The notes beneath the pieces were generated by a model. The model saw only the letters and a list, made by a program, of their open reading frames with translations. It was not told where the DNA came from and made no database searches. Shown here piece by piece: positions 1-64,000 of a DNA stretch of 64,000 bases. The DNA comes from Sphaerisporangium corydalis (lineage in GTDB: Bacteria; Actinomycetota; Actinomycetes; Streptosporangiales; Streptosporangiaceae): NCBI RefSeq assembly GCF_025506355.1, contig NZ_JANZYP010000028.1, positions 1 to 64,000 of the forward strand. The letters run 5' to 3'. Every line of letters begins with the position of its first letter. The first letter of the stretch is position 1. The translations under genes were made by a program, and so were the position numbers.

Positions 1-86
1 GTGAGGGGACGATTCGGTGGGGGCGGGAGGGGGTGGTCGTCGGGCCGGATGACCGTCGGGACAGGGCGGCGTGGCGGGAGGGGGAC

Positions 87-109
87 GTTTGGCGGGGAGT
101 GAGCGGGTA
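87..109 (+). promoter_or_regulatory. Stress-sigma-like promoter of the PRC-barrel gene
   Basis: GTTT at 87-90, 14 bases, then GGGTA at 105-109, about 45 bases before the start of the PRC-barrel gene. This fits the GTTT-N14..16-GGGTA pattern of SigB/SigF/SigH-type promoters in actinomycetes. The match is seen directly; the sigma factor is inferred. Confidence 0.5.
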
Positions 110-153
110 GGCGAAGGGTCCCGACGAAGTCCATCGAAGGGAGAACGAGAAAC

Positions 154-519
154 ATGCAGCAGGATCTTTGGAGCTTCAGCCCGACCGTCACCGGTGCCGG
201 CCAGACCTTCGACGTGGTGGGGTACCACGTCGAGGCCACGGACGGCAAGATCGGTTCGGTCGACGAGGCGACATACGACGTCGGCGAGAGCTACCTGATC
301 GTCGACACCGGTCCCTGGATCTTCGGCAAGAAGGTCATGCTTCCCGCGAGCACGGTCACCCAGATCGACCCGCAGGAGAAGAAGGTCTTCCTCAGCCGCA
401 CCAAGCAGGAGATCAAGGACTCGCCCGAGTTCGACGAGGGCGCCTTCAAGGAGCCCGCGTACCGCACCCAGGTCGGCGACTACTACGGTCGCTTCCCCTT
501 CGGGCCGGGCACCTTGTAG
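154..519 (+). CDS. PRC-barrel domain protein
   Basis: A soluble protein of 121 residues. Residues about 20-75 read as a PRC-barrel: a strand pattern with VVGYHVEATDGKIGSVDE, then YLIVDTG, then IFGKKVMLPASTV. This is the small beta-barrel shared by the reaction-centre H subunit and RimM. In actinomycetes stand-alone PRC-barrel proteins are common in stress-induced gene sets, but their ligands are mostly unknown. There is no signal peptide or membrane segment. The start follows a purine-rich stretch (GGGAGAACGAG). The stress-sigma-like promoter upstream suggests induction in stress or stationary phase. The last codons and stop are duplicated just downstream. Confidence 0.88.
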   Translation: MQQDLWSFSPTVTGAGQTFDVVGYHVEATDGKIGSVDEATYDVGESYLIVDTGPWIFGKKVMLPASTVTQIDPQEKKVFLSRTKQEIKDSPEFDEGAFKEPAYRTQVGDYYGRFPFGPGTL

Positions 520-551
520 CAAGGACCACCTTCGGGCCGGGCACCCTCTAG
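498..551 (+). repeat. Direct repeat spanning the PRC-barrel stop codon
   Basis: 22 bases at 498-519, ending in the TAG stop, are repeated at 530-551 with 20 of 22 identical and again ending in TAG. Each copy begins CTTCGGGCCGGGCACC. The period is 32 bases. One of several such duplications in the window. Confidence 0.9.
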
Positions 552-579
552 GCCATCACCCGACCCAGGGAAGTAGTAC

Positions 580-610
580 GGAAGGCCGCGCCGGGGAGGC
601 GCGGCCTTCC
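580..610 (+). terminator. Strong hairpin between convergent genes
   Basis: A perfect 13-bp stem, GGAAGGCCGCGCC at 580-592 and its complement at 598-610, with loop GGGGA. There is no U-run, as is usual in high-GC actinomycetes. It sits between the convergent PRC-barrel and nucleotidyltransferase genes and can serve both. Confidence 0.8.
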
Positions 611-660
611 GCCGTGTCAGGGCCGGGCCGGGAGGCGCGGCCCTCCGCCGTGTCAGGGCC
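597..660 (-). repeat. Direct repeat spanning the nucleotidyltransferase stop codon
   Basis: 28 bases at 597-624 recur at 633-660 with 27 of 28 identical, period 36. The second copy contains the minus-strand stop codon at 653-655. The first copy also forms one arm of the terminator hairpin. Confidence 0.9.
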
Positions 661-1255
661 AGGTGGTGTCGGCGTTGGGGGGTGGGGGTTTGGGGCAGGC
701 GACGCCGAGGCGGTCCAGGAGGGTGAGGAAGGTCGCGGCGTACGGGCTGACCGAGGCGGCGACGGCGACCCGGTCCCAGTCGACCTGCTCCCGGAGCGCC
801 CGGACCTGCGGCAGCATCGAGCCGTAGTCGCAACTGTGCTCCGACATGGGCAGGATCCACGAGATGACCAGGTCGGTCGCGTCGAGCACCGGCAGGCTCA
901 GCGCCGCCGTGTTGATCATGTCAGCCCGCTCGATCATCGCCGGCGTGATCGCCCGCTCGTCGATCCTGAAGATGAGGTCGACGAGCCTGTCCCCCTCGTC
1001 GAACGCCTTGACCAGCCAGTCCTCTGGCGGTTTGGCGGTGCGGAACCCCACCTCCCGCAGCTTCTCCAGCGCCCGTGGCACGTCCTCCTCCACCAGCACG
1101 AAGTCCACGTCGTGCAGTGAAGGGGCCGCTCCCCTGGCGTAGGCCGCGCACCCGCCCGCGAGCGCGAACCGCACCCCTTCGGCTTTGAGCACGGAACCGG
1201 CGCGCTTGAGTGTGTCGATGATGGCGTCGGTGACCTCATGCGTGTGGCTGCCCAA
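653..1255 (-). CDS. Minimal nucleotidyltransferase-fold protein
   Basis: About 200 residues. Residues near 20-50 carry the nucleotidyltransferase signature: a GG pair in FALAGGCAAYARG, then the acidic pair in LHDVDFVLVE. This is the pattern of MNT/AbiEii-type and lincosamide-type nucleotidyltransferases, which move a nucleotidyl group from NTP to a substrate or protein. The substrate is unknown. No HEPN or AbiEi partner lies next to it, so an antitoxin or toxin role has no support here. I chose a TTG start at 1255 because a G-rich ribosome binding site precedes it and the fold begins soon after; the frame stays open upstream, so the start is uncertain. Confidence 0.7.
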   Translation of the reverse strand: MGSHTHEVTDAIIDTLKRAGSVLKAEGVRFALAGGCAAYARGAAPSLHDVDFVLVEEDVPRALEKLREVGFRTAKPPEDWLVKAFDEGDRLVDLIFRIDERAITPAMIERADMINTAALSLPVLDATDLVISWILPMSEHSCDYGSMLPQVRALREQVDWDRVAVAASVSPYAATFLTLLDRLGVACPKPPPPNADTTWP

Positions 1256-1348
1256 GACCCCCCCTACGGTTAGAGATCCCGTGTACCCGCGCCGTTTCCG
1301 GTGCAAACGCGGCGCATGGCCGGGCGCCGTACGGGTAGGCGGCGCCGT

Positions 1349-1867
1349 ATGACCAACACAATTGCGAACACACTTCGTAAGGAGGAACGAGCCTACGAGA
1401 ACGGCGCTGAACGGCCGCTGGGCTCCTACCTGCGCGTTCTCGGAGTCTACGGCGGTGCGGTGGCCGGCCTCCTTGCCCTGGGCAGGCTGACCGGCGCCCG
1501 GCCGCCGAAGCGGATCTCCCCGATGGACCTGCTCCTGATGGGCCTGAGCACGCACCGGATGTCGCGGACGCTCACCAAGGACCCGGTCACCAGCCCCCTC
1601 CGGGCGCCCTTCACCCGGTACACCGGGGTGAGCGGGCCCGCCGAGCTGAAGGAGGAGGTCCGCGGCCACGGCATCAAGCACGCGATCGGCGAGCTGGTGA
1701 CGTGCCCGTTCTGCATCGCGCAGTGGGTGGCGACCGCGTACGCGGCCGGGATGGTCTTCGCCCCCGGCGTCACCCGCCTCGCCGGGGTCACGATGTCCGC
1801 CGTCGCTGTCTCCGACTGGCTCCAGCTCGTGTACGGGAAGCTGATGACGCCGGCCGAGGAGGAGTGA
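1349..1867 (+). CDS. DUF1360 family membrane protein
   Basis: 172 residues. The C-terminal half holds the DUF1360 core: a segment with LLLMGLSTHRMSRTLTKDPVTSPLR, then the Cys motif TCPFCIAQW, then a hydrophobic segment. Members are small membrane proteins of unknown function, frequent in actinomycetes and Bacillus (the YvbH/YndB neighbourhoods). A hydrophobic segment near residues 32-46 gives a second membrane span. The ATG at 1349 begins MTNTIANTLRKEERAYE; a purine-rich AAGGAGGA at 1379-1386 lies inside the coding frame with no usable start after it. GGGTA at 1333-1337 could be a -10 element. The stop overlaps the next start by one base (TGATG), so the three genes here form an operon. Confidence 0.85.
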   Translation: MTNTIANTLRKEERAYENGAERPLGSYLRVLGVYGGAVAGLLALGRLTGARPPKRISPMDLLLMGLSTHRMSRTLTKDPVTSPLRAPFTRYTGVSGPAELKEEVRGHGIKHAIGELVTCPFCIAQWVATAYAAGMVFAPGVTRLAGVTMSAVAVSDWLQLVYGKLMTPAEEE

Positions 1868-2124
1868 TGTCGGAGATCTCCCTCAGCGGCTCGCTGAAGG
1901 TCCTTCAGGAGAACCCGTACGGCAAGTGGTTCGGGATAGCCGCGCTGGGGCTGGTCGCCTGCACCCTGCTCAGCGTGGTGGCGGGGCAGGCGGGGGCCGT
2001 CTGGCTGACCGTCCTGCTGGGCCTGCTGGCGTACGCCGCGCTCGCGGCGGTGCTGTTCACCGTACGGCGGATGGTGCGGGCGCACCGGCGCGAAAGGATC
2101 AGGAAACAACATGACGTTGAGTGA
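1867..2124 (+). CDS. Small two-span membrane protein
   Basis: 85 residues with two hydrophobic segments (about 20-38 and 42-62) and a basic C-terminal tail (RRMVRAHRRERIRKQ). I do not recognise the family. The start overlaps the upstream DUF1360 stop by one base and the end overlaps the following gene by 14 bases, so translation is probably coupled. Likely a membrane component made together with its two neighbours. Confidence 0.8.
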   Translation: MSEISLSGSLKVLQENPYGKWFGIAALGLVACTLLSVVAGQAGAVWLTVLLGLLAYAALAAVLFTVRRMVRAHRRERIRKQHDVE

Positions 2125-2611
2125 CATGGCCGGGCCCGGTTCCGACGAGAGCCACAAGGAACGGGTCGACCGTGAGCTCGGCGAGCTCCTCCAGGGGTTA
2201 CGGGTGGCGGCCACGGGCGTGCAGGTCCTGTTCGCCTTCCTGCTCACCCTCCCCTTCTCCGCCGGGTTCGGGAAGGTCGACCAGGCGGGCCGGTGGCTGT
2301 TCTACGTGGCGATGCTGAGCGCCGCCGTGGCCTCCATCTGCTTCATCGCCCCGGCGACGCAGCACAGGATCCTGTTCCGCACCCAGCTCAAGGAGCTCAT
2401 GCTCCACCGCGCCAACCGGCTCGGCATCGTGGGCGGGGTCGCGCTGGCCACCTCCATGACCTGCTCGACCGGGCTGGTCGTGGAGGCGTTCCTCGGGATC
2501 CTGCCTGCGGCCCTGCTCGCGGGCGGGGTGGCCGGGCTGAGCGCCTGGCTGTGGTTCGTCGAGCCGCTGGTCTCCCGGTACCGCAGGCGCGACGAGGTCG
2601 AGCCGGCCTAG
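2111..2611 (+). CDS. DUF6328-like integral membrane protein
   Basis: 166 residues. A soluble N-terminus with the pattern KERVDRELGELLQGLRVA is followed by four hydrophobic segments (about 35-55, 65-85, 103-125 and 130-150). The pattern ELLQGLRVAATGVQVLFAFLL followed by a PF motif is typical of the DUF6328 family of actinomycete membrane proteins, whose function is unknown. It overlaps the upstream gene by 14 bases and ends the operon; a terminator hairpin follows. Confidence 0.82.
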   Translation: MTLSDMAGPGSDESHKERVDRELGELLQGLRVAATGVQVLFAFLLTLPFSAGFGKVDQAGRWLFYVAMLSAAVASICFIAPATQHRILFRTQLKELMLHRANRLGIVGGVALATSMTCSTGLVVEAFLGILPAALLAGGVAGLSAWLWFVEPLVSRYRRRDEVEPA

Positions 2612-2636
2612 CACCGGACGAAGGACGAGGGCGCTG

Positions 2637-2675
2637 ACGGGCGCCTCTCCGGCACCGCGCCGGGGAGGCGCCCGT
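2637..2675 (+). terminator. Hairpin terminator after the DUF6328-like gene
   Basis: A stem of 16-17 pairs, beginning ACGGGCGCCTC and closing with GAGGCGCCCGT, with one T-G wobble and a 5-base loop, 26 bases after the stop codon. Confidence 0.78.
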
Positions 2676-2858
2676 TCCCGTCCCGGGGCCCCGGATGCCC
2701 CTGCGGCCATGGGGCCGGCGGGCGCGCGTACGCCGCGGTGGCCCGGGGCCGCGTTCGCCAAGAAGGCCCCCTCAGGAGGCCACGGCTCGGCCAAGAATCG
2801 AGCCCGCGAAAGAGTTGATCCTCGAAAACGTTAAGGCTGGATTTGTCAGGGCAGAGGG

Positions 2859-3014
2859 ATGCCCATGGGTACACTTCTTTGGCTCATCGCCGTCGTTCTG
2901 GTCATCGCCGGGATCTACGTCATCCTGGCCCGTCGCGACCTCCTCTGGGGGATCGTCCTCATCGTCGTCGGGTTGCTCGTCGGCCCGGGCGGCGTCAGCA
3001 TTTTTCATCCGTAA
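2859..3014 (+). CDS. GPGG-motif small membrane protein
   Basis: A 51-residue protein that is easy to miss because of its length. It starts MPMGTLLWLIAVVLVIAGIY, has a charged turn (ARRDLL), a second hydrophobic segment (WGIVLIVVGLLVG) and the diagnostic GPGG at residues 42-45. This matches the GPGG-motif small membrane proteins of actinomycetes, predicted to be helical-hairpin membrane proteins of unknown function. The start is supported by GCAGAGGG just upstream. It stands alone between the DUF6328-like gene and a minus-strand gene. Confidence 0.82.
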   Translation: MPMGTLLWLIAVVLVIAGIYVILARRDLLWGIVLIVVGLLVGPGGVSIFHP

Positions 3015-3306
3015 CAGCACCTCGAAGAAGAGGCGAGTTGGGACGCGCAAGCGGCGGACCGGCCGATCCGGTCCGCCGGCCGCGGCCGTCCCACCTCGAG
3101 GATCCGGCGGCCCACGGCCGCGCGGGCTCCGCCTGGGCCACGTCGTCTGACGCCGGCCCCGGCACTTCCCAGAGGATTGACGAATACAGCGGCCGGCCGC
3201 ACCAACGGGCCGGACCGCCTGACATCATGCGGCCATTCCCAGAAGAAGACTTTCTTCATCGGAATTTCACACGTGTTGCCTTATCGCCCATCCATTCGTG
3301 AAAACC

Positions 3307-3339
3307 CCGGCCCCGCCCAGGAATCCTGGACGGGGCCGG
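3307..3339 (-). terminator. Terminator of the BON/metallophosphoesterase operon
   Basis: A near-perfect inverted repeat: CCGGCCCCG and CCAGG arms around AAT. On the minus strand it is followed by GGGGTTTT, a typical intrinsic terminator, 48 bases after the metallophosphoesterase stop. Confidence 0.82.
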
Positions 3340-3407
3340 CAGCTTTTGGGGGCCTCCAGACCGGTCGGCACCGCCCCGGAAGCGGGTCAGCAGCTTTCGG
3401 GGTCCTC
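3339..3407 (-). repeat. Diverged direct repeat at the metallophosphoesterase 3' end
   Basis: GCAGCTTTTGGGGGCCTC at 3339-3356 and GCAGCTTTCGGGGTCCTC at 3390-3407 agree at 16 of 18 positions, period 51. The second copy is the last codons of the gene, next to the stop at 3387-3389. It looks like an older version of the stop-codon duplications elsewhere in the window. Confidence 0.65.
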
Positions 3408-4121
3408 GCCGCCCAGACAGTAGACGGCGTACGCCCGCCCGAGCACGGGCAGCGCCACGTTGCGCACCCGCAGGCCGCCCGGGGTGACCCCTTTCTCGAC
3501 ACCGGCGTGCGCGTGCCCGTGGAGGAACAGGTCGGCGCCCTCGGAGTCGACGGCCTCGGCCAGCAGGTAGCTCCCGAGGAACGGATAGATCTCCAGCGGC
3601 TCGCCCGCCAGGGTGTCCTTGACCGGCGAATAGTGGCTGAGCACCACCCGGTAGTCGGTGTCCAGGCCCTTGAGCGCCTTGTGCCACAGCTCGGCGATCT
3701 CCCTGGTGTGCCGGACGAACGACTTCATCTGCGGCTCGCCGAACTCGCTGGCGCACTTGCCCGCGAACCCGCCGCCGAACCCCTTGCCGCCCACCACGCC
3801 CAGCCGTACGCCGCCGAAGTCCAGGACCGTGGAGTCGTCGGTCAGCACGCGGATCCCGGCGTCGCCGAGCAGCTCGGCGATCTCGTCCTCGGCGTCGGAC
3901 TGGTAGTCGTGGTTGCCGAGCACGGCGACCACCGGAACCGGCAGGTCGCGGAACTCCTCGGCCACGATCCTGCCTTCCTCGGGGGTGCCGTGTCGGGTCA
4001 GGTCGCCCGCGAGCAGCAGGACGTCGGCCCGCTCCTCGATGCCCTCGAGCCTGCGGCGGTACCTCCCTCGGATGTCCTCGCCGAGGTGGACGTCACCGAC
4101 GGCCGCGACTCTGATCTTCAC
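3387..4121 (-). CDS. Calcineurin-like metallophosphoesterase
   Basis: 244 residues with the full set of metallophosphoesterase motifs: GDVHLG near residue 9, GDLTRHG near 40, the GNHDY motif near 70, a His in VLSHYSP near 160 and GHAHAG near 200. These ligands bind two metal ions, and the family hydrolyses phosphomono- or diesters. The substrate cannot be read from the sequence. No signal peptide is visible, so it is probably cytosolic. The start ATG overlaps the stop of the upstream BON-domain gene by 4 bases, so the two are translationally coupled. Confidence 0.9.
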   Translation of the reverse strand: MKIRVAAVGDVHLGEDIRGRYRRRLEGIEERADVLLLAGDLTRHGTPEEGRIVAEEFRDLPVPVVAVLGNHDYQSDAEDEIAELLGDAGIRVLTDDSTVLDFGGVRLGVVGGKGFGGGFAGKCASEFGEPQMKSFVRHTREIAELWHKALKGLDTDYRVVLSHYSPVKDTLAGEPLEIYPFLGSYLLAEAVDSEGADLFLHGHAHAGVEKGVTPGGLRVRNVALPVLGRAYAVYCLGGEDPESC

Positions 4122-4444
4122 AGGGTCTCCTCCTCTCCAGGGTCCCTGACCTCGACGACGGTGACCTCGTTGCGCACCTTCAGGCCGGGCGCGGTCTCGC
4201 CCGCGACGGCGGCCACCAGCAGCCGGCGCTCGTCGCCCTCCACCTGGCCGCGCAGGAACAGCAGGTCGCCCCGGATGTCGACCCGGATGCCCAGCTCGTA
4301 GGTCCGCTCGTCCTCCGCGAGCGCCCGCTGCACGCGGGCGGCCACGTAGTGCGGCGCGTCTCCGTGGGGCGCGTCTTCATGGGGCACTGCTTCGTGCGAC
4401 GCGGCTTCGTGCGACACGGTGTGGTTCCCGGTCTCGTGGGACAT
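4118..4444 (-). CDS. BON-domain protein with a His-rich N-terminus
   Basis: 108 residues. The second half (about 35-100) reads as a BON domain: an amphipathic helix (VAARVQRALAEDERT), a strand with VDIRGDLLFLRGQV, then a helix and the strand VRNEVTVVEV. BON domains are thought to bind phospholipid or stabilise membranes. The first 30 residues are unusual: a degenerate SHEA/PHED/PHGD repeat with eight His that could bind metal. The ATG at 4444 has a very strong GGAGGGGGG binding site; an upstream in-frame ATG has none. It is the first gene of an operon with the metallophosphoesterase. Confidence 0.82.
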   Translation of the reverse strand: MSHETGNHTVSHEAASHEAVPHEDAPHGDAPHYVAARVQRALAEDERTYELGIRVDIRGDLLFLRGQVEGDERRLLVAAVAGETAPGLKVRNEVTVVEVRDPGEEETL

Positions 4445-4476
4445 GATCCCCCCTCCGATCGAGTGCAGGCTCCTGC

Positions 4477-4545
4477 CTGTGCCCGGGGGGACGGGCGTTG
4501 AAACCAAGGGCTGTGCCCGGCGCGCGGGCGTTGAAACCAGGGAGG
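4477..4545 (-). repeat. Tandem 34-bp repeat holding two stress-sigma-like promoters
   Basis: Two adjacent 34-base units, each starting CTGTGCCCGG and containing GGGCGTTGAAACCA. On the minus strand each reads GTTT, 15 or 16 bases, then GGGCA: GTTT at 4504-4501 with GGGCA at 4484-4480, and GTTT at 4537-4534 with GGGCA at 4518-4514. This resembles GTTT-N-GGGTA with T to C in the -10 box. The duplication is seen directly; promoter function is inferred. Confidence 0.6.
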
Positions 4546-4795
4546 TTTCAGCCCTCTTTTTGAGGATAGAACCGTCCGTTGACAAGACGCATGCGCCGCC
4601 CCCGACGACGTGGGCGGTGGGTGCGGGTCATCCGATCTCCAGTCCCCAAGGCAGCGAGCGCTCAGGTCACCCGGCCGGACTCCGGACGGTCCCGCCCACG
4701 GCGGGACACCGTCGGCGCCGGCGTCGTGCACCTTGTCACCCGTGCACCGCGTGACCGCGTTCCGCCCTTCCTAGTCGTGTCGTGATTCGCCCTTT

Positions 4796-4809
4796 CGTGA
4801 TCGGTCACG
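4796..4809 (+). promoter_or_regulatory. Dyad upstream of the glycosyltransferase
   Basis: CGTGA-TCGG-TCACG, a perfect 5-bp dyad about 110 bases before the glycosyltransferase start. It resembles half of a CRP-type site, but the 4-base spacing is two short of the CRP consensus. Regulator unknown. Confidence 0.3.
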
Positions 4810-4916
4810 CCCGGCGGCGGTTCTCCGGCCGGACGGCGCGCGCGGGTCACCGGGCGTCCCCTGCCCCGCGACCGGGCCAGGGACCATGCAGGGTTCGGCA
4901 ACATGGAGGAGACCCG

Positions 4917-6134
4917 GTGAAGATAGCGATGGTGTCCGAGCACGCGAGCCCGCTCGCCGCGCTCGGGGGCGAGGATTCCGGCGGCCAGAACGTCCATGTC
5001 GCGGCCCTGGCCCGGGGTCTGGCCGCCAGGGGACACGAGGTCGCCGTCTACACCCGCAGGGACGGCGCGGAGCTGCCCGAGGAGGTGGCGTTCGCCCCCG
5101 GCGTCCGGGTGGTCCACGTCCCCGCCGGCCCGCCGTCCAGGATCTCCAAGGACGCGATCCTTCCCTGGGTCCCCGATTTCGCGCACTGGCTGCGGCAGCA
5201 CTGGACGTTCCAGCCGCCGGACGTCGTGCACAGCCACTTCTGGATGAGCGGCCTGGCCGCCCTGGCGGCGGCCAGGGATCCGGGGATCCCGGTCGTGCAC
5301 ACCTTCCACGCCCTCGGCGTGGTCAAGCGGCGCCACCAGGGGGCGGGCGACCCGAGCCCCCGGGAGCGGCTGAAGGCGGAGGCCGTGATCGCCCACGGCG
5401 TCGACCGCGTGATCGCCACGTGCGGCGACGAGGCCGGTGAGCTGCTCCGGATGGACGTCCCCCGGCGCTCGGTCCAGGTGGTCCCCTGCGGGGTCGACTG
5501 CGCGGACTTCGGCCCCGCCGGTCCTGTCGCGCCCCGGCCGCGCGGCCGGAGACTGCTGTCCATCGGGCGGCTGGTGCCCCGCAAGGGGGTGAGCACGGCC
5601 ATCGAGGCCATGCGCCTGGTTCCCGGCGCCGAGCTGATCGTCGCGGGCGGGCCGCTCCCGCAGGACCTGGACGACGACCCCGAGGTGGCGCGGCTGCGCC
5701 GGGTGGCGTCCGAGGCCGGGGTGCTCGGCCGGGTCCGCTTCGTCGGGCGGGTCGCCCACGAGCAGGTGCCCGCGCTCATGCGCTCGGCCGACGTGGCCGT
5801 GTGCGTGCCCTGGTACGAGCCGTTCGGCATGGTCGCCCTGGAGGCCATGGCGTGCGGGCTCCCTGTGGTCGCCTCCGCCGTGGGCGGCCATTGCGAGACC
5901 GTCGTCGGCGGCGTGACCGGCCTCCTGGTCCCGCCCCGTGAGCCGAGGGCGCTCGCCACGGCCGTCAACACTCTTCTCGGCGACCCCGGACTGCTCGCGG
6001 CCTACGGCCAGGCGGGCGCCGCGCGGGCGCGTGCGCGGTACGACTGGCCCCGCGTCGCGGAGGAGACCTGCGCCGTCTACGAGCAGGTCCTCGCGGCCCG
6101 GGGGCGCGTCCCCATCGGAAGGAAGGCATCGTGA
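4917..6134 (+). CDS. GT-B glycosyltransferase, family 4 type
   Basis: 405 residues. The N-terminal Rossmann domain opens KIAMVSEHASPLAALGGEDSGGQNVHV, the acceptor-domain pattern of sucrose-phosphate-synthase and MshA-like family 4 enzymes. The C-terminal domain carries SIGRLVPRKG, then the nucleotide-sugar E-x7-E motif in YEPFGMVALEAMACGLPVV. Such retaining enzymes transfer a sugar from a nucleotide donor; donor and acceptor are unknown. I chose the GTG at 4917 because GGAGA lies 6 bases upstream and the fold starts at once. The next gene, a family 9 glycosyltransferase, starts 43 bases later, so the two may build one cell-surface glycan or glycolipid. Confidence 0.88.
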   Translation: MKIAMVSEHASPLAALGGEDSGGQNVHVAALARGLAARGHEVAVYTRRDGAELPEEVAFAPGVRVVHVPAGPPSRISKDAILPWVPDFAHWLRQHWTFQPPDVVHSHFWMSGLAALAAARDPGIPVVHTFHALGVVKRRHQGAGDPSPRERLKAEAVIAHGVDRVIATCGDEAGELLRMDVPRRSVQVVPCGVDCADFGPAGPVAPRPRGRRLLSIGRLVPRKGVSTAIEAMRLVPGAELIVAGGPLPQDLDDDPEVARLRRVASEAGVLGRVRFVGRVAHEQVPALMRSADVAVCVPWYEPFGMVALEAMACGLPVVASAVGGHCETVVGGVTGLLVPPREPRALATAVNTLLGDPGLLAAYGQAGAARARARYDWPRVAEETCAVYEQVLAARGRVPIGRKAS

Positions 6135-6177
6135 ACTCCCAGGACCCCCCGCTATCCCCCGTGAGGGGGCAGGAACG

Positions 6178-7074
6178 ATGAGCGTCGCGGTGGTGCTGCG
6201 GGCGCACGGCGTCGGTGAGCTGCTCACCGCCGTGCCGGCCCTCCGGGCGCTGCGCCGCGGCGGCCTGGGCGTGGTGCTCGCCGCGCCACCGGAGCTGAGC
6301 GACCTGGCCCTGCTGACCGGGGCGGTGGAGGGCCTGCTGCCCACGAGCGGCCTGGACGAGTTCATGTGGAACGGGCGGCGGCCCGACCTGGCCGTCAACA
6401 TGCACGGCCGGGGGCCGAAGAGCCACCACCTGCTGATGGACGCGCGCCCCCGGCGGCTGTGGGCGTTCGCCAACCCGGCGATGCCCCGGCTGAAGGGGCC
6501 GTCCTGGCACGAGCACGAGCACGAGGTGGAGCGGTGGTGCCGCCTGGTCCGGTGGTACGGCTCGCGCGCGGACCCCGACGACCTCATGCTCCCTGTCCCG
6601 CTCTGCCCGAACCCGGCGCCGGGCGCGGTCGTGATCCATCCGGGCGGCCGGGACGCGGCGCGGCGGTGGCCGCCCGGGCGTTTCGCGGAGGTCGCCAGGG
6701 CCATGGCCGCCGAGGGGCTGCGCCCCGTGGTGACGGGCACCCGCAGGGAACGCCCCATGGCCCTGCTGGTCGCCGCCCAGGCCGGGCTGCTCCCCCGGAG
6801 CGTGCTGGCCGGCCGCACGACCCTGAGGGAGCTGTGCGCCCTGGTGTCGGGGGCGGGCCTGGTGGTCAGCGCGGACACCGGGGTGGCCAACCTGGCCACC
6901 GCCTACGGGACGCCGTCGGTGGTGGTGTTCGGGCCCGGCTCGCCCGCCCGGTGGGGACCGCCGGCCGACCGGCCGCGGCACCGGGCCCTCTCACGGGGTA
7001 CCGACCCCCGGTCGGTGACCGTGGAAGAGGTCGTCGCGGCGGGCCGCGCGGTGCTGTCGGTGCCCGTCCCCTGA
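6178..7074 (+). CDS. Glycosyltransferase family 9 (heptosyltransferase-like)
   Basis: 298 residues. The N-terminus (VAVVLRAHGVGELLTAVPALRALRR) and the C-terminal motifs HPGGRDAARRWPPGRFAEVARAM and SADTGVANLATAYGTPSVVVFG are those of family 9, which includes ADP-heptose:LPS heptosyltransferases. Gram-positive actinomycetes lack LPS, so the acceptor must differ; a surface polysaccharide or glycolipid is possible. The start has AGGAACG just upstream. Follows the family 4 enzyme after 43 bases on the same strand. Confidence 0.88.
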   Translation: MSVAVVLRAHGVGELLTAVPALRALRRGGLGVVLAAPPELSDLALLTGAVEGLLPTSGLDEFMWNGRRPDLAVNMHGRGPKSHHLLMDARPRRLWAFANPAMPRLKGPSWHEHEHEVERWCRLVRWYGSRADPDDLMLPVPLCPNPAPGAVVIHPGGRDAARRWPPGRFAEVARAMAAEGLRPVVTGTRRERPMALLVAAQAGLLPRSVLAGRTTLRELCALVSGAGLVVSADTGVANLATAYGTPSVVVFGPGSPARWGPPADRPRHRALSRGTDPRSVTVEEVVAAGRAVLSVPVP

Positions 7075-7106
7075 CCGTGTGAGGGGCTCTCGCCGCGGGG
7101 GGCGAT

Positions 7107-7130
7107 GTTTGGAAGGCCTCCCGGGCGGTA
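7107..7130 (+). promoter_or_regulatory. Stress-sigma-like promoter
   Basis: GTTT at 7107-7110, 15 bases, then CGGTA at 7126-7130, upstream of the small membrane protein gene at 7262. One mismatch to GTTT-N-GGGTA. Confidence 0.35.
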
Positions 7131-7133
7131 GCT

Positions 7134-7148
7134 GTTCCGAAACGGAAC
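7134..7148 (+). promoter_or_regulatory. Perfect palindrome GTTCCG-AAA-CGGAAC
   Basis: A perfect 6-bp dyad with a 3-base centre, four bases after the predicted -10 element and 113 bases before the gene. Position and symmetry suit a repressor site; the protein is unknown. Confidence 0.4.
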
Positions 7149-7261
7149 TCGCCGGTAGGAAGCACGCGGGCGCGATCCGCCCGTCGGCTCCCGCCGCACA
7201 CGGAGCGAACATGTCATCGGATTTGTCGGGTAATGGGAGTTTTCAGCGCAGAGGGGGAGCG

Positions 7262-7519
7262 ATGACGGACGAAACTCCGGAACAGCGGTCGACCACTGGC
7301 ACGCCCATGGTGACCGGAACACCCCGGGATGTCATTCACATACGTCTGGGGTCGTTCGTCCTGTTCCTCGCGCTGGCCCTGGGCGTTCTCGCGCTGGTCG
7401 CGAAGGCCCCGGTGCTCGCCATCGTGCTCGCCGTGGTGGCCGTGGCCGCCGTCGTGGACGTCGTCCTGGCCGTACGGCGGCAGCGCCGCATCGGCACCGG
7501 GCCCCGCTCCACCGGCTGA
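7262..7519 (+). CDS. Small two-span membrane protein, DUF6343-like
   Basis: 85 residues. A polar N-terminus rich in Thr and Pro is followed by IHIRLGSFVLFLALALGVLAL and a second hydrophobic stretch, ending in a basic tail. The layout resembles DUF6343 proteins of actinomycetes; the family call is tentative and the function unknown. The start has GGGGGAGCG upstream. The stop region is duplicated 19 bases downstream, and the dehydrogenase gene starts 31 bases after the stop, so the two are probably co-transcribed. Confidence 0.72.
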   Translation: MTDETPEQRSTTGTPMVTGTPRDVIHIRLGSFVLFLALALGVLALVAKAPVLAIVLAVVAVAAVVDVVLAVRRQRRIGTGPRSTG

Positions 7520-7539
7520 GTCCCGCCCCACCGGCTGAG
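7503..7539 (+). repeat. Direct repeat spanning the stop codon
   Basis: CCCGCTCCACCGGCTGAG at 7503-7520 and CCCGCCCCACCGGCTGAG at 7522-7539 agree at 17 of 18 positions, period 19. The first contains the TGA stop of the small membrane protein gene. Confidence 0.9.
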
Positions 7540-7550
7540 AAGGAGAAGAC

Positions 7551-8549
7551 GTGTTAACCGGCAAAGTCGTAGTGGTGACCGGCGCCAGTGGTGGCGTCGG
7601 CCGCGCGGTCGTACGGATGCTCGGAGAGAAGGGCGCCAAGGTCGCCCTCATCGCGCGGGGGGAGACCGGGCTCGCGACCGCCGCGACCGAAGTGGGCGCC
7701 GCGGGCGGGACGGCCACGGTGTACGCGGCCGACGTCTCCGACCACCGCGCGGTGGACGCGGCGGCCGACGCCATCGAGAGTGAGCTCGGCCCCATCGACG
7801 TGTGGATCAACGTGGCCTTCTCCTCGGTGTTCGCGCCGTTCACGGAGATCGACCCGGCCGAGTACGAGCGGACCACGGCGGTCAGCTACCTCGGGTACGT
7901 CTGGGGCACCCGGGCCGCGCTGCTGAGGATGCGGACCAGGAACAGGGGCGTCATCGTGCAGGCCGGGTCGGCGCTCGCCTACCGGGGCATCCCGCTCCAG
8001 TCGGCCTACTGCGGTGCCAAGCACGCCATGAAGGGCTTCACCGAGTCGGTGCGCACGGAGCTCATGAACGAGCGCAGCGACGTGAAGATCACGATGGTGC
8101 AGCTCCCGGCGGTGAACACCCCGCAGTTCGACTGGGTGCTCTCGCGGCTGCGGCGTCATCCGCAGCCGGTGCCGCCGATCTTCCAGCCGGAGGTGGCCGC
8201 CCAGGCCATCGTGTACGCGGCCGAGCACCCGGCGCGGCGCGAGTACTGGGTGGGCGGCAGCACGGCCGCGACGATCATCGGCGAGCGGCTCGCCCCCGGG
8301 CTGATCGACCGCTACCTCGGCAGGACGGGCGTGAAGTCGCAGCAGACCGACGAGAAGCGGCCGAGCGGCGTGGCCAACCTGTGGGAGCCAGCCGACCAGG
8401 ACCGCGACTACGGCGCCCACGGGAGCTTCGACGATCGCTCGAAGGAACGCAGCGCGCAGGTCTGGATGTCCCAGCACCGCAACCTGATCGCGGCCGGCGT
8501 GGGCGGCGCCGCGGCGGCGGCCATGGCCGTCCTGTTCGCACGCCGCTGA
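7551..8549 (+). CDS. Short-chain dehydrogenase/reductase with C-terminal membrane tail
   Basis: 332 residues. Residues 1-250 form a classical SDR: the cofactor motif TGASGGVG near residue 10, a DVSDH segment near 62, and the catalytic YCGAK near 150 with a Ser before it. The region after 250 is an extension ending in a hydrophobic segment (NLIAAGVGGAAAAAMAVLFARR), a probable membrane anchor. These fused SDRs are common in actinomycetes next to general stress proteins; the substrate is unknown. The start is GTG at 7551 with AAGGAGAAGAC directly upstream. It follows the small membrane protein gene by 31 bases. A bidirectional hairpin ends it. Confidence 0.9.
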   Translation: MLTGKVVVVTGASGGVGRAVVRMLGEKGAKVALIARGETGLATAATEVGAAGGTATVYAADVSDHRAVDAAADAIESELGPIDVWINVAFSSVFAPFTEIDPAEYERTTAVSYLGYVWGTRAALLRMRTRNRGVIVQAGSALAYRGIPLQSAYCGAKHAMKGFTESVRTELMNERSDVKITMVQLPAVNTPQFDWVLSRLRRHPQPVPPIFQPEVAAQAIVYAAEHPARREYWVGGSTAATIIGERLAPGLIDRYLGRTGVKSQQTDEKRPSGVANLWEPADQDRDYGAHGSFDDRSKERSAQVWMSQHRNLIAAGVGGAAAAAMAVLFARR

Positions 8550-8563
8550 CCGAGCAGACGAAA

Positions 8564-8591
8564 GCCGCCGTCGCGGGTGAGCGACGGCGGC
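8564..8591. terminator. Bidirectional terminator hairpin
   Basis: A perfect 11-bp stem, GCCGCCGTCGC and GCGACGGCGGC, with loop GGGTGA, between the convergent dehydrogenase and DUF4235 genes. On the minus strand the hairpin is followed by TTTCG. Confidence 0.82.
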
Positions 8592-8615
8592 GGACGCGCG
8601 GACCACGATCGGCGA

Positions 8616-8879
8616 TCAGTCTCCGGGCCACTCACCCGTGGCGTGCTCGAAGCCTTCCGCGCTGGCGCGGTCGATCGCGGCCTTGACCACCCCGAAGATC
8701 GCGCCCTGGACGGCGGCGGCGATCAGGATCTCGGTCCAGCCGTACTGCCGGGACGTCGCCTCCGGGGCGTCGCCCTTGCCCGCCACCAGCTTCCACACCT
8801 GCTTGAAGATCAGGCCGGACAGGAGACCGCCGGCCATGCCGGAAAGGGCGCCCGCCGACCTGTAGACAAGCTTTCTCAC
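8616..8879 (-). CDS. DUF4235 family membrane protein
   Basis: 87 residues matching DUF4235: KLVYRSAGALSGMAGGLLSGLIFKQVWKL at the N-terminus, then TSRQYGWTEILIAAAVQGAIFGVVKAAIDR. Two hydrophobic helices suggest a small membrane protein; the function is unknown. The GTG start is one base after the stop of the upstream 11-residue-repeat gene, so the pair is an operon, a common arrangement with DUF3618-like and repeat proteins in actinomycetes. Confidence 0.88.
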   Translation of the reverse strand: MRKLVYRSAGALSGMAGGLLSGLIFKQVWKLVAGKGDAPEATSRQYGWTEILIAAAVQGAIFGVVKAAIDRASAEGFEHATGEWPGD

Positions 8880-8880
8880 G

Positions 8881-9378
8881 TCACTTCTTCCTTCGCAGCG
8901 CGCGCCAGAGGAGCAGAACGCCGGCCACCACGGCCGCCGTCGCCCACGGGCGGTTCTTGGCCTGCGTGACGACCTTGTCGGCGGCGTCCTTCACTTCGTC
9001 CGGCATGTTGGCCCGGGCCTTCTCGGCGAGGTCGCCGGCCTTGCCCGCGAGCTCGCCCGCCTTGGTGCCGGCCAGCTCGGCGAGGTCGCCCGCCTTGTCA
9101 CCGGCCTTGGCGGTGAGCTCCCCGGCCTTGTCGGTGGCCATGGCCGTGAACTCCCCGGCCTTGTCCCCCGCCTTGGCGGCGAGCTCGCCCGCCTTGTCAC
9201 CGGCCTTGGCGGCCAGTTCCCCGGCCTTGTCGCCCGCCTTGGCCGCGAGGTCGCCGGCCTTGTCACCGGCCTTCACGGCCAGATCTCCGGCCTTGTCCCC
9301 GGCCTTGACCGCGAGGTCCCCGGTGCTCTTCTTCGCCTCGGCGAGCGCGTCCTGCGCACGATCCGTGATATCCGCCAT
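8881..9378 (-). CDS. 11-residue-repeat (LEA/apolipoprotein-like) membrane-anchored protein
   Basis: 165 residues. Residues 18-116 are nine tandem 11-residue units with consensus KAGDLAxKAGD, the periodicity of late-embryogenesis-abundant proteins and apolipoproteins, which form amphipathic helices on membranes or in dry cells. Then comes a charged helix (NMPDEVKDAADKVVTQAKNRPW) and a C-terminal hydrophobic anchor (TAAVVAGVLLLWRALRRKK). The second in-frame ATG (9378) is chosen because GAAGGAGG lies 7 bases before it. A stress-sigma-like promoter lies upstream. A role in desiccation or osmotic protection is inferred from the repeat alone. Confidence 0.85.
   Translation of the reverse strand: MADITDRAQDALAEAKKSTGDLAVKAGDKAGDLAVKAGDKAGDLAAKAGDKAGELAAKAGDKAGELAAKAGDKAGEFTAMATDKAGELTAKAGDKAGDLAELAGTKAGELAGKAGDLAEKARANMPDEVKDAADKVVTQAKNRPWATAAVVAGVLLLWRALRRKK
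9031..9327 (-). repeat. Nine tandem 33-bp units inside the repeat protein gene
   Basis: The nine 11-residue units are encoded by degenerate 33-base repeats with frequent GCCGGCCTTG/TCGCCC blocks on the plus strand. Unit number is likely to vary between strains. Confidence 0.85.
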
Positions 9379-9406
9379 GGTGTCCTCCTTCGCCATGAAC
9401 CCCCGC

Positions 9407-9430
9407 TACCCCTGCAGGAAAGGCTCTAAC
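9407..9430 (-). promoter_or_regulatory. Stress-sigma-like promoter of the repeat-protein/DUF4235 operon
   Basis: On the minus strand GTTA at 9430-9427, 15 bases, then GGGTA at 9411-9407, about 30 bases before the start. One mismatch in the -35 element. Confidence 0.45.
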
Positions 9431-9459
9431 GAGTTTTCCCGCCGGGGTGAGAGCCAAGG

Positions 9460-9741
9460 TCAGGCCATCGGGTCGTCGTAACGCCGCTCCTCGTACACCT
9501 GGGTCCTCGTGCCGTCGACCGGGCTCATGGGGGTGACAGGGGTGACGGTGTCCGTCCGGCTGACGGCCGCCGTGCGGCGCATGTTCGCCATCCGCCAGAT
9601 GCCGAACAGCAGACCGGCGATGCCACCGAGCATGAGAATCACGCCGACGACGTTGATGTCGACGCCGGCGAGGTCGAACTCGACGGCCCACGTCAGGATG
9701 GCGCCGAGCATGATCAGGAAGATGCTTCCGGCTATGGTCAT
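9460..9741 (-). CDS. DUF6458-like small membrane protein
   Basis: 93 residues. Two hydrophobic segments (IAGSIFLIMLGAILTWAVEF and VNVVGVILMLGGIAGLLFGIW), separated by DLAGVDI, are followed by a polar tail ending EERRYDDPMA. The sequence and layout match DUF6458, a membrane family of unknown function in actinomycetes. The start at 9741 has GAAGGAGG at good spacing; upstream in-frame starts lack it. GTTT-N13-GGGAA on the minus strand (9797-9776) is a weak promoter candidate. Confidence 0.82.
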   Translation of the reverse strand: MTIAGSIFLIMLGAILTWAVEFDLAGVDINVVGVILMLGGIAGLLFGIWRMANMRRTAAVSRTDTVTPVTPMSPVDGTRTQVYEERRYDDPMA

Positions 9742-9905
9742 GGAAATGCCTCCTTCGCTCCTCGCCACCCCTTCTTTCCCCCCCACGGATCTCAAACGTC
9801 AGGAGACCTTTCCCGCAGATCGGACAGGGCGCGCGCCTCGTCCGTCCGGGTGGCGGCCGTTCCGTTTGCCCAGGCAGGCACGTCGGTGATACGCACTCTT
9901 GCGTG

Positions 9906-10487
9906 ATGTTCCGCGATAAACCCACCCTCGCCGGCGAGCGCGTCGTGCTGCGCCCGGTACGCCCCGAGGACACCGACGGGCTGTGGGAGCTCGTGCGCGA
10001 CCCCGAGACCCGGCGGCTCACCGGGTCGCAGGCGGAGATCAGCTACGAGGCGGCCAGGATCTGGTACTCCTCGCGCGGCGCGCAGCAGGACCGGCTCGAC
10101 CTGGCGATCTGCGACGCGTCCGACGGTTCCTACGTGGGCGAGATCGTGCTCAACGACCTCGACGCCGGCAACGTGTCCTGCAACCTGCGCATCGCGCTGG
10201 TCGGCCCGCGCGCGTACGGCAGGGGTTTCGGCACCGAGGCCACCCGCCTGACGCTGGCCCACGCGTTCGAGACCGTGGGGATGCACCGCATCGGGCTCGA
10301 GGTGTTCGCGTTCAACGCACGCGCGCACCACGTCTACGAGAAGGTGGGCTTCGTGCGGGAGGGTGTGCTGCGTGACGCCCTGCGCTGGGACGGCGCATGG
10401 CACGACGCGATCGTGATGTCCGTCCTGTCCCCGGACTGGTCCGCCCACCGCGGGCACCCGGACCTCGCCCCGGCGGGCCGGCCGTGA
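9906..10487 (+). CDS. GNAT family N-acetyltransferase (RimJ/RimL type)
   Basis: 193 residues. The GNAT fold is clear: LVLRPV-like start (ERVVLRPVRPEDTDGLWEL), a central strand YVGEIVLNDLDAGNVSCNLRIAL, the acetyl-CoA loop GPRAYGRGFGTEATRL, then FNARAHHVYEKVGFVREGV. This is the RimJ/RimL/SpeG-like group, which acetylates protein N-termini, antibiotics or polyamines; the substrate is unknown. ATG at 9906 is preceded in frame by a GTG at 9903, which may also be used. Confidence 0.87.
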   Translation: MFRDKPTLAGERVVLRPVRPEDTDGLWELVRDPETRRLTGSQAEISYEAARIWYSSRGAQQDRLDLAICDASDGSYVGEIVLNDLDAGNVSCNLRIALVGPRAYGRGFGTEATRLTLAHAFETVGMHRIGLEVFAFNARAHHVYEKVGFVREGVLRDALRWDGAWHDAIVMSVLSPDWSAHRGHPDLAPAGRP

Positions 10488-10647
10488 CCGGTGCGACGGG
10501 GTCGTGACGGGGGTCGTGGCGGTGGTCGTGGCGACCACCGCCGACTTGCTACGCCTGCTGGGGTGACGTGTCTCGTACTTCCGGTGACCGGGAGCCCTGG
10601 TGCCTCCTGGGCGCCCGGTACCTCACGCGCCGGCCTCGCCGGCCGCT

Positions 10648-10848
10648 CTAAGCTCCGCCGTTCCGCACCGCGTTCTTCTTGGCGATGCCGCGCACCACCT
10701 CGTCGACGTGCGGCTCACATACCGGGTCCCGGGAACGCCTGCCCGAGAACCAGTTGGTCTCGATCACGTAGTCGGCTGGATACCCGCATAGGCAGGTGCC
10801 AGGGTTTTCTGGATCTGCCGGTACTACCGCTGTCTGCTGCCTAACCAT
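10648..10848 (-). CDS. Small Cys-containing protein, probably leaderless
   Basis: 66 residues starting MVRQQTAVVPADPENPGTC. It has Cys and His at spacings that suit a small zinc site (CLCG near residue 20, and VCEPH near 50). I do not recognise the family; conserved small proteins of this kind are common in actinomycetes. No ribosome binding site precedes the ATG, but a TACGCT -10 element ends 6 bases before it, which fits a leaderless mRNA. The frame stays open upstream, so a longer protein is possible. Confidence 0.6.
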   Translation of the reverse strand: MVRQQTAVVPADPENPGTCLCGYPADYVIETNWFSGRRSRDPVCEPHVDEVVRGIAKKNAVRNGGA

Positions 10849-10854
10849 GAATCG

Positions 10855-10860
10855 AGCGTA
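10855..10860 (-). promoter_or_regulatory. -10 element of a leaderless gene
   Basis: TACGCT on the minus strand, 6 bases before the ATG at 10848. It fits the TANNNT spacing of leaderless actinobacterial transcripts. No clear -35. Confidence 0.4.
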
Positions 10861-11023
10861 ACCGCGATATGACCTTATTTCCGCCAGATCGCTGGCTTCT
10901 TTGGAGAATCCAGCCGCCGCTGCGAGCTTGTGACCTGCCAGGCCACCGCGTTTCCGCTGGGCGGAGACCGGCCGTCCTTCCCGGTCCTGGCGGCCGTGCC
11001 GGGAACGGTGTGCCGGCCCTGTC

Positions 11024-12160
11024 ATGGGGATAGCCGAATCATTCTGGCGGGCCATCGTGGTCTACCGTATCGCCTCGGTCGGCTACGCGGCGCTGGCGCT
11101 GGCGGGCGCCGGTGGTTATCAGCGGCCCGTCGTCGGGTGGCTCGTCATCGGCGTCATGGCCCTGTGGACCGCCGCGACGGCGTTCGGCTACTCGGTCGCC
11201 CGAGGCCGGACGCTCCTGGTGATCGACGTCCTGGTCACCATGGGGTGCCTGCTCGCCTCCCCGTACGTCCAGGGGCCCACCGCGGGCCCGGACGGGATCA
11301 TGCCGGTCACCGCGACCTGGGTCGCCGGGCCCGTGCTCGCCTGGGCGGTGTACGCCGGGCGCCGGGCGGGGATCGTGGCGGCGGTCGTGCTGTCGATGGC
11401 CGACCTGTGGCAGCGCGGCCTGCGGGGGTTCGACCTGTTCGTCCCCCTGAACGGGACCGTGCTGCTCATCCTCGCCGGAGCGGTCGTCGGCCACGTCGCC
11501 CGGCTCACCACGCAGGCGGAGGAACGGCTCCAGCGGGCCGTCGAGATGGAGGCGGCCACCCGCGAGCGCGACCGGCTCGCCCGGGGCATCCACGACTCGG
11601 TCCTGCAAGTGCTCGCGATGGTGCGGCGCCGGGGGCTGGAACTCGGCGGTGAAGCGGCCGAGCTGGGGCGGCTCGCCGGGGAGCAGGAGGAGGCGCTGCG
11701 GGAGATGGTCCGCGCCGCACCGGCTTCGTCCTCGTACGAGGACGAAGGGTTCGCCGACCTGGTGCCCCTGCTGCGCCGGTACGGTTCGGCCGCCGTGACC
11801 GTGTCCACGCCCGCGACCCCGCTGCTCCTGCGCGCGGGGCAGGCCGGGGAACTGGCGGCGGCGGTCGGCGCGGCCCTGGACAACGTGCGCGTCCACTGCG
11901 CCGAGGACACCCGCGCCTGGGTGTTCGCCGAGCAGGACGGCGGCACCATCACCGTGACCGTCCGCGACGACGGGCCCGGCATCCCCGCCGGACGCCTCGC
12001 GCGGGCCGAGGCCGAGGGCCGGCTCGGCGTCGCCCAGTCGATCCTCGGCCGGGTCGCCGTCCTCGGCGGCACGGCCCGCTTCACCTCCGTCCCCGGGCAG
12101 GGGACCGAGGTGGAGCTGGCCGTGCCGGCCCCCGCGCGGTCCGGATCCCCCGCCGCCTAG
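11024..12160 (+). CDS. Sensor histidine kinase, MacS-like
   Basis: 378 residues. Residues 1-170 hold five or six hydrophobic segments (DUF5931-type sensor). After them comes a coiled linker (TTQAEERLQRAVEMEAATRERDRLARGIHDSVLQVLAMV) whose GIHD His is the predicted phosphorylation site of a HisKA_3-type domain. The C-terminal HATPase has DNVRVHC, VRDDGPGIP and GQGTEVEL. This architecture is that of MacS-type actinomycete kinases. The response regulator gene follows 34 bases downstream. The signal is unknown. Confidence 0.88.
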   Translation: MGIAESFWRAIVVYRIASVGYAALALAGAGGYQRPVVGWLVIGVMALWTAATAFGYSVARGRTLLVIDVLVTMGCLLASPYVQGPTAGPDGIMPVTATWVAGPVLAWAVYAGRRAGIVAAVVLSMADLWQRGLRGFDLFVPLNGTVLLILAGAVVGHVARLTTQAEERLQRAVEMEAATRERDRLARGIHDSVLQVLAMVRRRGLELGGEAAELGRLAGEQEEALREMVRAAPASSSYEDEGFADLVPLLRRYGSAAVTVSTPATPLLLRAGQAGELAAAVGAALDNVRVHCAEDTRAWVFAEQDGGTITVTVRDDGPGIPAGRLARAEAEGRLGVAQSILGRVAVLGGTARFTSVPGQGTEVELAVPAPARSGSPAA

Positions 12161-12194
12161 GCCGGGGGCGGCGAACCGCCCTACAGTTACGGTC

Positions 12195-12842
12195 GTGACC
12201 GCTTTACGGGTGATGGTGGTGGACGACCACCCGATGTGGCGTGACTCGGTCGCCCGCGACCTCGGCGAGGCGCGGTACGACGTGGTGGCCACCACCGGTG
12301 AGGGACGCCAGGCGCTCCGCGTCGCCTCGGCGGTGCGCCCCGACGTGGTGATCCTCGACCTGAGGCTGCCCGACATCCCCGGGGCCGAGGTCGCCCGGGG
12401 GCTCGCCGCCCGCGAGCACCCGCCCCGCGTGCTGGTGCTGTCGGCCAGCGGCGAGCAGGAGGACGTCCTCGAGGCCGTCAAGGCGGGCGCCTCGGGGTAC
12501 CTGCTGAAGTCGGCGAGCCGGGAGGAGTTCCTGGACGCCGTGCGGCGCACCGCCGAGGGCGAGCCGGTGTTCACCCCCGGGCTGGCCGGGCTGGTGCTCG
12601 GCGAGTACCGCAGGCTCGCCGCGCGGTCCGCGCCGGACGACGGCCCCCGGCTCACCGACCGCGAGACCGAGGTGCTGCGCCTGGTCGCCAAGGGCCTGTC
12701 GTACAAGCAGATCGCCGAACGGCTGGTGCTCTCACACCGCACCGTGCAGAACCACGTGCAGAACACGTTGAACAAGCTCCAGTTGCACAACCGCGTGGAG
12801 CTGGTCCGGTACGCCATCGAACGCGGTCTCGGCGAGTCCTAG
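12195..12842 (+). CDS. LuxR-family response regulator
   Basis: 215 residues, NarL type. The receiver has VMVVDDHPMW near 10, the phospho-acceptor Asp in PDVVILDLRLPD near 54, and a conserved Lys in GYLLKSAS near 104. The C-terminal HTH reads LTDRETEVLRLVAKGLSYKQIAERL then HRTVQNHVQNTLNKL. It is the partner of the upstream kinase. The GTG start has no strong binding site, but the receiver fold begins at once. It converges with the YiaA/B-like gene. Confidence 0.9.
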   Translation: MTALRVMVVDDHPMWRDSVARDLGEARYDVVATTGEGRQALRVASAVRPDVVILDLRLPDIPGAEVARGLAAREHPPRVLVLSASGEQEDVLEAVKAGASGYLLKSASREEFLDAVRRTAEGEPVFTPGLAGLVLGEYRRLAARSAPDDGPRLTDRETEVLRLVAKGLSYKQIAERLVLSHRTVQNHVQNTLNKLQLHNRVELVRYAIERGLGES

Positions 12843-12884
12843 GCGCGCCCCGTGCTCCCCCGGGACCTCGGAGCGCGCCCAGGA
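12837..12884. terminator. Convergent hairpin overlapping the response-regulator stop
   Basis: TCCTaGGCGCGC at 12837-12848 pairs with GCGCGCCcAGGA at 12873-12884 (one mismatch), with a 24-base loop. It lies between the convergent regulator and YiaA/B-like genes. Confidence 0.5.
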
Positions 12885-12888
12885 CCGA

Positions 12889-13179
12889 TCAGAGGGCGTC
12901 GACCTTGTAGGGGTCGTGCTCGGAGAGCAGCTTCTCCAGGCGGGCCTGGTCGACGCGGCTGGACACGTTGCCGAGCTCCTGGCGGTCGCGCACGCACTTG
13001 GCCAGGACGAAGGACGAGGTCACCGTGGACAGGACGGCCACCGCCAGGAAGGCGCGGATCCAGGCGTCCACGGGGAGGTAGGCGATGCCGATCGCCACAC
13101 TGGCGAGGGCGAGCCCGAAGGAGATGACGCACTGCGCGTAGTAGGCACCGGTCATGGTGGGCTGGATGGGCTTCGTCAT
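12889..13179 (-). CDS. YiaA/YiaB-like two-helix membrane protein
   Basis: 96 residues with two hydrophobic segments (YYAQCVISFGLALASVAIGIAYL and WIRAFLAVAVLSTVTSSFVLAKCVRD) and a charged C-terminal helix. This matches the yiaA/B two-helix family of inner membrane proteins with no known function. ATG at 13179 is chosen since the family begins just before the first helix; GGTGGA lies 12 bases upstream. Confidence 0.82.
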   Translation of the reverse strand: MTKPIQPTMTGAYYAQCVISFGLALASVAIGIAYLPVDAWIRAFLAVAVLSTVTSSFVLAKCVRDRQELGNVSSRVDQARLEKLLSEHDPYKVDAL

Positions 13180-13211
13180 GCTTCGATGGTCCACCGCCGG
13201 CGGCGCGGGCG

Positions 13212-13244
13212 CCTGAGTACGCGTACCCGGCCGCACCTGAGTAC
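13212..13244 (-). repeat. Direct repeat CCTGAGTAC in the YiaA/B promoter region
   Basis: CCTGAGTAC at 13212-13220 and 13236-13244, period 24, flanking a GTACGCGTAC palindrome at 13217-13226. It lies 33-65 bases before the YiaA/B-like start, so it may be a regulator site. Confidence 0.4.
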
Positions 13245-13280
13245 CTCACCGGGTCGCGGCCGGTTCACCCCCGCCGCGTC

Positions 13281-13907
13281 TCACCTCGCGCTCCGGGTGG
13301 CCAGGTCGAACAGCGTGACGAGTTCCTCGCCGTAGGCGTCGAGGTCCCGGCCGGGGTCGGCCTCCAGCAGGAAGGGGAGCCCGTCGATGGCCCGGTGCAC
13401 GGTCATCGCCATCACCCGGGTGTCGAACATCCGGAACTCGCCCTCGCGCTGGCCCCATCGCAGGATCTCCTCGATCGGCGCGAGCGTGGCCAGGTCGGTG
13501 GCCGCGTCGTAGGAGGTCACGCCGCCGTCGGCGTCGCGGTGGTTGAGGAAGATCTCCAGCAGGGCCTTCATTCGGGCCCGGTGCGCCGAGATGAACCCGA
13601 CGAGCGCCTGGATGTAGGTCCGGAACGCCCCGGCGGGCGTGGACTCGGCCTGGACGCGCTCGGCCATGTGCCCGGACATCTCCCCGTAGAGCTGGGCGAC
13701 GACCTGTTTGATCAGCTCGTCCTTGCCGGCGAAGTGGTAGGAGATCAGGCGCGTGCTGCTCAGCCCGGCGCGCTCGGCGATGCGCGCGAAGGACGCCTGG
13801 CCGTAGCCCAGCTCGGCGATGACGCCGATCGCGGCCTCGACGATCTGCGCCCGCCGCGCCCGCCCGGCGAACGTGCGCCGCCGGGACGGCCCCTCGCTTA
13901 CTTGCAT
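13281..13907 (-). CDS. TetR family transcriptional regulator
   Basis: 208 residues. The N-terminal HTH is clear (RRAQIVEAAIGVIAELGYGQASFARIAERAGLS, then TRLISYHFAGKDEL). The C-terminal ligand domain is diverse, as usual; the ligand is unknown. A palindromic operator overlaps the start codon, so it probably represses itself. No efflux or enzyme gene is divergent from it here, so the regulated target is not obvious. Confidence 0.9.
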   Translation of the reverse strand: MQVSEGPSRRRTFAGRARRAQIVEAAIGVIAELGYGQASFARIAERAGLSSTRLISYHFAGKDELIKQVVAQLYGEMSGHMAERVQAESTPAGAFRTYIQALVGFISAHRARMKALLEIFLNHRDADGGVTSYDAATDLATLAPIEEILRWGQREGEFRMFDTRVMAMTVHRAIDGLPFLLEADPGRDLDAYGEELVTLFDLATRSAR

Positions 13908-13934
13908 GAGTAATAATTACCTTAACCAAGTAAT
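13898..13934. promoter_or_regulatory. Palindromic operator over the TetR start
   Basis: Two overlapping dyads: TTACT-TGCATG-AGTAA at 13898-13913 and ATTAC...GTAAT at 13916-13934, with GTAAT-A-ATTAC in the middle. It is AT-rich against a GC-rich background and covers the TetR start codon, which suits autorepression. Confidence 0.6.
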
Positions 13935-13996
13935 TTCCGACCGCGAAGGTGCGCGCCCGCGTCCCGGCGCGCCGTCCACACCCCGCGGCGGCGAAC

Positions 13997-14032
13997 GGGA
14001 GCCGGCGCCCATCCGGGGAGGCGCCGGCTCCC
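13997..14032 (-). terminator. Terminator of the lectin gene
   Basis: A perfect 13-bp stem (GGGAGCCGGCGCC with its complement) and a 10-base loop, 20 bases after the lectin stop codon. Confidence 0.8.
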
Positions 14033-14051
14033 AGCCTGATGACGACCCGGC

Positions 14052-14627
14052 TCAGCCGATCAGCCACCGCTGGTACGAGGCGCGGTCACAGCCCCACTGC
14101 TCGACGTTGGCACCGTCCTCGAAACTCCCCTCGGCGACCTGCAGGCACTTGCGGCTGACGGCGGACGCGAAGGCGAAGGAGCCGTCGCCGAAGCGGTGGA
14201 CCGACCAGAGCTGGTTGGCGCTGGCGACGCAGGTCCACTGCTGGACGTTGGCGCCGTCCTCGGCGCTGCCCCCCTCGACCTCCAGGCACTGGCCGCTGTG
14301 CCGGGCGATCACCCGGTAGTAGCCGCCGCCGGCGTCCTCGATGCTCCAGAGCTGGTTGTCGGTGCCGGCGCAGGTCCACTGCAGGACGTCGGCGCCGTCT
14401 TCGGTGCCGCCCTGGCTCAGGTCCACGTTCAGGCACTTGCGGCTGTGCACCGCGACGATCTGGACGTCGGCCCTGGCCGAGGACGGCGCGGCGTCCGTAC
14501 CACGCGCGGCGTCCGCCGTCGCGGGCACCACGATCAGGCCGGCGCCGGCCACGACGGCTCCGAGGCGTGACAGGACCCGGCCGAGCCGTCCGTGCCCGCG
14601 ACCGTCCACCGGCGATTGCTTGTCCAT
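14052..14627 (-). CDS. Secreted ricin B-type lectin domain protein
   Basis: 191 residues. A basic N-terminus and a hydrophobic stretch (AVVAGAGLIVVPATADAARG) form a signal peptide. The rest is one beta-trefoil with three repeats, each with a CL.. start and a QxW motif: LQWTCAGTDNQLW, VQQWTCVASANQLW and VEQWGCDRASYQRW. This is the RICIN/CBM13 carbohydrate-binding fold. No catalytic domain is attached. The start at 14627 has GGAGG nearby; an upstream start would spoil the signal peptide. A long inverted repeat lies upstream. Confidence 0.88.
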   Translation of the reverse strand: MDKQSPVDGRGHGRLGRVLSRLGAVVAGAGLIVVPATADAARGTDAAPSSARADVQIVAVHSRKCLNVDLSQGGTEDGADVLQWTCAGTDNQLWSIEDAGGGYYRVIARHSGQCLEVEGGSAEDGANVQQWTCVASANQLWSVHRFGDGSFAFASAVSRKCLQVAEGSFEDGANVEQWGCDRASYQRWLIG

Positions 14628-14675
14628 GCTTGTCGACCTCCGATGCGCATGCGCCGAAGCGCGATCCGATTGTTC

Positions 14676-14705
14676 ACTCTCAGCGATCGATTGACTACTG
14701 AGAGT
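14676..14705. promoter_or_regulatory. 8-bp inverted repeat upstream of the lectin gene
   Basis: ACTCTCAG at 14676-14683 and CTGAGAGT at 14698-14705, perfect, with a 14-base spacer, 49 bases before the lectin start. It is likely an operator rather than a terminator. Confidence 0.5.
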
Positions 14706-14878
14706 ACAAAGGATCAGTACCATGCACCACGGATCGGATGACGGACAGGCAACGAAGCGTAATCATCTCGTTACCCAAAGCAGGCCTTGATACGGCCGGG
14801 ATGTCCCGGACACCCCGCCGCGTCCCATCCGGCGCGGCCGTTGTTGCGCGGCGCGCGCGGGGTCAGGAGGATGCGGGG

Positions 14879-15331
14879 GTGAGATCTTTCGTGAGCGTGG
14901 AGGAGTTCGGCGCGGCCAAGGGGGAGCACCTCGGGTACAGCGGATGGCATGTCGTGACGCAGGCGCAGGTGGACATGTTCGCCGAGGCGACCGGCGACCG
15001 GCAGTGGATCCATGTCGACCCCGAGCGCGCCTCGGCCGGCCCGTTCGGCGCGACCATCGCCCACGGCTACCTGACGCTGGCCCTGCTGCCCGCCTTCATC
15101 GCCGAGATCTTCTCGATCGAGGAGGCCGGCATGGTGGTCAACGTGGGCCTGGACAAGCTGCGCTTCCGCGCCCCCGTCCCGGTCGGCGCCAAGGTGCGCG
15201 GCGGCGCCACGCTCACCGACCTGAAGAACTCGCCCGCCGGGCGGCTGGCCTCGGTCCGGCTGACCGTCGAGGTCGACGGCATGCGCAGGCCCGCCTGCGT
15301 CGCCGACGCGCTGTACCTGTACGTCTCCTGA
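14879..15331 (+). CDS. MaoC-like (R)-specific enoyl-CoA hydratase
   Basis: 150 residues, the size of single hot-dog MaoC hydratases such as mycobacterial HtdZ. The hydratase-2 motif is present: FAEATGDRQWIHVDPERA with the catalytic Asp and His, then GPFGATIAHGYLTLALLP. It hydrates trans-2-enoyl-CoA to (R)-3-hydroxyacyl-CoA in fatty acid metabolism. GTG at 14879 follows CAGGAGG; the upstream frame has no convincing start. It converges with the NlpC/P60 gene, and a hairpin contains both stop codons. Confidence 0.9.
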   Translation: MRSFVSVEEFGAAKGEHLGYSGWHVVTQAQVDMFAEATGDRQWIHVDPERASAGPFGATIAHGYLTLALLPAFIAEIFSIEEAGMVVNVGLDKLRFRAPVPVGAKVRGGATLTDLKNSPAGRLASVRLTVEVDGMRRPACVADALYLYVS

Positions 15332-15353
15332 GGGCCCGGCCGGGCCGGTCAGG
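15327..15353. terminator. Bidirectional terminator containing both stop codons
   Basis: CCTGA...TCAGG arms around GGCCCGG-CCGGGCC. The TGA of the MaoC gene (15329-15331) and the stop of the NlpC/P60 gene (15349-15351) lie inside the outer arms. Confidence 0.6.
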
Positions 15354-16338
15354 GGCGGACGGCGCCCACCAGCCGGCCGCGCCAGTAGGAGTCCAGGGTG
15401 ACGACCTTCACGACGTCGCCGGTGTGCGGCGCGTGCACCATCTTGCCGGCGCCCGCGTAGATGCCCATGTGGCCGAGCCCGTTGCTGAACAGCAGGTCAC
15501 CGGGCTGCAGGTCGTTCAGCGAGACGCGGCGGGCCGACCCCCACGCCCACTGCGAGTAGGTGGTGCGCGGCAGCCTGACGCCGGCCTTGGCCCACGACGC
15601 CTGGGCGAACCCGGAGCAGTCGTAGGCGCCCGGCCCGGTGGCGCCGTAGCGGTACGGCTTGCCCACCTGCGCGAAGGCGAACTGCAGGGCGACCTTGGCG
15701 TTCCCCGACGCCGTGCCGGTGTACTTGATGCCGCGGCTGTTCGGGTCGCCCGCGTTGAACTGGTTGAGCCGCCGCAGGAGGCGTTCCTGCTCGCCGACGA
15801 GCTTGTCGACCTGCTTCTTCTCCTTGGCGACGTCGGCCAGGATCTTCGCCATGTCGTCGTAGGCCGACTTGGCCTTGCCGCGGCGCGTGCGGAGGCCCTT
15901 GGTGGCGTTGTCGAACTCCTCCAGGGTCTGCGCCTGGCCGGCCGTCACCTGGTTGGCCACCGCCAGCCCGGACAGCAGCCCGGCCGGGTCGTCCTGGGAG
16001 ACGATGCCCGGCACGCTCATCAGGCCGCCGTACTGGTACATGTTCGAGGCGGCGGACACGACGTCCTCCCGCAGGTCGGCGACCTTGCCGGTCTCGCGGC
16101 TCAGCTCCTGGTCCAGCCGCCCGTACTTCCGCTTGGCCGACTTGTACTTCTCGGCGACGGTGTTATAGCGCTCCACCATCTTGTCGGCCTGGTCCTGGAG
16201 CTTGTCCAGCCTGGTCTTCGCCTGCGCGACCGTCGGGCGCGGCTCGGCGGACGCGCTCCCCGTCGGGGTCAGCAGCAGGGCGGCGGCCAACCCGGCGACC
16301 GCCGGAACGAGTCTCTTCCGGACGCTGCGCACGGGCAC
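15349..16338 (-). CDS. Secreted NlpC/P60 peptidoglycan endopeptidase
   Basis: 329 residues. A signal peptide (KRLVPAVAGLAAALLLTPTGSASA) is followed by a long coiled-coil domain (about 35-205), then an NlpC/P60 domain with the catalytic Cys in YDCSGFAQASW, His in LGHMGIYAG and a final polar His in HAPHTGD. It is of the RipA/RpfB-partner type that cuts peptidoglycan stems between D-iGlu and mDAP; the coiled coil usually blocks or recruits it to division machinery. GTG start at 16338, with a second GTG two codons on. I searched upstream for a c-di-AMP riboswitch and did not see a convincing one. Confidence 0.9.
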   Translation of the reverse strand: MPVRSVRKRLVPAVAGLAAALLLTPTGSASAEPRPTVAQAKTRLDKLQDQADKMVERYNTVAEKYKSAKRKYGRLDQELSRETGKVADLREDVVSAASNMYQYGGLMSVPGIVSQDDPAGLLSGLAVANQVTAGQAQTLEEFDNATKGLRTRRGKAKSAYDDMAKILADVAKEKKQVDKLVGEQERLLRRLNQFNAGDPNSRGIKYTGTASGNAKVALQFAFAQVGKPYRYGATGPGAYDCSGFAQASWAKAGVRLPRTTYSQWAWGSARRVSLNDLQPGDLLFSNGLGHMGIYAGAGKMVHAPHTGDVVKVVTLDSYWRGRLVGAVRP

Positions 16339-16448
16339 GGAGACCCCTTTCCCTGATCACTCTGGACCGTCGTCCGCTCCGCCGCGGTACGTACGCGGGG
16401 CCGAGCGGCGATTCGTACCAGGAGGTACGCGCTGCGGCGGGATGCGGT

Positions 16449-17189
16449 TCAACGGGACGGGAGATCTCCGGGAGGGGCCGGCGGCGGACAGTCGAAGACG
16501 CGGATGCCGGGGATATCAGGGAGGACGGGGAGGATTCCGAGCGGTCCGCGGCACACGTCCCCCTCCGCGATTTTCCTTCCCTTGCCGGTCAGGACGAGGT
16601 GCATGCGCGTGCCGGAGGGGTCCACCTCCGTGCCCAGTTCGGCGCCGTCCTCGGCCCCGCAGACCTCCTCGTCCCGGGACCGGCCGGGCGACCCCATCGA
16701 CACCGCCTTTCCCGGCGTGACCAGGGAGTCGCTGAGCTCGAAGGCGCAGGAGCCGTTGCGCATCCCGATTTCGAGCCTGCCCGACACCAGGAGCGGGCCG
16801 CTGACGGCGTCGATGCTCAGCCAGACCGTGTGCTTACCGGCCCTCCCGTAGTCGAGGACGCCCCCCCACTTGCCCTCCCGTCCCTTGTGGGGCCGGTCCG
16901 CGGTGAGGTCGGGGAAGCGCAGGCTGGAGGTCAGGTAGGCGAGCAGCAGCCCGATGAGGCAACTGACCAGAAGGGCGGTCAGCCTGTGGAGCGGCACGGA
17001 CCTCCACGGGGGCCTCGTCCACAGCATCAGGGCCACGGTGACGACGCCGATGGCGGCCAGCGCGGCCCGCTGGCCGAAGGTGGGTTCCTTGAGGACGACG
17101 ACGGACGCGATGCTGATCGAGGCGCCGAACAATCCGGCGATGATGAGGCCGAACCCGATCCCGGCCAGGCATACGCGGACACTGTCCAC
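16449..17189 (-). CDS. Membrane protein of unknown function
   Basis: 246 residues. Four hydrophobic segments in the first 90 residues (CLAGIGFGLIIAGLFGA, ASVVVL, LAAIGVVTVALMLW, LTALLVSCLIGLLLAYLT) precede a beta-rich C-terminal region with Cys at GSCAF, EEVCGAED, DVCRGPL and VFDCPPP that may form two disulfides outside the cell. I do not recognise the family. It ends a run of four minus-strand genes and is 37 bases after the coiled-coil membrane protein gene, so it is probably co-transcribed. GTG start. Confidence 0.72.
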   Translation of the reverse strand: MDSVRVCLAGIGFGLIIAGLFGASISIASVVVLKEPTFGQRAALAAIGVVTVALMLWTRPPWRSVPLHRLTALLVSCLIGLLLAYLTSSLRFPDLTADRPHKGREGKWGGVLDYGRAGKHTVWLSIDAVSGPLLVSGRLEIGMRNGSCAFELSDSLVTPGKAVSMGSPGRSRDEEVCGAEDGAELGTEVDPSGTRMHLVLTGKGRKIAEGDVCRGPLGILPVLPDIPGIRVFDCPPPAPPGDLPSR

Positions 17190-17225
17190 CCAACGCTCCC
17201 GTCACTCGGTACTGCTCGAAACCAT

Positions 17226-18500
17226 TCAGTGCGCCGAGACCGGGCCCTTGGCCTGCTCGCGAAGCCACAGGCCCGCGGACTCGGTGAACGCCGGGTTCTT
17301 CATCGCGTCCGCGACCGCCTGCAGGTAGACGGCCACGCAGACGTCGTAGTGCTTGCCCCTGGCGGTGATCCAGGCCTCCCACCGCTCCGCGTGGCGCGCG
17401 CTGCGCGTGGCGGCGAGGCTGACCAGGTACTCGTCGCGGTGCCTGCGCCCTTCGAGCACGGCCAGCACCTTCTCCAGCTTCTTGCGCTCGCGCTGGATGT
17501 CGGCCAGCTTCGTCGCGTACGGGTTCTCGCCGAGGAACCCGTAGGTGAACGTCACCACGCCGCTCAGCGTCAGCAGCGCGCTGAACAGCACGACCACCGG
17601 CACCCGGCCGAGCTGGAGCGTGTCGATCGTCGACTTCACCTGCAGGAGGGTCTCGGAGTCGATGATCGACGCGAACAGCACGGCCGTGCGCAGGTAGGCG
17701 AGCAGGCACACCCCGGTGAACCAGCCCGCCACGACCAGGACGGTGCCCGGGAGCAGGGGCGAGCGCCACCCCTCGACGCTCATCCGCCTGACCCACCCGC
17801 CGGCGAGGTGAGGGGCCACGAGCATCGAGCCCGCCGTGCCGGCGACGAAGGCCAGCGTCATGACCGGGCTCTCGCCGAAGAACAGGAACGTGGCGTACTG
17901 GATCGGGATCTCGACCGCGGCGAACAGCACGAGCACGACACCGCGCAGCACGAAAGCGAGCAGGCGGCGCTTGAGTGAGCGCGTCGGCTCCGCCCACCTG
18001 CGACCGGGCTGGGCGGCGGTCCCCTCCGCGCCGGTCCCCCCCTCCGGCCCCTCGCCGCCGAGCAGCCGCTGAAGCGCCTTCTCCTGCCGGGTCAGGGCCT
18101 CGATCTCGCCCTTGGTGCTCGTGACCTGCTCGGTGCACCTGTTCAGGTCCTGCTTCGTCACCGCGATGCGCTCCTCCAGGCGCTGCAGGTCGCGAAGCGA
18201 GCGGACCTTCTCCTCGGCGACGACCTCCTCGCGCTTGGCCTCCAGCGTCATGAGGTACGGCGGCCTGCTCCCGGTCGAGAGGCTCCACTGGTCGTACATC
18301 CCCGACCTGCCGTCGCGGTAGCCGTTCTCCCGCGCCTCGGCGCGAAGCCTCTTGAGGTCACGCTCCGGGGGCGGCCCCGAGGGCACCGGGCCCCCGTACG
18401 GGTCCCCCTCCATCTCCAGTTCGGCGACGCTCGTCCGGTCGCCGGCGTTGAGGTACGGCTTGACGCGCCACCACCACGCGCGTCGCTGGTTCTGGCCCAT
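17226..18500 (-). CDS. Coiled-coil membrane protein of unknown function
   Basis: 424 residues. Residues 1-75 are soluble; 80-145 form a coiled coil (KREEVVAEEKVRSLRDLQRLEERIAV and on). Then come four or five membrane segments (about 178-200, 206-235, 245-275, 305-330) and a C-terminal cytosolic tail with another coil and an ARSARHAERWEAWITARGKHYDV helix. I do not recognise the family. It lies 21 bases after the vWA-like lipoprotein gene; the membrane segments and coils suggest a complex with the cytosolic coiled-coil protein two genes upstream. Confidence 0.75.
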   Translation of the reverse strand: MGQNQRRAWWWRVKPYLNAGDRTSVAELEMEGDPYGGPVPSGPPPERDLKRLRAEARENGYRDGRSGMYDQWSLSTGSRPPYLMTLEAKREEVVAEEKVRSLRDLQRLEERIAVTKQDLNRCTEQVTSTKGEIEALTRQEKALQRLLGGEGPEGGTGAEGTAAQPGRRWAEPTRSLKRRLLAFVLRGVVLVLFAAVEIPIQYATFLFFGESPVMTLAFVAGTAGSMLVAPHLAGGWVRRMSVEGWRSPLLPGTVLVVAGWFTGVCLLAYLRTAVLFASIIDSETLLQVKSTIDTLQLGRVPVVVLFSALLTLSGVVTFTYGFLGENPYATKLADIQRERKKLEKVLAVLEGRRHRDEYLVSLAATRSARHAERWEAWITARGKHYDVCVAVYLQAVADAMKNPAFTESAGLWLREQAKGPVSAH

Positions 18501-18521
18501 CGGCGTCTTCCTTTCGACGTG

Positions 18522-19250
18522 TCAGACGTAGGTCACCGGAGGGGCACCGGCCCTCTGGAACAGCAGGTTCCAGAAGTCCCTGAACTGCTGCTGTCGTAGG
18601 GCGTCGGAGGTCACGTTGACGCCGAACCCGACGATCCTGACCTGCGTGCCCTCCAGCCGGGGGAGCCGGTTGTCCCGCCGGAGGCGCGCGATGATCGCCT
18701 CGCGCAGGGCGGCGGTGCCGATCTCGGCCTTGTAGAGGTTCAGTTCCTTGGTGTTCTGCGCCATGTCGCTGATCAGCAGGAGCCTGGCCGGGGTGTCGAG
18801 GGGGTTGGCCTGGCGGGCGATGTCGGCCAGGGCGCCGATGACGTCGGACCCGGTCCGCGTCCTGGTCTCCTGCCGGGCGCAGTCCAGCAGCCGGTTCATC
18901 ACCGTGACGGCCGCCGCCCTGCGGGTGAGGTTGATCTGCTCGATCCTGTGCGGGTTCCCCTGGGCGCCGTCCCGGGGGCCGGCGTTCAGGCCGAGCGGCG
19001 CCTGCCGGCAGTCGGAGGAGCCGACCGAACCGCTGACGACGGTGTACGCGACACGGTCGCAGTCGGCGAGGAACGCCGGGACCGCCTCGCGGATCTTCTT
19101 GGGGACGTCGGTGTTGACCGAGAAGGAGGTGGCGTCCACGACCAGGCCGCACGAGCGGAAGACGCTCGGGGGCTCGTCGTCGCCGCACCCCGTCAGGCAC
19201 GCGAGCCCGAGGAGCAGCGCGCAGGCGAGGATCCTGGCCGACGTCATCAC
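18522..19250 (-). CDS. Lipoprotein with a vWA-like domain
   Basis: 242 residues. The N-terminus is a lipoprotein signal (ILACALLLGLACLTGCGDDE) with the lipobox LTGC, so it is anchored to the outer face of the membrane. The rest resembles a von Willebrand A domain: VVDATSFS near residue 40 (the D-x-S-x-S place), TGSDVIGAL near 130, and LLISDMAQN near 160. A metal-binding adhesion or sensing role is suggested by this fold but not proven. The GTG start overlaps the stop of the upstream gene by 4 bases, so the two are translationally coupled. Confidence 0.72.
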   Translation of the reverse strand: MMTSARILACALLLGLACLTGCGDDEPPSVFRSCGLVVDATSFSVNTDVPKKIREAVPAFLADCDRVAYTVVSGSVGSSDCRQAPLGLNAGPRDGAQGNPHRIEQINLTRRAAAVTVMNRLLDCARQETRTRTGSDVIGALADIARQANPLDTPARLLLISDMAQNTKELNLYKAEIGTAALREAIIARLRRDNRLPRLEGTQVRIVGFGVNVTSDALRQQQFRDFWNLLFQRAGAPPVTYV

Positions 19251-20011
19251 GCGGCACCGCCTTCGCTCGCGGGGCCGTTCCCGAGGTTCCGCAGCGCTTC
19301 CTCCACGACCTCACGGATCTTCGGGGGGAGCAGGTCGAGGATGTCGCCGGACATGACGATGCGCTCCTCGGAGGCGTCGGGCTCGATCCTCGCGGGCTCC
19401 CAGGCCGGGAGCCTGACGTCCCTGCGGCCCTCCTTCCGCTTCCTGGCCAGGTAGGAACGGTCCAGGGCCTGGTGGTAGTGGGACACGACGTGGTTGGCGA
19501 AGGACGCCACCTCGTTCATGTCGGTGCGCATCTGGCGGACCGACGACTGGTAGAGCGCCAGCTTCTCGGCCAGCGCCTTGCGCGCGGCGGCGAGCTCGCG
19601 GTCGGCGGCGCCGCGCGCGTCGGCGTCGAGCCGCGCACGGCGGGCGGCGATGACCTCGCCCAGGGGGAGCGGGTACTGCGACGACGGGCCCGGGGCGGGC
19701 GCGGCGGGCGGCCCGGTCCCCTCCAGCCGCCGCGAGAGCTCGTTGATCGTGCCGGCGGCCACCAGAAGGGCGCCCTCCTCCTCCTTGGTGTCCCGGATGA
19801 ACGACTTCATGACCCGGGCGCGGCGGCACGCGCTGTCGGCGGCGACCGCCCGGATGTACTTGGTCCACCTGTCGTCGCCGGACCCGCCCGGCACGCCGGA
19901 CGAGCTCGTCGCGTACGGGAAGTGGTCGTAGGGAACCCCGTGACGCCCGTCCCTGCGTCCCGCGCGGGACGCCTGGAAGAACTGGACTCCTCGCGACCAC
20001 GGCGTCGGCAT
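19247..20011 (-). CDS. Cytosolic coiled-coil protein of unknown function
   Basis: 254 residues with no signal peptide or membrane segment. The N-terminal 90 residues are basic (RGVQFFQASRAGRRDGRHGVP). A helix at about 125-180 (RRARLDADARGAADRELAAARKALAEKL and on) is a coiled coil. The C-terminus (ILDLLPPKIREVVEEALRNLG) is another helix. It is the first gene of the four-gene minus-strand run and overlaps the lipoprotein gene by 4 bases. ATG at 20011 is chosen over a GTG at 20035; neither has a strong binding site. Confidence 0.7.
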   Translation of the reverse strand: MPTPWSRGVQFFQASRAGRRDGRHGVPYDHFPYATSSSGVPGGSGDDRWTKYIRAVAADSACRRARVMKSFIRDTKEEEGALLVAAGTINELSRRLEGTGPPAAPAPGPSSQYPLPLGEVIAARRARLDADARGAADRELAAARKALAEKLALYQSSVRQMRTDMNEVASFANHVVSHYHQALDRSYLARKRKEGRRDVRLPAWEPARIEPDASEERIVMSGDILDLLPPKIREVVEEALRNLGNGPASEGGAA

Positions 20012-20328
20012 GCCCGGGTTATGCGCCTTGTGCACGTGCCCACCGCTTCCCGGCGCGGTACGGAGGGGTCGCGTGGGGCGCGCACGCGGCCGATCGCACC
20101 AGTGCCCTTGATGTGAGTAAAGTACCTAGCTAAAGAACGTCTTAGCAGCCAAGGTCGTTCCAAGCAGCGGAAGATCGTAAAATATACATAAGTCACATAC
20201 ATAAACTCGTGTAAATACGGTTTTCGGCCTTTGATCACGAAAAAATTGCACGCCGAACTCCGGCCCGGCGGACGGAACCGAGTGGGCGGTCCTTGAACGG
20301 CCGGCGGCGTCAGGGGTGGGCGCGTCTG
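20012..20328. other. AT-rich intergenic region
   Basis: 317 bases between two minus-strand genes. 20105-20255 is strikingly AT-rich for this genome, with ATACATAA repeated at 20184-20191 and 20197-20204 (period 13). On the minus strand TATGTATATTTTACG is a possible -10 region for the four-gene cassette. No gene seen. Confidence 0.65.
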
Positions 20329-20341
20329 TCAGGGGTGGGCG
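20310..20341 (-). repeat. Direct repeat spanning the ABC-F stop codon
   Basis: TCAGGGGTGGGCG at 20310-20322 and 20329-20341, 13 of 13 identical, period 19. The second copy holds the gene's stop codon (20329-20331). Confidence 0.88.
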
Positions 20342-21975
20342 AGTTGGTCGACGCGCCCGGCGGTGAGGTGGAGGTGGCGGGTGGTGTCCACGGCCTGGAG
20401 CATGCGGCGGTCGTGGGTGACCAGGAGCAGCGTGCCGGTGTAGGACGCGAGCGCCGATTCGAGCTGCTCGATCGCGACCAGGTCGAGGTGGTTGGTCGGC
20501 TCGTCCAGCACCAGCAGGTTCACGCCCCGGGCCTGGAGCAGCGCGAGGGCCGCGCGGGTGCGCTCGCCGGGTGACAGCGTGGCGGCCGGCCGCAGGACAT
20601 GGTCGGCGCGCAGGCCGAACTTGGCGAGCAGGGTGCGCACGTCCGCGGGCTGCAGGTCGGGCACGGCCGCCTCGAACGCGCCGAGCAGCGGCTCGTCCCC
20701 GAGGAAGAGGGCGCGGGCCTGGTCGACCTCGCCGACCACCACGCCGGGACCGAGCGCGGTGTGCCCCTCGTCGAGCGGCACCCTGCCGAGAAGCGCCGCG
20801 AGCAGCGTCGACTTGCCCGAGCCGTTGGCGCCGGTGATCGCCACCCGCTCGGCCCAGCCGATCTCCAGGTCGACCGGGCCGAGGACGAAGGCGCCCCGCC
20901 TGACCACGGCGCCCCGCGCGGTGGCGACGACGGCCCCGGCACGGGGAGCGGCGGCGATCTCCATGCGGAGCTCCCACTCCTTGCGTGGCTCCTCCACCAC
21001 GTCGAGCCGCTCGATCATCCGCTCGGTCTGGCGCGCCTTGGCCGCCTGCTTCTCGGTGGCCTCTGACCGGAACTTCCGCCCGATCTTGTCGTTGTCGGGG
21101 GCCTTGCGCCGGGCGTTCTTCACGCCCTTCTCCATCCAGGCCCGCTGCATCCCGGCCCGCGCCTGGAGCCCGGCCCGCGTGTCGGCGTACTCCTCGAACT
21201 CGGCGCGGGCATGGCGCCGGGCGACCTCGCGCTCGGTGAGGTAGGCCTCGTAGCCGCCGCCGTACACGCGCACCTGCTGCTGGGCGAGGTCGAGCTCGAC
21301 CACCTTGGTGACGGTCCTGGTGAGGAACTCGCGGTCGTGGCTCACCATCACCGTGCCGGCCCGCAGCCCCTGGACGAAGCGCTCCAGCCGTTCGAGCCCG
21401 TCCAGGTCCAGGTCGTTGGTGGGCTCGTCGAGCAGGAAGACGTCGTACCGGCTGAGCAGCAGGGACGCCATGCCCGCCCGCGCGGCCTGCCCGCCCGACA
21501 GGGCCGTCATCGGCCGGTCGAGCTCGACGTCCAGGCCGAGCTCGGCGGCGACCTCGCCCGCGCGCTCCTCAAGGTCGGCCCCGCCGAGGGCGAGCCAGCG
21601 CTCCAGGCCGGTGGAGTACGCGTCGTCGGCGCCCGGCCGGCCCTCCACCAGGCCCTCGGTCGCCGCGTCCAGGGCGACCTGGGCGGCGGCGACGCCCGTG
21701 CGCCGGGCCAGGAAGGCCGACACCGTCTCCCCGGGCAGGCGGTCGGGCTCCTGGGGGAGGTATCCGACGATGGCCGACGGCGGGCTGAGCTGGACCGAGC
21801 CCGCCTCGGGGGCGGCGAGCCCCGCGAGGATCCGCATCAGCGTGGACTTGCCCGCGCCGTTGACGCCGACCAGGCCGATCACGTCCTCGGGAGCCACGAC
21901 GAGGTCGAGCCCGGCGAACAGGGCCCGGTCACCGTGCCCGGCGGCGAGGTCCTTGGCGACGATGGTGGCGGTCAT
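20329..21975 (-). CDS. ABC-F family ATPase
   Basis: 548 residues with two ABC domains and no membrane segments. Domain 1: Walker A GVNGAGKST near 38, signature LSGGQ near 160, Walker B VFLLDEPTNDLDL near 182. Linker at about 235-320 rich in Arg and Lys. Domain 2: Walker A GANGSGKST near 375, LSPGER near 468, LLVLDEPTNHLDL near 490. ABC-F proteins act on ribosomes: translation factors or antibiotic resistance by target protection. Which type cannot be told from sequence alone. ATG at 21975 opens the first ABC domain. Confidence 0.9.
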   Translation of the reverse strand: MTATIVAKDLAAGHGDRALFAGLDLVVAPEDVIGLVGVNGAGKSTLMRILAGLAAPEAGSVQLSPPSAIVGYLPQEPDRLPGETVSAFLARRTGVAAAQVALDAATEGLVEGRPGADDAYSTGLERWLALGGADLEERAGEVAAELGLDVELDRPMTALSGGQAARAGMASLLLSRYDVFLLDEPTNDLDLDGLERLERFVQGLRAGTVMVSHDREFLTRTVTKVVELDLAQQQVRVYGGGYEAYLTEREVARRHARAEFEEYADTRAGLQARAGMQRAWMEKGVKNARRKAPDNDKIGRKFRSEATEKQAAKARQTERMIERLDVVEEPRKEWELRMEIAAAPRAGAVVATARGAVVRRGAFVLGPVDLEIGWAERVAITGANGSGKSTLLAALLGRVPLDEGHTALGPGVVVGEVDQARALFLGDEPLLGAFEAAVPDLQPADVRTLLAKFGLRADHVLRPAATLSPGERTRAALALLQARGVNLLVLDEPTNHLDLVAIEQLESALASYTGTLLLVTHDRRMLQAVDTTRHLHLTAGRVDQLAHP

Positions 21976-22152
21976 GCGCAAACGGTATCCGGCGCCGGGC
22001 CACCGCCGCACGCCCGCCCAGGCCACCGCCGCGCGCCGGTGGCGCCGGCCGCCTCGCGCGGCCGTCCGCCCGGCGGGGCCGGGATCGCGCGCGTCTCCGG
22101 TCCAGCCCGGGGTGTGTTCCCCGGCCGCCAAGGTCACGGTTACGATCGCCAT

Positions 22153-23010
22153 GTGACGATCGGCGCGACGGGCAGTGGCAGGCTGATGGCGATAAGCGAC
22201 CTCCATGTCGCGTATCCGGAGAACCGCCAGATCGTCGAGAAACTCCGGCCCGAGTCGGACTCCGACTGGCTGATCGTCGCCGGCGACGTCGGCGAGTTCG
22301 TCGCCGACATCGAGTGGGCGCTCACCCTGCTCAAGGAGCGGTTCGCCACCGTCGTGTGGACGCCGGGCAACCACGAGCTGTGGACGCCGAAGGACGACCC
22401 GGTGCGGCTCCGTGGCGACGAGCGGTACCGCCACCTGGTCGAGCTGTGCCGGCGCATCGGCGTGCTCACCCCCGAGGACCCGTACGCCGTGTGGACGGGG
22501 CACGGGGGGCCGGTCACCATCGCGCCGCTGTTCGTGCTGTACGACTACACCTTCCGGCCGCCGGACACCACCAAGGAGGAGGCGCTCGCCTGGGCGCACG
22601 AGACCGGCGTGGTGTGCACCGACGAGTTCCTGCTGCACCCCGACCCCTACCCGAGCCGCGACGCGTGGTGCCGGGCCCGGCTGCGCGAGACCGAGGCCCG
22701 CCTCGCCGAGCGCGACCCCGCCATCCCGACCGTGCTGGTGAACCATTTTCCGCTGACCCGCCAGCCCACCGACATCCTGCACTACCCGCAGTTCGCGCAG
22801 TGGTGCGGCACCGTCGAGACGGCCGACTGGCACCTGCGCCACAACGCGGCGGCGGTCATCTACGGGCACCTGCACATCCCCCGCACCACCTGGTACGACG
22901 GGGTGCGCTTCGAGGAGGTGTCGCTGGGGTACCCGCGCGAGCGGCGCCAGTACAACATTGACGGCATGCGGGCGATCAGGCACGTCTTCCCGGAGGAGGC
23001 CCCGTCGTGA
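22153..23010 (+). CDS. Metallophosphoesterase coupled to a phosphopantetheinyl transferase
   Basis: 285 residues of the calcineurin-like fold: MAISDLHVAY near 12, VAGDVGEF near 42, TPGNHELW near 72, a His in VLVNHFPLTR near 198 and VIYGHLHIPR near 238. Its GTG start is at 22153. The stop overlaps the start of the phosphopantetheinyl transferase gene by 4 bases. This pair is often found together in actinomycetes; it may act on phosphopantetheine, CoA or 3',5'-ADP, but that is inference from the neighbour. Confidence 0.88.
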   Translation: MTIGATGSGRLMAISDLHVAYPENRQIVEKLRPESDSDWLIVAGDVGEFVADIEWALTLLKERFATVVWTPGNHELWTPKDDPVRLRGDERYRHLVELCRRIGVLTPEDPYAVWTGHGGPVTIAPLFVLYDYTFRPPDTTKEEALAWAHETGVVCTDEFLLHPDPYPSRDAWCRARLRETEARLAERDPAIPTVLVNHFPLTRQPTDILHYPQFAQWCGTVETADWHLRHNAAAVIYGHLHIPRTTWYDGVRFEEVSLGYPRERRQYNIDGMRAIRHVFPEEAPS

Positions 23011-23723
23011 TCGAGAGCATTCTCCCCTCGTACGTGGTCTCCGAGGACCTGTTCGAGGATCCGCCGGACACGATGCTGTTCCCCGAGGAGGAGAAGGCCG
23101 TCGAGGTGGCGGTCGACAAGCGGCGCAGGGAGTTCACCACCGCACGGCTGTGCGCCCGGCGCGCCATGGCCCGCCTCGGCCTGCCGCCCGTGCCGGTGGT
23201 GCCGGGGCCGCGCGGGGAGCCGGGGTGGCCGAGCGGGATCGTCGGCAGCATGACCCACTGCACCGGCTACCGCGCCGCCGTGCTCGGCAGGTCGGCGCGG
23301 GTCGCCACGATCGGCATCGACGCCGAGCCCAACGAGGTCCTGACCCAGGGCGTGCTCGAGGTGATCTCCCTGCCGGCGGAACGGGAACGCCTGCGCGAGC
23401 TGGCACGCCGGAGCGAGGGCGTCTGCTGGGAGCGGCTGCTGTTCAGCGCCAAGGAGTCGGTCTACAAGGCGTGGTTCCCGCTGACCGGGCTGTGGCTCGA
23501 CTTCGAGGAGGCGGACCTGTCGATCGGCCCCGATGACGGCACCTTCTCCGCGCGGCTCCTCGTGCCGGGTCCCGTGGTGGACGGCTCGGAGGTGACGGCC
23601 TTCTCCGGGCGGTGGCTGGTGAGGGACGGCCTCATCCTGACCGCGATCGTCCTGCCGGCCCCGGCGACGACGGCCGGCTCGCCTCCGGGGGCCTCCCCCG
23701 GCTCGGAACTGATCGGCTCCTAG
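23007..23723 (+). CDS. 4'-phosphopantetheinyl transferase
   Basis: 238 residues, Sfp/EntD type. The family motifs are present: RREFTTARLCARRAM near 42, GSMTHCTGYRAAVLG near 80, IGIDAEPNE near 103 (metal-binding Asp and Glu) and FSAKESVYKAWFPLTG near 150. It moves phosphopantetheine from CoA to a Ser of carrier proteins in polyketide, nonribosomal peptide or fatty acid synthesis. It starts inside the stop of the metallophosphoesterase gene (4-base overlap). No carrier protein gene lies in the window, so it serves clusters elsewhere. Confidence 0.9.
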   Translation: MIESILPSYVVSEDLFEDPPDTMLFPEEEKAVEVAVDKRRREFTTARLCARRAMARLGLPPVPVVPGPRGEPGWPSGIVGSMTHCTGYRAAVLGRSARVATIGIDAEPNEVLTQGVLEVISLPAERERLRELARRSEGVCWERLLFSAKESVYKAWFPLTGLWLDFEEADLSIGPDDGTFSARLLVPGPVVDGSEVTAFSGRWLVRDGLILTAIVLPAPATTAGSPPGASPGSELIGS

Positions 23724-23784
23724 CCCGGCTACCCCGGGGACGCCCCGATCAGGCAAAGGCCAGGCCATTTCCTGATTTACGGTA

Positions 23785-23809
23785 GTTCGTCCGCATTCCA
23801 GGTCGGGTA
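23785..23809 (+). promoter_or_regulatory. Stress-sigma-like promoter of the ABM-domain gene
   Basis: GTTC at 23785-23788, 16 bases, then GGGTA at 23805-23809, 50 bases before the start. One mismatch to GTTT. Confidence 0.4.
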
Positions 23810-23859
23810 GGGCTCACGGCGATCAGGTTTCCACGCCCTCGAAGAGGGAGGGATCGCGC

Positions 23860-24162
23860 ATGGTGACCGCCGGCCTGCTGGTACGCGTCCACGCCCGGCC
23901 GGGTAAGGAGCGGGAGATCGAGAACTTCCTGCGGGACTCGCTCGTCCTGGTCGAGGACGAGGCGGACACGGCAGGATGGTTCGCGTTGCGCATCAACTGC
24001 GCCACCTTCGGGATCTTCGGGATCTTCGCCGACGACGCCGGGCGGCTGGCGCACCAGTCGGGCAAGGTCGCAGAGGCCCTGATGGAGCGGGCCGACGAGC
24101 TCTTCACCCGCCCGCCGACGATCGAACGCGTCGACGTCATCGCCGCCGACCCGCCGGGCTGA
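23860..24162 (+). CDS. ABM (antibiotic biosynthesis monooxygenase) domain protein
   Basis: 100 residues forming one dimeric alpha+beta barrel: LLVRVHARPGKEREIENFLRDSL, then ALRINCATFGIFGIFADDAGR, then a helix and VDVIAADPPG. The fold includes quinone monooxygenases, haem-degrading enzymes and many stress proteins without known activity. No flavin or metal ligands are needed by the family. The start has CGAAGAGGGAGGG upstream. It stands alone. Confidence 0.85.
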   Translation: MVTAGLLVRVHARPGKEREIENFLRDSLVLVEDEADTAGWFALRINCATFGIFGIFADDAGRLAHQSGKVAEALMERADELFTRPPTIERVDVIAADPPG

Positions 24163-24167
24163 CACGC

Positions 24168-24224
24168 GCCGATCACGGGCCGGCCCGGCCGATCAGCGGC
24201 CGCAGGGCCGAGCCCGGCCGATCA
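24168..24224 (-). repeat. Repeats spanning the GAF-protein stop codon
   Basis: GCCCGGCCGATCA at 24183-24195 and 24212-24224, identical, period 29, with a shorter GCCGATCA copy at 24168-24175. The last copy contains the gene's stop codon (24222-24224). Confidence 0.85.
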
Positions 24225-24827
24225 AGGGCCGCCCGGTTCGGCCGCGGCGGTGTTCCTGGCCGCCGCCTCACGTAGCTCCTGGGCGACGCGCATGGCCGTG
24301 ATCGCGTCCAGGCGGAGGTCGAGCAGGCGGGCCACCAGCGCGGCGAGCCGGGTCAGTACGGCGTTCTGCGTGGCGCTGAGCAGCCGGGGCACCCGATCGA
24401 TGACGTTGACGGTGCCGAGCCGGTGGCCCTGGGCGGTGATGATCGGCGCGGCGGCGTAGAAGCGCAGGCCGAGCTCGCCACGGACCAGCGGGTGGTCCAG
24501 GGTGCGCGGGTCGAGCGTCGCGTCCGTCACGGTGTACAGCACGTCGTCCAGGACCGCCGAGGCGCACAAGCCCGGTTCGGTGCCGACCTGCTCCACGCCC
24601 TCCAGCCCCTCGGTGGCGGCGAACCACACGCGGTCCTCGTCGACGATGGTCACCGTGGCGATCGGCGTCGCGCAGGCGATGGCGGCGAGCTGGGCGATGT
24701 CGTCGAAGGACCCGTCGCGGGGCGCGTCCAGGATCTCGTAGCGGCGGACCTCGGCCAGGCGGTCCATCTCGGCCCTGGCCAGGCGCGGGTACCCGGGCGG
24801 GCCGTCGCCGGACGTCGGGGTGGACAC
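24222..24827 (-). CDS. GAF-domain protein
   Basis: 201 residues. After 25 polar residues a GAF domain fills about 30-170: RRYEILDAPRDGSFDDIAQLAAIAC, then TIVDEDRVWF, a Cys in LCASAVLDD, then FYAAAPIITAQGHRLGTVNVID. The layout is that of short GAF proteins found before or without a kinase or GGDEF domain in actinomycetes. No enzymatic domain follows, so it is a stand-alone small-molecule or redox sensor. GTG at 24827 is chosen for its GAGGGAGGG site. It is minus-strand, 123 bases before the esterase gene's end. Confidence 0.8.
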   Translation of the reverse strand: MSTPTSGDGPPGYPRLARAEMDRLAEVRRYEILDAPRDGSFDDIAQLAAIACATPIATVTIVDEDRVWFAATEGLEGVEQVGTEPGLCASAVLDDVLYTVTDATLDPRTLDHPLVRGELGLRFYAAAPIITAQGHRLGTVNVIDRVPRLLSATQNAVLTRLAALVARLLDLRLDAITAMRVAQELREAAARNTAAAEPGGP

Positions 24828-24950
24828 GGGACCCTCCCTCGGGGGTGCGGTGACAGGGGGCCGTACGGGCCGGCACGGATCCGGCCACGCGGCCGGGAAC
24901 GCCATGCGAGGGCCTGCGGGCAGGAAGCCTGTCCGACGGTCACCGCAACG

Positions 24951-26012
24951 CTACTGGATGGGGGGAGCCGTGTCCCGGACAGGAGCGGGCTGGATGCGCC
25001 TGGCGAGCCAGGTCAGCGAGACCGGGTAGCGGTAGTCGATGGCGCCGTGCCCGGCGTCGAACAGCTCGAAGTGCATCAGGTCATCCGATACGCCATTGTC
25101 GAGGAGCGCCTGGTGGAATGCCTGGGCCCCCACGTCCAGGTTGTACTCGTCGCGGGTGCCCGCGTCGATCCAGATGGCCCGCATGGACCGCAGCGCGTCG
25201 GCGTGACCGGGCACCATGCGGACCGGGTCCCAGGCGAGCCAGCGCTGCCAGAGCTCGTCCCTGAGCACGCCGGTGCGCGGGTCGAACGGCAGCTCGGGGA
25301 CGCCGTCCGCGCGGGCGGAGAAGGCGGCCGAGCAGCCGAGCACCCCGATCAGCACCTCGTCGGCGGGATGGGTGAAGGCGGTGCGGCCCTGGAACTCCCG
25401 CCACCACCGGCCGATGTCGCCGTCGAAGGCGCGGAGGAGGCGCACGGCCTGGGAGAAGTCCGGCAGGTAGCAGTACTCGTAGAGGGTGTCGCCCGCGTGG
25501 GTGGCGAACGCGCCGAACAGGTCGGGGCGGAGCATCGGGGTGATCATCGCGCCGAACCCGCCGCTGGACTTGCCGGTGATCGCGCGGTGGTCGCGGCCGG
25601 CGTGGGTGCGGTAGCGGGCGTCCACCCACGGCACGATCTCGTCGCACAGGTAGGAGTGGTAGCGGCCGGTGCCGGGCGAGTCGACGAACTGGCTGCCGCC
25701 GTACGCGGTCCATGCGTCCACGTACACGACGATGACCGGCGGCGCCTCGCCCCGGGCGAAGACCTCGTCGGCGGTCTCGGGGAACGGCCGGCGGAACGGC
25801 GTGCGGTTGTTCCACATGGCGAGGTGGCCGGTGTAGCCCTGGATGACGTAGACGGACGGGTAGCGCCGGTCGGGGTCGTCGTCGTACCCGGGCGGCAGGT
25901 AGACCCACAGCGGCCGGTGGTGCGGGTCCCCGAGGGGGTTGCCGCGCAGCAGCTCGCTCTCGAAGACGTGCTCGTCGATCCGTCCGGCCGGTTCGCCCCG
26001 CCAAGGCAACAT
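24951..26012 (-). CDS. Esterase-D/Ag85-like alpha/beta hydrolase
   Basis: 353 residues. An N-terminal beta region (RPLWVYLPPGYDDDPDRRYPSVYVIQGYTGH) leads to the nucleophile elbow ITGKSSGGFGAM near residue 150 (G-x-S-x-G), with Asp and His in the C-terminal part (LFDAGHGAIDYRY). This is the esterase D/antigen 85/enterochelin-esterase family. No signal peptide, so it is intracellular. It could cleave esters of a siderophore or another metabolite; the substrate is unknown. The start has GAAGGAGGGG at good spacing. Confidence 0.88.
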   Translation of the reverse strand: MLPWRGEPAGRIDEHVFESELLRGNPLGDPHHRPLWVYLPPGYDDDPDRRYPSVYVIQGYTGHLAMWNNRTPFRRPFPETADEVFARGEAPPVIVVYVDAWTAYGGSQFVDSPGTGRYHSYLCDEIVPWVDARYRTHAGRDHRAITGKSSGGFGAMITPMLRPDLFGAFATHAGDTLYEYCYLPDFSQAVRLLRAFDGDIGRWWREFQGRTAFTHPADEVLIGVLGCSAAFSARADGVPELPFDPRTGVLRDELWQRWLAWDPVRMVPGHADALRSMRAIWIDAGTRDEYNLDVGAQAFHQALLDNGVSDDLMHFELFDAGHGAIDYRYPVSLTWLARRIQPAPVRDTAPPIQ

Positions 26013-26076
26013 GGTCCCCTCCTTCAGCCCCACATCCGTATCACGGATCACACCCGCCCCGCTCACCCGCCCCGTG

Positions 26077-26895
26077 TCAGTGCAGCAGGACGCGGGTCCA
26101 GCGCCGCCGGGCGACGACGAGCCCGAGCACCCCCATGATGACCAGGTAGGCCGCGCTGACCAGCAGCGCGGGCTCTATCCGGCCCAGCGCGAGGCCGCGC
26201 AGGAGCTGGATGGCGTGGTAGAGCGGCAGCAGCTCCACCACGAACTGCACGACCCTCGGGTACACGGTCACGGGGTAGAACGTGGTCGCGAACAGGAACA
26301 TCGGCAGCAGCACGAGCTGCACGTACTGGAAGTCGTGCCACCCCCTGATGTACGTCGTCACCGCGAGGCCGCAGGCGCCGAAGGCGAAACCGACGAGCAG
26401 CGCGGCGGGCAGCGTCGCGAGCGCCCACGCGGAGGGCACCAGGCCGAACGCGGTGATCACCACCAGGAAGCCCACCGCCGTGATGAGGCCGCGCAGCATC
26501 GCCCACGCCACCTCCCCCACGACGACGCCGGTCACGGTGACCGGGGTGACCAGCACCGACTGGTAGAACCGGTCGTAGCGGACCTTGGTGAACGCGGCCT
26601 CCATCGTCTCGTGCAGCGCGCTGTTCATGACCGCCGTGGCCAGCAGGCCGGGGGCGACGAACGAGGCGTAGCCGACGTCGACCCCGGCCACGTCGCCGAC
26701 CAGCCGGCCGACGCCGACGCCGATGGCCAGCAGGTACAGGACCGGCTCGAAGATCGAGTACAGGGCCATCGTCCACGGGCTGTGCCCCTTGTGGACCCAC
26801 AGGTTGCGGAGCAGCAGCAGGTGCGCACCGCCCGCGCGCGGCACGTGGGGCACGTCCCGGATCCCGGGACCTTCGCCGAGCTTCAGCGCCGACAT
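26077..26895 (-). CDS. ABC-2 type exporter permease
   Basis: 272 residues with six hydrophobic segments. The layout (MALYSIFEPVLYLLAIGVGVG, then FVAPGLLATAVMNSALHETMEAAF and so on) is that of NodJ/DrrB-type ABC-2 permeases. It is the third gene of an operon with a second permease and an ATPase, so the pump probably has two different permease halves. Substrate unknown; such pumps move antibiotics or lipids. Confidence 0.88.
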   Translation of the reverse strand: MSALKLGEGPGIRDVPHVPRAGGAHLLLLRNLWVHKGHSPWTMALYSIFEPVLYLLAIGVGVGRLVGDVAGVDVGYASFVAPGLLATAVMNSALHETMEAAFTKVRYDRFYQSVLVTPVTVTGVVVGEVAWAMLRGLITAVGFLVVITAFGLVPSAWALATLPAALLVGFAFGACGLAVTTYIRGWHDFQYVQLVLLPMFLFATTFYPVTVYPRVVQFVVELLPLYHAIQLLRGLALGRIEPALLVSAAYLVIMGVLGLVVARRRWTRVLLH

Positions 26896-26933
26896 TTCCT
26901 CGCTCCCGTCTGAAGTGGGTGACGCCGGTCGCG

Positions 26934-27689
26934 TCAGTAGTGGAGGTGCCGCCGGTAGGTCACGAGCGCCACGGCGACGCCGCCGGCGGCGAACGCGCCC
27001 AGGTAGGCGACGTGCACCAGGGAGCCCGCCAGGGTGGCCGTCCCGAGGCTCAGCGTCCGGCACAGGTCGACGCCGTGCCACAGCGGCAGCGCGTACGCGG
27101 CGGTGTGCAGCCAGGCGGGGAGCGAGTCCAGCGTGAAGAAGGTGCCGGACAGCAGGTACATCGGCATCAGCACGAACCGGAAGACCGCGTTGAGCGTGCC
27201 GAACTTCTCGACCGTCACCGCCCAGGCCGCGAGCGGGGTCGCGAAGGCGAGGCCGGTGAGCAGCGCGGCGGGGACGGTGAGCACCACCATCGGGGAGCGC
27301 GACGCGCCGAAGGCGACCATCACCACGGCGAACGCCAGGGCGCTGCTCGCGATCCTGAACGTGATGAACAGCAGGTGCCCGGCCATGATGTCCCTGGGCT
27401 CCAGGGGCGTGGCCGCGGCGACCACGTAGCTCCGGTCGCGCCGCAGCGCGCCGTTCACCCTGAACGCCGACTCGATGTAGGCGTTCTGCATGGCGGCGGC
27501 GGCCAGCATGCCGGGGGCGAAGAACTCCAGGTACGTCATGCCGTCCAGCGCCTCGGGGGCGACGAGCCGGCCGAGGCCGGCGCCGATGGCGAGCAGGAAG
27601 AGCAGGGGGTTGGCGACGCTGACCACGATGGTGGACCGCCAGGTGCGGCGGTAGCGGAGCATCCACGCGGAGAACTCTCGGAGGAGCAT
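26934..27689 (-). CDS. ABC-2 type exporter permease
   Basis: 251 residues with six hydrophobic segments, related to the following permease: ANPLLFLLAIGAGLG, FFAPGMLAAAAMQNAYIESAF, LLFITFRIASSALAFAVVMV. It is the middle gene of the operon, 7 bases after the ATPase gene. Confidence 0.88.
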   Translation of the reverse strand: MLLREFSAWMLRYRRTWRSTIVVSVANPLLFLLAIGAGLGRLVAPEALDGMTYLEFFAPGMLAAAAMQNAYIESAFRVNGALRRDRSYVVAAATPLEPRDIMAGHLLFITFRIASSALAFAVVMVAFGASRSPMVVLTVPAALLTGLAFATPLAAWAVTVEKFGTLNAVFRFVLMPMYLLSGTFFTLDSLPAWLHTAAYALPLWHGVDLCRTLSLGTATLAGSLVHVAYLGAFAAGGVAVALVTYRRHLHY

Positions 27690-27696
27690 CGGTGCC

Positions 27697-28668
27697 TCAG
27701 TCCGTCAGGGAGCGGCCGGTGAGGCGCAGGAACACGTCCTCCAGGGTGGACCGGCGCACCAGTGCCGTGACCGGGGCCAGCCCGGCGGCGGTGACGGCCG
27801 CGAGCGCCGCCTCCCCGTCGGGGGTGTAGACCATCAGGCGGTCCGGCAGGACCTCGACGCGCTCGCCCTCGCGGGCGCCGGTGACGGCCCTGACCTTCCC
27901 GGTGGCCTGGTCCTGCTCGTCCAGCCGGAACCGGAGCTCCAGGACCTCGCGGGTCGAGTGGCGCTCGATCAGCTCGCGGGGCGACCCCTCGTCGGCGATC
28001 AGGCCCTTGTCCATCACGACGAGCCGGTCGCAGAGCTGCTCGGCCTCGTCCATGTAGTGCGTGGTGAGCAGGAGGGTCACGCCCTGCTGCTTGAGGCGGA
28101 ACAGCCGGTCCCACAGGACGTGCCGCGCTTGGGGGTCGAGCCCGGTGGTGGGTTCGTCCAGCAGCAGGACGTCGGGCTCGTTGACCAGGGAGCGGGCGAT
28201 CGTGAGCCGGCGCCGCATGCCGCCGGACAGCGCCTCGACCCGGTCGCCGGCCTTCTCCTCAAGCTGGGCGAACTCCAGCAGCCGCGCGGCCCGCTCCTTG
28301 ACCACCCGGCGCGGGATGCCGAAGTAGTTGCCGTACATCAGCAGGTTCTCGCGGACGGTGAGCTCGACGTCCAGCGCGTCCTCCTGGGGGACGACCCCGA
28401 GGCGTGCCCTGATCAGCCGCCCGTCGCGCGCGGGGTCCATGCCGAGGATGCGCAGGGTGCCGGCGGTCGGCGGGGACACGCAGCCGAGCATCCGCATGGT
28501 CGAGGACTTGCCCGCCCCGTTGGGGCCGAGGAACCCGAAGGCCTCGCCCCGGCCGACCTGGAAGTCGAGCCCGGCCACCGCGCGGAAGACCCCTCCTGGC
28601 CTGTCGCGGGCGGGGTACTCCTTCACCAGCCCCTTCGCGTCGATCAAAGGCGTCTCGCCGTCGTCCAC
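27697..28668 (-). CDS. ABC exporter ATPase, DrrA/NodI type
   Basis: 323 residues. Walker A LGPNGAGKSS near 47, signature LSGGMRRR near 150, Walker B VLLLDEPTTGLDP near 170, then the H-loop TTHYMDEAE. The C-terminal extension after 240 is typical of DrrA-type ATPases. It drives export by the two permeases that follow on the same strand. GTG at 28668 has GGAGG 8 bases upstream, better placed than a GTG at 28677. Confidence 0.9.
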   Translation of the reverse strand: MDDGETPLIDAKGLVKEYPARDRPGGVFRAVAGLDFQVGRGEAFGFLGPNGAGKSSTMRMLGCVSPPTAGTLRILGMDPARDGRLIRARLGVVPQEDALDVELTVRENLLMYGNYFGIPRRVVKERAARLLEFAQLEEKAGDRVEALSGGMRRRLTIARSLVNEPDVLLLDEPTTGLDPQARHVLWDRLFRLKQQGVTLLLTTHYMDEAEQLCDRLVVMDKGLIADEGSPRELIERHSTREVLELRFRLDEQDQATGKVRAVTGAREGERVEVLPDRLMVYTPDGEAALAAVTAAGLAPVTALVRRSTLEDVFLRLTGRSLTD

Positions 28669-28741
28669 CCTGGTCACCTCCGCCGGCCGGTGCGGCCGGA
28701 CGCTTCCCGGCCAGAGATCACTCGTGCGCGAACGACCATAG

Positions 28742-28769
28742 TTTGTAAGACCAGGCTGAAATCTCGCAA
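28742..28769 (-). promoter_or_regulatory. SigA-like promoter of the ABC exporter operon
   Basis: On the minus strand TTGCGA at 28769-28764, 16 bases, then TACAAA at 28747-28742, about 75 bases before the ATPase start. A direct repeat AACTTAT (28768-28774 and 28776-28782, period 8) overlaps the -35 element and may bind a repressor. Confidence 0.5.
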
Positions 28770-28816
28770 CTTATTAACTTATGAGCGAAAATCTCCGGCG
28801 CTCTGGACATAAGCGA

Positions 28817-29896
28817 TCACGGGCGGACGGGTTCCGGTCCTCGCCCGCCGGGGTCGCCGGGCGCCCGCCGGAGGCGGAGGTGGAAGCGGGCACCGTCGCC
28901 GTCCCTGGCCTCGTACCAGGCGTCCCCGCCGTTGGCCCTGGCCAGCCTGCGGACGATCCACAGCCCGAGGCCCGTGCCCTCGGTGACCCGCTCGACGCCG
29001 GGCTCGCGGGCGAAGCGGTCGAACAGCCGGGGCACGAACGCCCCAGGCACCCCGGGCCCGTGGTCGCGCACCCGGAGCAGCACCCAGCCCGCCCGCCGGG
29101 ACGCCGACACCTCGACCGGCGGCCTGCCGTAGGCGAAGGCGTTCTCCAGGTAGTTGCCGACCATCACCGAGAACTCCTGGCGGTCGGCGAGCGCGACCAG
29201 CCCGGGTTCGCAGGACAGGCGCACGTCCCCGGCCCGCCCGTCCTGCTCCCCCACCAGCTCCACGACCAGCGCCAGCACGGGCACCCGTTCCAGGGAGGCG
29301 GAGGCGCCGCCCCTGGCGTCGATCCTGGAGGCGACGAGCAGCTTCTTGACCAGCCCCTGGAGGCGGGCCGTGCGGTCGGCGATCCGGTCCACGATCTCGG
29401 CCCGCCGGTCCTCGGCGAGCGCGGTCAGGCGGTCGCGCAGCACGCCGACCAGCACGCTGATCGTGGCGAGCGGGCTGTGCAGCTCGTGGGCGGCCATGGC
29501 GACCAGGACGCTCTGGCGTTCCAGGGCCGCCTCCATCTCCCGCTCGGCGTGCCGGCTGCGGGTGACGTCGCGCAGCGCCGCCACGTACAGGGGCGCGCCG
29601 TCCAGGGTCGTGGCGGAGACCCGCATCTCGACCACCCGCCTGCCCCCGCCGGGCAGCACCAGGTCGATCGTGGTCGACGCGCCGGCCACGATGGGGAAGC
29701 CGAACGGGGTGCCGACGAGCTCCCCCGCCGGGCGGGCGAACAGCGACTCGGCCGCCGGGTTGCACAGTTTGATGACCCCGCGCCCGTCGACCGCGACGAC
29801 GCCGTCCGCCGACGCCGACACGACCACCTCGCTGATGCCGTCCCGGCGCGCGGCCTCCCGCCCGGCGCCGGTCCCCGGCTCCCCCTCGGCCCTCAT
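28817..29896 (-). CDS. PAS histidine kinase of the KaiBC operon
   Basis: 359 residues. An N-terminal PAS domain (about 20-130; VVVSASADGVVAVDGRGVIKLCNPAAE) is followed by HisKA with the phospho-acceptor His in MAAHELHSPLATISV near 155, then HATPase with NYLENAFAYG, VRDHGPGVP and TEGTGLGLWIVRR. No membrane segment, so it is cytosolic. The ATG overlaps the stop of kaiC by 4 bases, so it is made with KaiB and KaiC. In cyanobacteria the kinase SasA reads KaiC through a KaiB-like domain; this one has a PAS domain instead, so the link is by operon. Confidence 0.85.
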   Translation of the reverse strand: MRAEGEPGTGAGREAARRDGISEVVVSASADGVVAVDGRGVIKLCNPAAESLFARPAGELVGTPFGFPIVAGASTTIDLVLPGGGRRVVEMRVSATTLDGAPLYVAALRDVTRSRHAEREMEAALERQSVLVAMAAHELHSPLATISVLVGVLRDRLTALAEDRRAEIVDRIADRTARLQGLVKKLLVASRIDARGGASASLERVPVLALVVELVGEQDGRAGDVRLSCEPGLVALADRQEFSVMVGNYLENAFAYGRPPVEVSASRRAGWVLLRVRDHGPGVPGAFVPRLFDRFAREPGVERVTEGTGLGLWIVRRLARANGGDAWYEARDGDGARFHLRLRRAPGDPGGRGPEPVRP

Positions 29897-31422
29897 CCGG
29901 GCGGCCTGTCCGTGGCACGGGCGGACGGCGGCCACAGTGCGGTGGGATCGGCGTTCCCCGTGGAGACGTGCGGGACGCCGTTCAGCGGCTCGCCGATGCG
30001 CATGCCGCCGCCGTCGATCGTGAACTCGCGGATCCGGTGGTCGTGGGCCGAGCCCCTGGCCCGCAGCACGGTGACCGCGCGCCGGGCCTCGCCCGCGCGT
30101 TCGGCGTACCTGAGCATGATCCACACGTCGGCCAGCCCGGCGATCTCCATGGTGACCGCCGAGACGCCGGCCGGCACCGCGTGGCCGGTGGGGGCGGCGG
30201 TGAGAAGCGTGGTGATCTCGTCGCGGCGGAGCAGCGCGCCCAGCGCGATGACGAAGTCCAGCAGGGCCCGCTGGCTGACGACGCGTTCGAGGGAGGACAG
30301 GGTGTCGACGACCAGGCGGGTGGGCGCGAACTCCTCGATCGACCGCCTGATCCGCAGGAAGTGGTCCTCGGGCGAGGCCACCTCCGGGTAGCCGGACACC
30401 ACGCGGAGCAGGCCGGAGGCCTCCATGGCCCGCAGGTCCAGCCCCCACCCGCCGGCGTCGCGGAGAAGCTGCTCGCGGGTCTCGTCGAACGTGCAGATCA
30501 GGCAGCGCTCGCCGGACTCGGCCGCGGTGGCGGCGAAGCGGAGGGCGGTCAGCGTCTTGCCCATGCCGGTCGGGCCGGACACCAGCACGACCGCGTCGCG
30601 GTAGAGGCCGCCGCCGCACATCTCGTCCAGCCCGGCGTTGCCCGACGAGACGCGGACCGTGGAGGCGCGCCCGCCGGTGGAGGCGGCGAGGAACGCCGGG
30701 GGGACGAGCACGATGCCCTCGGCCGGGTCGATGGTGAAGATCCACTCACCGGTGCGGTGGGCGGCGCCGCGGAACTTGACGATCTCCAGCGTCCGGCTCC
30801 GCCGTCCCCGCCGCAGGGCGTTGCGCAGGACGACGACGTTGTCCATGACGAACGGCTCGACCCCGTGGCGGGTCACGCCGTCGTACTCCCCCGGCCGTTC
30901 GGCCGTGACCACCGAGGTCACCCCGAGCGCCTGGAGGCCCAAGGTGATCTTGAGCAGCTCGCGGCGGACGACGGCGGCGTCGGCGAAGCGGGCGAAGAGC
31001 GCGCCGAGCGAGTCGAGCACGACACGGCGGGCCCCGGTCCGGCGCACGGCGTAGGTGACGCGCGCCGCCAGGCCGCCGAAGTCGTACGCCCCGACGGCCG
31101 GCGCCTCGTCGGTGAGGACGTCCGAGGCGTCCACGAAGGCCCACCGGCCCTCGTCCTCCCAGCGCTCGATGGGGAACCCCAGGGACGCCGAGTTGAGCCG
31201 GATGCCGGCCGGCGCCTCCTCGAAGGTGACGAAGACCCCGGGCTCGTCGAAGCACAGGATCCCCCGGGCGAGGAACTCCACGGCGAACACGGTCTTGCCG
31301 CTGCCGGTCGTGCCGCTCACGAGCGTGGACCTGCGGGCGGGCAGGCCGCCCAGCGCCACATGGTCGAACCCGTCGATCCCCGTGGGGACCCGCTCGATCG
31401 CGGTGCTCCCGTCCATCGTCAC
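29893..31422 (-). CDS. kaiC: KaiC-like double ATPase
   Basis: 509 residues, two RecA-type domains as in cyanobacterial KaiC. CI: Walker A GTTGSGKT (37-44), the Glu pair in FEE (68-69), VVLDSLGALF near 135. CII: Walker A GPTGMGKT (283-290), D313-E314 in place of the catalytic Glu pair, VVDTLSSLE near 371. The CII residues aligned by eye to the phosphorylated Ser431-Thr432 are Ala428-Gly429 (EIAGLAD), so the clock-type phosphorylation cycle is unlikely. The GTG at 31422 overlaps the KaiB stop by 4 bases, with GAGG before it; an ATG six bases later also fits. CI ATPase, KaiB binding and signalling to the kinase are likely roles. Confidence 0.85.
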   Translation of the reverse strand: MTMDGSTAIERVPTGIDGFDHVALGGLPARRSTLVSGTTGSGKTVFAVEFLARGILCFDEPGVFVTFEEAPAGIRLNSASLGFPIERWEDEGRWAFVDASDVLTDEAPAVGAYDFGGLAARVTYAVRRTGARRVVLDSLGALFARFADAAVVRRELLKITLGLQALGVTSVVTAERPGEYDGVTRHGVEPFVMDNVVVLRNALRRGRRSRTLEIVKFRGAAHRTGEWIFTIDPAEGIVLVPPAFLAASTGGRASTVRVSSGNAGLDEMCGGGLYRDAVVLVSGPTGMGKTLTALRFAATAAESGERCLICTFDETREQLLRDAGGWGLDLRAMEASGLLRVVSGYPEVASPEDHFLRIRRSIEEFAPTRLVVDTLSSLERVVSQRALLDFVIALGALLRRDEITTLLTAAPTGHAVPAGVSAVTMEIAGLADVWIMLRYAERAGEARRAVTVLRARGSAHDHRIREFTIDGGGMRIGEPLNGVPHVSTGNADPTALWPPSARATDRPPG

Positions 31423-31718
31423 AGCCTTTCCTCGGGCGGGCCGGGCGCGGCGGGCAGGCCCAGGGCGGCGGCGGCGCGCCCGTGGTCGGACAGGTCCCCG
31501 ACCACCCGCAGCACCGGCGGCGGGGCGAGCCTGACGACCGTCGGGGTGGCGAGCACCCGGCCCTCCTCCGCCAGGTCCGGCCGTTCGGCGACGTCGACGA
31601 CCTCCACCTCGCACGCGCCGGCGAGGCGCTCGTCGCACAGGAACCGCAGGTTCGCCTCCGCGGCCTTGGACCGTTCCGTGGTCCCGGCCACGTACAACCG
31701 GAACGAGTAGGTGGTCAC
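31419..31718 (-). CDS. kaiB: KaiB-like protein
   Basis: 99 residues. Clear KaiB signature: YSFRLYVAGTTERSKAAEANL, then a helix, VEVVDVAERPDLAEEGRVLATPTVVRL, and PPPVLRVVGDLSD. KaiB is a thioredoxin-like fold-switching protein that binds the KaiC CI ring. GTG at 31718 is chosen because the KaiB fold begins there; its binding site is weak. It is the first gene of the operon with kaiC and the histidine kinase, each overlapping the next by 4 bases. No kaiA is present. Confidence 0.85.
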   Translation of the reverse strand: MTTYSFRLYVAGTTERSKAAEANLRFLCDERLAGACEVEVVDVAERPDLAEEGRVLATPTVVRLAPPPVLRVVGDLSDHGRAAAALGLPAAPGPPEERL

Positions 31719-31804
31719 AGATGGACCGTCTCCACCCCCTGCGGCGCCCAAACGGCGCGCCGAGGGGCACGGCGGGATTTGCCCGGCACTACGCGCTGTG
31801 GTTA

Positions 31805-31819
31805 CCTTCGTGACGAAGG
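31805..31819. promoter_or_regulatory. Dyad between the kaiB operon and the response regulator
   Basis: CCTTCG-TGA-CGAAGG, a perfect 6-bp dyad, in the 182-base region between divergent kaiB and the LuxR-type regulator gene. It is a natural site for a regulator of both, possibly the response regulator itself. Confidence 0.45.
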
Positions 31820-31900
31820 GTGAGGACCGCCTGCGAAGCGAGCAGCCATGTGCCGAGAACCGTCCGCGCTCCCGACGCGCGCCGCCGAGGGCGGGGACGC

Positions 31901-32605
31901 GTGACCCGGGTCCTGGTGGTCGAGGACCAGCGGGCCCTGGCCGGCGCACTGGAGATCGCGATCGGCGCCCAGCCGGACCTGGACTGCGTGGGCACGGCCG
32001 GCACGGTCGAAGAGGCCGTCAGGCTCGTGGAGACGCGGAGCCCCGACGTGGTGCTGATGGACGTCCACCTGCCCGGCGACGACGGGATCGAGGGCACCCG
32101 GCGGATCAAGGCGGCCCACCCGGGGATCCGGGTCCTGATCCTGACCGGCGACCCCACCCCCGGCCTCCTCGGCGCGGCCGCCACCGCCGGGGCCACCGGA
32201 TTCCTCCCCAAGGACAGCGCCTTCCCCGACATCCTCCGGGTGATCCGGGCCTCGGTCGACGACGCGATCGTGATGGTGGAGGGCGGGACGTTCCGGGAAC
32301 TGTTCAAGGGCGCAGGGCCGGGGGCCGCGCCGCCGGGCGACGACCGCACGGGACTCACCGCGCGCGAGCTGGAGGTCCTCGGGCTCATGGGGGAAGGGCT
32401 CGACCCGCAGGCGATCGCCGGCCACCTGGTCCTCAGCCCGCACACCGCCCGCGGGCACGTCAAGAACGTCATGATGAAGCTGGGCGCGCACAGCCAGCTC
32501 GAAGCGGTCGTGGTGGCCCACCGCATGGGCCTGCTGCCAGGGCCGCGGGCGACCGGCGCCGGGCACCGATCCGGCCCATCTGGGGGTGGGGGTCGGACCA
32601 CCTGA
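31901..32605 (+). CDS. LuxR-type response regulator beside the KaiBC operon
   Basis: 234 residues. Receiver: VLVVEDQRALAGA near 5, phospho-acceptor Asp in PDVVLMDVHLPG near 53, Lys in GFLPKDS near 103. HTH: LTARELEVLGLMGEGLDPQAIAGHLVLSPHTARGHVKNVMMKL near 155. GTG at 31901 follows GGGCGGGGA. It is divergent from kaiB, so it is a good candidate for the target of the operon's histidine kinase, as RpaA is in cyanobacteria. Confidence 0.88.
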   Translation: MTRVLVVEDQRALAGALEIAIGAQPDLDCVGTAGTVEEAVRLVETRSPDVVLMDVHLPGDDGIEGTRRIKAAHPGIRVLILTGDPTPGLLGAAATAGATGFLPKDSAFPDILRVIRASVDDAIVMVEGGTFRELFKGAGPGAAPPGDDRTGLTARELEVLGLMGEGLDPQAIAGHLVLSPHTARGHVKNVMMKLGAHSQLEAVVVAHRMGLLPGPRATGAGHRSGPSGGGGRTT

Positions 32606-32617
32606 GGGTGGCAGGAC

Positions 32618-32643
32618 GTTACACCCCGCTCCTAGTGTGGGTA
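32618..32643 (+). promoter_or_regulatory. Stress-sigma-like promoter before the second kinase gene
   Basis: GTTA at 32618-32621, 17 bases, then GGGTA at 32639-32643, about 155 bases before the histidine kinase start. One mismatch. Confidence 0.35.
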
Positions 32644-32798
32644 AAGCAAGCGGCGCGTTCCCCCCGCTCATCCCTGGTCCAGCCCATGTCGCCGCATCAC
32701 CCCGGTCGCGTGCCGTCCGACCGGACGGAGACCACGCGCGGGACACCTGCGCTCCGGGCACCGTGACCCACGGCCCGGCCGCGGAAGGAAGACCCGAT

Positions 32799-33584
32799 AT
32801 GGACAGCAGAAACCATGCCCGCGTGCCCGCCACGCCCGACCGCGACGGCGTCCCCGAGATGGCCGGCGAGATCGGGATCGGCCCGAGCGTGCAGAACGCC
32901 GCCCTCAGGCTGGAACGGCTCAGCCGGGCGCTGGAATGCCAGCGCCGCTTCGCCTCCGACGCCTCGCACGAGCTGCGCACGCCCGTCGCCGGGCTGCGCG
33001 CGGAACTCGAGGAGGCCCGGATGCACCCCGGCGAGGACGACGTGCGCGACGTGATCGACCGGGCCCTCTGCGACGTCGGCCGGCTGGAGGCGATCATCAA
33101 CGACCTGCTCCTGCTGTCCAGGAGCGGCGTGGACGCGCCCCGGCGGGAGCCGGTGGACCTGGCCGAGCTGGTCGAGGCGGAGGTCGCCCTGCGGTCCGAC
33201 CCGCTGAGGATCCGCCTGCGGCTCACGCGCGGCGTGGTCGCCGACGCCGTGCGCATCCAGATCTGCCGGGTGCTCACCAACCTGCTGGACAACGCCCAGC
33301 GGCACGCGCGGCGGATCGTGTCGGTCGAACTCGGCCGCACCGGCCGCGTGGCGGAACTGGCCGTGTCCGACGACGGCGAGGGAATCGCCGAGGCCGACCG
33401 TGAGCGGATCTTCGAGCGGTTCACCCGGCTGGACGCCGCCCGCGCGCTCGACCGGGACGGCAGCGGCCTCGGCCTGGCGATCGCCCGCGAGATCGCCCAG
33501 GCCCACCACGGGACCCTGGACGCCGGGCCCTCCCCCCTGGGCGGCGCCCGCGTCACCCTGCGCCTCCCCCTCACGGGCGGGTGA
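32799..33584 (+). CDS. Histidine kinase without a sensor domain
   Basis: 261 residues. After a short N-terminus it starts directly with HisKA (RRFASDASHELRTPVAGLRAEL, phospho-acceptor His near 55) and HATPase (NLLDNAQRHA, VSDDGEGIA, GSGLGLAIAREIAQAHHG). No membrane segment, PAS or GAF domain. It resembles the kinase core of an OmpR-type sensor, but no OmpR-type regulator is near; its partner may be the LuxR-type regulator just upstream, or one elsewhere. The ATG at 32799 has GGAAGGAAG upstream. Confidence 0.85.
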   Translation: MDSRNHARVPATPDRDGVPEMAGEIGIGPSVQNAALRLERLSRALECQRRFASDASHELRTPVAGLRAELEEARMHPGEDDVRDVIDRALCDVGRLEAIINDLLLLSRSGVDAPRREPVDLAELVEAEVALRSDPLRIRLRLTRGVVADAVRIQICRVLTNLLDNAQRHARRIVSVELGRTGRVAELAVSDDGEGIAEADRERIFERFTRLDAARALDRDGSGLGLAIAREIAQAHHGTLDAGPSPLGGARVTLRLPLTGG

Positions 33585-33597
33585 GCGGACGCCCGTG
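33572..33597 (+). terminator. Hairpin over the kinase stop codon
   Basis: CACGGGCG at 33572-33579 and CGCCCGTG at 33590-33597, a perfect 8-bp stem; the TGA stop (33582-33584) lies in the loop. Confidence 0.55.
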
Positions 33598-33938
33598 AAC
33601 CCGTCGCGCCCATCACATTCCCGCGCGCTTTCCTGTGCGGCGGGGAAGTCCGGGCGGGGGCCGCATTATGGGCGTACATTATTCGTACATCCGGCCACGA
33701 CGGCGGGCGTCTTCGGAGAGTTTCCGGATGAATGCTCCTCGCTCACGGCCATGCGTACGCATCCCGCGCCCGGGGTTTCCGAGGGCGGCGGCCGGTGGAC
33801 GCGGCGGGTGAGTTCATAGCGGCTCGCGATCAGGCATTGACGAAATCATCTGACATGTTATTCATGGGAAGGTCAGGAATTTCCGTATTTGCCTTATCGG
33901 ACCGAGGGACCGCCGGAGCCACTCGTAGGAGGACGCGC
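33585..33938 (+). other. Intergenic region before the Cys-rich gene
   Basis: 354 bases without a supported gene. It has CGTACAT twice at 33673-33679 and 33684-33690 (period 11, one helical turn) and an AT-rich stretch at 33830-33900. It is probably the promoter region of the Cys-rich/Tat/MauE cassette. Confidence 0.6.
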
Positions 33939-34388
33939 ATGGCGCGCAGCCAGCCCCCCGCCCCGCCCAGGGACCTGCTCGGCCCCGTCCAAGGAGAGGT
34001 CTCCTGGTTCTGCTGCGGCACCGCCTGGGGACCGTGCTCGACCACCGGCAGGGGAGCCTGCGGCACCTGCAACTCCGGCAGCATGCAGCACGCGTGGCCC
34101 AACACCTCCGACAACTGCCTGGCGATCACCCACCCGGACACCTGCGGCGTCGGCCTGTCCCGCAGGACCTGCGGCTTCAACCACCGGACCACGGCACTGT
34201 GCAGCGGCGCCAGTGTCGTCACCTCGATCGCCGACTGCGGCCCGCAGACCGACCTGTTCTGCGGCGAGCGGAGCTGCTGCGGCGCGACGTGCGCGAGCAA
34301 CCGGCTGATCGACCTGACCCCGGCCGCGTTCAGCCAGATCGCCAGCCTCTCCGCCGGCCTCCGGCCGGCCGAGATCTCCACCCCCTAG
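33939..34388 (+). CDS. Cys-rich protein (14 Cys) of unknown function
   Basis: 149 residues with 14 Cys between about 25 and 120, including two CC pairs (WFCCG and RSCCGATC) and a CGTC. There is no normal signal peptide; the first 20 residues are Pro-rich (MARSQPPAPPRDLLGPVQG). The Cys spacing slightly recalls the methylamine dehydrogenase light chain, and the gene two downstream is MauE-like, but I see no tryptophan pair that would form a TTQ cofactor, so I do not call it MauA. The strong binding site GTAGGAGGA marks the start. Disulfide formation is expected, perhaps after export with the Tat-signal partner. Confidence 0.7.
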   Translation: MARSQPPAPPRDLLGPVQGEVSWFCCGTAWGPCSTTGRGACGTCNSGSMQHAWPNTSDNCLAITHPDTCGVGLSRRTCGFNHRTTALCSGASVVTSIADCGPQTDLFCGERSCCGATCASNRLIDLTPAAFSQIASLSAGLRPAEISTP

Positions 34389-34403
34389 CAGGAAGGACGC
34401 CCG

Positions 34404-35000
34404 ATGACCAGCAGAAGGCAGCTGCTCAGGTCCGCCGTCCTCGGGGGCGGGGCCGGGGTGCTCGCGGCCACCACCATGGGGTCGCTCGGCCCGGAGGCGG
34501 CGTTCGGCGCCGCGGCGCCGGGGATCGAACCCGGGACGCCCGACCCGAACTTCGCCGAGGGCCGGATCCGCGACATCAAGGGCAACACCCTGTTCGTCCT
34601 CGGGTCGAACATGGTGTTCCACAGCATCCGGGTCGTCGACGGCACGAGCCTGTGGAAGCTGGGCCCCGTCTCCTTCGAGCAGGCCAGGCCGGGCGACGGG
34701 CTGTACGCCCGTGGCGTGCGCATGCCGGACGGAGTGCTCGCGGCCGAGTCGGTGTGGCTCAACATCATCAACATCAAGGGCCACATCAGGAACATCACCA
34801 GCGACAAGATCCACCTGGACCACAACGGGAAAGAGGTCCTCTGCCACCTGGTGCCCGGCACCTCGGTCGCCGTCTACTCCGACGCGCCGCCGTCCGCCGA
34901 CCTGTCGCTGCTGCGCGTGGGCCAGCACGTGCAGGTCCTGGGCGCCTGGCGGCCGGACACCAACGAGGCCGACATCGCCACCGTCTTCTCCCCGCACTAG
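34404..35000 (+). CDS. Tat-signal exported protein of unknown function
   Basis: 198 residues. The N-terminus TSRRQLLRSAVLGGGAGVLAATT is a twin-arginine signal (S-R-R-x-L-L), so it is exported folded. The mature part (about 45-190) is beta-rich with repeated short strand patterns (GRIRDIKGNTLFVLG, GHIRNITSDKIHL), similar to DUF5666-like OB-fold proteins. It lies between the 14-Cys protein gene and the MauE-like gene, 15 and 7 bases away, so the three form an operon. It may carry, fold or present the Cys-rich protein at the cell surface. Confidence 0.78.
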   Translation: MTSRRQLLRSAVLGGGAGVLAATTMGSLGPEAAFGAAAPGIEPGTPDPNFAEGRIRDIKGNTLFVLGSNMVFHSIRVVDGTSLWKLGPVSFEQARPGDGLYARGVRMPDGVLAAESVWLNIINIKGHIRNITSDKIHLDHNGKEVLCHLVPGTSVAVYSDAPPSADLSLLRVGQHVQVLGAWRPDTNEADIATVFSPH

Positions 35001-35007
35001 GAGCGAC

Positions 35008-35784
35008 ATGCACGGGATCGCCGCGCTGCAGGCGTACGTCATCGGCCCCCTGCTGCTCTGGGCGGCCATGGCGAAGCTGCTCGGGCGGCGGGCGCGCGCG
35101 TCGGCGGAACAGAGCGCCCTGGCCCGGCTGGCCGGACCGGGGCGCGCGGTCCACGCGTACCGGCTGACCGGCGTCCTCGAACTCGCGGTGGCGGCGGCGC
35201 TGCTGGCGCCGCCCGCCCTGCCGGTGGACGGCCTGGCCGCCGCCGCGCTGTCGGCGGGGTTCCTCGCCTACCTCACCTACGCGCGCGTGGCCGCGCCGGC
35301 CTCCTCGTGCGGCTGCCTCGGCGGGCACGCGCGCCCGGCGGACCCGCGCGCCTTCGCCCGCGCCGGGCTCCTGTTCGTCATGAGCCTGGCGGTGATCGGC
35401 GCGGGTCCCCTCACGGTCACCCCGCCGCTCGCGGCCCTCGGCCTGGCCGAGGCCGCCGTCCTGGTGGGGCTCTCGGCGGAGCTGGACCGTTACTGGCTGA
35501 CGCCCCTGCGCCGGCTCGTCGTGCGGCTGCGCGGGCCGCTCGCCGCACCCCCGCCGGGGGAGGTCCCCCTGGAGGTCACGCTGCGGCTGCTCTACCTCAG
35601 CCCCGCCTACTGCTCGGCGTCCGCGCGGCTCAGCTCCGACGTCCAGGACACCTGGGACGAGGACGGCCTGCGGTTCGTGGTGTACGCGGCCCAGGGCCGG
35701 ATCGCGGTGTTCGCCGTGCCGCTCGCCGGCGGCGACCCCTCGGCCGTCCGCGTCGCCCTCATCGACGAGCCGGTGCCCGCGTGA
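35008..35784 (+). CDS. MauE/DoxX-like redox membrane protein
   Basis: 258 residues. Four hydrophobic segments (about 8-22, 52-68, 75-92, 120-150) match the MauE/methylamine utilisation family, with a CGC-type motif ASSCGCLGG near residue 100 between them. MauE and related proteins help form disulfides in Cys-rich exported proteins. After the last segment comes a soluble tail of about 85 residues of unknown role. It ends the operon and converges with the giant LuxR regulator. Confidence 0.82.
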   Translation: MHGIAALQAYVIGPLLLWAAMAKLLGRRARASAEQSALARLAGPGRAVHAYRLTGVLELAVAAALLAPPALPVDGLAAAALSAGFLAYLTYARVAAPASSCGCLGGHARPADPRAFARAGLLFVMSLAVIGAGPLTVTPPLAALGLAEAAVLVGLSAELDRYWLTPLRRLVVRLRGPLAAPPPGEVPLEVTLRLLYLSPAYCSASARLSSDVQDTWDEDGLRFVVYAAQGRIAVFAVPLAGGDPSAVRVALIDEPVPA

Positions 35785-35813
35785 CGGACCTGACGGGCCA
35801 GGAGCCGCCGGCC

Positions 35814-38696
35814 TCACAGGACGGCGTGGTACTCCATGGGGTCGTCGAGGTCGAGGACCGGAGCGGGCCGCGTGCCCGGCTCGGGGACGGCGGGCAGGGT
35901 GGTGGTCAGGGCGTTCAGGATCGCGGCCAGCTCGGCGCGGGCGTGGATGCCGAGCTTGCGGTAGATGCGGGCCAGGTGGGTGTCCACGGTGCGCTTGCTG
36001 ATCGACAGGGTGGTGGCCACCTCCAGGTTGCTCATGCCCTGAAGGACCAGGTCGGTGACGCGGCGCTCCCCCACGGTCAGCGGGTGCGCGCCCTCCCGGC
36101 GTACGGGCGGGACGCGGGCGCCGGGGACGCGGGCGCCGGTGTCGGCCAGGTGCTTGTCGGCCAGGGCGGCCAGCCGGACGGCGCCGCAGTCGTCGGCGAG
36201 GCGGAGCCCGGCGGTCAGGGTGTCGCGGGCCTTCTGCTCGTCGCCCGACTGGCGCTGGGCGATGCCCAGGCGGATGAGGGCCCGGGTGCGCTCCAGGCGG
36301 GCGCCCTTGTTGCGCAGCAGCTCGATGGCCTCGTGCAGCATGTCCAGCCGCGCGGTCCCCTCGTAGGCGACGCTTCCCGCGCTGAGCGCGCGGGCGACGG
36401 TGGTGGGCGCGCCCCAGGCGCGGGCCAGCTCCAGCTCGCGCTCGGCGACCGCCCGCGCGGCGGAACGCTCGCCGAACAGCACGTACGCGAGGATCGAGTG
36501 GGTGCCCCAGGGGACGCAGGCCGGGTTGGTGATGCCGGCCGAGGCCAGGCGCCGCCCGCATTCCAGCAGGATCCGCAGCCCGTCCTGCGGGCGGCCCCTG
36601 GCGACGTGCAGCCGGCCGAGGGCGTCCATGATCTGGCCGGCGACCAGCGGGTGCCAGTCCCCGTACGGGTCCACCGACCGCAGCACCCGCTCGGCGGCGT
36701 CCAGGTCCCCGAGCTCGACGAGCGCCCGGCCGGCGTTGGCCAGGGCCGCGACGTGGAACCCCTCGGCGCGCGAGGCCGCCGAGAACCGGATCGCCTCCTC
36801 GGCGTCGCGCAGCGAGGCGGAAAGGCTGCCGAGCTGGTAGCCCACCTCGGACCTGACCAGCAGCGACAGGACCAGCCGGGTGTCGGACGCGGCGGAGCGC
36901 GCCTCGGTGACCACGCGTTGCGACCAGTACGACGCCTCGTCGATCCGGTCGCACCAGATGAGCGGCAGCACCGCCCCGAGCGGCGCGACGCCCTTGCCGT
37001 CGAAGCACCGCCGGGTCAGGGCGAGCGTCCGCGGCAGGTTGCGGCCCCGGACGCCGGTGACCAGGGCCAGGGCGCTCACGAACTGCTGCGCCGACGGGGT
37101 GGCGAGCAGGCGCGAGGAGCCGCGGAGCCGGCGAAGCAGGCCGGGCACCGCGGCGGACCTGCCCCACAGCAGCGCCTGGGCGGCGAGGACGAGCAGCAGG
37201 TCGGGCCCGAAGGGCGTGGGCGCCTCGGAGGCGATCGCGACGGCCTCGGTGAAGATGTCGCCGGCCTCGGCGGAGTTGGCGGTCACCAGGATGTCGGCGA
37301 AGGGCGTGAGGGCCAGCATGTTCTGCGGCGCCGCGCGGACGCGGGCGAACACCGTGCGCAGGTGCCGCAGGCTGGCGGGCAGGTCGCGGTGCATCTCGAC
37401 GGCGCCCAGCTCGGCGGTGACCTCCAGGTCGGTGGTCGGGTCGCCGGACTCGGCCAGGGCGCGGTGCAGGTAGCGGGTCGCCGGTTCCCAGGAGTGCTCG
37501 GCGGCGGCCTCCCGGGCCGCTTCGCGCAGCACGGTCACGCTCCAGGGGTCGCCGGTCGGGCCGGCCGACATGAGGTGCCGGGCGGACCGCTCCACCGGAA
37601 CGCCGAGGCGGTAGAGCAGGGAGGCGGCCCTGCGGTGCAGGCCGTCGCGCACGGCGGGGTCCATGCCCGCGAGGATCGTCCGCTGGATGTGCTCGTGGGC
37701 GAACCGGCCGGCCGGCAGCCCGGCGAGCAGCCCGGCGGCGCGCAGCGTCCCGCCCGCCTTCTCGGCGACGAGCTGGCCGAACCCCGAGAGCATGGCGGCG
37801 GTCTCCAGCCCGTCCTCGGGGGCGACGATGGCGAGGCTCTGCAGCAGGTCGACGCTCGCGGGGTCGTGGTCGGCGAGCCAGCGCAGCACCGTCTCGGTCA
37901 GCGACACCGCCCCGATCTCCAGCACCCGCGTCAGCTCGGTCTTCTCCGGGCTCACCCCGGCGGCGAGGAGCTGGCCGGCCATCTGGTGCAGCAGCAGCGG
38001 GTTCCCCTGGGTGAGCCGGTGGGAGGCCGCCGCGACGTCCGCGTCCACGGCGGTGCCCATCGCCCCCTCCAGCAGGCGCCCGGCGCAGGTGGCGCAGAGC
38101 GGTGCCGGCCGGAGCAGCCGCGCGTACGGGAGGGCGGCGATCTCGCGGACGATCTCGCGTCCGCCGCGTCCCTGGGAGTCCACCGTGAGGATCATGATGA
38201 CCGGGAGGTCGTCGAGCCGCCGGGCGATGTAGGAGCACCACTGGGCCGACTGCGGGTCGGCGTAGTCGGCGTCGTCGATGGCGATGATCAGCGGCTGGGA
38301 GCCGGTGGTGATGGAGCGCGTGGAGCGGTAGAGGCTCTGCAGCAGGTCGGGCGCGACGAGCCCGCCGCCGTGGTTCTCGTACACCTGCCCGGGGAGGACC
38401 AGCGACCCGGGCGTGGCGGGCGGCACCCCGTTGCCCGACCCGCCCATCAGCGGATCGAACAGCTGGCGGACCACGCCGAAAGGGTAGTCGTGCTCGTCGG
38501 AGTGGCCGCGGGCCATGAGGATGGCGCCGATGTCCGGCTTTCGCGCGAGGGCGGCGTGCAGGAGGGTGGTCTTGCCGATTCCCCGGGGACCGAGGATCAC
38601 CAGAACGGAGGGTTTACCCGCGTAGACGTGGGAAATCGCCTCCTGGATCGCCGCTAGCTCGATGTCGCGGTGCAGCACCGGCTGCCCTGAAGACAT
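35814..38696 (-). CDS. Large ATP-binding LuxR regulator (LAL family)
   Basis: 960 residues. An N-terminal AAA domain (Walker A LGPRGIGKTTLLHA near 37; IIAIDDADYAD near 125), a long TPR-like helical middle, and a C-terminal LuxR HTH (LTVGERRVTDLVLQGMSNLEVATTLSISKRTVDTHLARIYRKL) near 890. LAL regulators often activate actinomycete biosynthetic clusters. The gene is divergent from the YcaO gene and is the likely activator of the RiPP cluster. The 346-base region between holds a dyad and several TACG motifs. Confidence 0.9.
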   Translation of the reverse strand: MSSGQPVLHRDIELAAIQEAISHVYAGKPSVLVILGPRGIGKTTLLHAALARKPDIGAILMARGHSDEHDYPFGVVRQLFDPLMGGSGNGVPPATPGSLVLPGQVYENHGGGLVAPDLLQSLYRSTRSITTGSQPLIIAIDDADYADPQSAQWCSYIARRLDDLPVIMILTVDSQGRGGREIVREIAALPYARLLRPAPLCATCAGRLLEGAMGTAVDADVAAASHRLTQGNPLLLHQMAGQLLAAGVSPEKTELTRVLEIGAVSLTETVLRWLADHDPASVDLLQSLAIVAPEDGLETAAMLSGFGQLVAEKAGGTLRAAGLLAGLPAGRFAHEHIQRTILAGMDPAVRDGLHRRAASLLYRLGVPVERSARHLMSAGPTGDPWSVTVLREAAREAAAEHSWEPATRYLHRALAESGDPTTDLEVTAELGAVEMHRDLPASLRHLRTVFARVRAAPQNMLALTPFADILVTANSAEAGDIFTEAVAIASEAPTPFGPDLLLVLAAQALLWGRSAAVPGLLRRLRGSSRLLATPSAQQFVSALALVTGVRGRNLPRTLALTRRCFDGKGVAPLGAVLPLIWCDRIDEASYWSQRVVTEARSAASDTRLVLSLLVRSEVGYQLGSLSASLRDAEEAIRFSAASRAEGFHVAALANAGRALVELGDLDAAERVLRSVDPYGDWHPLVAGQIMDALGRLHVARGRPQDGLRILLECGRRLASAGITNPACVPWGTHSILAYVLFGERSAARAVAERELELARAWGAPTTVARALSAGSVAYEGTARLDMLHEAIELLRNKGARLERTRALIRLGIAQRQSGDEQKARDTLTAGLRLADDCGAVRLAALADKHLADTGARVPGARVPPVRREGAHPLTVGERRVTDLVLQGMSNLEVATTLSISKRTVDTHLARIYRKLGIHARAELAAILNALTTTLPAVPEPGTRPAPVLDLDDPMEYHAVL

Positions 38697-39042
38697 CGCT
38701 CCCCCAAGGGCCGGGTGGCTACGTCTGATGCCACGATCATGCCGCGAACGACGGGTCGGTTGTCAATACCTAATTCACCACCAAAGGGACTTATCATCCC
38801 TTGTGGCCGGTTTACTGGGCTTACGCGTAGAACACCGCCCAACCCGGGGCGACCGTATGGATCTTACCCGAAACGTACGCGAGCGCGGACCGCAATGCGC
38901 CGTACGCATTTCCCGGATACGCATCCCGTACGTCGCCCTTTGAATACCGCCCCAATACGTACGGCCGGAATGCGTCTTTACACCGGTCCGGCCCGGGTGC
39001 AACTCTGCGATCAAAGGTAATCAAGCGAATACGGGGAGGGCC
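38697..39042. other. Divergent promoter region of the RiPP cluster
   Basis: 346 bases between the LAL regulator and the YcaO gene. It holds a dyad AAGGGA-CTTATCA-TCCCTT at 38784-38802, an inverted repeat AATGCG-CCGTA-CGCATT at 38893-38909, ATACGCATCC at 38918-38927 and AATACGTA at 38954-38961. The last motif recurs in two other promoter regions of the cluster. Confidence 0.6.
38954..38961. promoter_or_regulatory. AATACGTA motif, YcaO promoter
   Basis: AATACGTA, 82 bases before the YcaO gene. The same 8-mer is at 52062-52069 and 59732-59739. It is probably rare by chance in a genome of this GC content. Confidence 0.5.
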
Positions 39043-41322
39043 ATGGACCGCCCACGCCTCAAGGCGCATTTCACGGCCCAGGTCGTCGATGGGTCGAAGG
39101 TGTTCCTGCTCGCCGAGGGCCAGCATTATCTCATCCAGGGGACGGGGACGGCCGAAGTGCTCCCCTACCTGGACGGACGGCACACGGTGGCCGACATCGC
39201 GGTGGCGCTGAGCGGCAAACTGCCGCTTATGCAGGTGCTCACCGCCATTCGCAAATTCGACGCCTTCGGGCACCTGGCGGACGGCCGGCCTGATTGGCCG
39301 GAGCACACACTCGCGTACTGGGACGCACAAGGTCTCGACCCGGAAAAGGTCAGGGTTTCGCTCGCGGACACCGAATTCACGGTGACCGGCGCGGGCGCCG
39401 ATCCCGGCACGGTCATCGCACAACTACGCGAACACGGACTACGCGTACGGCAGGTGGACCTCGCCGAGGCCGCCGACCCGAGCGGCGCCCTCACCCTGGT
39501 CGTCGTCAACGACTACCTCGACCCGGCGCTGGAGCGCCTCAACACCGCCTACCTGGCGGCCGAGCACCCGTGGGCGCTGGTGAAGCCCGCCGGGATGACG
39601 CTGTGGGCCGGACCGGTGCTCCAGCCCGGCCGCACCGGCTGCTGGTCCTGCCTGTCCCAGCGCATCAGCGGGAACCGGCAGGTCGAGCGCTACCTCGCCG
39701 GAAAGCTCGGCACCGGCGGCACACCGGTGCACCCCTCCCGGGAGTCGGTCCCCGCCGGACCGGCGATCGCCGGCGGCCTGCTCGCGGTCGAACTGGCGCG
39801 GATCGCCGCCACCGGCGCCCCGTCCCGGCTCGAAGGCAAGATGACCACGATCGACCTGCGCACCCTGGCCGCCACCGAGCACACCATGGTCCGGCTGCCG
39901 CAGTGCGCCGCCTGCGGCGAGGAGTCGCTGATCACCGAGCGCAGCCCGAAGGTGGTGCTCACCTCGCGCGACGCCCGCCACGTCACCGACGGCGGCTACC
40001 GCATCGAGCCGCCCTCGCAGACCTACGACCGGCTGCAGAAGCACATCAGCCCGCTCATCGGGGCGGTCACCCGCCTGCACACCTTCGCCGAGTACGACAA
40101 CGGCGTCACCTACAGCTTCACCGCCGGCCACAACTTCGCCATGGTCGGCGACAACATGGACCTGCTCCGCCGCAACCTGCGCGGGCAGAGCGGCGGCAAG
40201 GGACGCACCGAGGTCCAGGCCAAGGTCAGCGCCCTGTGCGAGGCCATCGAGCGCTACTCGGGCGTGTGGCGCGGCGACGAGCCGGTCCGCGAGGCGGCCT
40301 ACGCCGACCTCGACCCGGCCGTGGCGGTACACCCCGAATCCCTGCTGCACTTCTCCCCCGGCCAGTACGCGGGGCGCGACGCGTGGAACAAGGACCCCGG
40401 CCACCGGCTGCACCTGGTGCCCGAGAAGTTCCGCACCGACCTGCCCATCGACTGGTCGCCCGCCTGGTCGCTCACCGACGAGCGCGAACGGCTGGTGCCC
40501 TCCGGGTACGCCTGGTACGGCCACCCGGACCTGGAACGCCACTTCTACTGCGTCGGCGACTCCAACGGGAACGCGTCGGGCAACTCGATCGAGGAGGCCA
40601 TCCTCCAGGGCTTCTGCGAACTCGTCGAACGCGACGCGGTCGCCCTGTGGTGGTACAACCGGGCGCGGCGCCCCGCGTTCGACCTGGACTCGCTGCGCGA
40701 CCCCTACGTCGACACCCTGCGCGAGTTCTACCGGCGCATGGGCCGCGACATCTGGCTGCTCGACCTCACCACCGACCTCGGCATCCCCGCCTTCGTCGGC
40801 GTCTCCCACCGCGTCGGCCACCCGGTCGAGGACGTCATCGTCGGCTTCGGCGCCCACCTGGACCCGAGGATCGCGGCCATCAGGACGCTGACCGAGGTCA
40901 ACCAGTTCCTGCCGTCGGTGGAACGCCGCGACGACGCCGGGGAGACCATCTACCTGGACGACGACGTCGCCACCCTGGCCTGGTGGAAGGAGACCAAGCT
41001 GGCGAACGAGCCCTGGCTGGTCCCCGACCCCTCGCTCGGGACGCGCTCGCTCGCCGACCACCCCCTGTCCGGCGGCGACGACCTGGCGGCGGACGTCGAG
41101 ACGTGCGTGGCCAAGGCAAGGGCCTGCGACATCGAGGTCGTCGTGCTCGACCAGACCCGCCCCGACCTGGAGCTCAGCGTCGTCCGGGTCATCGCGCCCG
41201 GCATGCGGCACTTCTGGCGGCGGCTCGGCGCCGGGCGCCTGTACGACGTCCCCGTCGCGCTGGGCTGGGTGCCGCAGGCCCGCACGGAGGACCAGCTCAA
41301 CCCGACCAGCGTCTTCTTCTGA
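39043..41322 (+). CDS. Fused E1-like/YcaO cyclodehydratase (TOMM)
   Basis: 759 residues. Residues 1-300 form the E1-like leader-binding part with a zinc site of two CxxC motifs (GRTGCWSCLSQR near 203 and QCAACGEE near 287). Residues from about 330 on are YcaO, with the ATP-binding motifs SALCEAIERYSG near 400 and EAILQGFCELVERDA near 520. Such fusions (SagC/SagD type) bind the precursor leader and use ATP to turn Cys or Ser/Thr of the core into thiazoline or oxazoline rings. The protein ends in PTSVFF rather than the usual Pro-rich tail. First gene of a seven-gene operon. Confidence 0.92.
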   Translation: MDRPRLKAHFTAQVVDGSKVFLLAEGQHYLIQGTGTAEVLPYLDGRHTVADIAVALSGKLPLMQVLTAIRKFDAFGHLADGRPDWPEHTLAYWDAQGLDPEKVRVSLADTEFTVTGAGADPGTVIAQLREHGLRVRQVDLAEAADPSGALTLVVVNDYLDPALERLNTAYLAAEHPWALVKPAGMTLWAGPVLQPGRTGCWSCLSQRISGNRQVERYLAGKLGTGGTPVHPSRESVPAGPAIAGGLLAVELARIAATGAPSRLEGKMTTIDLRTLAATEHTMVRLPQCAACGEESLITERSPKVVLTSRDARHVTDGGYRIEPPSQTYDRLQKHISPLIGAVTRLHTFAEYDNGVTYSFTAGHNFAMVGDNMDLLRRNLRGQSGGKGRTEVQAKVSALCEAIERYSGVWRGDEPVREAAYADLDPAVAVHPESLLHFSPGQYAGRDAWNKDPGHRLHLVPEKFRTDLPIDWSPAWSLTDERERLVPSGYAWYGHPDLERHFYCVGDSNGNASGNSIEEAILQGFCELVERDAVALWWYNRARRPAFDLDSLRDPYVDTLREFYRRMGRDIWLLDLTTDLGIPAFVGVSHRVGHPVEDVIVGFGAHLDPRIAAIRTLTEVNQFLPSVERRDDAGETIYLDDDVATLAWWKETKLANEPWLVPDPSLGTRSLADHPLSGGDDLAADVETCVAKARACDIEVVVLDQTRPDLELSVVRVIAPGMRHFWRRLGAGRLYDVPVALGWVPQARTEDQLNPTSVFF

Positions 41323-41338
41323 GCGGGAGGAGCAGACC

Positions 41339-42703
41339 GTGACCGACACGAAGTTACGGCTTCGCCGCGACGCGGAGCTATCGGAGGCCGACGGCGTCCT
41401 GCGGGTGACCACCCCGGGGGGCTCCTCGGCGCTGCGCGGCCTGCCGCCCGGCACGGCCGGCGCCCTGCGGGCGCTGGCCGCCGGGGACGTGACCGAGGCC
41501 GACCTCACCGCGACGGTCGTCGCCGGCGACGGGGAGGCCGGGCTGCTCCGCTGGCACATGCTGGTGCGCCGCCTGGGCAAGGGCGGCCTGCTGGAGTACA
41601 GCGTGGACGCCGCCCGGCTCAGGCCGGTCGGCGCCGGGCCGGTGGAACCCGGGGCCGCGCCCGGCCCCGGTGACCGGGTGCGGCTGTCGCGGTTCGCCGT
41701 CACGACGGCCGAGGACGGCGTGCTGGCGGTGCGCTCCCCGCGCCACTCCGGCATCGTCGAGCTGGCGCCGGACGCGGCCGCGATCCTCGGCGCGCTGGCC
41801 GGCTGGACCACCCCGGCCGAGCTGGCCGGGGCGCTCCCCGGCCTGCCGGTCGGGCCGATGCTGCGGTTCTTCGCCGCCGCGGGCCTGCTGGCGCCCACCT
41901 CCGAGGACGAGACGCAGCCGATCGCGCAGTGGTCCCCGAGGGACCTGTGGCTGCACGCCCACAGCCGGGGGCCGCGCGTCACCGGCCGCTACGGCGGTAC
42001 CTACCCGCTGGGCGACCGCTTCGGCCCGATGCCCTCGGCCCCGCCCGCGTTCGGCGGCCCGAGGATCGACCTGTCCCCGCCCGACCTGGAGGTGGTGGCC
42101 AAGGCCGACCCGAGCCTGACCGAGACGCTCGAACGGCGGCGGTCGCTGCGCGAGCACGACCCCGACGACCCGATCACGGTGGACCAGCTCGGCGAGCTGC
42201 TCTACCGGTCGATGCGCCGGCGCGACGGGTACACCGGGTCGGACGGCCAGGAACTCGTCGACCGCCCCTACCCCTCCGGCGGGTCGGTCCACGAACTGGA
42301 GGTCTACCCGCTGGTGGTCTCGTGCCAGGGCGCCGAGCCGGGCCTGTGGCACTACGACACGGCCGGGCACGCGCTGGAGCGCGTCGCCGAACCCGGCCCC
42401 GCGACCGCCATCCTGGTGGAACGGGCCAGGTCCTCGGCGGTGCTGGCGGCCGACCCGCAGGTGGTGCTCATCGTCACCGCGCGCTTCGGCCGGGTGATGT
42501 GGAAGTACGAGACCATCGCCTACTCCCTGGTGCTCAAGCACGTCGGCGTCCTGTACCAGACGCTGTATCTCGTCGGCACCGCCATGGGCCTCGCCGTGTG
42601 CGGGCTCGGGGGCGGGGACGCCGAGGACTTCGCCGCCGCGAGCGGGCTCGACTACTACGCCGAGGGCAGCGTGGGCGAGCTGGTCCTCGGCAGCAAACGG
42701 TGA
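41339..42703 (+). CDS. SagB-type FMN azoline dehydrogenase
   Basis: 454 residues. An N-terminal leader-binding-like region of about 230 residues precedes a nitroreductase-type FMN domain: ETLERRRSLREHDPDDP near 265, LGELLYRSMRRR near 285, RPYPSGGSVHELEVYPLV near 310 and ARFGRVMWKYETIAYSLVLKHVG near 385. In TOMM pathways this enzyme oxidises azolines to aromatic azoles. GTG at 41339, 16 bases after the YcaO gene. Its presence suggests true thiazoles in the product. Confidence 0.9.
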   Translation: MTDTKLRLRRDAELSEADGVLRVTTPGGSSALRGLPPGTAGALRALAAGDVTEADLTATVVAGDGEAGLLRWHMLVRRLGKGGLLEYSVDAARLRPVGAGPVEPGAAPGPGDRVRLSRFAVTTAEDGVLAVRSPRHSGIVELAPDAAAILGALAGWTTPAELAGALPGLPVGPMLRFFAAAGLLAPTSEDETQPIAQWSPRDLWLHAHSRGPRVTGRYGGTYPLGDRFGPMPSAPPAFGGPRIDLSPPDLEVVAKADPSLTETLERRRSLREHDPDDPITVDQLGELLYRSMRRRDGYTGSDGQELVDRPYPSGGSVHELEVYPLVVSCQGAEPGLWHYDTAGHALERVAEPGPATAILVERARSSAVLAADPQVVLIVTARFGRVMWKYETIAYSLVLKHVGVLYQTLYLVGTAMGLAVCGLGGGDAEDFAAASGLDYYAEGSVGELVLGSKR

Positions 42704-42709
42704 TGCGAG

Positions 42710-43525
42710 ATGAAATTCCGCTTCAAAGCGCTCCAGCGGATGCGGGAGCCCGACGAGCTCGACTCCCCGACCCTGCTGGCCTCCCCGCGCGGGTGGATCG
42801 CCACCTTCGTGGTGCTGATCATCGTCGCGGCGGTGACGGTGTGGGCGTTCGTCGGGCGGCTGCCGGTCACGGTGTCGGCGACCGGCCTGCTGACCCACCC
42901 CGGCGGGACCGCCCAGCTGCAGAGCCCGTACGCGGGGCTGGTCCGCACGATGCTGGTCCATCCCGACGACACCGTCCAGCGGGGCCAGGCCGTGGTGGAG
43001 ATCATCGAGACGGACTCCACGACCCCGCGCCTGGTCCACAGCCCGTTCAGCGGGCACGTGGTGGCCGCGACGACCGACGACGGCCACATGGTCATGCCGG
43101 GCGAGGACCTGCTGACCGTCGAGCGCACCGACGCGCCCGGCGACCGGCTGGTGGCGATGCTGTTCGTGCCGGCCGACCGCATGCTGGGCGTCGTCCCCGG
43201 CAGGCAGGTCGACCTGTCGGTCTCCACCGCCCCGCCGGGGAGCTTCGGGCTGCTGCGCGGCCGGGTCGCCTCGGTCAGCACCTACCCGCTGATCCTTGAG
43301 GAGGTGGCCGACCTGGTCGGCGGCGAGTCCGCCGCGCACGGCTACCTCAACGGCACGCCGCCCCGGCTGGTGATCGTCGACCTGGACCGCGACCCGCACA
43401 CGACGTCGGGGTACGCGTGGTCCACCAAGGCGGGCCCGCCGCTGCGACTGTCCTCCCAGGTCAACGTGACCGGCTCGATCGACCTCGGCAGCCAGACCCT
43501 GTTCGACCTGATGCTCGGCCGCTGA
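42710..43525 (+). CDS. HlyD-like secretion protein (NHLM type)
   Basis: 271 residues. One membrane segment near 33-52 (TFVVLIIVAAVTVWAFVG), then a biotinyl-lipoyl-like hairpin (LQSPYAGLVRTMLVHPDDTVQRGQAVVEI) and a beta-rich C-terminus. It is the short membrane-fusion type found in NHLM bacteriocin clusters, joining the ABC exporter to the outside. It starts 6 bases after the SagB gene and precedes two exporter genes. Confidence 0.88.
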   Translation: MKFRFKALQRMREPDELDSPTLLASPRGWIATFVVLIIVAAVTVWAFVGRLPVTVSATGLLTHPGGTAQLQSPYAGLVRTMLVHPDDTVQRGQAVVEIIETDSTTPRLVHSPFSGHVVAATTDDGHMVMPGEDLLTVERTDAPGDRLVAMLFVPADRMLGVVPGRQVDLSVSTAPPGSFGLLRGRVASVSTYPLILEEVADLVGGESAAHGYLNGTPPRLVIVDLDRDPHTTSGYAWSTKAGPPLRLSSQVNVTGSIDLGSQTLFDLMLGR

Positions 43526-43559
43526 AGCGGCACCCGAACGGCCCGAACTGGAGGGACGC

Positions 43560-45824
43560 ATGAGCCAGGCCACGGCGAGCCCGCCCCGAGCTCCCGAGGC
43601 GGGGAGGCCGCCACGCCCGGCCGCCGCCAAGGCCGCCCGGGGGCGGCGGTGGAGATGGCGGAAACGCACCCCGACGGTGATCCAGATGGAGGCGGTGGAG
43701 TGCGGCGCCGCCTCCTTGGCCATGATCCTCGGGTACTACGGGAAGTTCGTCCCGCTGGAGGAACTGCGGGCCGCCTGCGGGGTCTCCAGGGACGGCGCCA
43801 AGGCCTCCAGCGTCATCAACGCGGCGCGGCGCTACGGCCTGATCGCCCGGGGCTTCCAGATGGAGGCCCAGGACCTGCGGACCGCGGCCAAGCCGGTGAT
43901 CATCTTCTGGGCGTTCCAGCACTTCCTGGTCGTCGAGGGGGTGCGCACCCGGTTCGGCAAGGAGATGGTCGCGGTCAACGACCCGGCGAGCGGGCCGCGC
44001 CTGGTCGACTGGGAGGACTTCGACTCCGGCTTCACCGGCGTGGTGCTGACGTTCGAGCCGTCCCCGGACTTCCGCCCCGGCGGGCGGCCCACCCGGGTCG
44101 GGCAGGCCCTGCTGGCGCGGCGGATGCCGTCCGGCCGGGCGCTGCCGCTGGTCCTGCTGGCCAGCCTGCTGCTGGTGGTGCCCGGCATCATCGGGCCCGC
44201 GTTCAGCCGGGTGTACATCGACAGGATCCTGTCCGGCCGCGACCCCGGGTACCTGGTGCCGCTGCTGTTCGGCATGGGGCTGACGTCGGTCGCGGTGTTC
44301 GTCCTGACGTCGGTGCAACGGCACTACCTGCTGCGCCTGGAGATCCGGCTCGGCCTGGTCAGCTCGGCCCGCTTCTTCCGGCACCTGCTGCGGCTGCCCG
44401 TCGAGTTCTTTCTGCAACGCCGCCCCGCCGAGGTCGCCAAACGGGTGCAGGCCAACGACACCGTCGCCGAGATCCTGTCGCGCGACCTGGCGGTCACCGC
44501 CGTCAACCTGGTGCTGGTGCTGTTCTACGCGGCCATCCTCATCAGGTACGACCTGCTGCTCGGCCTGGTCGGGGTCGCCATGGCGCTGCTGAACATCCTG
44601 GTGCTGCGCCGGGTGTCCCGCAGCCGCACCGACGCGGTGGCCGCGCTCCGCGCCGACCTCGGCAACCTGACGTCCACCACCTTCAACACCCTGCAGCTCA
44701 TCGAGACCGTCAAGGCCTCGGGCGCCGAGCCGAACGCCTTCCAGCGCTGGGCCGGGTTCCTGGCCAAGGCGGTCACCGCCAAGCAGCGCCTCGGCGTCGC
44801 CACCGCCACGCTCACGGTGGTGCCGCCGCTGCTGGCCGGGGTCAACAGCGGGCTCATCCTGCTCATCGGCGGCCTGCGCGTGGTCGACGGGGTGATCAGC
44901 GTCGGCATGCTGGTGGCCTTCCAGACGCTGCTCAACGCCCTGTCGCGGCCGGTGACCCAGCTCACCAACCTGGGCGGGCAGCTCCAGGACATCTCCGCCG
45001 ACATCAACCGCCTGTACGACGTCGAGCGCTACCCGGTCGCGCACGTCTTCGAGCCCCGCCCGGCGCCGCCGGTGGACGTCCGCCTGGACGGCAGCCTGGA
45101 GTTCGACGACGTGTCCTTCGGCTACAACCCGATCGCGCCCCCGGTGATCAAGAACCTGTCGTTCTCGGTCGTGCCGGGACGCCGGGTGGCGATCGTCGGC
45201 AACTCCGGCAGCGGCAAGTCGACGGTCGGCAAGCTCGCCGCCGGCCTGTACGTGCCCGGGTCGGGCCAGGTCCTGCTGGACGGCCTCCCGAGGGAGGCGT
45301 ACTCCCGCACGGCCGTGGCGGTGTCGGTCGCCTACGTCGACCAGGACATCAGCCTGTTCGAGGGGACCGTGCGCGACAACCTGACGCTGTGGAGCGACGA
45401 CATCCCCGACGAGGTGGTGATCGCGGCACTGCGCGACGCGGCCATCTTCGACATGATCACCGCCCGGCCCGGCGGCCTGAACAGCAACGTCAGGGAGGGG
45501 GGCCGCAACTTCAGCGGCGGGCAGCGGCAGCGGCTGGAGCTGGCCAGGGCGCTGTCGGTCCAGCCCACCCTGCTGGTCCTCGACGAGGCGACCAGCGCCC
45601 TGGACTCGGAGACCGAACGGATCATCGCCGACAACCTGCGCCGCAGAGGATGCGGCTGCCTCATCATCGCGCACCGCCTGTCCACCATCCGCGACGCGGA
45701 CGAGATCCTCGTCCTGGACCAGGGTGAGGTGGTCGAACAGGGCCGCCACGAAGAGCTGGTCGCCAAGGGCGGGCACTACGCCCGGCTCATCGAGAACGCC
45801 CACAGAAACGGCGACGGGAGCTGA
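43560..45824 (+). CDS. NHLM-type ABC exporter with C39 leader peptidase
   Basis: 754 residues. The N-terminal 180 residues are a C39 peptidase: catalytic Cys in AVECGAASLAMIL near 45, His in FQHFLVVEG near 121, and Asp in VNDPASG near 140. Six membrane segments follow (about 200-450), then the ATPase with GNSGSGKST near 545, FSGGQRQR near 650 and LLVLDEATSALD near 668. It cuts the leader at a double-Gly-like site and exports the modified core. The peptidase catalytic residues are intact. Confidence 0.92.
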   Translation: MSQATASPPRAPEAGRPPRPAAAKAARGRRWRWRKRTPTVIQMEAVECGAASLAMILGYYGKFVPLEELRAACGVSRDGAKASSVINAARRYGLIARGFQMEAQDLRTAAKPVIIFWAFQHFLVVEGVRTRFGKEMVAVNDPASGPRLVDWEDFDSGFTGVVLTFEPSPDFRPGGRPTRVGQALLARRMPSGRALPLVLLASLLLVVPGIIGPAFSRVYIDRILSGRDPGYLVPLLFGMGLTSVAVFVLTSVQRHYLLRLEIRLGLVSSARFFRHLLRLPVEFFLQRRPAEVAKRVQANDTVAEILSRDLAVTAVNLVLVLFYAAILIRYDLLLGLVGVAMALLNILVLRRVSRSRTDAVAALRADLGNLTSTTFNTLQLIETVKASGAEPNAFQRWAGFLAKAVTAKQRLGVATATLTVVPPLLAGVNSGLILLIGGLRVVDGVISVGMLVAFQTLLNALSRPVTQLTNLGGQLQDISADINRLYDVERYPVAHVFEPRPAPPVDVRLDGSLEFDDVSFGYNPIAPPVIKNLSFSVVPGRRVAIVGNSGSGKSTVGKLAAGLYVPGSGQVLLDGLPREAYSRTAVAVSVAYVDQDISLFEGTVRDNLTLWSDDIPDEVVIAALRDAAIFDMITARPGGLNSNVREGGRNFSGGQRQRLELARALSVQPTLLVLDEATSALDSETERIIADNLRRRGCGCLIIAHRLSTIRDADEILVLDQGEVVEQGRHEELVAKGGHYARLIENAHRNGDGS

Positions 45825-45826
45825 CC

Positions 45827-48751
45827 GTGACGGGATTCGTCCCCTTCTTCGCCGAGGCCGCGACCCCGGTGGACTACTCGGCCGACCGCATGCACGTCCT
45901 GTCCGACCTGCGGGAGGTGCTCCTGGTCGAGGAGGGGGCGGTCGACCTCTTCGCGGTACGGCTGGAGGACGGCCTGCCCGTGGGGCGGTGGAACTACCTG
46001 TGCCGGGTCCGCCAGGGGGCGCTGCTGCTCGGCTCGCCCAAGGGCCCCCGGCACAGCATCGTGGGCCGCCCCATCCCGGGCACCCGCGTGTCCCGGATGC
46101 CGCTCGGCCGGTTGCGCGCCCTGTCGGCCACCGGCCGCTCGGGGACCATGGCCACCGGCGAGTACGGCGTGGCCGTCCAGCAGTTCGTCCGCGGGCTTGA
46201 GGCCGGCATCGTCTCGCTGGCCCAGGCCATGCGCAACGGCCTGCCCCCGCGCGAGTTCGTCCCGCTGTCCACCGGCAGGTCCACCGAGCTGGCCGACGGC
46301 GAGGCGGCGCGGTCGGTGGACGGCATCTGCTGGCTCACCGTCGAGGACGGCGCGATCGAGATGCCCGAAGGCGTCGCCGGGCGGCTCACCGCCGGCGCCG
46401 AGGTCTGCGTGACCGAACGCGACTGGGTGGTGGCCACCGGCCAGACCCGGCTCGCCGCCAAGACGACGTGGGAGCTGCTGGCCGACGAGACGATCTGGGC
46501 CAGGTGGGTGGAGTACGCGACCCGCTTCCTCTACACCGTGGACCGCCGCGTCGAACGGCACGGCCTGCGCGAGGTGGAGATGCTGACCCGCCGGGGCGAG
46601 CGGGAGGCGGGCGCCATGCGGACCGCGCGCCAGGGGTTCGACACCCTCGTGCGCGACACCGAGGCCCGGGTGCGGCTGGCCGACGTCACCACCGACTCGC
46701 CCGCGCTGGCCGCCGCCCGGCTGGTGGCCTCGCACGGCGGGTTCCGCGTCACCGCGCCGCCGCCCGGCGGCACGCACGGCAGGCACGTCGATCCCCTGCA
46801 GGCGATCGCGCTGGTCTCGGGGGTGCGCACCCGGACGGTGCGGCTGGACGAGGGATGGTGGAAGAAGGACCTCGGGCCCATGGTGGGCTTCCGGGCGGCC
46901 GACGACGTCCCCGTGGCGCTGCTGCCGATCGGCACCCACTACGTGGTCGCGCAACCGGGGCAGACCCGGGTCACCCCCGTCACCGCGGCGGTCGCGGCGA
47001 CGCTGTCCAACCGGGCCGAGGTGCTGTACCAGCCGCTGCCGCGCGAGGTGCGCACGGTGGCCGGGCTGCTGCGGTTCGGGCTGGCGCGCAACCGCCGCGA
47101 CTTCTGGGTGCTGGCGTCCCTCGGCACCCTGGTCGCGATCATCGGCCTGCTGGTGCCGGCCATGACCGGCATGGTCCTCGGCACGTTCGTCGCGCGCGCC
47201 CAGCACGACCTCATCGTGGAGGGGGCGCTGCTGGTCATCGGCGGGGCGCTGGTGGCGGGCGCGCTGTCGATCGTGCAGAACGTCGCCGCGCTGCGCATCG
47301 AGGGCCGGTCGTCGTCCCGGTTACAGGCCGGCGCCTGGACCCGGCTGCTGTCGCTGCCCGCCACGTTCTTCGCCCGGTACTCCACCGGCGAGCTGGGCAC
47401 CACCGTGCTCGGGGTCAGCGCGGCCCAGGAGATGCTGTCCGGCGTCATGACGACCGCGACGCTCGGGCTGTTCGCCGGGCTGGCCAACCTGGTGCTCGTC
47501 TACTTCTACGACAGCAGGCTCGCCCTGATCGCCACCCTGCTGGTGCTGGTCAGCGTGTTCGTGTGCGGGCTCGCCGGGTACTTCGAGGTCCGCCTGCAAC
47601 GCCGGCTGTACGAGCAGGAGCAGAAGCTGTCCTCGCGGGTGTTCCAGCTCCTGACGGCCGTGCCGAAGCTGCGGGTGGCCGCCGCCGAGGACCAGGCGTT
47701 CAGCGTGTGGACGCGGGACTTCCTGCAGACGCGCAGCACCTCCGCCTCGGCGCGGCGGCTGCAGAACCTGGTCACGACGTTCAACGCCGGCTACCCGCTG
47801 GTGTGCTCGGTCCTCATCTTCGCGATCGCGGGCGGGCCGTTGCGCGGCCAGCTTCCCATCGCCGCGTTCCTGGCGTTCTTCGCCGCGTTCAACCTGCTCA
47901 TCGCCTCGGTGCTGCAGTTCACCGGCTCGGCGATCACCGCGATGAGCATCGTGCCGATGCTGGAGAAGCTGGCCCCGATCCTGTCGGCCGAGCCGGAGGA
48001 GCAGACGGGCAAGGCCGACCCCGGCGACCTGTCGGGCCGCATCGCCATCTCCCGGGTGTCGTTCAGGTACGGCGACGACGGCCCGCTCGTGCTGAGCGAC
48101 ATCGACCTGTCGGTGGACCCCGGCGAGTTCGTCGCGATCGTGGGCCCCACCGGCAGCGGCAAGTCCACGATCCTGCGCCTGCTGCTCGGCTTCGAGGAAC
48201 CGGTCGCGGGCACCGTCCTGTACGACGGCCAGGACCTGACCGAGCTGGACATCGGCGCGGTCAGGCGGCAGTGCGGCGTCGTCCTGCAGAACGGCGCGCT
48301 GCTCGCCGGGGACATCCGGCAGAACATCATCGGCAGCACCAACCATTCGGTCGACGACGCCTGGGAGGCCGCCTCGATGGCCGGCATGGCCGAGGACATC
48401 TCGGCCATGCCGATGGGCATGAACACGGTCCTGTCGGAGGGCGTCAACACCCTGTCGGGCGGCCAGCGGCAACGGATCATGATCGCGCGGGCCCTGGTCT
48501 CCCGGCCCCGCATCGTCTTCTTCGACGAGGCCACCAGCGCCCTGGACAACCCCACGCAGAACGCCGTCGCGGAGAGCACCCGCCAGCTCAACGCCACCCG
48601 CATCGTGATCGCCCACCGGCTGTCCACGATCAGGGCGGCCGACAAGATCGTGGTGATGGACGGCGGGCGGATCGTCCAGCAGGGCCAGTACGACGAGCTG
48701 GTCTCCGACACCGGCGGGCTGTTCGCCCGCCTGGCCAGCCGGCAGATGTGA
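45827..48751 (+). CDS. NHLM-type ABC exporter without peptidase
   Basis: 974 residues. The first 400 residues are a soluble N-terminal extension typical of the second NHLM transporter, with no C39 active site visible. Then six membrane segments (about 430-700), Walker A GPTGSGKST near 775, LSGGQRQRIM near 880 and IVFFDEATSALD near 900. It starts 2 bases after the previous exporter gene. In NHLM clusters the two ABC proteins are thought to work as a pair. GTG start. Confidence 0.9.
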   Translation: MTGFVPFFAEAATPVDYSADRMHVLSDLREVLLVEEGAVDLFAVRLEDGLPVGRWNYLCRVRQGALLLGSPKGPRHSIVGRPIPGTRVSRMPLGRLRALSATGRSGTMATGEYGVAVQQFVRGLEAGIVSLAQAMRNGLPPREFVPLSTGRSTELADGEAARSVDGICWLTVEDGAIEMPEGVAGRLTAGAEVCVTERDWVVATGQTRLAAKTTWELLADETIWARWVEYATRFLYTVDRRVERHGLREVEMLTRRGEREAGAMRTARQGFDTLVRDTEARVRLADVTTDSPALAAARLVASHGGFRVTAPPPGGTHGRHVDPLQAIALVSGVRTRTVRLDEGWWKKDLGPMVGFRAADDVPVALLPIGTHYVVAQPGQTRVTPVTAAVAATLSNRAEVLYQPLPREVRTVAGLLRFGLARNRRDFWVLASLGTLVAIIGLLVPAMTGMVLGTFVARAQHDLIVEGALLVIGGALVAGALSIVQNVAALRIEGRSSSRLQAGAWTRLLSLPATFFARYSTGELGTTVLGVSAAQEMLSGVMTTATLGLFAGLANLVLVYFYDSRLALIATLLVLVSVFVCGLAGYFEVRLQRRLYEQEQKLSSRVFQLLTAVPKLRVAAAEDQAFSVWTRDFLQTRSTSASARRLQNLVTTFNAGYPLVCSVLIFAIAGGPLRGQLPIAAFLAFFAAFNLLIASVLQFTGSAITAMSIVPMLEKLAPILSAEPEEQTGKADPGDLSGRIAISRVSFRYGDDGPLVLSDIDLSVDPGEFVAIVGPTGSGKSTILRLLLGFEEPVAGTVLYDGQDLTELDIGAVRRQCGVVLQNGALLAGDIRQNIIGSTNHSVDDAWEAASMAGMAEDISAMPMGMNTVLSEGVNTLSGGQRQRIMIARALVSRPRIVFFDEATSALDNPTQNAVAESTRQLNATRIVIAHRLSTIRAADKIVVMDGGRIVQQGQYDELVSDTGGLFARLASRQM

Positions 48752-48778
48752 CCGCGTGACCGAGCCGAGGACGTGACC

Positions 48779-49099
48779 ATGGAATTCGCACTGCTGATCC
48801 ACGGAGCCGAGAGCGCGTGGGCCGAGATGGCCGGCGACGAACGGCAGGACTACTTCGCCGCCCACCGCGCGTTCGGCGCGGGCCTGCGCGAGTCGGGCGT
48901 GCGGGTGGTCTACGGCTGCCGCCTGGCCCGCCCCGAGTCGGTCGCGGACGCCAAGCCGCGCGACGACGGCGAGCCCGAACTGGGCGGGATGTGGATCCTG
49001 GACGTGCCCTCCGAGGACGAGGCCGTCGCATGGGCGGAACGCCTCCCCTTGAAACCGGGGGACGTGGTTGAGTTGCGTCTCTGCGAGCATGGAGGATGA
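48779..49099 (+). CDS. YCII-domain protein
   Basis: 106 residues. The YCII/DGPF pattern is present: EFALLIHGAESAWAEM, AHRAFGAGLRESGVRVVYG, GMWILDVPSEDEAVAWAERLPL, with a conserved His at HRAF. YCII proteins are dimeric alpha+beta barrels with mostly unknown roles. It is 27 bases after the exporter gene and is followed by a second YCII gene, so both belong to the RiPP operon. Their function there is unknown. Confidence 0.82.
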   Translation: MEFALLIHGAESAWAEMAGDERQDYFAAHRAFGAGLRESGVRVVYGCRLARPESVADAKPRDDGEPELGGMWILDVPSEDEAVAWAERLPLKPGDVVELRLCEHGG

Positions 49100-49198
49100 C
49101 AGGGCTCATGCCAAGCCTCGGCGGCCCCCGCCCGCGCCTTGAGGTCATTCCTCACGGCGTCACGCTCACGGGCAGGACCCATGAGGGAGGATCAACAC

Positions 49199-49540
49199 GT
49201 GGATTTCGTGCTACTCATACATGGCGACGAGACGCTTTGGGACGCCTTCACTGAGGCCGAGCGGGACAAGATGGCCGAGGCGCACCGCCAGTTCGGCCGC
49301 TCGATGGTGGAGTCGGGTGTCATCGTCAAGTACGGCTGCGGGCTGACCAGGTCCCACGCGGCCAAGCTGGTGCGCCCCGACGGGCCCGCGGTCGCGGGCC
49401 CGTACGCGGTCGGGCGCGAGCAGATCGGCGGCATCTGGGTCATCGAGGTGCAGTCCGCCGACGAGGCCGAGTCCTGGGCGCGCAAGATGCCGTACGCGCC
49501 GGGCGACATCGTGGAGGTACGCCCCTGCGATCCCGCGTGA
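49199..49540 (+). CDS. YCII-domain protein, paralogue of the previous gene
   Basis: 113 residues with DFVLLIHGDETLWDAF, AHRQFGRSMVESGVIVKYG and GIWVIEVQSADEAESWARKMPY. It is clearly related to the YCII gene just upstream, so it arose by duplication. GTG at 49199 follows GGGAGGATC. It is the last gene of the operon. Confidence 0.82.
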   Translation: MDFVLLIHGDETLWDAFTEAERDKMAEAHRQFGRSMVESGVIVKYGCGLTRSHAAKLVRPDGPAVAGPYAVGREQIGGIWVIEVQSADEAESWARKMPYAPGDIVEVRPCDPA

Positions 49541-49567
49541 CCGCCGCCCGGCCGGGCACGCCCGGGC

Positions 49568-49615
49568 GATGTCCGCTGAGGCATGCGTCGGGGAGATGTC
49601 CGGTGAGGCACGCAT
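49568..49615 (+). repeat. Tandem repeat after the second YCII gene
   Basis: GATGTCCGCTGAGGCATGCGT at 49568 and a copy with three changes at 49595, period 27, just after the YCII stop. It does not include the stop codon. Confidence 0.7.
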
Positions 49616-49616
49616 G

Positions 49617-49651
49617 GGCCGGTTCGCCGCCGTGGGGGGCGGGAACCGGCC
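49617..49651. terminator. Bidirectional terminator
   Basis: GGCCGGTT-CGCCGCC at 49617-49631 pairs with GGCGGG-AACCGGCC at 49638-49651 with one mismatch. It lies between the YCII operon and the convergent P450 operon. Confidence 0.72.
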
Positions 49652-49663
49652 ACTCGCCGCCGG

Positions 49664-49849
49664 CTAGTAGCGCGGCCTCCTGCTGAGCACGACACCCACC
49701 CCCAGGAAGATGATCCCGGCGGCGCCGTAGATGACGGCCAGCGACGTCGTGGGCGGCTTCTGGCTCGCGTTCATGACCGCCAGCGCCAGGCCGACGATCC
49801 CACTGATGTAAGCGAAGATCGCAACGAAGATCTTCCAGAACGGGCTCAT
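49664..49849 (-). CDS. Small two-span membrane protein in the P450 operon
   Basis: 61 residues: FWKIFVAIFAYISGIVGLALAVM, a short loop, then SLAVIYGAAGIIFLGVGVVL and RRPRY. I do not recognise the family. The ATG overlaps the methyltransferase stop by 4 bases and has GGAGGAAGAG before it, so it is a real gene of the P450-methyltransferase operon. It could anchor the tailoring enzymes or act in self-protection; no evidence decides. Confidence 0.7.
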   Translation of the reverse strand: MSPFWKIFVAIFAYISGIVGLALAVMNASQKPPTTSLAVIYGAAGIIFLGVGVVLSRRPRY

Positions 49850-50694
49850 CTCTTCCTCCATGTGGTTCCGGCCGGACCGCCCGGTGCGGTGCCGGCCACG
49901 ACGAAGCCGAGCAGCATGACCCACGCGTCCGGGTCGGACCTGAACCGCTTCCAGCGGTCGGCCGCCAAGGCGAGCTGGGCCATCGACAGAGCGCCCGACG
50001 CCACCAGCGGGACCAGCCGTTCCGGCCCCATGTGCGGCGCGAAGGCCTCCGTCGGGTGGTCGTCGTTGGTGGTGGCGAACGGGCGCAGCGCCACGTCGGC
50101 GAAGCCGGCCCCGCGCAGCAGCCGGGTCAGCTTCCGCCCGATCTGGCGGTCGCCCCCGGCGCCGCGCTGGGCGCCCGCCATCGTGGCGTGCACCGACGCC
50201 AGCTCGGGGTACATGGGGTCGGCGAGCCCCCACAGCATGCTGTCGACCTCGACCACGATCAGCAGCCCGCCCGGCCGCAGCACGCGCAGCGCCTCGGCCA
50301 GCACCGGCGCCGGGTCGGCCACGTGCTGCAGTACGTATCGCAGCAGCACCCCGCCGACGCTTCCCGTGCGCAGGGGCAGCCCCCGGCCGTCGGCCGCCAG
50401 GCGGGGCACCCCGGGGCAGGCGGCGTGCGCGAGCACGGTCTCGTCGATGTCGGCCGCCACGATGGGCAGGTCGGGCTCGGCGGCGCGCAGCCGGCGGGTG
50501 ACCGCCCCTGACCCGGCGCCCAGCTCCAGCAGCGGGCCCGCGCCGCGCAGGCCGAGCTCGCGCATGATGCGCAGTTCCTCGTCGAAGGACAGCTCGGCCT
50601 GGGCCTCCAGGCGGGCCAGCTCGCCGCGCAGCCCGCCTGAGGTGGTGTTGGCCGCGTCGTAGGAACCGGCCCGGTGGACCGTGGGGGCGCTCAT
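49846..50694 (-). CDS. SAM-dependent methyltransferase
   Basis: 282 residues. Class I methyltransferase: LLELGAGSGAVTRRL near 55, IVAADIDETVL near 77, ADGRGLPLRTGSVGGVLL near 100, then VLRPGGLLIVVEVDS near 140. The C-terminal region is of its own type. It overlaps the P450 gene and the small membrane protein gene by 4 bases each. In the cluster it may methylate a group made by one of the oxygenases; O-, N- or C-methylation cannot be told. Confidence 0.88.
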   Translation of the reverse strand: MSAPTVHRAGSYDAANTTSGGLRGELARLEAQAELSFDEELRIMRELGLRGAGPLLELGAGSGAVTRRLRAAEPDLPIVAADIDETVLAHAACPGVPRLAADGRGLPLRTGSVGGVLLRYVLQHVADPAPVLAEALRVLRPGGLLIVVEVDSMLWGLADPMYPELASVHATMAGAQRGAGGDRQIGRKLTRLLRGAGFADVALRPFATTNDDHPTEAFAPHMGPERLVPLVASGALSMAQLALAADRWKRFRSDPDAWVMLLGFVVAGTAPGGPAGTTWRKR

Positions 50695-52025
50695 CGGGAC
50701 CTCGGGATCATCATCATGCCGTGCTTGGGCCGCAGGGTGACCAGGGCCTCGGTCTCGACGGGGAAGCCCTCGACCAGCTCAAGGCGCAGCCGCCGCAGGA
50801 TCACGGCGAGCACGAGGGTGGCCTCGGCCATCGCGAAGTGCTGCCCGACGCAGACGCGCGGCCCGCCGCCGAAGGGGAGGTACTGGTGGCTGAGGTGCAG
50901 CGCCACCCGTTCGGGCGCGAACCGGTCAGGCCGGTACGCGTCGGCGTCCTGCCAGTACCTCGGGTCGCGGTGCAGCACCCACGGGCTGACGCAGACCAGG
51001 GTGCCGGCCGGCACGTCGTAGCCGCCGATGACGTCGTCCTCGACCGAGCGCCGCGAGATGAGCCAGACGGGCGGGTAGAGCCGCATCGCCTCCTGGATCG
51101 CCTGGCGGCAGGCCACCAGCCTCGGCAGGTCGGCGGCGACCGGCGTACGGTCGCCGAGCACGTCGTCCACCTCCGCGTACGCGTCCCGCGCCATCTCCGG
51201 GTGCCGGTCGAGCAGGTACAGCGTCCAGGTGAGCGCCTTGGCCGTGGTCTCGTGCCCGGCCATGATGATCGTCAGTACCTGGTCGCGCAGGTCGGTGTCG
51301 GACATGTGGTGCCCGGAGGCGAGCATCGAGGTGAGCAGGTCGTGCCCGTCGCCGCCGCCCGCGCGGCGGGCCGCGATGATCAGGCGGGTCACCTGGTCGA
51401 GGAACCCGCGCGCCCGGTGGAAACCCGCGAAGCGTACGGAGGTGTCGGCGGGGTCGGGGTCGTCGTTCGGTACGTAGTGGCCGATGAAGCGGTTGACCGC
51501 GTCCACCGCGCGCCCGAACCCATCGCCGATGCCGCCGATGTCGGTGCCGAGCATGGCGCGCACGATGACGGTCAGCGTGAGCGCGGTCAGGTCGTGATCG
51601 ACGCGTACGGGCTGCCCGTACGGGGTCTCGGCCCAGCGGCGCGCCAGGTTCCCGGCCGCGCCGGTGATGACCTCGTCGAACTTCTCCACCTCGCTGGGCC
51701 GGAAGGCCGGCGCGCACATCTTGCGCTGCGCGGCCCATTCCTTCCCGCTGCTGGTCAGCAGCCCGTTGCCGAGCAGCGGCCGGAGCATGTCGTCGTCGGG
51801 GGTGCCGTCCTTGGTGTAGTTGGCCCCGTTCTCCTTGAGTACGTACCTGGCGAGGTCGGGCCGGTTGAGCATGTACACCGGCCCGCCGTCGGCGTCGTGC
51901 CGTGTGACGTCGCCGTAGGCCGCCATCGCGGTGACGAAGTCGAGGGGAGCGTCGCGCATCGTGCGCAGGCTCTGGGTGCCGCCGGGTCCCGGAGGAAGGC
52001 GGGGAGATACGTACGTCCCGGACAT
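50691..52025 (-). CDS. Cytochrome P450
   Basis: 444 residues, canonical P450: I-helix MAGHETTAK near 255, ExxR in EAMRLYP near 312, haem loop FGGGPRVCVGQH near 390 with the Cys ligand. It resembles the CYP102/CYP110-like bacterial group by length and motif. ATG at 52025 follows GGGAGAG. It starts an operon with a methyltransferase and a small membrane protein and is divergent from the precursor gene. Confidence 0.9.
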   Translation of the reverse strand: MSGTYVSPRLPPGPGGTQSLRTMRDAPLDFVTAMAAYGDVTRHDADGGPVYMLNRPDLARYVLKENGANYTKDGTPDDDMLRPLLGNGLLTSSGKEWAAQRKMCAPAFRPSEVEKFDEVITGAAGNLARRWAETPYGQPVRVDHDLTALTLTVIVRAMLGTDIGGIGDGFGRAVDAVNRFIGHYVPNDDPDPADTSVRFAGFHRARGFLDQVTRLIIAARRAGGGDGHDLLTSMLASGHHMSDTDLRDQVLTIIMAGHETTAKALTWTLYLLDRHPEMARDAYAEVDDVLGDRTPVAADLPRLVACRQAIQEAMRLYPPVWLISRRSVEDDVIGGYDVPAGTLVCVSPWVLHRDPRYWQDADAYRPDRFAPERVALHLSHQYLPFGGGPRVCVGQHFAMAEATLVLAVILRRLRLELVEGFPVETEALVTLRPKHGMMMIPRSR

Positions 52026-52061
52026 CGGCTCTCCCAATCACTTACGTCGGCATTCATTTTG

Positions 52062-52069
52062 AATACGTA
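52062..52069. promoter_or_regulatory. AATACGTA motif between P450 and precursor genes
   Basis: AATACGTA in the 240-base region between the divergent P450 and precursor genes. GAATACG at 52061-52067 and CGTATTC at 52101-52107 form a wider dyad, and ATACGTA recurs at 52085-52091. Confidence 0.5.
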
Positions 52070-52265
52070 TATGCGAATGCTTTGATACGTACTCGTGAAG
52101 CGTATTCTTCACGGGGGTGCATTTACAGCGTACCCCCTCGCACAAGGCCCCTCAATACTTATATTCTGGCCCCGGAAATTTAAGTCTGGGCACCCTGAAT
52201 TTCGCATGCGAGACTTCATTCCAGACGGCGAGTCGCGCCGCAGCGAAAAGCTCCAGGAGGACACA

Positions 52266-52640
52266 ATGGCCCTGAACCCCCAAGAGCGGACCGAATTCGT
52301 CAACGCCTACACCCGCGTGCTCATCACCGCCTGGTCGAGCGAGGAGTTCTCCACCAAGCTCGACACAAACCCGCGTGAGGCGCTCGCCGAGGCCGGTCTC
52401 GAACTGCCCGCAGGCGCGCAGGTCACCCTCGTCCGCAACGTGCCCGAAGGCCACCACGACAGCAACCTCGACGTCCAGGTCGCCCTGTGGGAGCGGGGTC
52501 TGGAGAGCGGCGTCTTCGAGTTCCACGTCCCGGAGACCCCGCAGATCGACCTGGCCGAGCTGAGCGAGGGCGACCTCGACTCGATCGCCGCGGGCGTCGA
52601 CATCAACTGCTGCTGCTGCCCCTGCTGCTGCTGCACCTGA
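52266..52640 (+). CDS. RiPP precursor with NHLP leader and poly-Cys core
   Basis: 124 residues. The first 110 are a nitrile-hydratase-like leader (NHLP): NPREALAEAGLELPAGAQV and VTLVRNVPEGHHDSN near 35-65, then LAELSEGDLDSIAAG. The core that follows is VDINCCCCPCCCCT: eight Cys in two blocks of four around a Pro, ending in Thr. The likely cleavage is after AAG at residue 110, the double-Gly-like site for the C39 exporter. The start has CCAGGAGGACACA. It stands apart from the modification operon but is divergent from the P450 operon and shares the AATACGTA motif. Cys blocks of this type are the natural substrate of the YcaO/SagB pair. Confidence 0.9.
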   Translation: MALNPQERTEFVNAYTRVLITAWSSEEFSTKLDTNPREALAEAGLELPAGAQVTLVRNVPEGHHDSNLDVQVALWERGLESGVFEFHVPETPQIDLAELSEGDLDSIAAGVDINCCCCPCCCCT

Positions 52641-52685
52641 GGACGCTCGACATACCGGCCGCGCTCACCGGCGTGGCCTCGGCAA

Positions 52686-52708
52686 GGGACCGCCGGCCCG
52701 GCGGTCCC
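52686..52708 (+). terminator. Hairpin between precursor and ABC genes
   Basis: A perfect 9-bp stem (GGGACCGCC with its complement) and loop GGCCC, 45 bases after the precursor stop. It is probably a partial terminator that gives more precursor mRNA than exporter mRNA. Confidence 0.6.
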
Positions 52709-52728
52709 CCGAGCGAGAGGAAGAGGTC

Positions 52729-53676
52729 ATGGCCGCGGTCGTCGACACGGCGAACCCGATTCACGTGCGTGGGCTACGTAAGCGGTACGGAAACGCGAGC
52801 GTCGTCCAGGACGTGGATCTGGAGGTCCATCCCGGCGAGGTCTTCGCCCTGCTCGGGCCGAACGGCGCGGGCAAGACGACCACCGTGGAGATCCTCGAAG
52901 GGGTTCGCCGTCGCACCGGTGGCGACGTGAGCGTACTCGGCCGGGACCCGGCCGAGGACGCCCCCGAGTGGCGCGCGCGGCTCGGCATCGTGCCGCAGAC
53001 CACCGGCGCCTACTCCGACCTCACGGTCCGTGAGGTCATCGAGCACTTCGCGGCGTTCTACCCGGCGCCGCTCCCGGTCGAGCAGGCCATGGAGATGGTC
53101 GGGCTCCGCAAGCAGGAGCGCAAGCAGGCGCACCAGCTCTCGGGCGGCCAGCTCCGCCGCCTGGACGTCGCGGTCGGGATCGTGGGGGACCCGGACCTGA
53201 TCTTCCTGGACGAGCCGACCACGGGCCTGGACCCGGCGGCCCGGCTCGAAGCGTGGGAGCTGGTGCGGTACTTCGCCGACCGGGGCAAGACGACCCTGCT
53301 GACCACGCACTACCTCGACGAGGTGGAGGCGCTGGCCCAGCGGGCGGCCGTCATCGTCGCGGGCAAGGTCGTGGAGGTCGGCACCGTCGCCGAGCTCGGC
53401 GGCCGTCGCGACACCCCGGCCGTGGTGAGCTTCACCCGCGTCGGCCGGATGGCGGGCCTCACCCTGCCGCTGCTGCCACCGGACGCTTTGGTCGACCCGT
53501 CCGACGACGAGGTCGTCACCCTGCACACCCACAGCCCGACCCAGGCGCTCGCGGCGATCCTCCCGTGGGCCGCCGAGGCGGGCGTCCACGAGCTGCCGGA
53601 CCTGCGGGTCCAGCGCCCCACGCTCGAAGACGTGTACCTCAAGCTCATCAGCGAGAACCAGGGGGCCGACTCATGA
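52729..53676 (+). CDS. ABC exporter ATPase in the RiPP cluster
   Basis: 315 residues. Walker A LGPNGAGKTTT near 45, signature LSGGQLRRLD near 135, Walker B LIFLDEPTTGLDP near 160, H-loop TTHYLDEVE near 190. The type is DrrA/CcmA-like with a C-terminal extension. Its stop overlaps the permease gene by 4 bases. With the permease it forms a pump separate from the NHLM pair, perhaps for self-protection or export of the mature product. Confidence 0.9.
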   Translation: MAAVVDTANPIHVRGLRKRYGNASVVQDVDLEVHPGEVFALLGPNGAGKTTTVEILEGVRRRTGGDVSVLGRDPAEDAPEWRARLGIVPQTTGAYSDLTVREVIEHFAAFYPAPLPVEQAMEMVGLRKQERKQAHQLSGGQLRRLDVAVGIVGDPDLIFLDEPTTGLDPAARLEAWELVRYFADRGKTTLLTTHYLDEVEALAQRAAVIVAGKVVEVGTVAELGGRRDTPAVVSFTRVGRMAGLTLPLLPPDALVDPSDDEVVTLHTHSPTQALAAILPWAAEAGVHELPDLRVQRPTLEDVYLKLISENQGADS

Positions 53677-54533
53677 CAACTCCCGACGCGGCGGTGGCCC
53701 GCAAGGGCCCGGCGGCGCGGACCGCGACCGGACGTGGCTCGGGCCTGTGGCGGGCGTCGATGGCCCGGTCGTCGGTGGAGCTGAAGTCGTTCTTCCGCAA
53801 CAAGCAGTCGCTGTTCTTCACGCTGCTGCTGCCGGTCGTCCTGCTGCTGGTGCTGGGCTCGATCTTCTCCGGCACCGTTCCGGGCACGCACACCGACTTC
53901 AAGCAGACGTTCGTGGCCGGGATCATCGCCTGCGGCATCATGAGCGTCAGCTTCAACGGCCTGGCGATCAACATCGCGATCGAGCGGGACACCGGCATGA
54001 TCCGCAGGCTGGCGTCCTCGCCGATGCCGAAGACCGCGTACTTCGTCGGCAAGATCGTCCGCGTGGTGGTGACCGGCATCCTGGAGGCGGTGATCCTGCT
54101 GGCGGTGGGGGTCTCGCTGTTCCACCTGCCGCTACCGGCGACCACCGAACACTGGGTCACCTTCCTGTGGGTGCTGCTGCTCGGCGCCATGGCCTGCTCG
54201 CTGCTGGCCGTCGCGTTCAGCTCGGTCATCCCGAACGCGAGGTCGGCCGCGGCGATCGTCACGCTGCCGTTCCTGGTGCTCCAGTTCATCTCGGGGGTGT
54301 TCTTCCCCTACAGCCAGCTCCCCGCGTGGATGCAGACGATCGCGGCGTTCTTCCCGCTGAAGTGGATGACGCAGGGTCTGCGGTCGGTGTTCCTGCCGGC
54401 CGACTTCGCCGTGGTGGAACCGGCCGGCACCTGGGAGCTGGGCCGCACCGCGGCCGTGCTCGGCGCCTGGTGCGTGGCCTCGCTGCTGCTGACGCTGCTG
54501 AGCTTCAGGTGGCGCGGCGCCAACGTCAAGTGA
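53673..54533 (+). CDS. ABC-2 type permease in the RiPP cluster
   Basis: 286 residues with six membrane segments (about 45-65, 85-105, 130-155, 163-185, 195-215, 255-275) and the ABC-2 layout ending in a helix. It pairs with the preceding ATPase. The ATG overlaps its stop by 4 bases. Confidence 0.88.
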   Translation: MTTPDAAVARKGPAARTATGRGSGLWRASMARSSVELKSFFRNKQSLFFTLLLPVVLLLVLGSIFSGTVPGTHTDFKQTFVAGIIACGIMSVSFNGLAINIAIERDTGMIRRLASSPMPKTAYFVGKIVRVVVTGILEAVILLAVGVSLFHLPLPATTEHWVTFLWVLLLGAMACSLLAVAFSSVIPNARSAAAIVTLPFLVLQFISGVFFPYSQLPAWMQTIAAFFPLKWMTQGLRSVFLPADFAVVEPAGTWELGRTAAVLGAWCVASLLLTLLSFRWRGANVK

Positions 54534-54543
54534 TACGGCCCGC

Positions 54544-54566
54544 GTGGCAGGCCGGGGGGCCTGTCA
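54544..54566. terminator. Bidirectional terminator over the P450 stop codon
   Basis: GTGGCAGGCC at 54544-54553 pairs with GGCCTGTCAC at 54557-54566, with one wobble. It contains the stop codon (54564-54566) of the convergent second P450 gene. Confidence 0.65.
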
Positions 54567-55754
54567 CAGGGCGAGGGTGAAGCCGTCGAGCCGCCGGGGC
54601 ACGAGCGACGGAGCCCAGACGGGCGGGGACCCCGTGGCGCGCAGCCCGGGGTACCGGCTCAGCAGGTCGTGCAGCAGGAGTGCCCCGGCATGCCTGACCA
54701 GAGGAGCACCCAGGCAGAAATGGGTGCCGCCGCCGAAGGCGAGGTGCGGATTGGGCGAGCGGGTCACCACCAGGTCGTCCGGCCGGTCGAAGACCGCCGG
54801 ATCCCGGTTCGCCGCGGCGATCAGCGCGAGCACCCGGGCCCCGGACGGGATCGTCCCGCCGTCCAGCGGCACGGCCTCGGTGGTCACGCGGGCGATGAAC
54901 GGGATCGGTGCCTCCACGCGCAGCAGCTCGTCGACGGCCGTCCCCGCCGCCTCCTCGCCGCCCTCGCGCAGCCGCGCCGCCTCCTCGGGGCGCGGCAGCA
55001 GCCAGTACAGCGCGTTGCCGACCATCTCGGCCAGCGGCTTCCAGCCGCCGACGATGGCCAGGGACGCGACGCCGAGCATCTCGGGCCGGGTGAGCCGGTC
55101 GTCGGCCGCGAGCCTGCCGAACGGCGAGGTCCGCCCGTCCTCGTCCCGCCCGCCCAGGGCCCGGTCGGCGTGCGCGCCGAGGAAACGGGTGAGCTCCCCC
55201 ATCGCGGCCCGGCCCGCCGCGGCCTCCTTGGGGCCCGCCAGCGGGTCCAGGTTGACCGAGGTGCGCGCGGCCAGCCCGGCGAACTCCGTACGTGCGGCGG
55301 CCGGCAGCCCGAAGAGCCTGGCCAGCACGCCGGTCGCGACCGGTTCGCCGATGTCGGCCGTGACCTCGACCTCCGTGCGTCCGGCCAGCCCTGCCATGAC
55401 CTCGTCGACCTCGCGGGCGATGCCGGCGGCGATGCCGCGGATGGCGGCCGGGCCGAGCAGCAGCGCGCCCGGCGAGCGGAGCCGCTGGTGCTCGGGCGGG
55501 TCGGTGGTGAGCATCGACGGCGGCAGGGCGTCCTCCCTGACCCGCTCACGCTGGCCGAGTGCCGCGGAGAAGCGCGGGTCACGCAGCGCCAGCGCGCAGT
55601 CGGCGTGTCCGGTCAGCAGCCACATGCGGGAGGTCACGTCGAAGTGCACCGGGTCGTTGGCCCGCAGCCAGCGGTACGCCGGGTACGGATCGGCCCGGCC
55701 GCGTGGCGAGAACGGGTGGGCCAGATCGGCGGGAAGCCCGCGGGATGCCTTCAT
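54564..55754 (-). CDS. Atypical cytochrome P450 without the I-helix acid-alcohol pair
   Basis: 396 residues. ExxR in ELLRVEAP and the haem loop FGGGTHFCLGAPLVRH are present, with the Cys ligand. In the I-helix, where bacterial P450s have AGxE/DT, this protein has IVGGWKPLAEM: Gly-Trp-Lys-Pro. The acid and alcohol that deliver protons to haem-bound oxygen are missing. Such losses are known in P450s that use a substrate group for proton delivery or run peroxide or ring-coupling chemistry. ATG at 55754 has GGAGG upstream. Confidence 0.85.
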   Translation of the reverse strand: MKASRGLPADLAHPFSPRGRADPYPAYRWLRANDPVHFDVTSRMWLLTGHADCALALRDPRFSAALGQRERVREDALPPSMLTTDPPEHQRLRSPGALLLGPAAIRGIAAGIAREVDEVMAGLAGRTEVEVTADIGEPVATGVLARLFGLPAAARTEFAGLAARTSVNLDPLAGPKEAAAGRAAMGELTRFLGAHADRALGGRDEDGRTSPFGRLAADDRLTRPEMLGVASLAIVGGWKPLAEMVGNALYWLLPRPEEAARLREGGEEAAGTAVDELLRVEAPIPFIARVTTEAVPLDGGTIPSGARVLALIAAANRDPAVFDRPDDLVVTRSPNPHLAFGGGTHFCLGAPLVRHAGALLLHDLLSRYPGLRATGSPPVWAPSLVPRRLDGFTLAL

Positions 55755-55832
55755 CACGTGTCCTCCTGATCAAGCATCACGCGTCCTCATGATCAAGCCG
55801 AGCAACAAGCTACTACAAGGGGGTGGAAAGCG

Positions 55833-57047
55833 GTGCAGTTCGATGTGGTCGTGATCGGAGCCGGAGTCAGCGGCCTCACCGCGGCCGGGCGCCTGCGCGA
55901 CGCGGGCCTCGCGGTGACCGTCCTTGAGGCCAGGGACCGGATCGGCGGCCGGATCCTCACCCATCGGCCCTCTCTGCTCGAACTCGGCGCGCAGGTCGTC
56001 CACGGGGACCGCAACCCCATCTGGACGCTCCCCGGGCAGGAACGCCTGGTGCCGATGCCCCGGCGGCCCGCCCACGTCTTGCTCGGCGGGGAGCTGCGCC
56101 CGATGGCCGCCCTGTCCGAGGGCGGACCGCCGCCCCCGGTGCTGGAGGAACGGCTGCTGGCCCGCGCGGCCGAGGACGTACCGGTCGCGCAGTGGCTCAA
56201 GCTCCAGGCCCCGGTGAGCCCGACGGTCGCCGAGGCGACCGCGGAGTGGTTCCGGCAGAACTGGGCCGCCGATCCTGACGTGCTCAGCGCCCTCGGCCTG
56301 GCCGCCGGGCGGCGGGCCGACCGCGCGGGCCGGGGCGAGTTCACCGTGCCCGGCGGGTTCGACCGCCTGCCCGCCCGGCTCGCCACGGGCCTGGACGTGC
56401 GCACCGGCAGCGCGGCCCTGCGGATCGCGTGGACGCCCGGCCGGGTGGACGTCACCACCCCCGGCGGCGTCACGACCGCGGGCGCCGCCGTCGTCACCGT
56501 CCCTCCCCCGCTGGTCACCGGTGGCGGGCTCGTCATCGACGCCCTGCCCGTGCGCAAGCAGGCCGCCGCGTACGAACTGCGGCTCGGCGACGGGTGGTGC
56601 GGCGTGGTCACCTACCCGGGCCCGGCCCCGGAGTCGAGTGTGGTCTTCGACGCCGGCGGGCGGCTCGGGTTCGTCAGCGCCACGGCGGGCCGCCCCGAGG
56701 TGCTCATCGTGGCCAAGGACCGCGCGGCCCACGCGGCCCGCGTGGCGGCGCGCTCGCCGGGCGGCGTGGCGGCCTCGCTGCGCGAGGCGATGCCGTGGAC
56801 CCGCTCGGTGGAACCCATCTCGGTCGAGGTGGCCGACTGGGGCGCCGACGAGTGGGCCGGCGGCGCGTACACGTACCCGGCCGTGGGCGCCCTGTGGGCG
56901 TCGGCGGCCTGGGCCGAACCGATGGGCGGCACGCTCTTCTTCGCCGGGGAGGCCACCGTCGGCCGCTCCGGCCCGCCCATGGTGCACATGGCGATGGCCA
57001 GCGGCGAGCGCGCGGCCAGAGAAGTGATGGGGGCGCTGAAGAGATGA
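55833..57047 (+). CDS. FAD-dependent amine oxidase-type oxidoreductase
   Basis: 404 residues. The N-terminal FAD motif [22 protein letters not shown] with [14 protein letters not shown], and a C-terminal motif [15 protein letters not shown], place it in the flavin amine oxidase/protoporphyrinogen oxidase family. It could oxidise an amine, amino acid side chain or ring. GTG start. It overlaps the Rieske gene by 4 bases, so it is first in a tailoring operon of four genes. Confidence 0.86.
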
Positions 57048-57931
57048 CATCTCATGGCGGATGGTTCCTGCTCGCGCTGGAGGAGGAGCTCACCGAGGAG
57101 CTCACACCGCTCAGCGCCTGCGGCCGCAGCCTGATCGCGGTCAGGGACGGCGACCGGATCCGGGTCTTCGACGGCGCCTGCCCGCACCGGGGCGCCCACC
57201 TCGGGTACGGCGGCAAGCTGGACGGCGGCTGCGTGACCTGCCCCTTCCACGGCAAGCGGATCTCCCTGGGCGACACCGGCCGCCGCTGGTCGGTGGCCGA
57301 ACTGCCCACGGAACGGGCGGGCGCCGCCCTGTTCGCCCGGCTGTCGGACGGTCCGGGCGACGACCGTGGCTTCCAGCAGGTGATCAAACAGGTGGCCGCC
57401 GACCTGGTGGTCGTCGGCGCGGTGATCCAGCCGGTCGCGGTGCCCGCCGAGTACGTCGTGGAGAACGCCTTCGACGCCGAGCACTTCCGCACGGTCCACC
57501 TGGTGCCCTCGGTCCGCGGCATGCGGGCGACCCTCGGGGAGCACGGCGAGCTCGTCATCGCCGGCGAGTTCCGCACCAAGGCGCCCCCCTGGGAGAAGGA
57601 GCGCCGGCTGGACTTCGCGTCCCGGTTCGTGGCCCGCGCCTTCAGCCCGCACCTGGTGGTCACCGAGCTGGGTGACGGCGAGGCGCCGTACACGATCATC
57701 ACCGGGGCGGTCCCCGACGGGAAGGGCTGCGTGGGACGGGTCGCGATCGGGGTCCGCCCCGGCCAGACCGGCTCGCTGCCCGCCCTCATCCACGGCGCCA
57801 AGTACGCGTTCGACCAGGACCGGGTCGTCTGGGACCACCTGGACGTGAACGCGCCCCAGCGGTTCGACGCCGGTGACGCGCCCGTCATCGCCTTCCGCCA
57901 GTTCTGCGCGAGTTTCGGAGCGCCGTCATGA
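57044..57931 (+). CDS. Rieske non-haem iron oxygenase
   Basis: 295 residues. Rieske ligands are complete: CPHRGAH near 45 and CPFHGKRI near 67, binding a [2Fe-2S] cluster. The C-terminal part has [17 protein letters not shown] near 147, a probable mononuclear iron site with Asp and His. This is the ring-hydroxylating/KshA-like oxygenase type. Substrate unknown; in the RiPP cluster it may hydroxylate a side chain or ring. It overlaps the amine oxidase and hydrolase genes by 4 bases each. Confidence 0.88.
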
Positions 57932-58737
57932 ACCTGTTCACGCGCACGCACGGCGACGGCCCCGCCGTCCTGTGGATCCACGGCTACACGATGGACTCGT
58001 CGGTGTGGAAGGAGCTGTGGACGCTGCTGCCCGGCTGGCGGCACGTCGGCGTCGACCTGCCCGGTCACGGCCGGTCCGGCCCGCTGCCGCCCGGCACGTC
58101 CCTGAGCGCGGTCGGCGCCGAGCTGGCCGCGCTGGCCAGGGCCGAGTCCGCGCGGCTGGTCGTGGCCGAGTCCATCGGGTCGATGATCGCCCTGCAGATG
58201 GCCATCGGCGACCCCGAGGCGATCCGCGGCCTGATCATCGGCTCGCCCACCATCGCGGGCGCGCCCGCCGAGCCCGGGACCGGCGACCGCTACCGGGCGC
58301 TCGCGGCGCTCGCGCGGTTCGGCGCCTCAGGCGAGCAGCTCGCCGACCTGTGGATGAGCTCGCCGCCGGACATCTTCCGCGGCACCGAGCGGCACCCCGC
58401 CCTGCGTGCCCGGCTCCGCTCCGTCGTGGCCAGGCACGCGTGGAAGGAGCTGAGCGACGGCGCGATGTACGGCCTCAGCAGGCACGTCCACACCGCGCAG
58501 GACCTCGGCGGCATCCGCGCGGCGACGCTGGTCGTGGTCGGCGACGAGGACATGCCGACGTTCCGGACGAGCGCCGAGCTGCTGCGCGCGACCGTCCCCC
58601 GGTGCCGGACGCTGACCGTGCCCGCCGCCGGGCACCTGTGCCTGATCGAGCGGCCCGAGACGGTCGCGTCCGCCGTCGGCGACCACCTGCTGCTGGCCGA
58701 GAGGGAGGGACTCCGTGCCGATTCACCGGTCCTATGA
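57928..58737 (+). CDS. Alpha/beta hydrolase
   Basis: 269 residues. HGYTMDSS oxyanion region near 25, the nucleophile motif VAESIGSMIAL near 90 (G-x-S is altered to E-S-I-G), Asp in VVGDEDMPTF near 210 and His in PAAGHLCLIE near 237. The elbow reads A-E-S-I-G, so the residue before Ser is Glu; the Ser itself is kept. Probably an esterase, lactonase or C-C hydrolase. The gene overlaps the Rieske gene by 4 bases and the VOC gene by 23. Confidence 0.86.
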   Translation: MNLFTRTHGDGPAVLWIHGYTMDSSVWKELWTLLPGWRHVGVDLPGHGRSGPLPPGTSLSAVGAELAALARAESARLVVAESIGSMIALQMAIGDPEAIRGLIIGSPTIAGAPAEPGTGDRYRALAALARFGASGEQLADLWMSSPPDIFRGTERHPALRARLRSVVARHAWKELSDGAMYGLSRHVHTAQDLGGIRAATLVVVGDEDMPTFRTSAELLRATVPRCRTLTVPAAGHLCLIERPETVASAVGDHLLLAEREGLRADSPVL

Positions 58738-59380
58738 GCCCGGCGCGCCGTGCTGGGTGGACTACGCGGCGCTCGACCCCGAGGGCGCCAAGGCGTTCTA
58801 CGGGGAGCTGTTCGGGTGGGAGTTCGAGGAGGCCGGCGGGTACGGGTTCGTCCGCCTGGACGGGCAGGTCGTCGGGGGGTTCGGCCGGGTGGCCCCCGGC
58901 ATGGGGCTGCCCGCGTCCTGGAACACCTACCTGGCCACCAAGGACGCCGACGCCGGCGCCGTCCGGGTCAAGGAGCTCGGCGGCTCGGTGGTCTTCGGCC
59001 CGATCGACGCGGGCCACGACGGGCGGCTGCTGTTCGCGGTGGACCCCGGCGGCGCGGCCGTCGGGCTGTGGCAGGGCCACTGGGCGGACGGGATCGTGGT
59101 GGTGGACGAGCCGGGGACGTGGTGCCGCAACGAGCTGTGGGCCCGGGACGGGGCCGGCGCCTTCTACGATGGCGTGTTCGGCGCGACCGGGGTCGCCACG
59201 GCCGTACGGGCGCCGATGGCCGGTACGGCGGCGCGATGGGTGACGTACTTCATGACCGGCGACGGCCCGGCCGCACTCGCCACGGCCGAGCGCCTCGGGG
59301 CCACGATCGCCGCTCGGCACGGCCGGGCGACGATCCTTTACGACCCGTGGGGCGCCCTCTTCGCGCTGACGCCCCGATGA
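58715..59380 (+). CDS. VOC family (glyoxalase/bleomycin-resistance fold) protein
   Basis: 221 residues, two VOC modules: residues 10-115 (CWVDYAALDPEGAKAFYGELFGWEF, WNTYLATKDADAGAVRV) and 125-215 (WCRNELWARDGAGAFYDGVFG). The fold binds metal or metabolites; roles include dioxygenase, isomerase and drug-binding protein. In an antibiotic cluster it could bind the product for self-resistance. GTG start, 23-base overlap with the hydrolase gene. The stop is at the start of three 18-base repeats. Confidence 0.85.
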   Translation: MPIHRSYEPGAPCWVDYAALDPEGAKAFYGELFGWEFEEAGGYGFVRLDGQVVGGFGRVAPGMGLPASWNTYLATKDADAGAVRVKELGGSVVFGPIDAGHDGRLLFAVDPGGAAVGLWQGHWADGIVVVDEPGTWCRNELWARDGAGAFYDGVFGATGVATAVRAPMAGTAARWVTYFMTGDGPAALATAERLGATIAARHGRATILYDPWGALFALTPR

Positions 59381-59431
59381 CGCGCGCCCGGCCCTCGGCG
59401 CGCGTCCGGTCACTGACGCGCGTCCGGCTAC
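59378..59431 (+). repeat. Three 18-bp units starting at the VOC stop codon
   Basis: TGACGCGCGCCCGGCCCT at 59378, CGGCGCGCGTCCGGTCAC at 59396 and TGACGCGCGTCCGGCTAC at 59414, period exactly 18. The first starts with the VOC stop codon. Confidence 0.85.
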
Positions 59432-59592
59432 GAGGTGCGCTTGGCCCTGCGGCCGTAGCTCACGAAGAACAGGGCCACCAGGATGGCGCCGACGACGGCG
59501 ACCACGCCGCCGGCGGTCTTGTCGATCAGCAGGGTGACGATGACGGCTGCCGCGTAGACGAGCGGGACGACCACTCGCAGGTTCAAGCCCAT
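59428..59592 (-). CDS. Small membrane protein (54 residues)
   Basis: Found by reading the minus strand: MGLNLRVVVPLVYAAAVIVT, LLIDKTAGG, then VVAVVGAILVALFFVSYGRRAKRTS. Two hydrophobic segments with a basic tail. The ATG at 59592 has AAAGGAGCACATC before it. I do not recognise the family. It lies between the VOC and halogenase genes and may serve in export or immunity of the RiPP. Confidence 0.72.
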   Translation of the reverse strand: MGLNLRVVVPLVYAAAVIVTLLIDKTAGGVVAVVGAILVALFFVSYGRRAKRTS

Positions 59593-59731
59593 GATGTGCT
59601 CCTTTGGACGGGGTGAGGCCCAAATGCATCATCGGCCATCTGACATGACCGGTCCAGAATATCGCCAAGAATAGGTCATAACATACGCATCCACCGTCCG
59701 ACGCGTACGTAGTTCGTCGCGGCCCATGCGT

Positions 59732-59739
59732 AATACGTA
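59732..59739. promoter_or_regulatory. AATACGTA motif in the halogenase promoter
   Basis: AATACGTA in the region 59593-59782 between the small membrane protein and halogenase genes. ATACGCATCC at 59683-59692 is also found in the YcaO promoter region. Confidence 0.5.
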
Positions 59740-59782
59740 ATTCCCAACGCGACTTGTACCGATAAATGCGGAGGACTGGCTG

Positions 59783-61216
59783 ATGGCGAAGAAAGTCTTG
59801 GTTATCGGAGGCGGCCCCGCCGGCTCGATCACGGCGGCGCTTCTCGCGCGGCGGGGGGTGGACGTCCGCCTTTTGGAACGCGAGATATTTCCCCGATACC
59901 ACATCGGTGAGTCGGTCTCCCCATCGTGCCGGGCGATCATCGACTACGCCGGCGCGCACGACAAGATCGAGGCCCGCGGCTACACGGTGAAGGAGGGCAT
60001 CCTGCTGCGCTGGGGCACCGAACGCGACTGGACCATCGACTGGGCCAAGACGTTCGGGCCGAAGGTCCGCTCCTGGCAGGTGGACCGCGCCGACTTCGAC
60101 AAGGTGCTGCTCGACCACGCCGCCGAGCAGGGCGCCGAGGTCATCGAGGGCGCCCAGGTCAAGCGCGTCCACTTCGACGAGGGACGGGCGCACGCCGCCG
60201 ACTGGACCTACCGGGGCACCACCGCCACCGAGGACTTCGACTTCCTGGTCGACGCCTCCGGCCGCGCGGGCGTGCTGTCGGTCCGGCACCTCCACGACCG
60301 CAGGCCGCACGACATCTTCCGCAACGTGGCCATCTGGGGCTACTACCAGGGCGGCGCCCTGCTGCCGGACACCCCCGGCGGCGGGATCAACGTGATCTCC
60401 TCGCCCGAGGGCTGGTACTGGGTCATCCCGCTGCGTGACGACGTCTACAGCGTCGGGTTCGTCACCCACCAGACCCGGTTCCTTGAGCGCAGGGGCGCCT
60501 TCGGCTCGGCCGAGGAGATGTTCCGCGCCCTGGTCGCCGAGTCGCCCACCGTCGCCGAACTGGTCGCCACCGGCACCCCCGACGGCCCCGTCCGCGTCGA
60601 GCAGGACTTCTCCTACGTCGCCGACACCTTCTGCGGCCCGGGGTACTTCACCGCCGGGGACGCCGCCTGCTTCCTCGACCCGCTGCTGTCCACGGGCGTC
60701 CACCTGGCCATGTACAGCGGCCTGCTCGCCGCCGCCTCCATCACCGCCACGGTGGACGGCGACGTCGGCGAGCTGGAGGCGCGCGGCTTCTACGAGTCGC
60801 TCTACCGCAACTCCTACGCCCGGCTGCTGGCCATGGTCTCCGCCGTCTACCGGCAGTACCGGGGCAGGGCCAGCTACTTCTGGCTCGCGCAGCGCCTGCT
60901 CAGGACCGAGCCCGCGCGGCGGCACGGCAACGCGTTCGCCTCCATCACCGCCGGCCTGTCGGACCTGTCGGACGCGAGCACGTCCGGCGGCACCGCGCCC
61001 ATGCACGAACTGGTCGCCGCCGCGCACACCGCCGAACTGCGCGCGGCCGGGAACGTCCCGTCCGAGGGGAGCACGCAGGCGCCGATGAAGATGGACGCCA
61101 ACGACCTGTACGACGCCGCCACCGGCCTGTACCTGGTCACCGACCCCGTCCTCGGCATCCGCAGGGCCAGGACCGCCGCCGCGCCCGCCGCCACCGGCCT
61201 GACCTTCACCCGGTGA
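59783..61216 (+). CDS. Flavin-dependent halogenase
   Basis: 477 residues. FAD site GGGPAGSITAALLARRG near 9; the halogenase motif WxWxIP is present as EGWYWVIPLRDD near 212; FTAGDAACFLDPLLSTGVHLAMYSG near 290 resembles the carrier-bound and small-molecule halogenases (CndH/CmlS type). These enzymes make HOCl from FADH2, O2 and chloride. The substrate may be a ring or side chain of the peptide. It stands alone with its own promoter. Its stop is duplicated downstream. Confidence 0.88.
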   Translation: MAKKVLVIGGGPAGSITAALLARRGVDVRLLEREIFPRYHIGESVSPSCRAIIDYAGAHDKIEARGYTVKEGILLRWGTERDWTIDWAKTFGPKVRSWQVDRADFDKVLLDHAAEQGAEVIEGAQVKRVHFDEGRAHAADWTYRGTTATEDFDFLVDASGRAGVLSVRHLHDRRPHDIFRNVAIWGYYQGGALLPDTPGGGINVISSPEGWYWVIPLRDDVYSVGFVTHQTRFLERRGAFGSAEEMFRALVAESPTVAELVATGTPDGPVRVEQDFSYVADTFCGPGYFTAGDAACFLDPLLSTGVHLAMYSGLLAAASITATVDGDVGELEARGFYESLYRNSYARLLAMVSAVYRQYRGRASYFWLAQRLLRTEPARRHGNAFASITAGLSDLSDASTSGGTAPMHELVAAAHTAELRAAGNVPSEGSTQAPMKMDANDLYDAATGLYLVTDPVLGIRRARTAAAPAATGLTFTR

Positions 61217-61239
61217 CCGCCTATACCTTCACCCGGTGA
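61202..61239 (+). repeat. Direct repeat spanning the halogenase stop codon
   Basis: ACCTTCACCCGGTGA at 61202-61216 and 61225-61239, identical, period 23. The first ends in the TGA stop. A weaker copy (CCTTCTCCGGTGA) follows at 61250. Confidence 0.9.
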
Positions 61240-61303
61240 ACCCCCTGGCCCTTCTCCGGTGACACCGCACCCGGCGCCGCCCGTCACCCGCCCCCGCGGC
61301 GGA

Positions 61304-61331
61304 CGGCGCCGGACCGGAGTGAGCGGCGCCG
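61304..61331. terminator. Candidate hairpin between convergent genes
   Basis: CGGCGCCG at 61304-61311 and 61324-61331, with a 12-base loop, between the halogenase gene and the convergent secreted-protein gene. The arms are self-complementary, so the call is weak. Confidence 0.35.
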
Positions 61332-61341
61332 CCCGCGCGGG

Positions 61342-61911
61342 TCAGGCGACGCGCACCAGGTCCATCTGGAAGTTCTGCCGCCAGGTCTGCCCGCCGTCGA
61401 GCGTGAACTCGCCGATCTCGTGCCAGGTCCTGCGGGTGAACTGCAGCGTGTACCGAATCGTCGTGCTGGGGGTCTGCAGGCTCCACTGGAAGGTGTCGTC
61501 ACCGACCACGGGCGCCACCGTTGTCACGAAGCCTTGGGAGAACGCCTCCCAGCGGTACTGCGCGGTGACGTCGTTGTAGTTGATCACCGCGAGCGCGGTG
61601 TCCACGACCCGCCGGGGATCGGCCCTGTCCCGCCCCTCGCCCTCGACGGAGATCACCAGGCCGCCCACCTGGCGCCGTACGCGCTCGGTCTGCAGGAACT
61701 CCTGCCGGACACCGGAGCTCCCGATGGTCCAGCCGGTCCCCGCCCACCTGCCGACCATGAACCCCAGCTTCTCCATCGCGGAGAGCTGCGTGGGAACGTC
61801 GGTGACCTTCGCCGCGCTCGCCGAATCGGCCACCGCGGCGCTGGAGACGGCCCCCGCCGTCAACGTCAGCACGCAGCCGAAAGCAAGCAGTAACCGCCCT
61901 AATCGCATCAT
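61342..61911 (-). CDS. Secreted protein, DUF1579-like
   Basis: 189 residues. The N-terminus (RLGRLLLAFGCVLTLTAGAVSSAAVADSASA) is a signal peptide. The mature part is a beta-barrel-like sequence (MEKLGFMVGRWAGTGWTIGSSG, RQEFLQTERVRRQVGGLVISVEGEG, ending FTRRTWHEIGEFTLDG) similar to DUF1579/lipocalin-like domains. Function unknown. It is convergent with the halogenase gene and may not belong to the RiPP cluster. Confidence 0.78.
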   Translation of the reverse strand: MMRLGRLLLAFGCVLTLTAGAVSSAAVADSASAAKVTDVPTQLSAMEKLGFMVGRWAGTGWTIGSSGVRQEFLQTERVRRQVGGLVISVEGEGRDRADPRRVVDTALAVINYNDVTAQYRWEAFSQGFVTTVAPVVGDDTFQWSLQTPSTTIRYTLQFTRRTWHEIGEFTLDGGQTWRQNFQMDLVRVA

Positions 61912-61968
61912 GCGCCGATCTTCACACAGGCCGGGCCACGTCCCCCACCCCCTCCGGTCCCGGTCCGG

Positions 61969-64000
61969 TCACGCGAGAGACGCGCCGCCGGAACGCGGCG
62001 AGGCGGCCTCCCCGCCCGGCCCGTGCTGGAGCGCGGCCGACCTCAGGACCGCCAGGAACGGGGATCCCGCCGAGGTGCGTACCGGCCCGCCGCCGGTGTG
62101 CCCGGCGTCCCCGGTGCGGTGCTGGACGGCGTACAGGTCGCGGGCCCGCCGGTAGGCGTCGCGGGCCTCCTCGGCCCGGGCGAGCGCCTCGTACGCGTCG
62201 CCGAGCCGCATCAGGGTGTCGGCCTCCTGGTAGCTGTTGCCGAGCTCGCGGTACCGGGCCAGGGCGTCCTCGTAGTGGCACACGGCGCACTCGTGCCGGC
62301 CGGTGCGGTGGGCGATGAAGCCGAGGCTGTCCAGGCTGATGGCCTCGTTCGCCCCGTCACCGTGCTCGCGCTGCAGGTCCAGCGCCCGCTCGCAGTGCGA
62401 CCTGCCGCGCTCGTAGTCGCCGAGGCGCGCGTGGTACCAGCCGACGGCGTTGAGCGCCTGCGCCTGCCAGACGGGGGCGGGCAGCGTCTGGAACTGGCGC
62501 AGGGCGCGCTCGGCGTGGACCAGGGCGTGATGGTCGGCCCCCTGCCTGCCCCACGCCACCGCGATGGCCATGTTGGTGTGGGCCTGCTGCGGGACGTCGC
62601 CGCTCCGCTCGGTGAGCGCCAGCGCGCGCGACAGGTGGTGGAAGGCCTCGGCGGACGAGCCCGCTCGGGAGCAGGCCTGCCCGAGGCGGCGATGGGCCAG
62701 GCTGAGCGCCGCCGGGTCGCCCAGGTGCCGGGCGGCCACCAGCCCGGACCGCCAGATGCCGAGGTGGTCGGGCAGGTGACCCCGCCGGTGGTGGAAGCCG
62801 AACAGGCACAGCGTCAGCCGCCAGACCAGGGGGTACCACCCCTGGTCCAGGGCCAGGTCGTGCACGGCGACCAGGCACGCGTGCTCGGCGTCGAACCACG
62901 CCAGCGCCGACGTCACGCCTGTGAGCGGCTCCGGCTCGCATCCGGCCGGGGGCGGCCCGATCTCGAACGGCAGGTGGTGGGGGTCGATGAGCCGGTTGGC
63001 CGCGTAGGCGGTGTGCAGGTAGAAGTCGGCCAGGCGGCGCAGCGCGGCGGTGCGGAACCGCGAGGCGAGGACGCGGCCGGCCTGCTCGGCCGCGTAGATC
63101 TGGACGAGGTCGTGCATCCGGTACCGGCCGGGCACGTGCTCCTGGAGCAGGTTGGCGCCGTGCAGCCGCTCCATCGTCCGGCGGGCGCCCGCCCGGGGCA
63201 GGCCGATGAGGCAGGCGGCGGCGCCGTGGCCGATGTCCGGCCCGGGGCCGGTCGCCAGGAGCTCCAGGGCGAGGGCCTCCTGGTGGCCGATCTCGCGGTG
63301 GGAGGTGGCGAACACCGCGCGCAGGCTCGACTCGGTGTCCTCTTCGGTGTCGAGCAGGTCCAGGCGGGTGCGCTCGTCGCCGAGTTCCCCGGCCAGCACC
63401 GCCAGTGGCACGTCAGGCCGCCGCGTGGCGTGCTCGGCCGCGATCACCAGGGCCAGCGGAAGGTGCGCGCACAGGTTCGCCAGATCGGCCGCGGCCTCCG
63501 GCTGGGCGCTGATCCGGTCGCGCCCGAGCACCGCGCCGAGCAGGCCGACCGACTCGGCGGGGGAGAGCTGGCCGACGGTGACGGGACGGGCGCCGTCCCG
63601 CGCGACCAGGCCGCCCAACCGGCTGCGGCTGGTGACCAGCACCAGCGAGCCCGAGCCGGGCAGCAGCGGCCGCACCTGGGCGCTGTCGCGCGCGTCGTCC
63701 AGGACCATGAGGACCCGCCGGCCGGCCAGCACGCTGCGGAGCAGCGCCGAACGGGCGTCCACCTGGTCGGGGATGCGTTCGGACGGGACCTCCAGCGCCC
63801 GCAACGTCATCTCCAGGGCGGCCCCCGGCTCCAGCGGCGCGCGGGACCGGAACCCGCGGAGGTTGAGGTAGAGCTGCCCGTCGGGGAAGCGGGCCGCCAC
63901 CCGGTGTGCCCAGTGCACGGCGAGCGTCGTCTTCCCTGCCCCGCCCATCCCGCTGACCACGGAGATCACGGTCGCGTCCGGCGGGGCTTCCCCTGGCGGT
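61969..64000 (-). CDS. NB-ARC/TPR regulator, 5' end beyond the window
   Basis: The 3' 677 or so codons of a longer gene. Read from the window edge: the NB-ARC P-loop SVVSGMGGAGKTTLAVHWA, then VLMVLDDARDSAQVRPLLPG (Walker B), LVLVTSRSRLGGLV, and LCAHLPLALVIAAEH. After about 270 residues come TPR-like helices with repeated patterns (LAHRRLGQACSRAGSSAEAFHHLSRAL, and so on). This is the C-terminal part of AfsR/SARP-type regulators; the N-terminal OmpR-like HTH and BTAD domain would lie outside the window. An internal Met near 63969 is not the start. Confidence 0.85.
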   Translation of the reverse strand, partial: PPGEAPPDATVISVVSGMGGAGKTTLAVHWAHRVAARFPDGQLYLNLRGFRSRAPLEPGAALEMTLRALEVPSERIPDQVDARSALLRSVLAGRRVLMVLDDARDSAQVRPLLPGSGSLVLVTSRSRLGGLVARDGARPVTVGQLSPAESVGLLGAVLGRDRISAQPEAAADLANLCAHLPLALVIAAEHATRRPDVPLAVLAGELGDERTRLDLLDTEEDTESSLRAVFATSHREIGHQEALALELLATGPGPDIGHGAAACLIGLPRAGARRTMERLHGANLLQEHVPGRYRMHDLVQIYAAEQAGRVLASRFRTAALRRLADFYLHTAYAANRLIDPHHLPFEIGPPPAGCEPEPLTGVTSALAWFDAEHACLVAVHDLALDQGWYPLVWRLTLCLFGFHHRRGHLPDHLGIWRSGLVAARHLGDPAALSLAHRRLGQACSRAGSSAEAFHHLSRALALTERSGDVPQQAHTNMAIAVAWGRQGADHHALVHAERALRQFQTLPAPVWQAQALNAVGWYHARLGDYERGRSHCERALDLQREHGDGANEAISLDSLGFIAHRTGRHECAVCHYEDALARYRELGNSYQEADTLMRLGDAYEALARAEEARDAYRRARDLYAVQHRTGDAGHTGGGPVRTSAGSPFLAVLRSAALQHGPGGEAASPRSGGASLA

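Follow-up and report, generated by a model that had tools for sequence, protein, structure and literature searches.

We studied a gene for a peptide precursor in 64,000 nucleotides of Sphaerisporangium corydalis DNA (the whole stretch analysed, hereafter the window) and found that it belongs to a conserved gene cluster. The comparison of sequences makes it highly probable that the Cys residues of the precursor core, CCCCPCCCC, are turned into two thiazole blocks joined at the Pro by an E1-YcaO cyclodehydratase and a SagB-type dehydrogenase, with a C39 peptidase likely cutting after Ala-Ala-Gly. The precursor gene and its parts are as follows:

52266..52640, + strand: precursor peptide gene; NHLP-type leader, residues 1-110, and core VDINCCCCPCCCCT, residues 111-124
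52560..52577, + strand: L(X)4L motif LSEGDL at residues 99-104, through which the leader is proposed to dock on the RRE domain of the cyclodehydratase, by analogy with MprE7/MprC
52596..52637, + strand: core VDINCCCCPCCCCT, from translation of the ORF

The ORF at 52266-52640 (+) runs from an ATG to a TGA and encodes 124 residues with the C-terminal sequence IAAGVDINCCCCPCCCCT, ending in AAG-VDINCCCCPCCCCT; coordinates and translation agreed exactly with an earlier note on this DNA, which had described a 124-residue ORF with a CCCCPCCCC core. An AGGAGG sequence is located at 52255-52260, five bases from the ATG. The ORF list also offered a longer form with a GTG start at 52095, and we adopted the shorter one because nearly all of the 26 aligned precursor relatives share its start position. 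The core DNA, (TGC)4 CCC (TGC)4, has the look of a microsatellite, and its eight Cys codons, all TGC in two pure runs, could be taken for a repeat artefact or a decayed gene with no product. This is almost certainly wrong and, as far as sequence allows, refuted: TGC is the sole Cys codon in eight other cluster genes (31/31), the core pattern is retained in all 149 listed family members that reach the core, and dN/dS (NG86) of the window precursor was below 1 against six of six relatives (0.14, 0.21, 0.13, 0.25, 0.34 and 0.64, the last being unreliable because its dS falls below that of nearer relatives). Over the 26 loci, the core Cys codons were TGC 189 times and TGT once.

The database search for NHLP precursors with such cores, which the earlier note had proposed as a check, revealed a family. 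From 120 of 221 and 120 of 322 matches listed, plus 10 more, we obtained 150 distinct members including the window precursor; cores were counted in 149 of them, since P0074 stops before the core. With the Pro located by demanding Cys, Ser or Thr on both sides, which biases the counts slightly toward the motif, both the Pro and a Cys at position +1 were present in 149 of the 149 listed precursors, and positions -3 to -1 and +1 to +3 held 813 Cys, 61 Ser, 20 Thr and no other residue (894 in all). Position +4 showed 125 Cys, 15 Ser/Thr, 7 Gly and 2 Ala in the same 149, the Gly and Ala being confined to the more distant member set; in the first 119 members all seven positions from -3 to +4 were Cys, Ser or Thr (747, 66 and 20 of 833). 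Thr occupied position +5 in 117 of the 149 listed, and Tyr, Ala or Val position -4 in 32. The exact core occurred in 48/149 listed members, including the Nonomuraea and Microbispora loci; most Streptomyces loci and the Streptosporangium locus presented YCCCPC[CS]CC, and Kitasatospora and three Streptomyces loci SCCCPC[CS]CC. A core of the CCCCPCCCC type is a signature of the family and not unique to the window strain. Nakamurella aerolata has, adjoining its first precursor, a second and divergent one (L026, ~10550-10951; core region YCCSCCPSCCSASGSG) with Ser at +1 and a longer tail; the second precursors of Streptomyces CG 926 and of one MAG retain CCCPC[CS]CC. Ring number would therefore vary, given Gly or Ala at +4 in 9/149 listed members and Ser at +1 in the second Nakamurella precursor. 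With Tyr, Ala or Val at -4 in some members, most of the family can share no more than seven ring sites, one fewer than the "up to eight" thiazoles of the earlier note.

In a single scan of the GTDB species genomes we obtained 40 matching stretches, of which 25 loci were confirmed, in Nonomuraea, Microbispora, Streptomyces, Kitasatospora, Yinghuangia, Streptosporangium, Nakamurella, Planobispora and two MAGs; named actinobacterial genera with the cluster number at least eight. Gene content was based on tblastn searches with the window proteins around the precursor and the YcaO at 40% identity or more, and by these counts SagB, HlyD, C39-ABC, ABC2 and alpha/beta-hydrolase genes were each found in 25/25. 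The E1-YcaO was present in all 25 other genomes (56-81% identical), on the same contig as the precursor and 10.2-22.2 kb from it in 24 of them; in Streptomyces DI166 the two are on separate contigs. Distances computed from the alignments of six partners correlate with those of the precursor (r 0.81-0.92, 0/999 permutations), a result confounded by species descent that fits co-inheritance of the precursor and its partners. In the family of the window strain, 15 of 297 sampled genomes matched the precursor profile (window genome included), and none of ten listed genomes of the same genus did, so the cluster appears patchy, as specialised-metabolite clusters are. One of the 15 (G206) holds a different peptide: its weak match (L092, ~9677-10033) has a Cys-free core that ends NVNVNVYAIFAA, and was rejected. 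Next to this NHLP-like precursor of L092 are a weak match to YcaO proteins and an exporter of the C39-ABC type.

The two enzymes proposed to form the rings are encoded side by side, and confirm the E1-like/YcaO fusion and SagB dehydrogenase that the earlier note had reported in the window:

39043..41322, + strand: E1-YcaO fusion cyclodehydratase of the LynD/TruD type; TIGR03604 and TIGR03882 above cut-off; LynD 3e-180; 25/25 genomes
41339..42703, + strand: SagB-type FMN thiazoline dehydrogenase, CyaGox-like; TIGR03605 above cut-off; Lys-Tyr pair present

Residues 6-757 of the 759 of the E1-YcaO aligned with LynD, and TruD aligned as well; the Glu pair within its LCEAIERY stretch, which we take to be the ATP/Mg ligands in LynD, was kept in 25/25. 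The closest relative of the SagB protein was CyaGox (7.8e-65). An E1-like plus YcaO cyclodehydratase together with a SagB-type dehydrogenase is what a cluster for a TOMM or linear azol(in)e peptide would have. Six of the same genomes carry more distant E1-YcaO genes as well, 37-43% identical, which form a second group (L061-L066); a simple filter for small Cys/Ser/Thr-rich ORFs returned no sister precursor at these six loci, which consequently give no core comparison.

Exchanges among Cys, Ser and Thr at the six core positions required at least 34 parsimony steps on a FastTree tree of the leaders, and Ser is only two of the seven amino-acid-changing, non-stop outcomes of single-base changes in TGC. 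Replacement of Cys by Ser and Thr only, the other residues that YcaO enzymes cyclise, is expected of a thiazole/oxazole scaffold and would not be predicted from use as thiolates or in disulfides. Eight Cys among nine residues would bind soft metals, and the product could be pictured as a metal-binding (metallothionein- or methanobactin-like) or disulfide peptide whose Cys stay thiols while the YcaO acts elsewhere or on few residues; we hold this to be very improbable, because so many steps would break thiolate sites or disulfide pairs, because E1-YcaO and SagB accompany the precursor in 25/25, and because none of the scanned cluster proteins was recognisable as a transporter or regulator for metals. 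In the azole peptide that we prefer, some core Cys may nonetheless remain thiazoline or free thiol.

The leader scored 43.8 bits against TIGR03793 (NHLP; cut-off 50.9), over residues 16-61 only, and 25.3 bits against TIGR04351 (cut-off 65); no Pfam match was obtained for the precursor at E <= 0.001. A profile of the 26 precursor relatives found nitrile hydratase alpha chain 1V29 as its best match (E 1.1e-6) and also the solved NHLP leader 8TB1 (E 7.1e-6). An AlphaFold model built from the same alignment was mainly helical (pLDDT 72.7, pTM 0.62; residues 102-124 below 50). Foldseek searched with this model gave nothing at E <= 0.001; its top rows were nitrile hydratases, and 8TB1 ranked 14 (prob 0.92, rmsd 2.5 over 50 columns). 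The profile scores below cut-off, taken with the likeness to nitrile hydratase and 8TB1 in both searches, indicate a divergent NHLP leader and bear out the nitrile-hydratase-like leader of the earlier description. The name NHLP leader peptide family is already given in public databases to some of the relatives (P0066, P0121, P0137), and many carry the PF27793 tag. The precursor at 52266-52640 was the sole TIGR03793 match in the window genome. As in NHLP systems, partner NHLM exporter genes are at hand (TIGR03796 and TIGR03797 above cut-off; a TIGR03794 match in the cluster below it, 143.1 vs 156.2). NHLP cores are described as hypervariable (Haft et al. 2010, PMC2887384) and follow Gly-Gly; here the core is conserved, and at all 25 loci the putative cleavage site of the precursor reads AAG instead of GG. 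Cox et al. 2015 (PMC4603692) state that their parameters did not pick up NHLP precursors. Conservation of a core in a group known for variable ones suggests a single defined target for the product.

Shortly before the putative cleavage site, the L(X)4L motif was found in 148/149 listed members (119/119 in the first set), as in the leader of MprE (PMC12455567). In the MprE7/MprC system, mutation showed that L(X)4L and the first NHLP helix matter for thiazoline/thiazole formation (PMC12455567); by analogy, we propose the motif as a candidate docking site for the RRE domain of the cyclodehydratase. This motif, the Ser/Thr-only replacement and the constant presence of E1-YcaO and SagB all speak for the polythiazole product that the earlier note had suggested.

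Around these genes lie those for export, possible self-protection and tailoring:

42710..43525, + strand: HlyD-type secretion adaptor of the NHLM exporter; 25/25 loci
43560..45824, + strand: C39 peptidase/ABC exporter, proposed to remove the leader and export the product; TIGR03796 above cut-off; 25/25 loci
45827..48751, + strand: second NHLM ABC exporter subunit (ABC2); TIGR03797 above cut-off; 25/25 loci
49846..50694, - strand: SAM methyltransferase; 24/25 loci
50691..52037, - strand: cytochrome P450 (a); canonical I-helix AGHET and haem Cys; 23/25 loci
52729..53676, + strand: DrrA-like ABC ATPase; TIGR01188 best, below cut-off; possible self-protection; 23/25 loci
53676..54533, + strand: DrrB-like ABC-2 permease; 23/25 loci
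54564..55757, - strand: cytochrome P450 (b); Gly-Gly-Trp-Lys-Pro-Leu replaces the I-helix acid/alcohol pair; 24/25 loci
55833..57047, + strand: FAD flavoprotein, amine-oxidase family; 24/25 loci
57044..57931, + strand: oxygenase-like protein of 295 aa with a Rieske [2Fe-2S] centre, start inferred; 24/25 loci
57928..58737, + strand: alpha/beta-hydrolase; 25/25 loci
58715..59380, + strand: glyoxalase-fold (KbpA-like) protein; 18/25 loci
59783..61216, + strand: flavin-dependent halogenase-like protein (CmlS/RadH-like); WxWxIP intact, kept 7/7; 7/25 loci

The C39 domain retains its Cys and His. The precursor is enclosed by a block of eight genes, which encode two P450s, a methyltransferase, a DrrAB-like transporter, an FAD amine-oxidase-like protein, a Rieske protein and an alpha/beta-hydrolase. 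The block was complete in 21/25 loci, from about -3.0 to +6.9 kb around the precursor, and identical in gene order in 21/25 across genera, with only the strand of P450b changing. Among the loci searched, four of its genes were missing in Planobispora, three in the MAG L023, two in Nakamurella and one in Streptomyces DI166. P450b keeps ExxR and the haem Cys, and in all 24 cluster orthologs GG[WYF]xPL replaces the acid-Thr pair that oxygen-activating P450s have in the I-helix. The residue x is Lys, Arg or Gln in 21/24, an arrangement that resembles the Arg-Pro of CYP152 peroxygenases/decarboxylases; six further alignment rows with AGNET were other P450s and were set aside. C-terminal decarboxylation by P450b is at this stage no more than a lead. 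Both ligand motifs of the Rieske protein are present in 24/24, and its relatives in the PDB are only weak. In strains with the halogenase-like gene (7/25 clusters) the product may be halogenated or hydroxylated.

Like the spread of the core through a family, this conserved tailoring block is a point that the earlier note missed. It could also belong to a separate neighbouring pathway, the end product then being a plain polythiazole peptide: no P450, Rieske protein or flavoprotein passes the cut-off of a peptide-modifying family, and P450a scores best in NCBIfam against terpene oxidases, at values far below their cut-offs. We consider this unlikely, since a weaker P450 row is the RiPP P450 ApyO (156 bits vs a cut-off of 525), the halogenase-like protein matched, below cut-off, the flavin monooxygenase QhpG (201 vs 240) and also a QhpG-type peptidyl tryptophan dihydroxylase, and the precursor has P450a on one side and the DrrAB-like genes on the other, and so sits within the block, in an unchanged order at 21/25 loci. 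Moreover, the YcaO/exporter block moves between loci (exporter genes upstream of the precursor in 9, downstream of it in 7, and beyond the 10-kb flank in the other 9), whereas the precursor stays in the tailoring block. With oxidative and methyl tailoring genes conserved around the precursor, a bare polythiazole is an unlikely end product, and a mass check on the core minus 20 Da per ring may therefore miss the compound; that mass rule, given in the earlier note, would suit an intermediate and probably not the final product.

The proposed pathway would start with the folded leader and L(X)4L docking on the E1/RRE part of the cyclodehydratase, after which the YcaO part would use ATP to close Cys, or the Ser/Thr that substitute for it, to azolines. 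SagB would then oxidise azolines to azoles, giving a tetrathiazole - Pro - tetrathiazole pair of rods in which the terminal Thr is possibly a methyloxazole. With the leader cut after AAG, the calculated [M+H]+ is 1482.414 for the linear core, 1322.204 for eight thiazoles and 1302.178 if the Thr methyloxazole is added. The two P450s, the Rieske protein, the FAD oxidase and the methyltransferase might decorate conserved parts such as ring edges, the Pro or the termini, and the alpha/beta-hydrolase might trim or hydrolyse. The C39-ABC/HlyD/ABC system would finally remove the leader and export the product, the DrrAB-like pump protecting the producer. The roles given to individual tailoring enzymes are guesses; since these enzymes are conserved and the residues that precede the Cys blocks are not, their targets are probably rings, Pro or termini.

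Most likely the product is a small toxic molecule, an antibiotic or cytotoxin, which is plausible because polyazole rods such as telomestatin and the bithiazole of bleomycin bind nucleic acid or metals. As a first guess at its target, by analogy with telomestatin, it may stack on nucleic acid. A bolder proposal, which we put forward as doubtful, is a new RiPP class made by many actinobacteria: two aromatic tetrathiazole rods with a Pro hinge, fixed by selection rather than diversified and hyper-oxidised, from which P450b would strip the C-terminal carboxylate and whose rod would bind folded nucleic acid or a soft metal. Such a product would have gone unseen because its mass differs from that of the core.

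The pathway is a conserved form of the NHLP (proteusin) azole peptides. In the portions of the sources that describe them, MprE/MprC/MprD, nostatin A and carnazolamide share with it a long NHLP leader and a YcaO plus dehydrogenase acting on Cys/Ser/Thr (PMC12455567, PMC11583998, PMC10676384). Unlike theirs, the window core is short, nearly all Cys and conserved, and a P450/Rieske/FAD block is found instead. The scanned cluster proteins of the window included no LanM-type dehydratase, radical SAM epimerase or S8 protease. We rejected the dehydrazole (carnazolamide) class, as no LanM-type domain lies beside the YcaO among the scanned proteins, and the lanthipeptides, as these proteins hold no lanthionine synthetase domain. 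The E1-YcaO is homologous to the cyanobactin heterocyclases LynD/TruD across nearly its whole length; no PatA/PatG-type protease domain was found among the scanned cluster proteins, and a cyanobactin was likewise rejected. Plantazolicin has two azole blocks split by Ile-Ile and differs from the window system in its mixed thiazole/oxazole rings, short leader, Bacillus origin, spacer and tailoring. It resembles our predicted product as a linear decacyclic thiazole/oxazole peptide (PMC4464531). Marthiapeptide A is likewise a polythiazole peptide of an actinomycete, but cyclic, as stated in part of PMC6213577. The telomestatin system of Streptomyces (tls) is described, in the sections of PMC5469769 concerned, as using a YcaO and a flavin oxidoreductase to convert a core CTTSSSSS to eight rings, azoles or azolines; it differs in its 42-aa precursor with no NHLP leader apparent in those sections, its macrocycle, its mostly oxazole rings and the lack of a Pro hinge. 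Since CTTSSSSS also has eight contiguous heterocyclizable residues, the "rare arrangement" of the earlier note has to be tempered, and with telomestatin, plantazolicin, nostatin A, carnazolamide and marthiapeptide A as precedents the novelty is limited. Among the matches listed in searches of open-access PubMed Central papers, there was no described product of, or paper with, the core CCCCPCCCC, in agreement with the earlier note; a report elsewhere is possible. What the cluster offers is an orphan pathway with one predictable scaffold in at least eight named actinobacterial genera, and the atypical P450b with the Rieske/FAD pair would be unusual tailoring among azole peptides.

Further genes in or near the cluster are these:

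35814..38696, - strand: LuxR-family (LAL-type) regulator, possible cluster regulator; 14/25 at >= 40% identity, 23/25 at >= 32%
48773..49099, + strand: YCII-domain protein; 9/25 loci at >= 40% identity
49139..49540, + strand: YCII-domain protein; 7/25 loci at >= 40% identity
49664..49849, - strand: small hydrophobic protein of 61 aa with an inferred start, its gene overlapping the stop codon of the methyltransferase; relatives in 23/25 loci, 47-79% identity

P450a and the DrrAB-like genes are likewise missing from the two loci that have no 61-aa protein. At 40% identity or more, tblastn found the gene at 61342-61911 in 3/25 loci and the AfsR-like gene at 61969 in 0/25. Upstream and outside the cluster, at 28817-31770 (-), a KaiC-domain ATPase (29893-31770) adjoins a PAS histidine kinase ORF (28817-30745).
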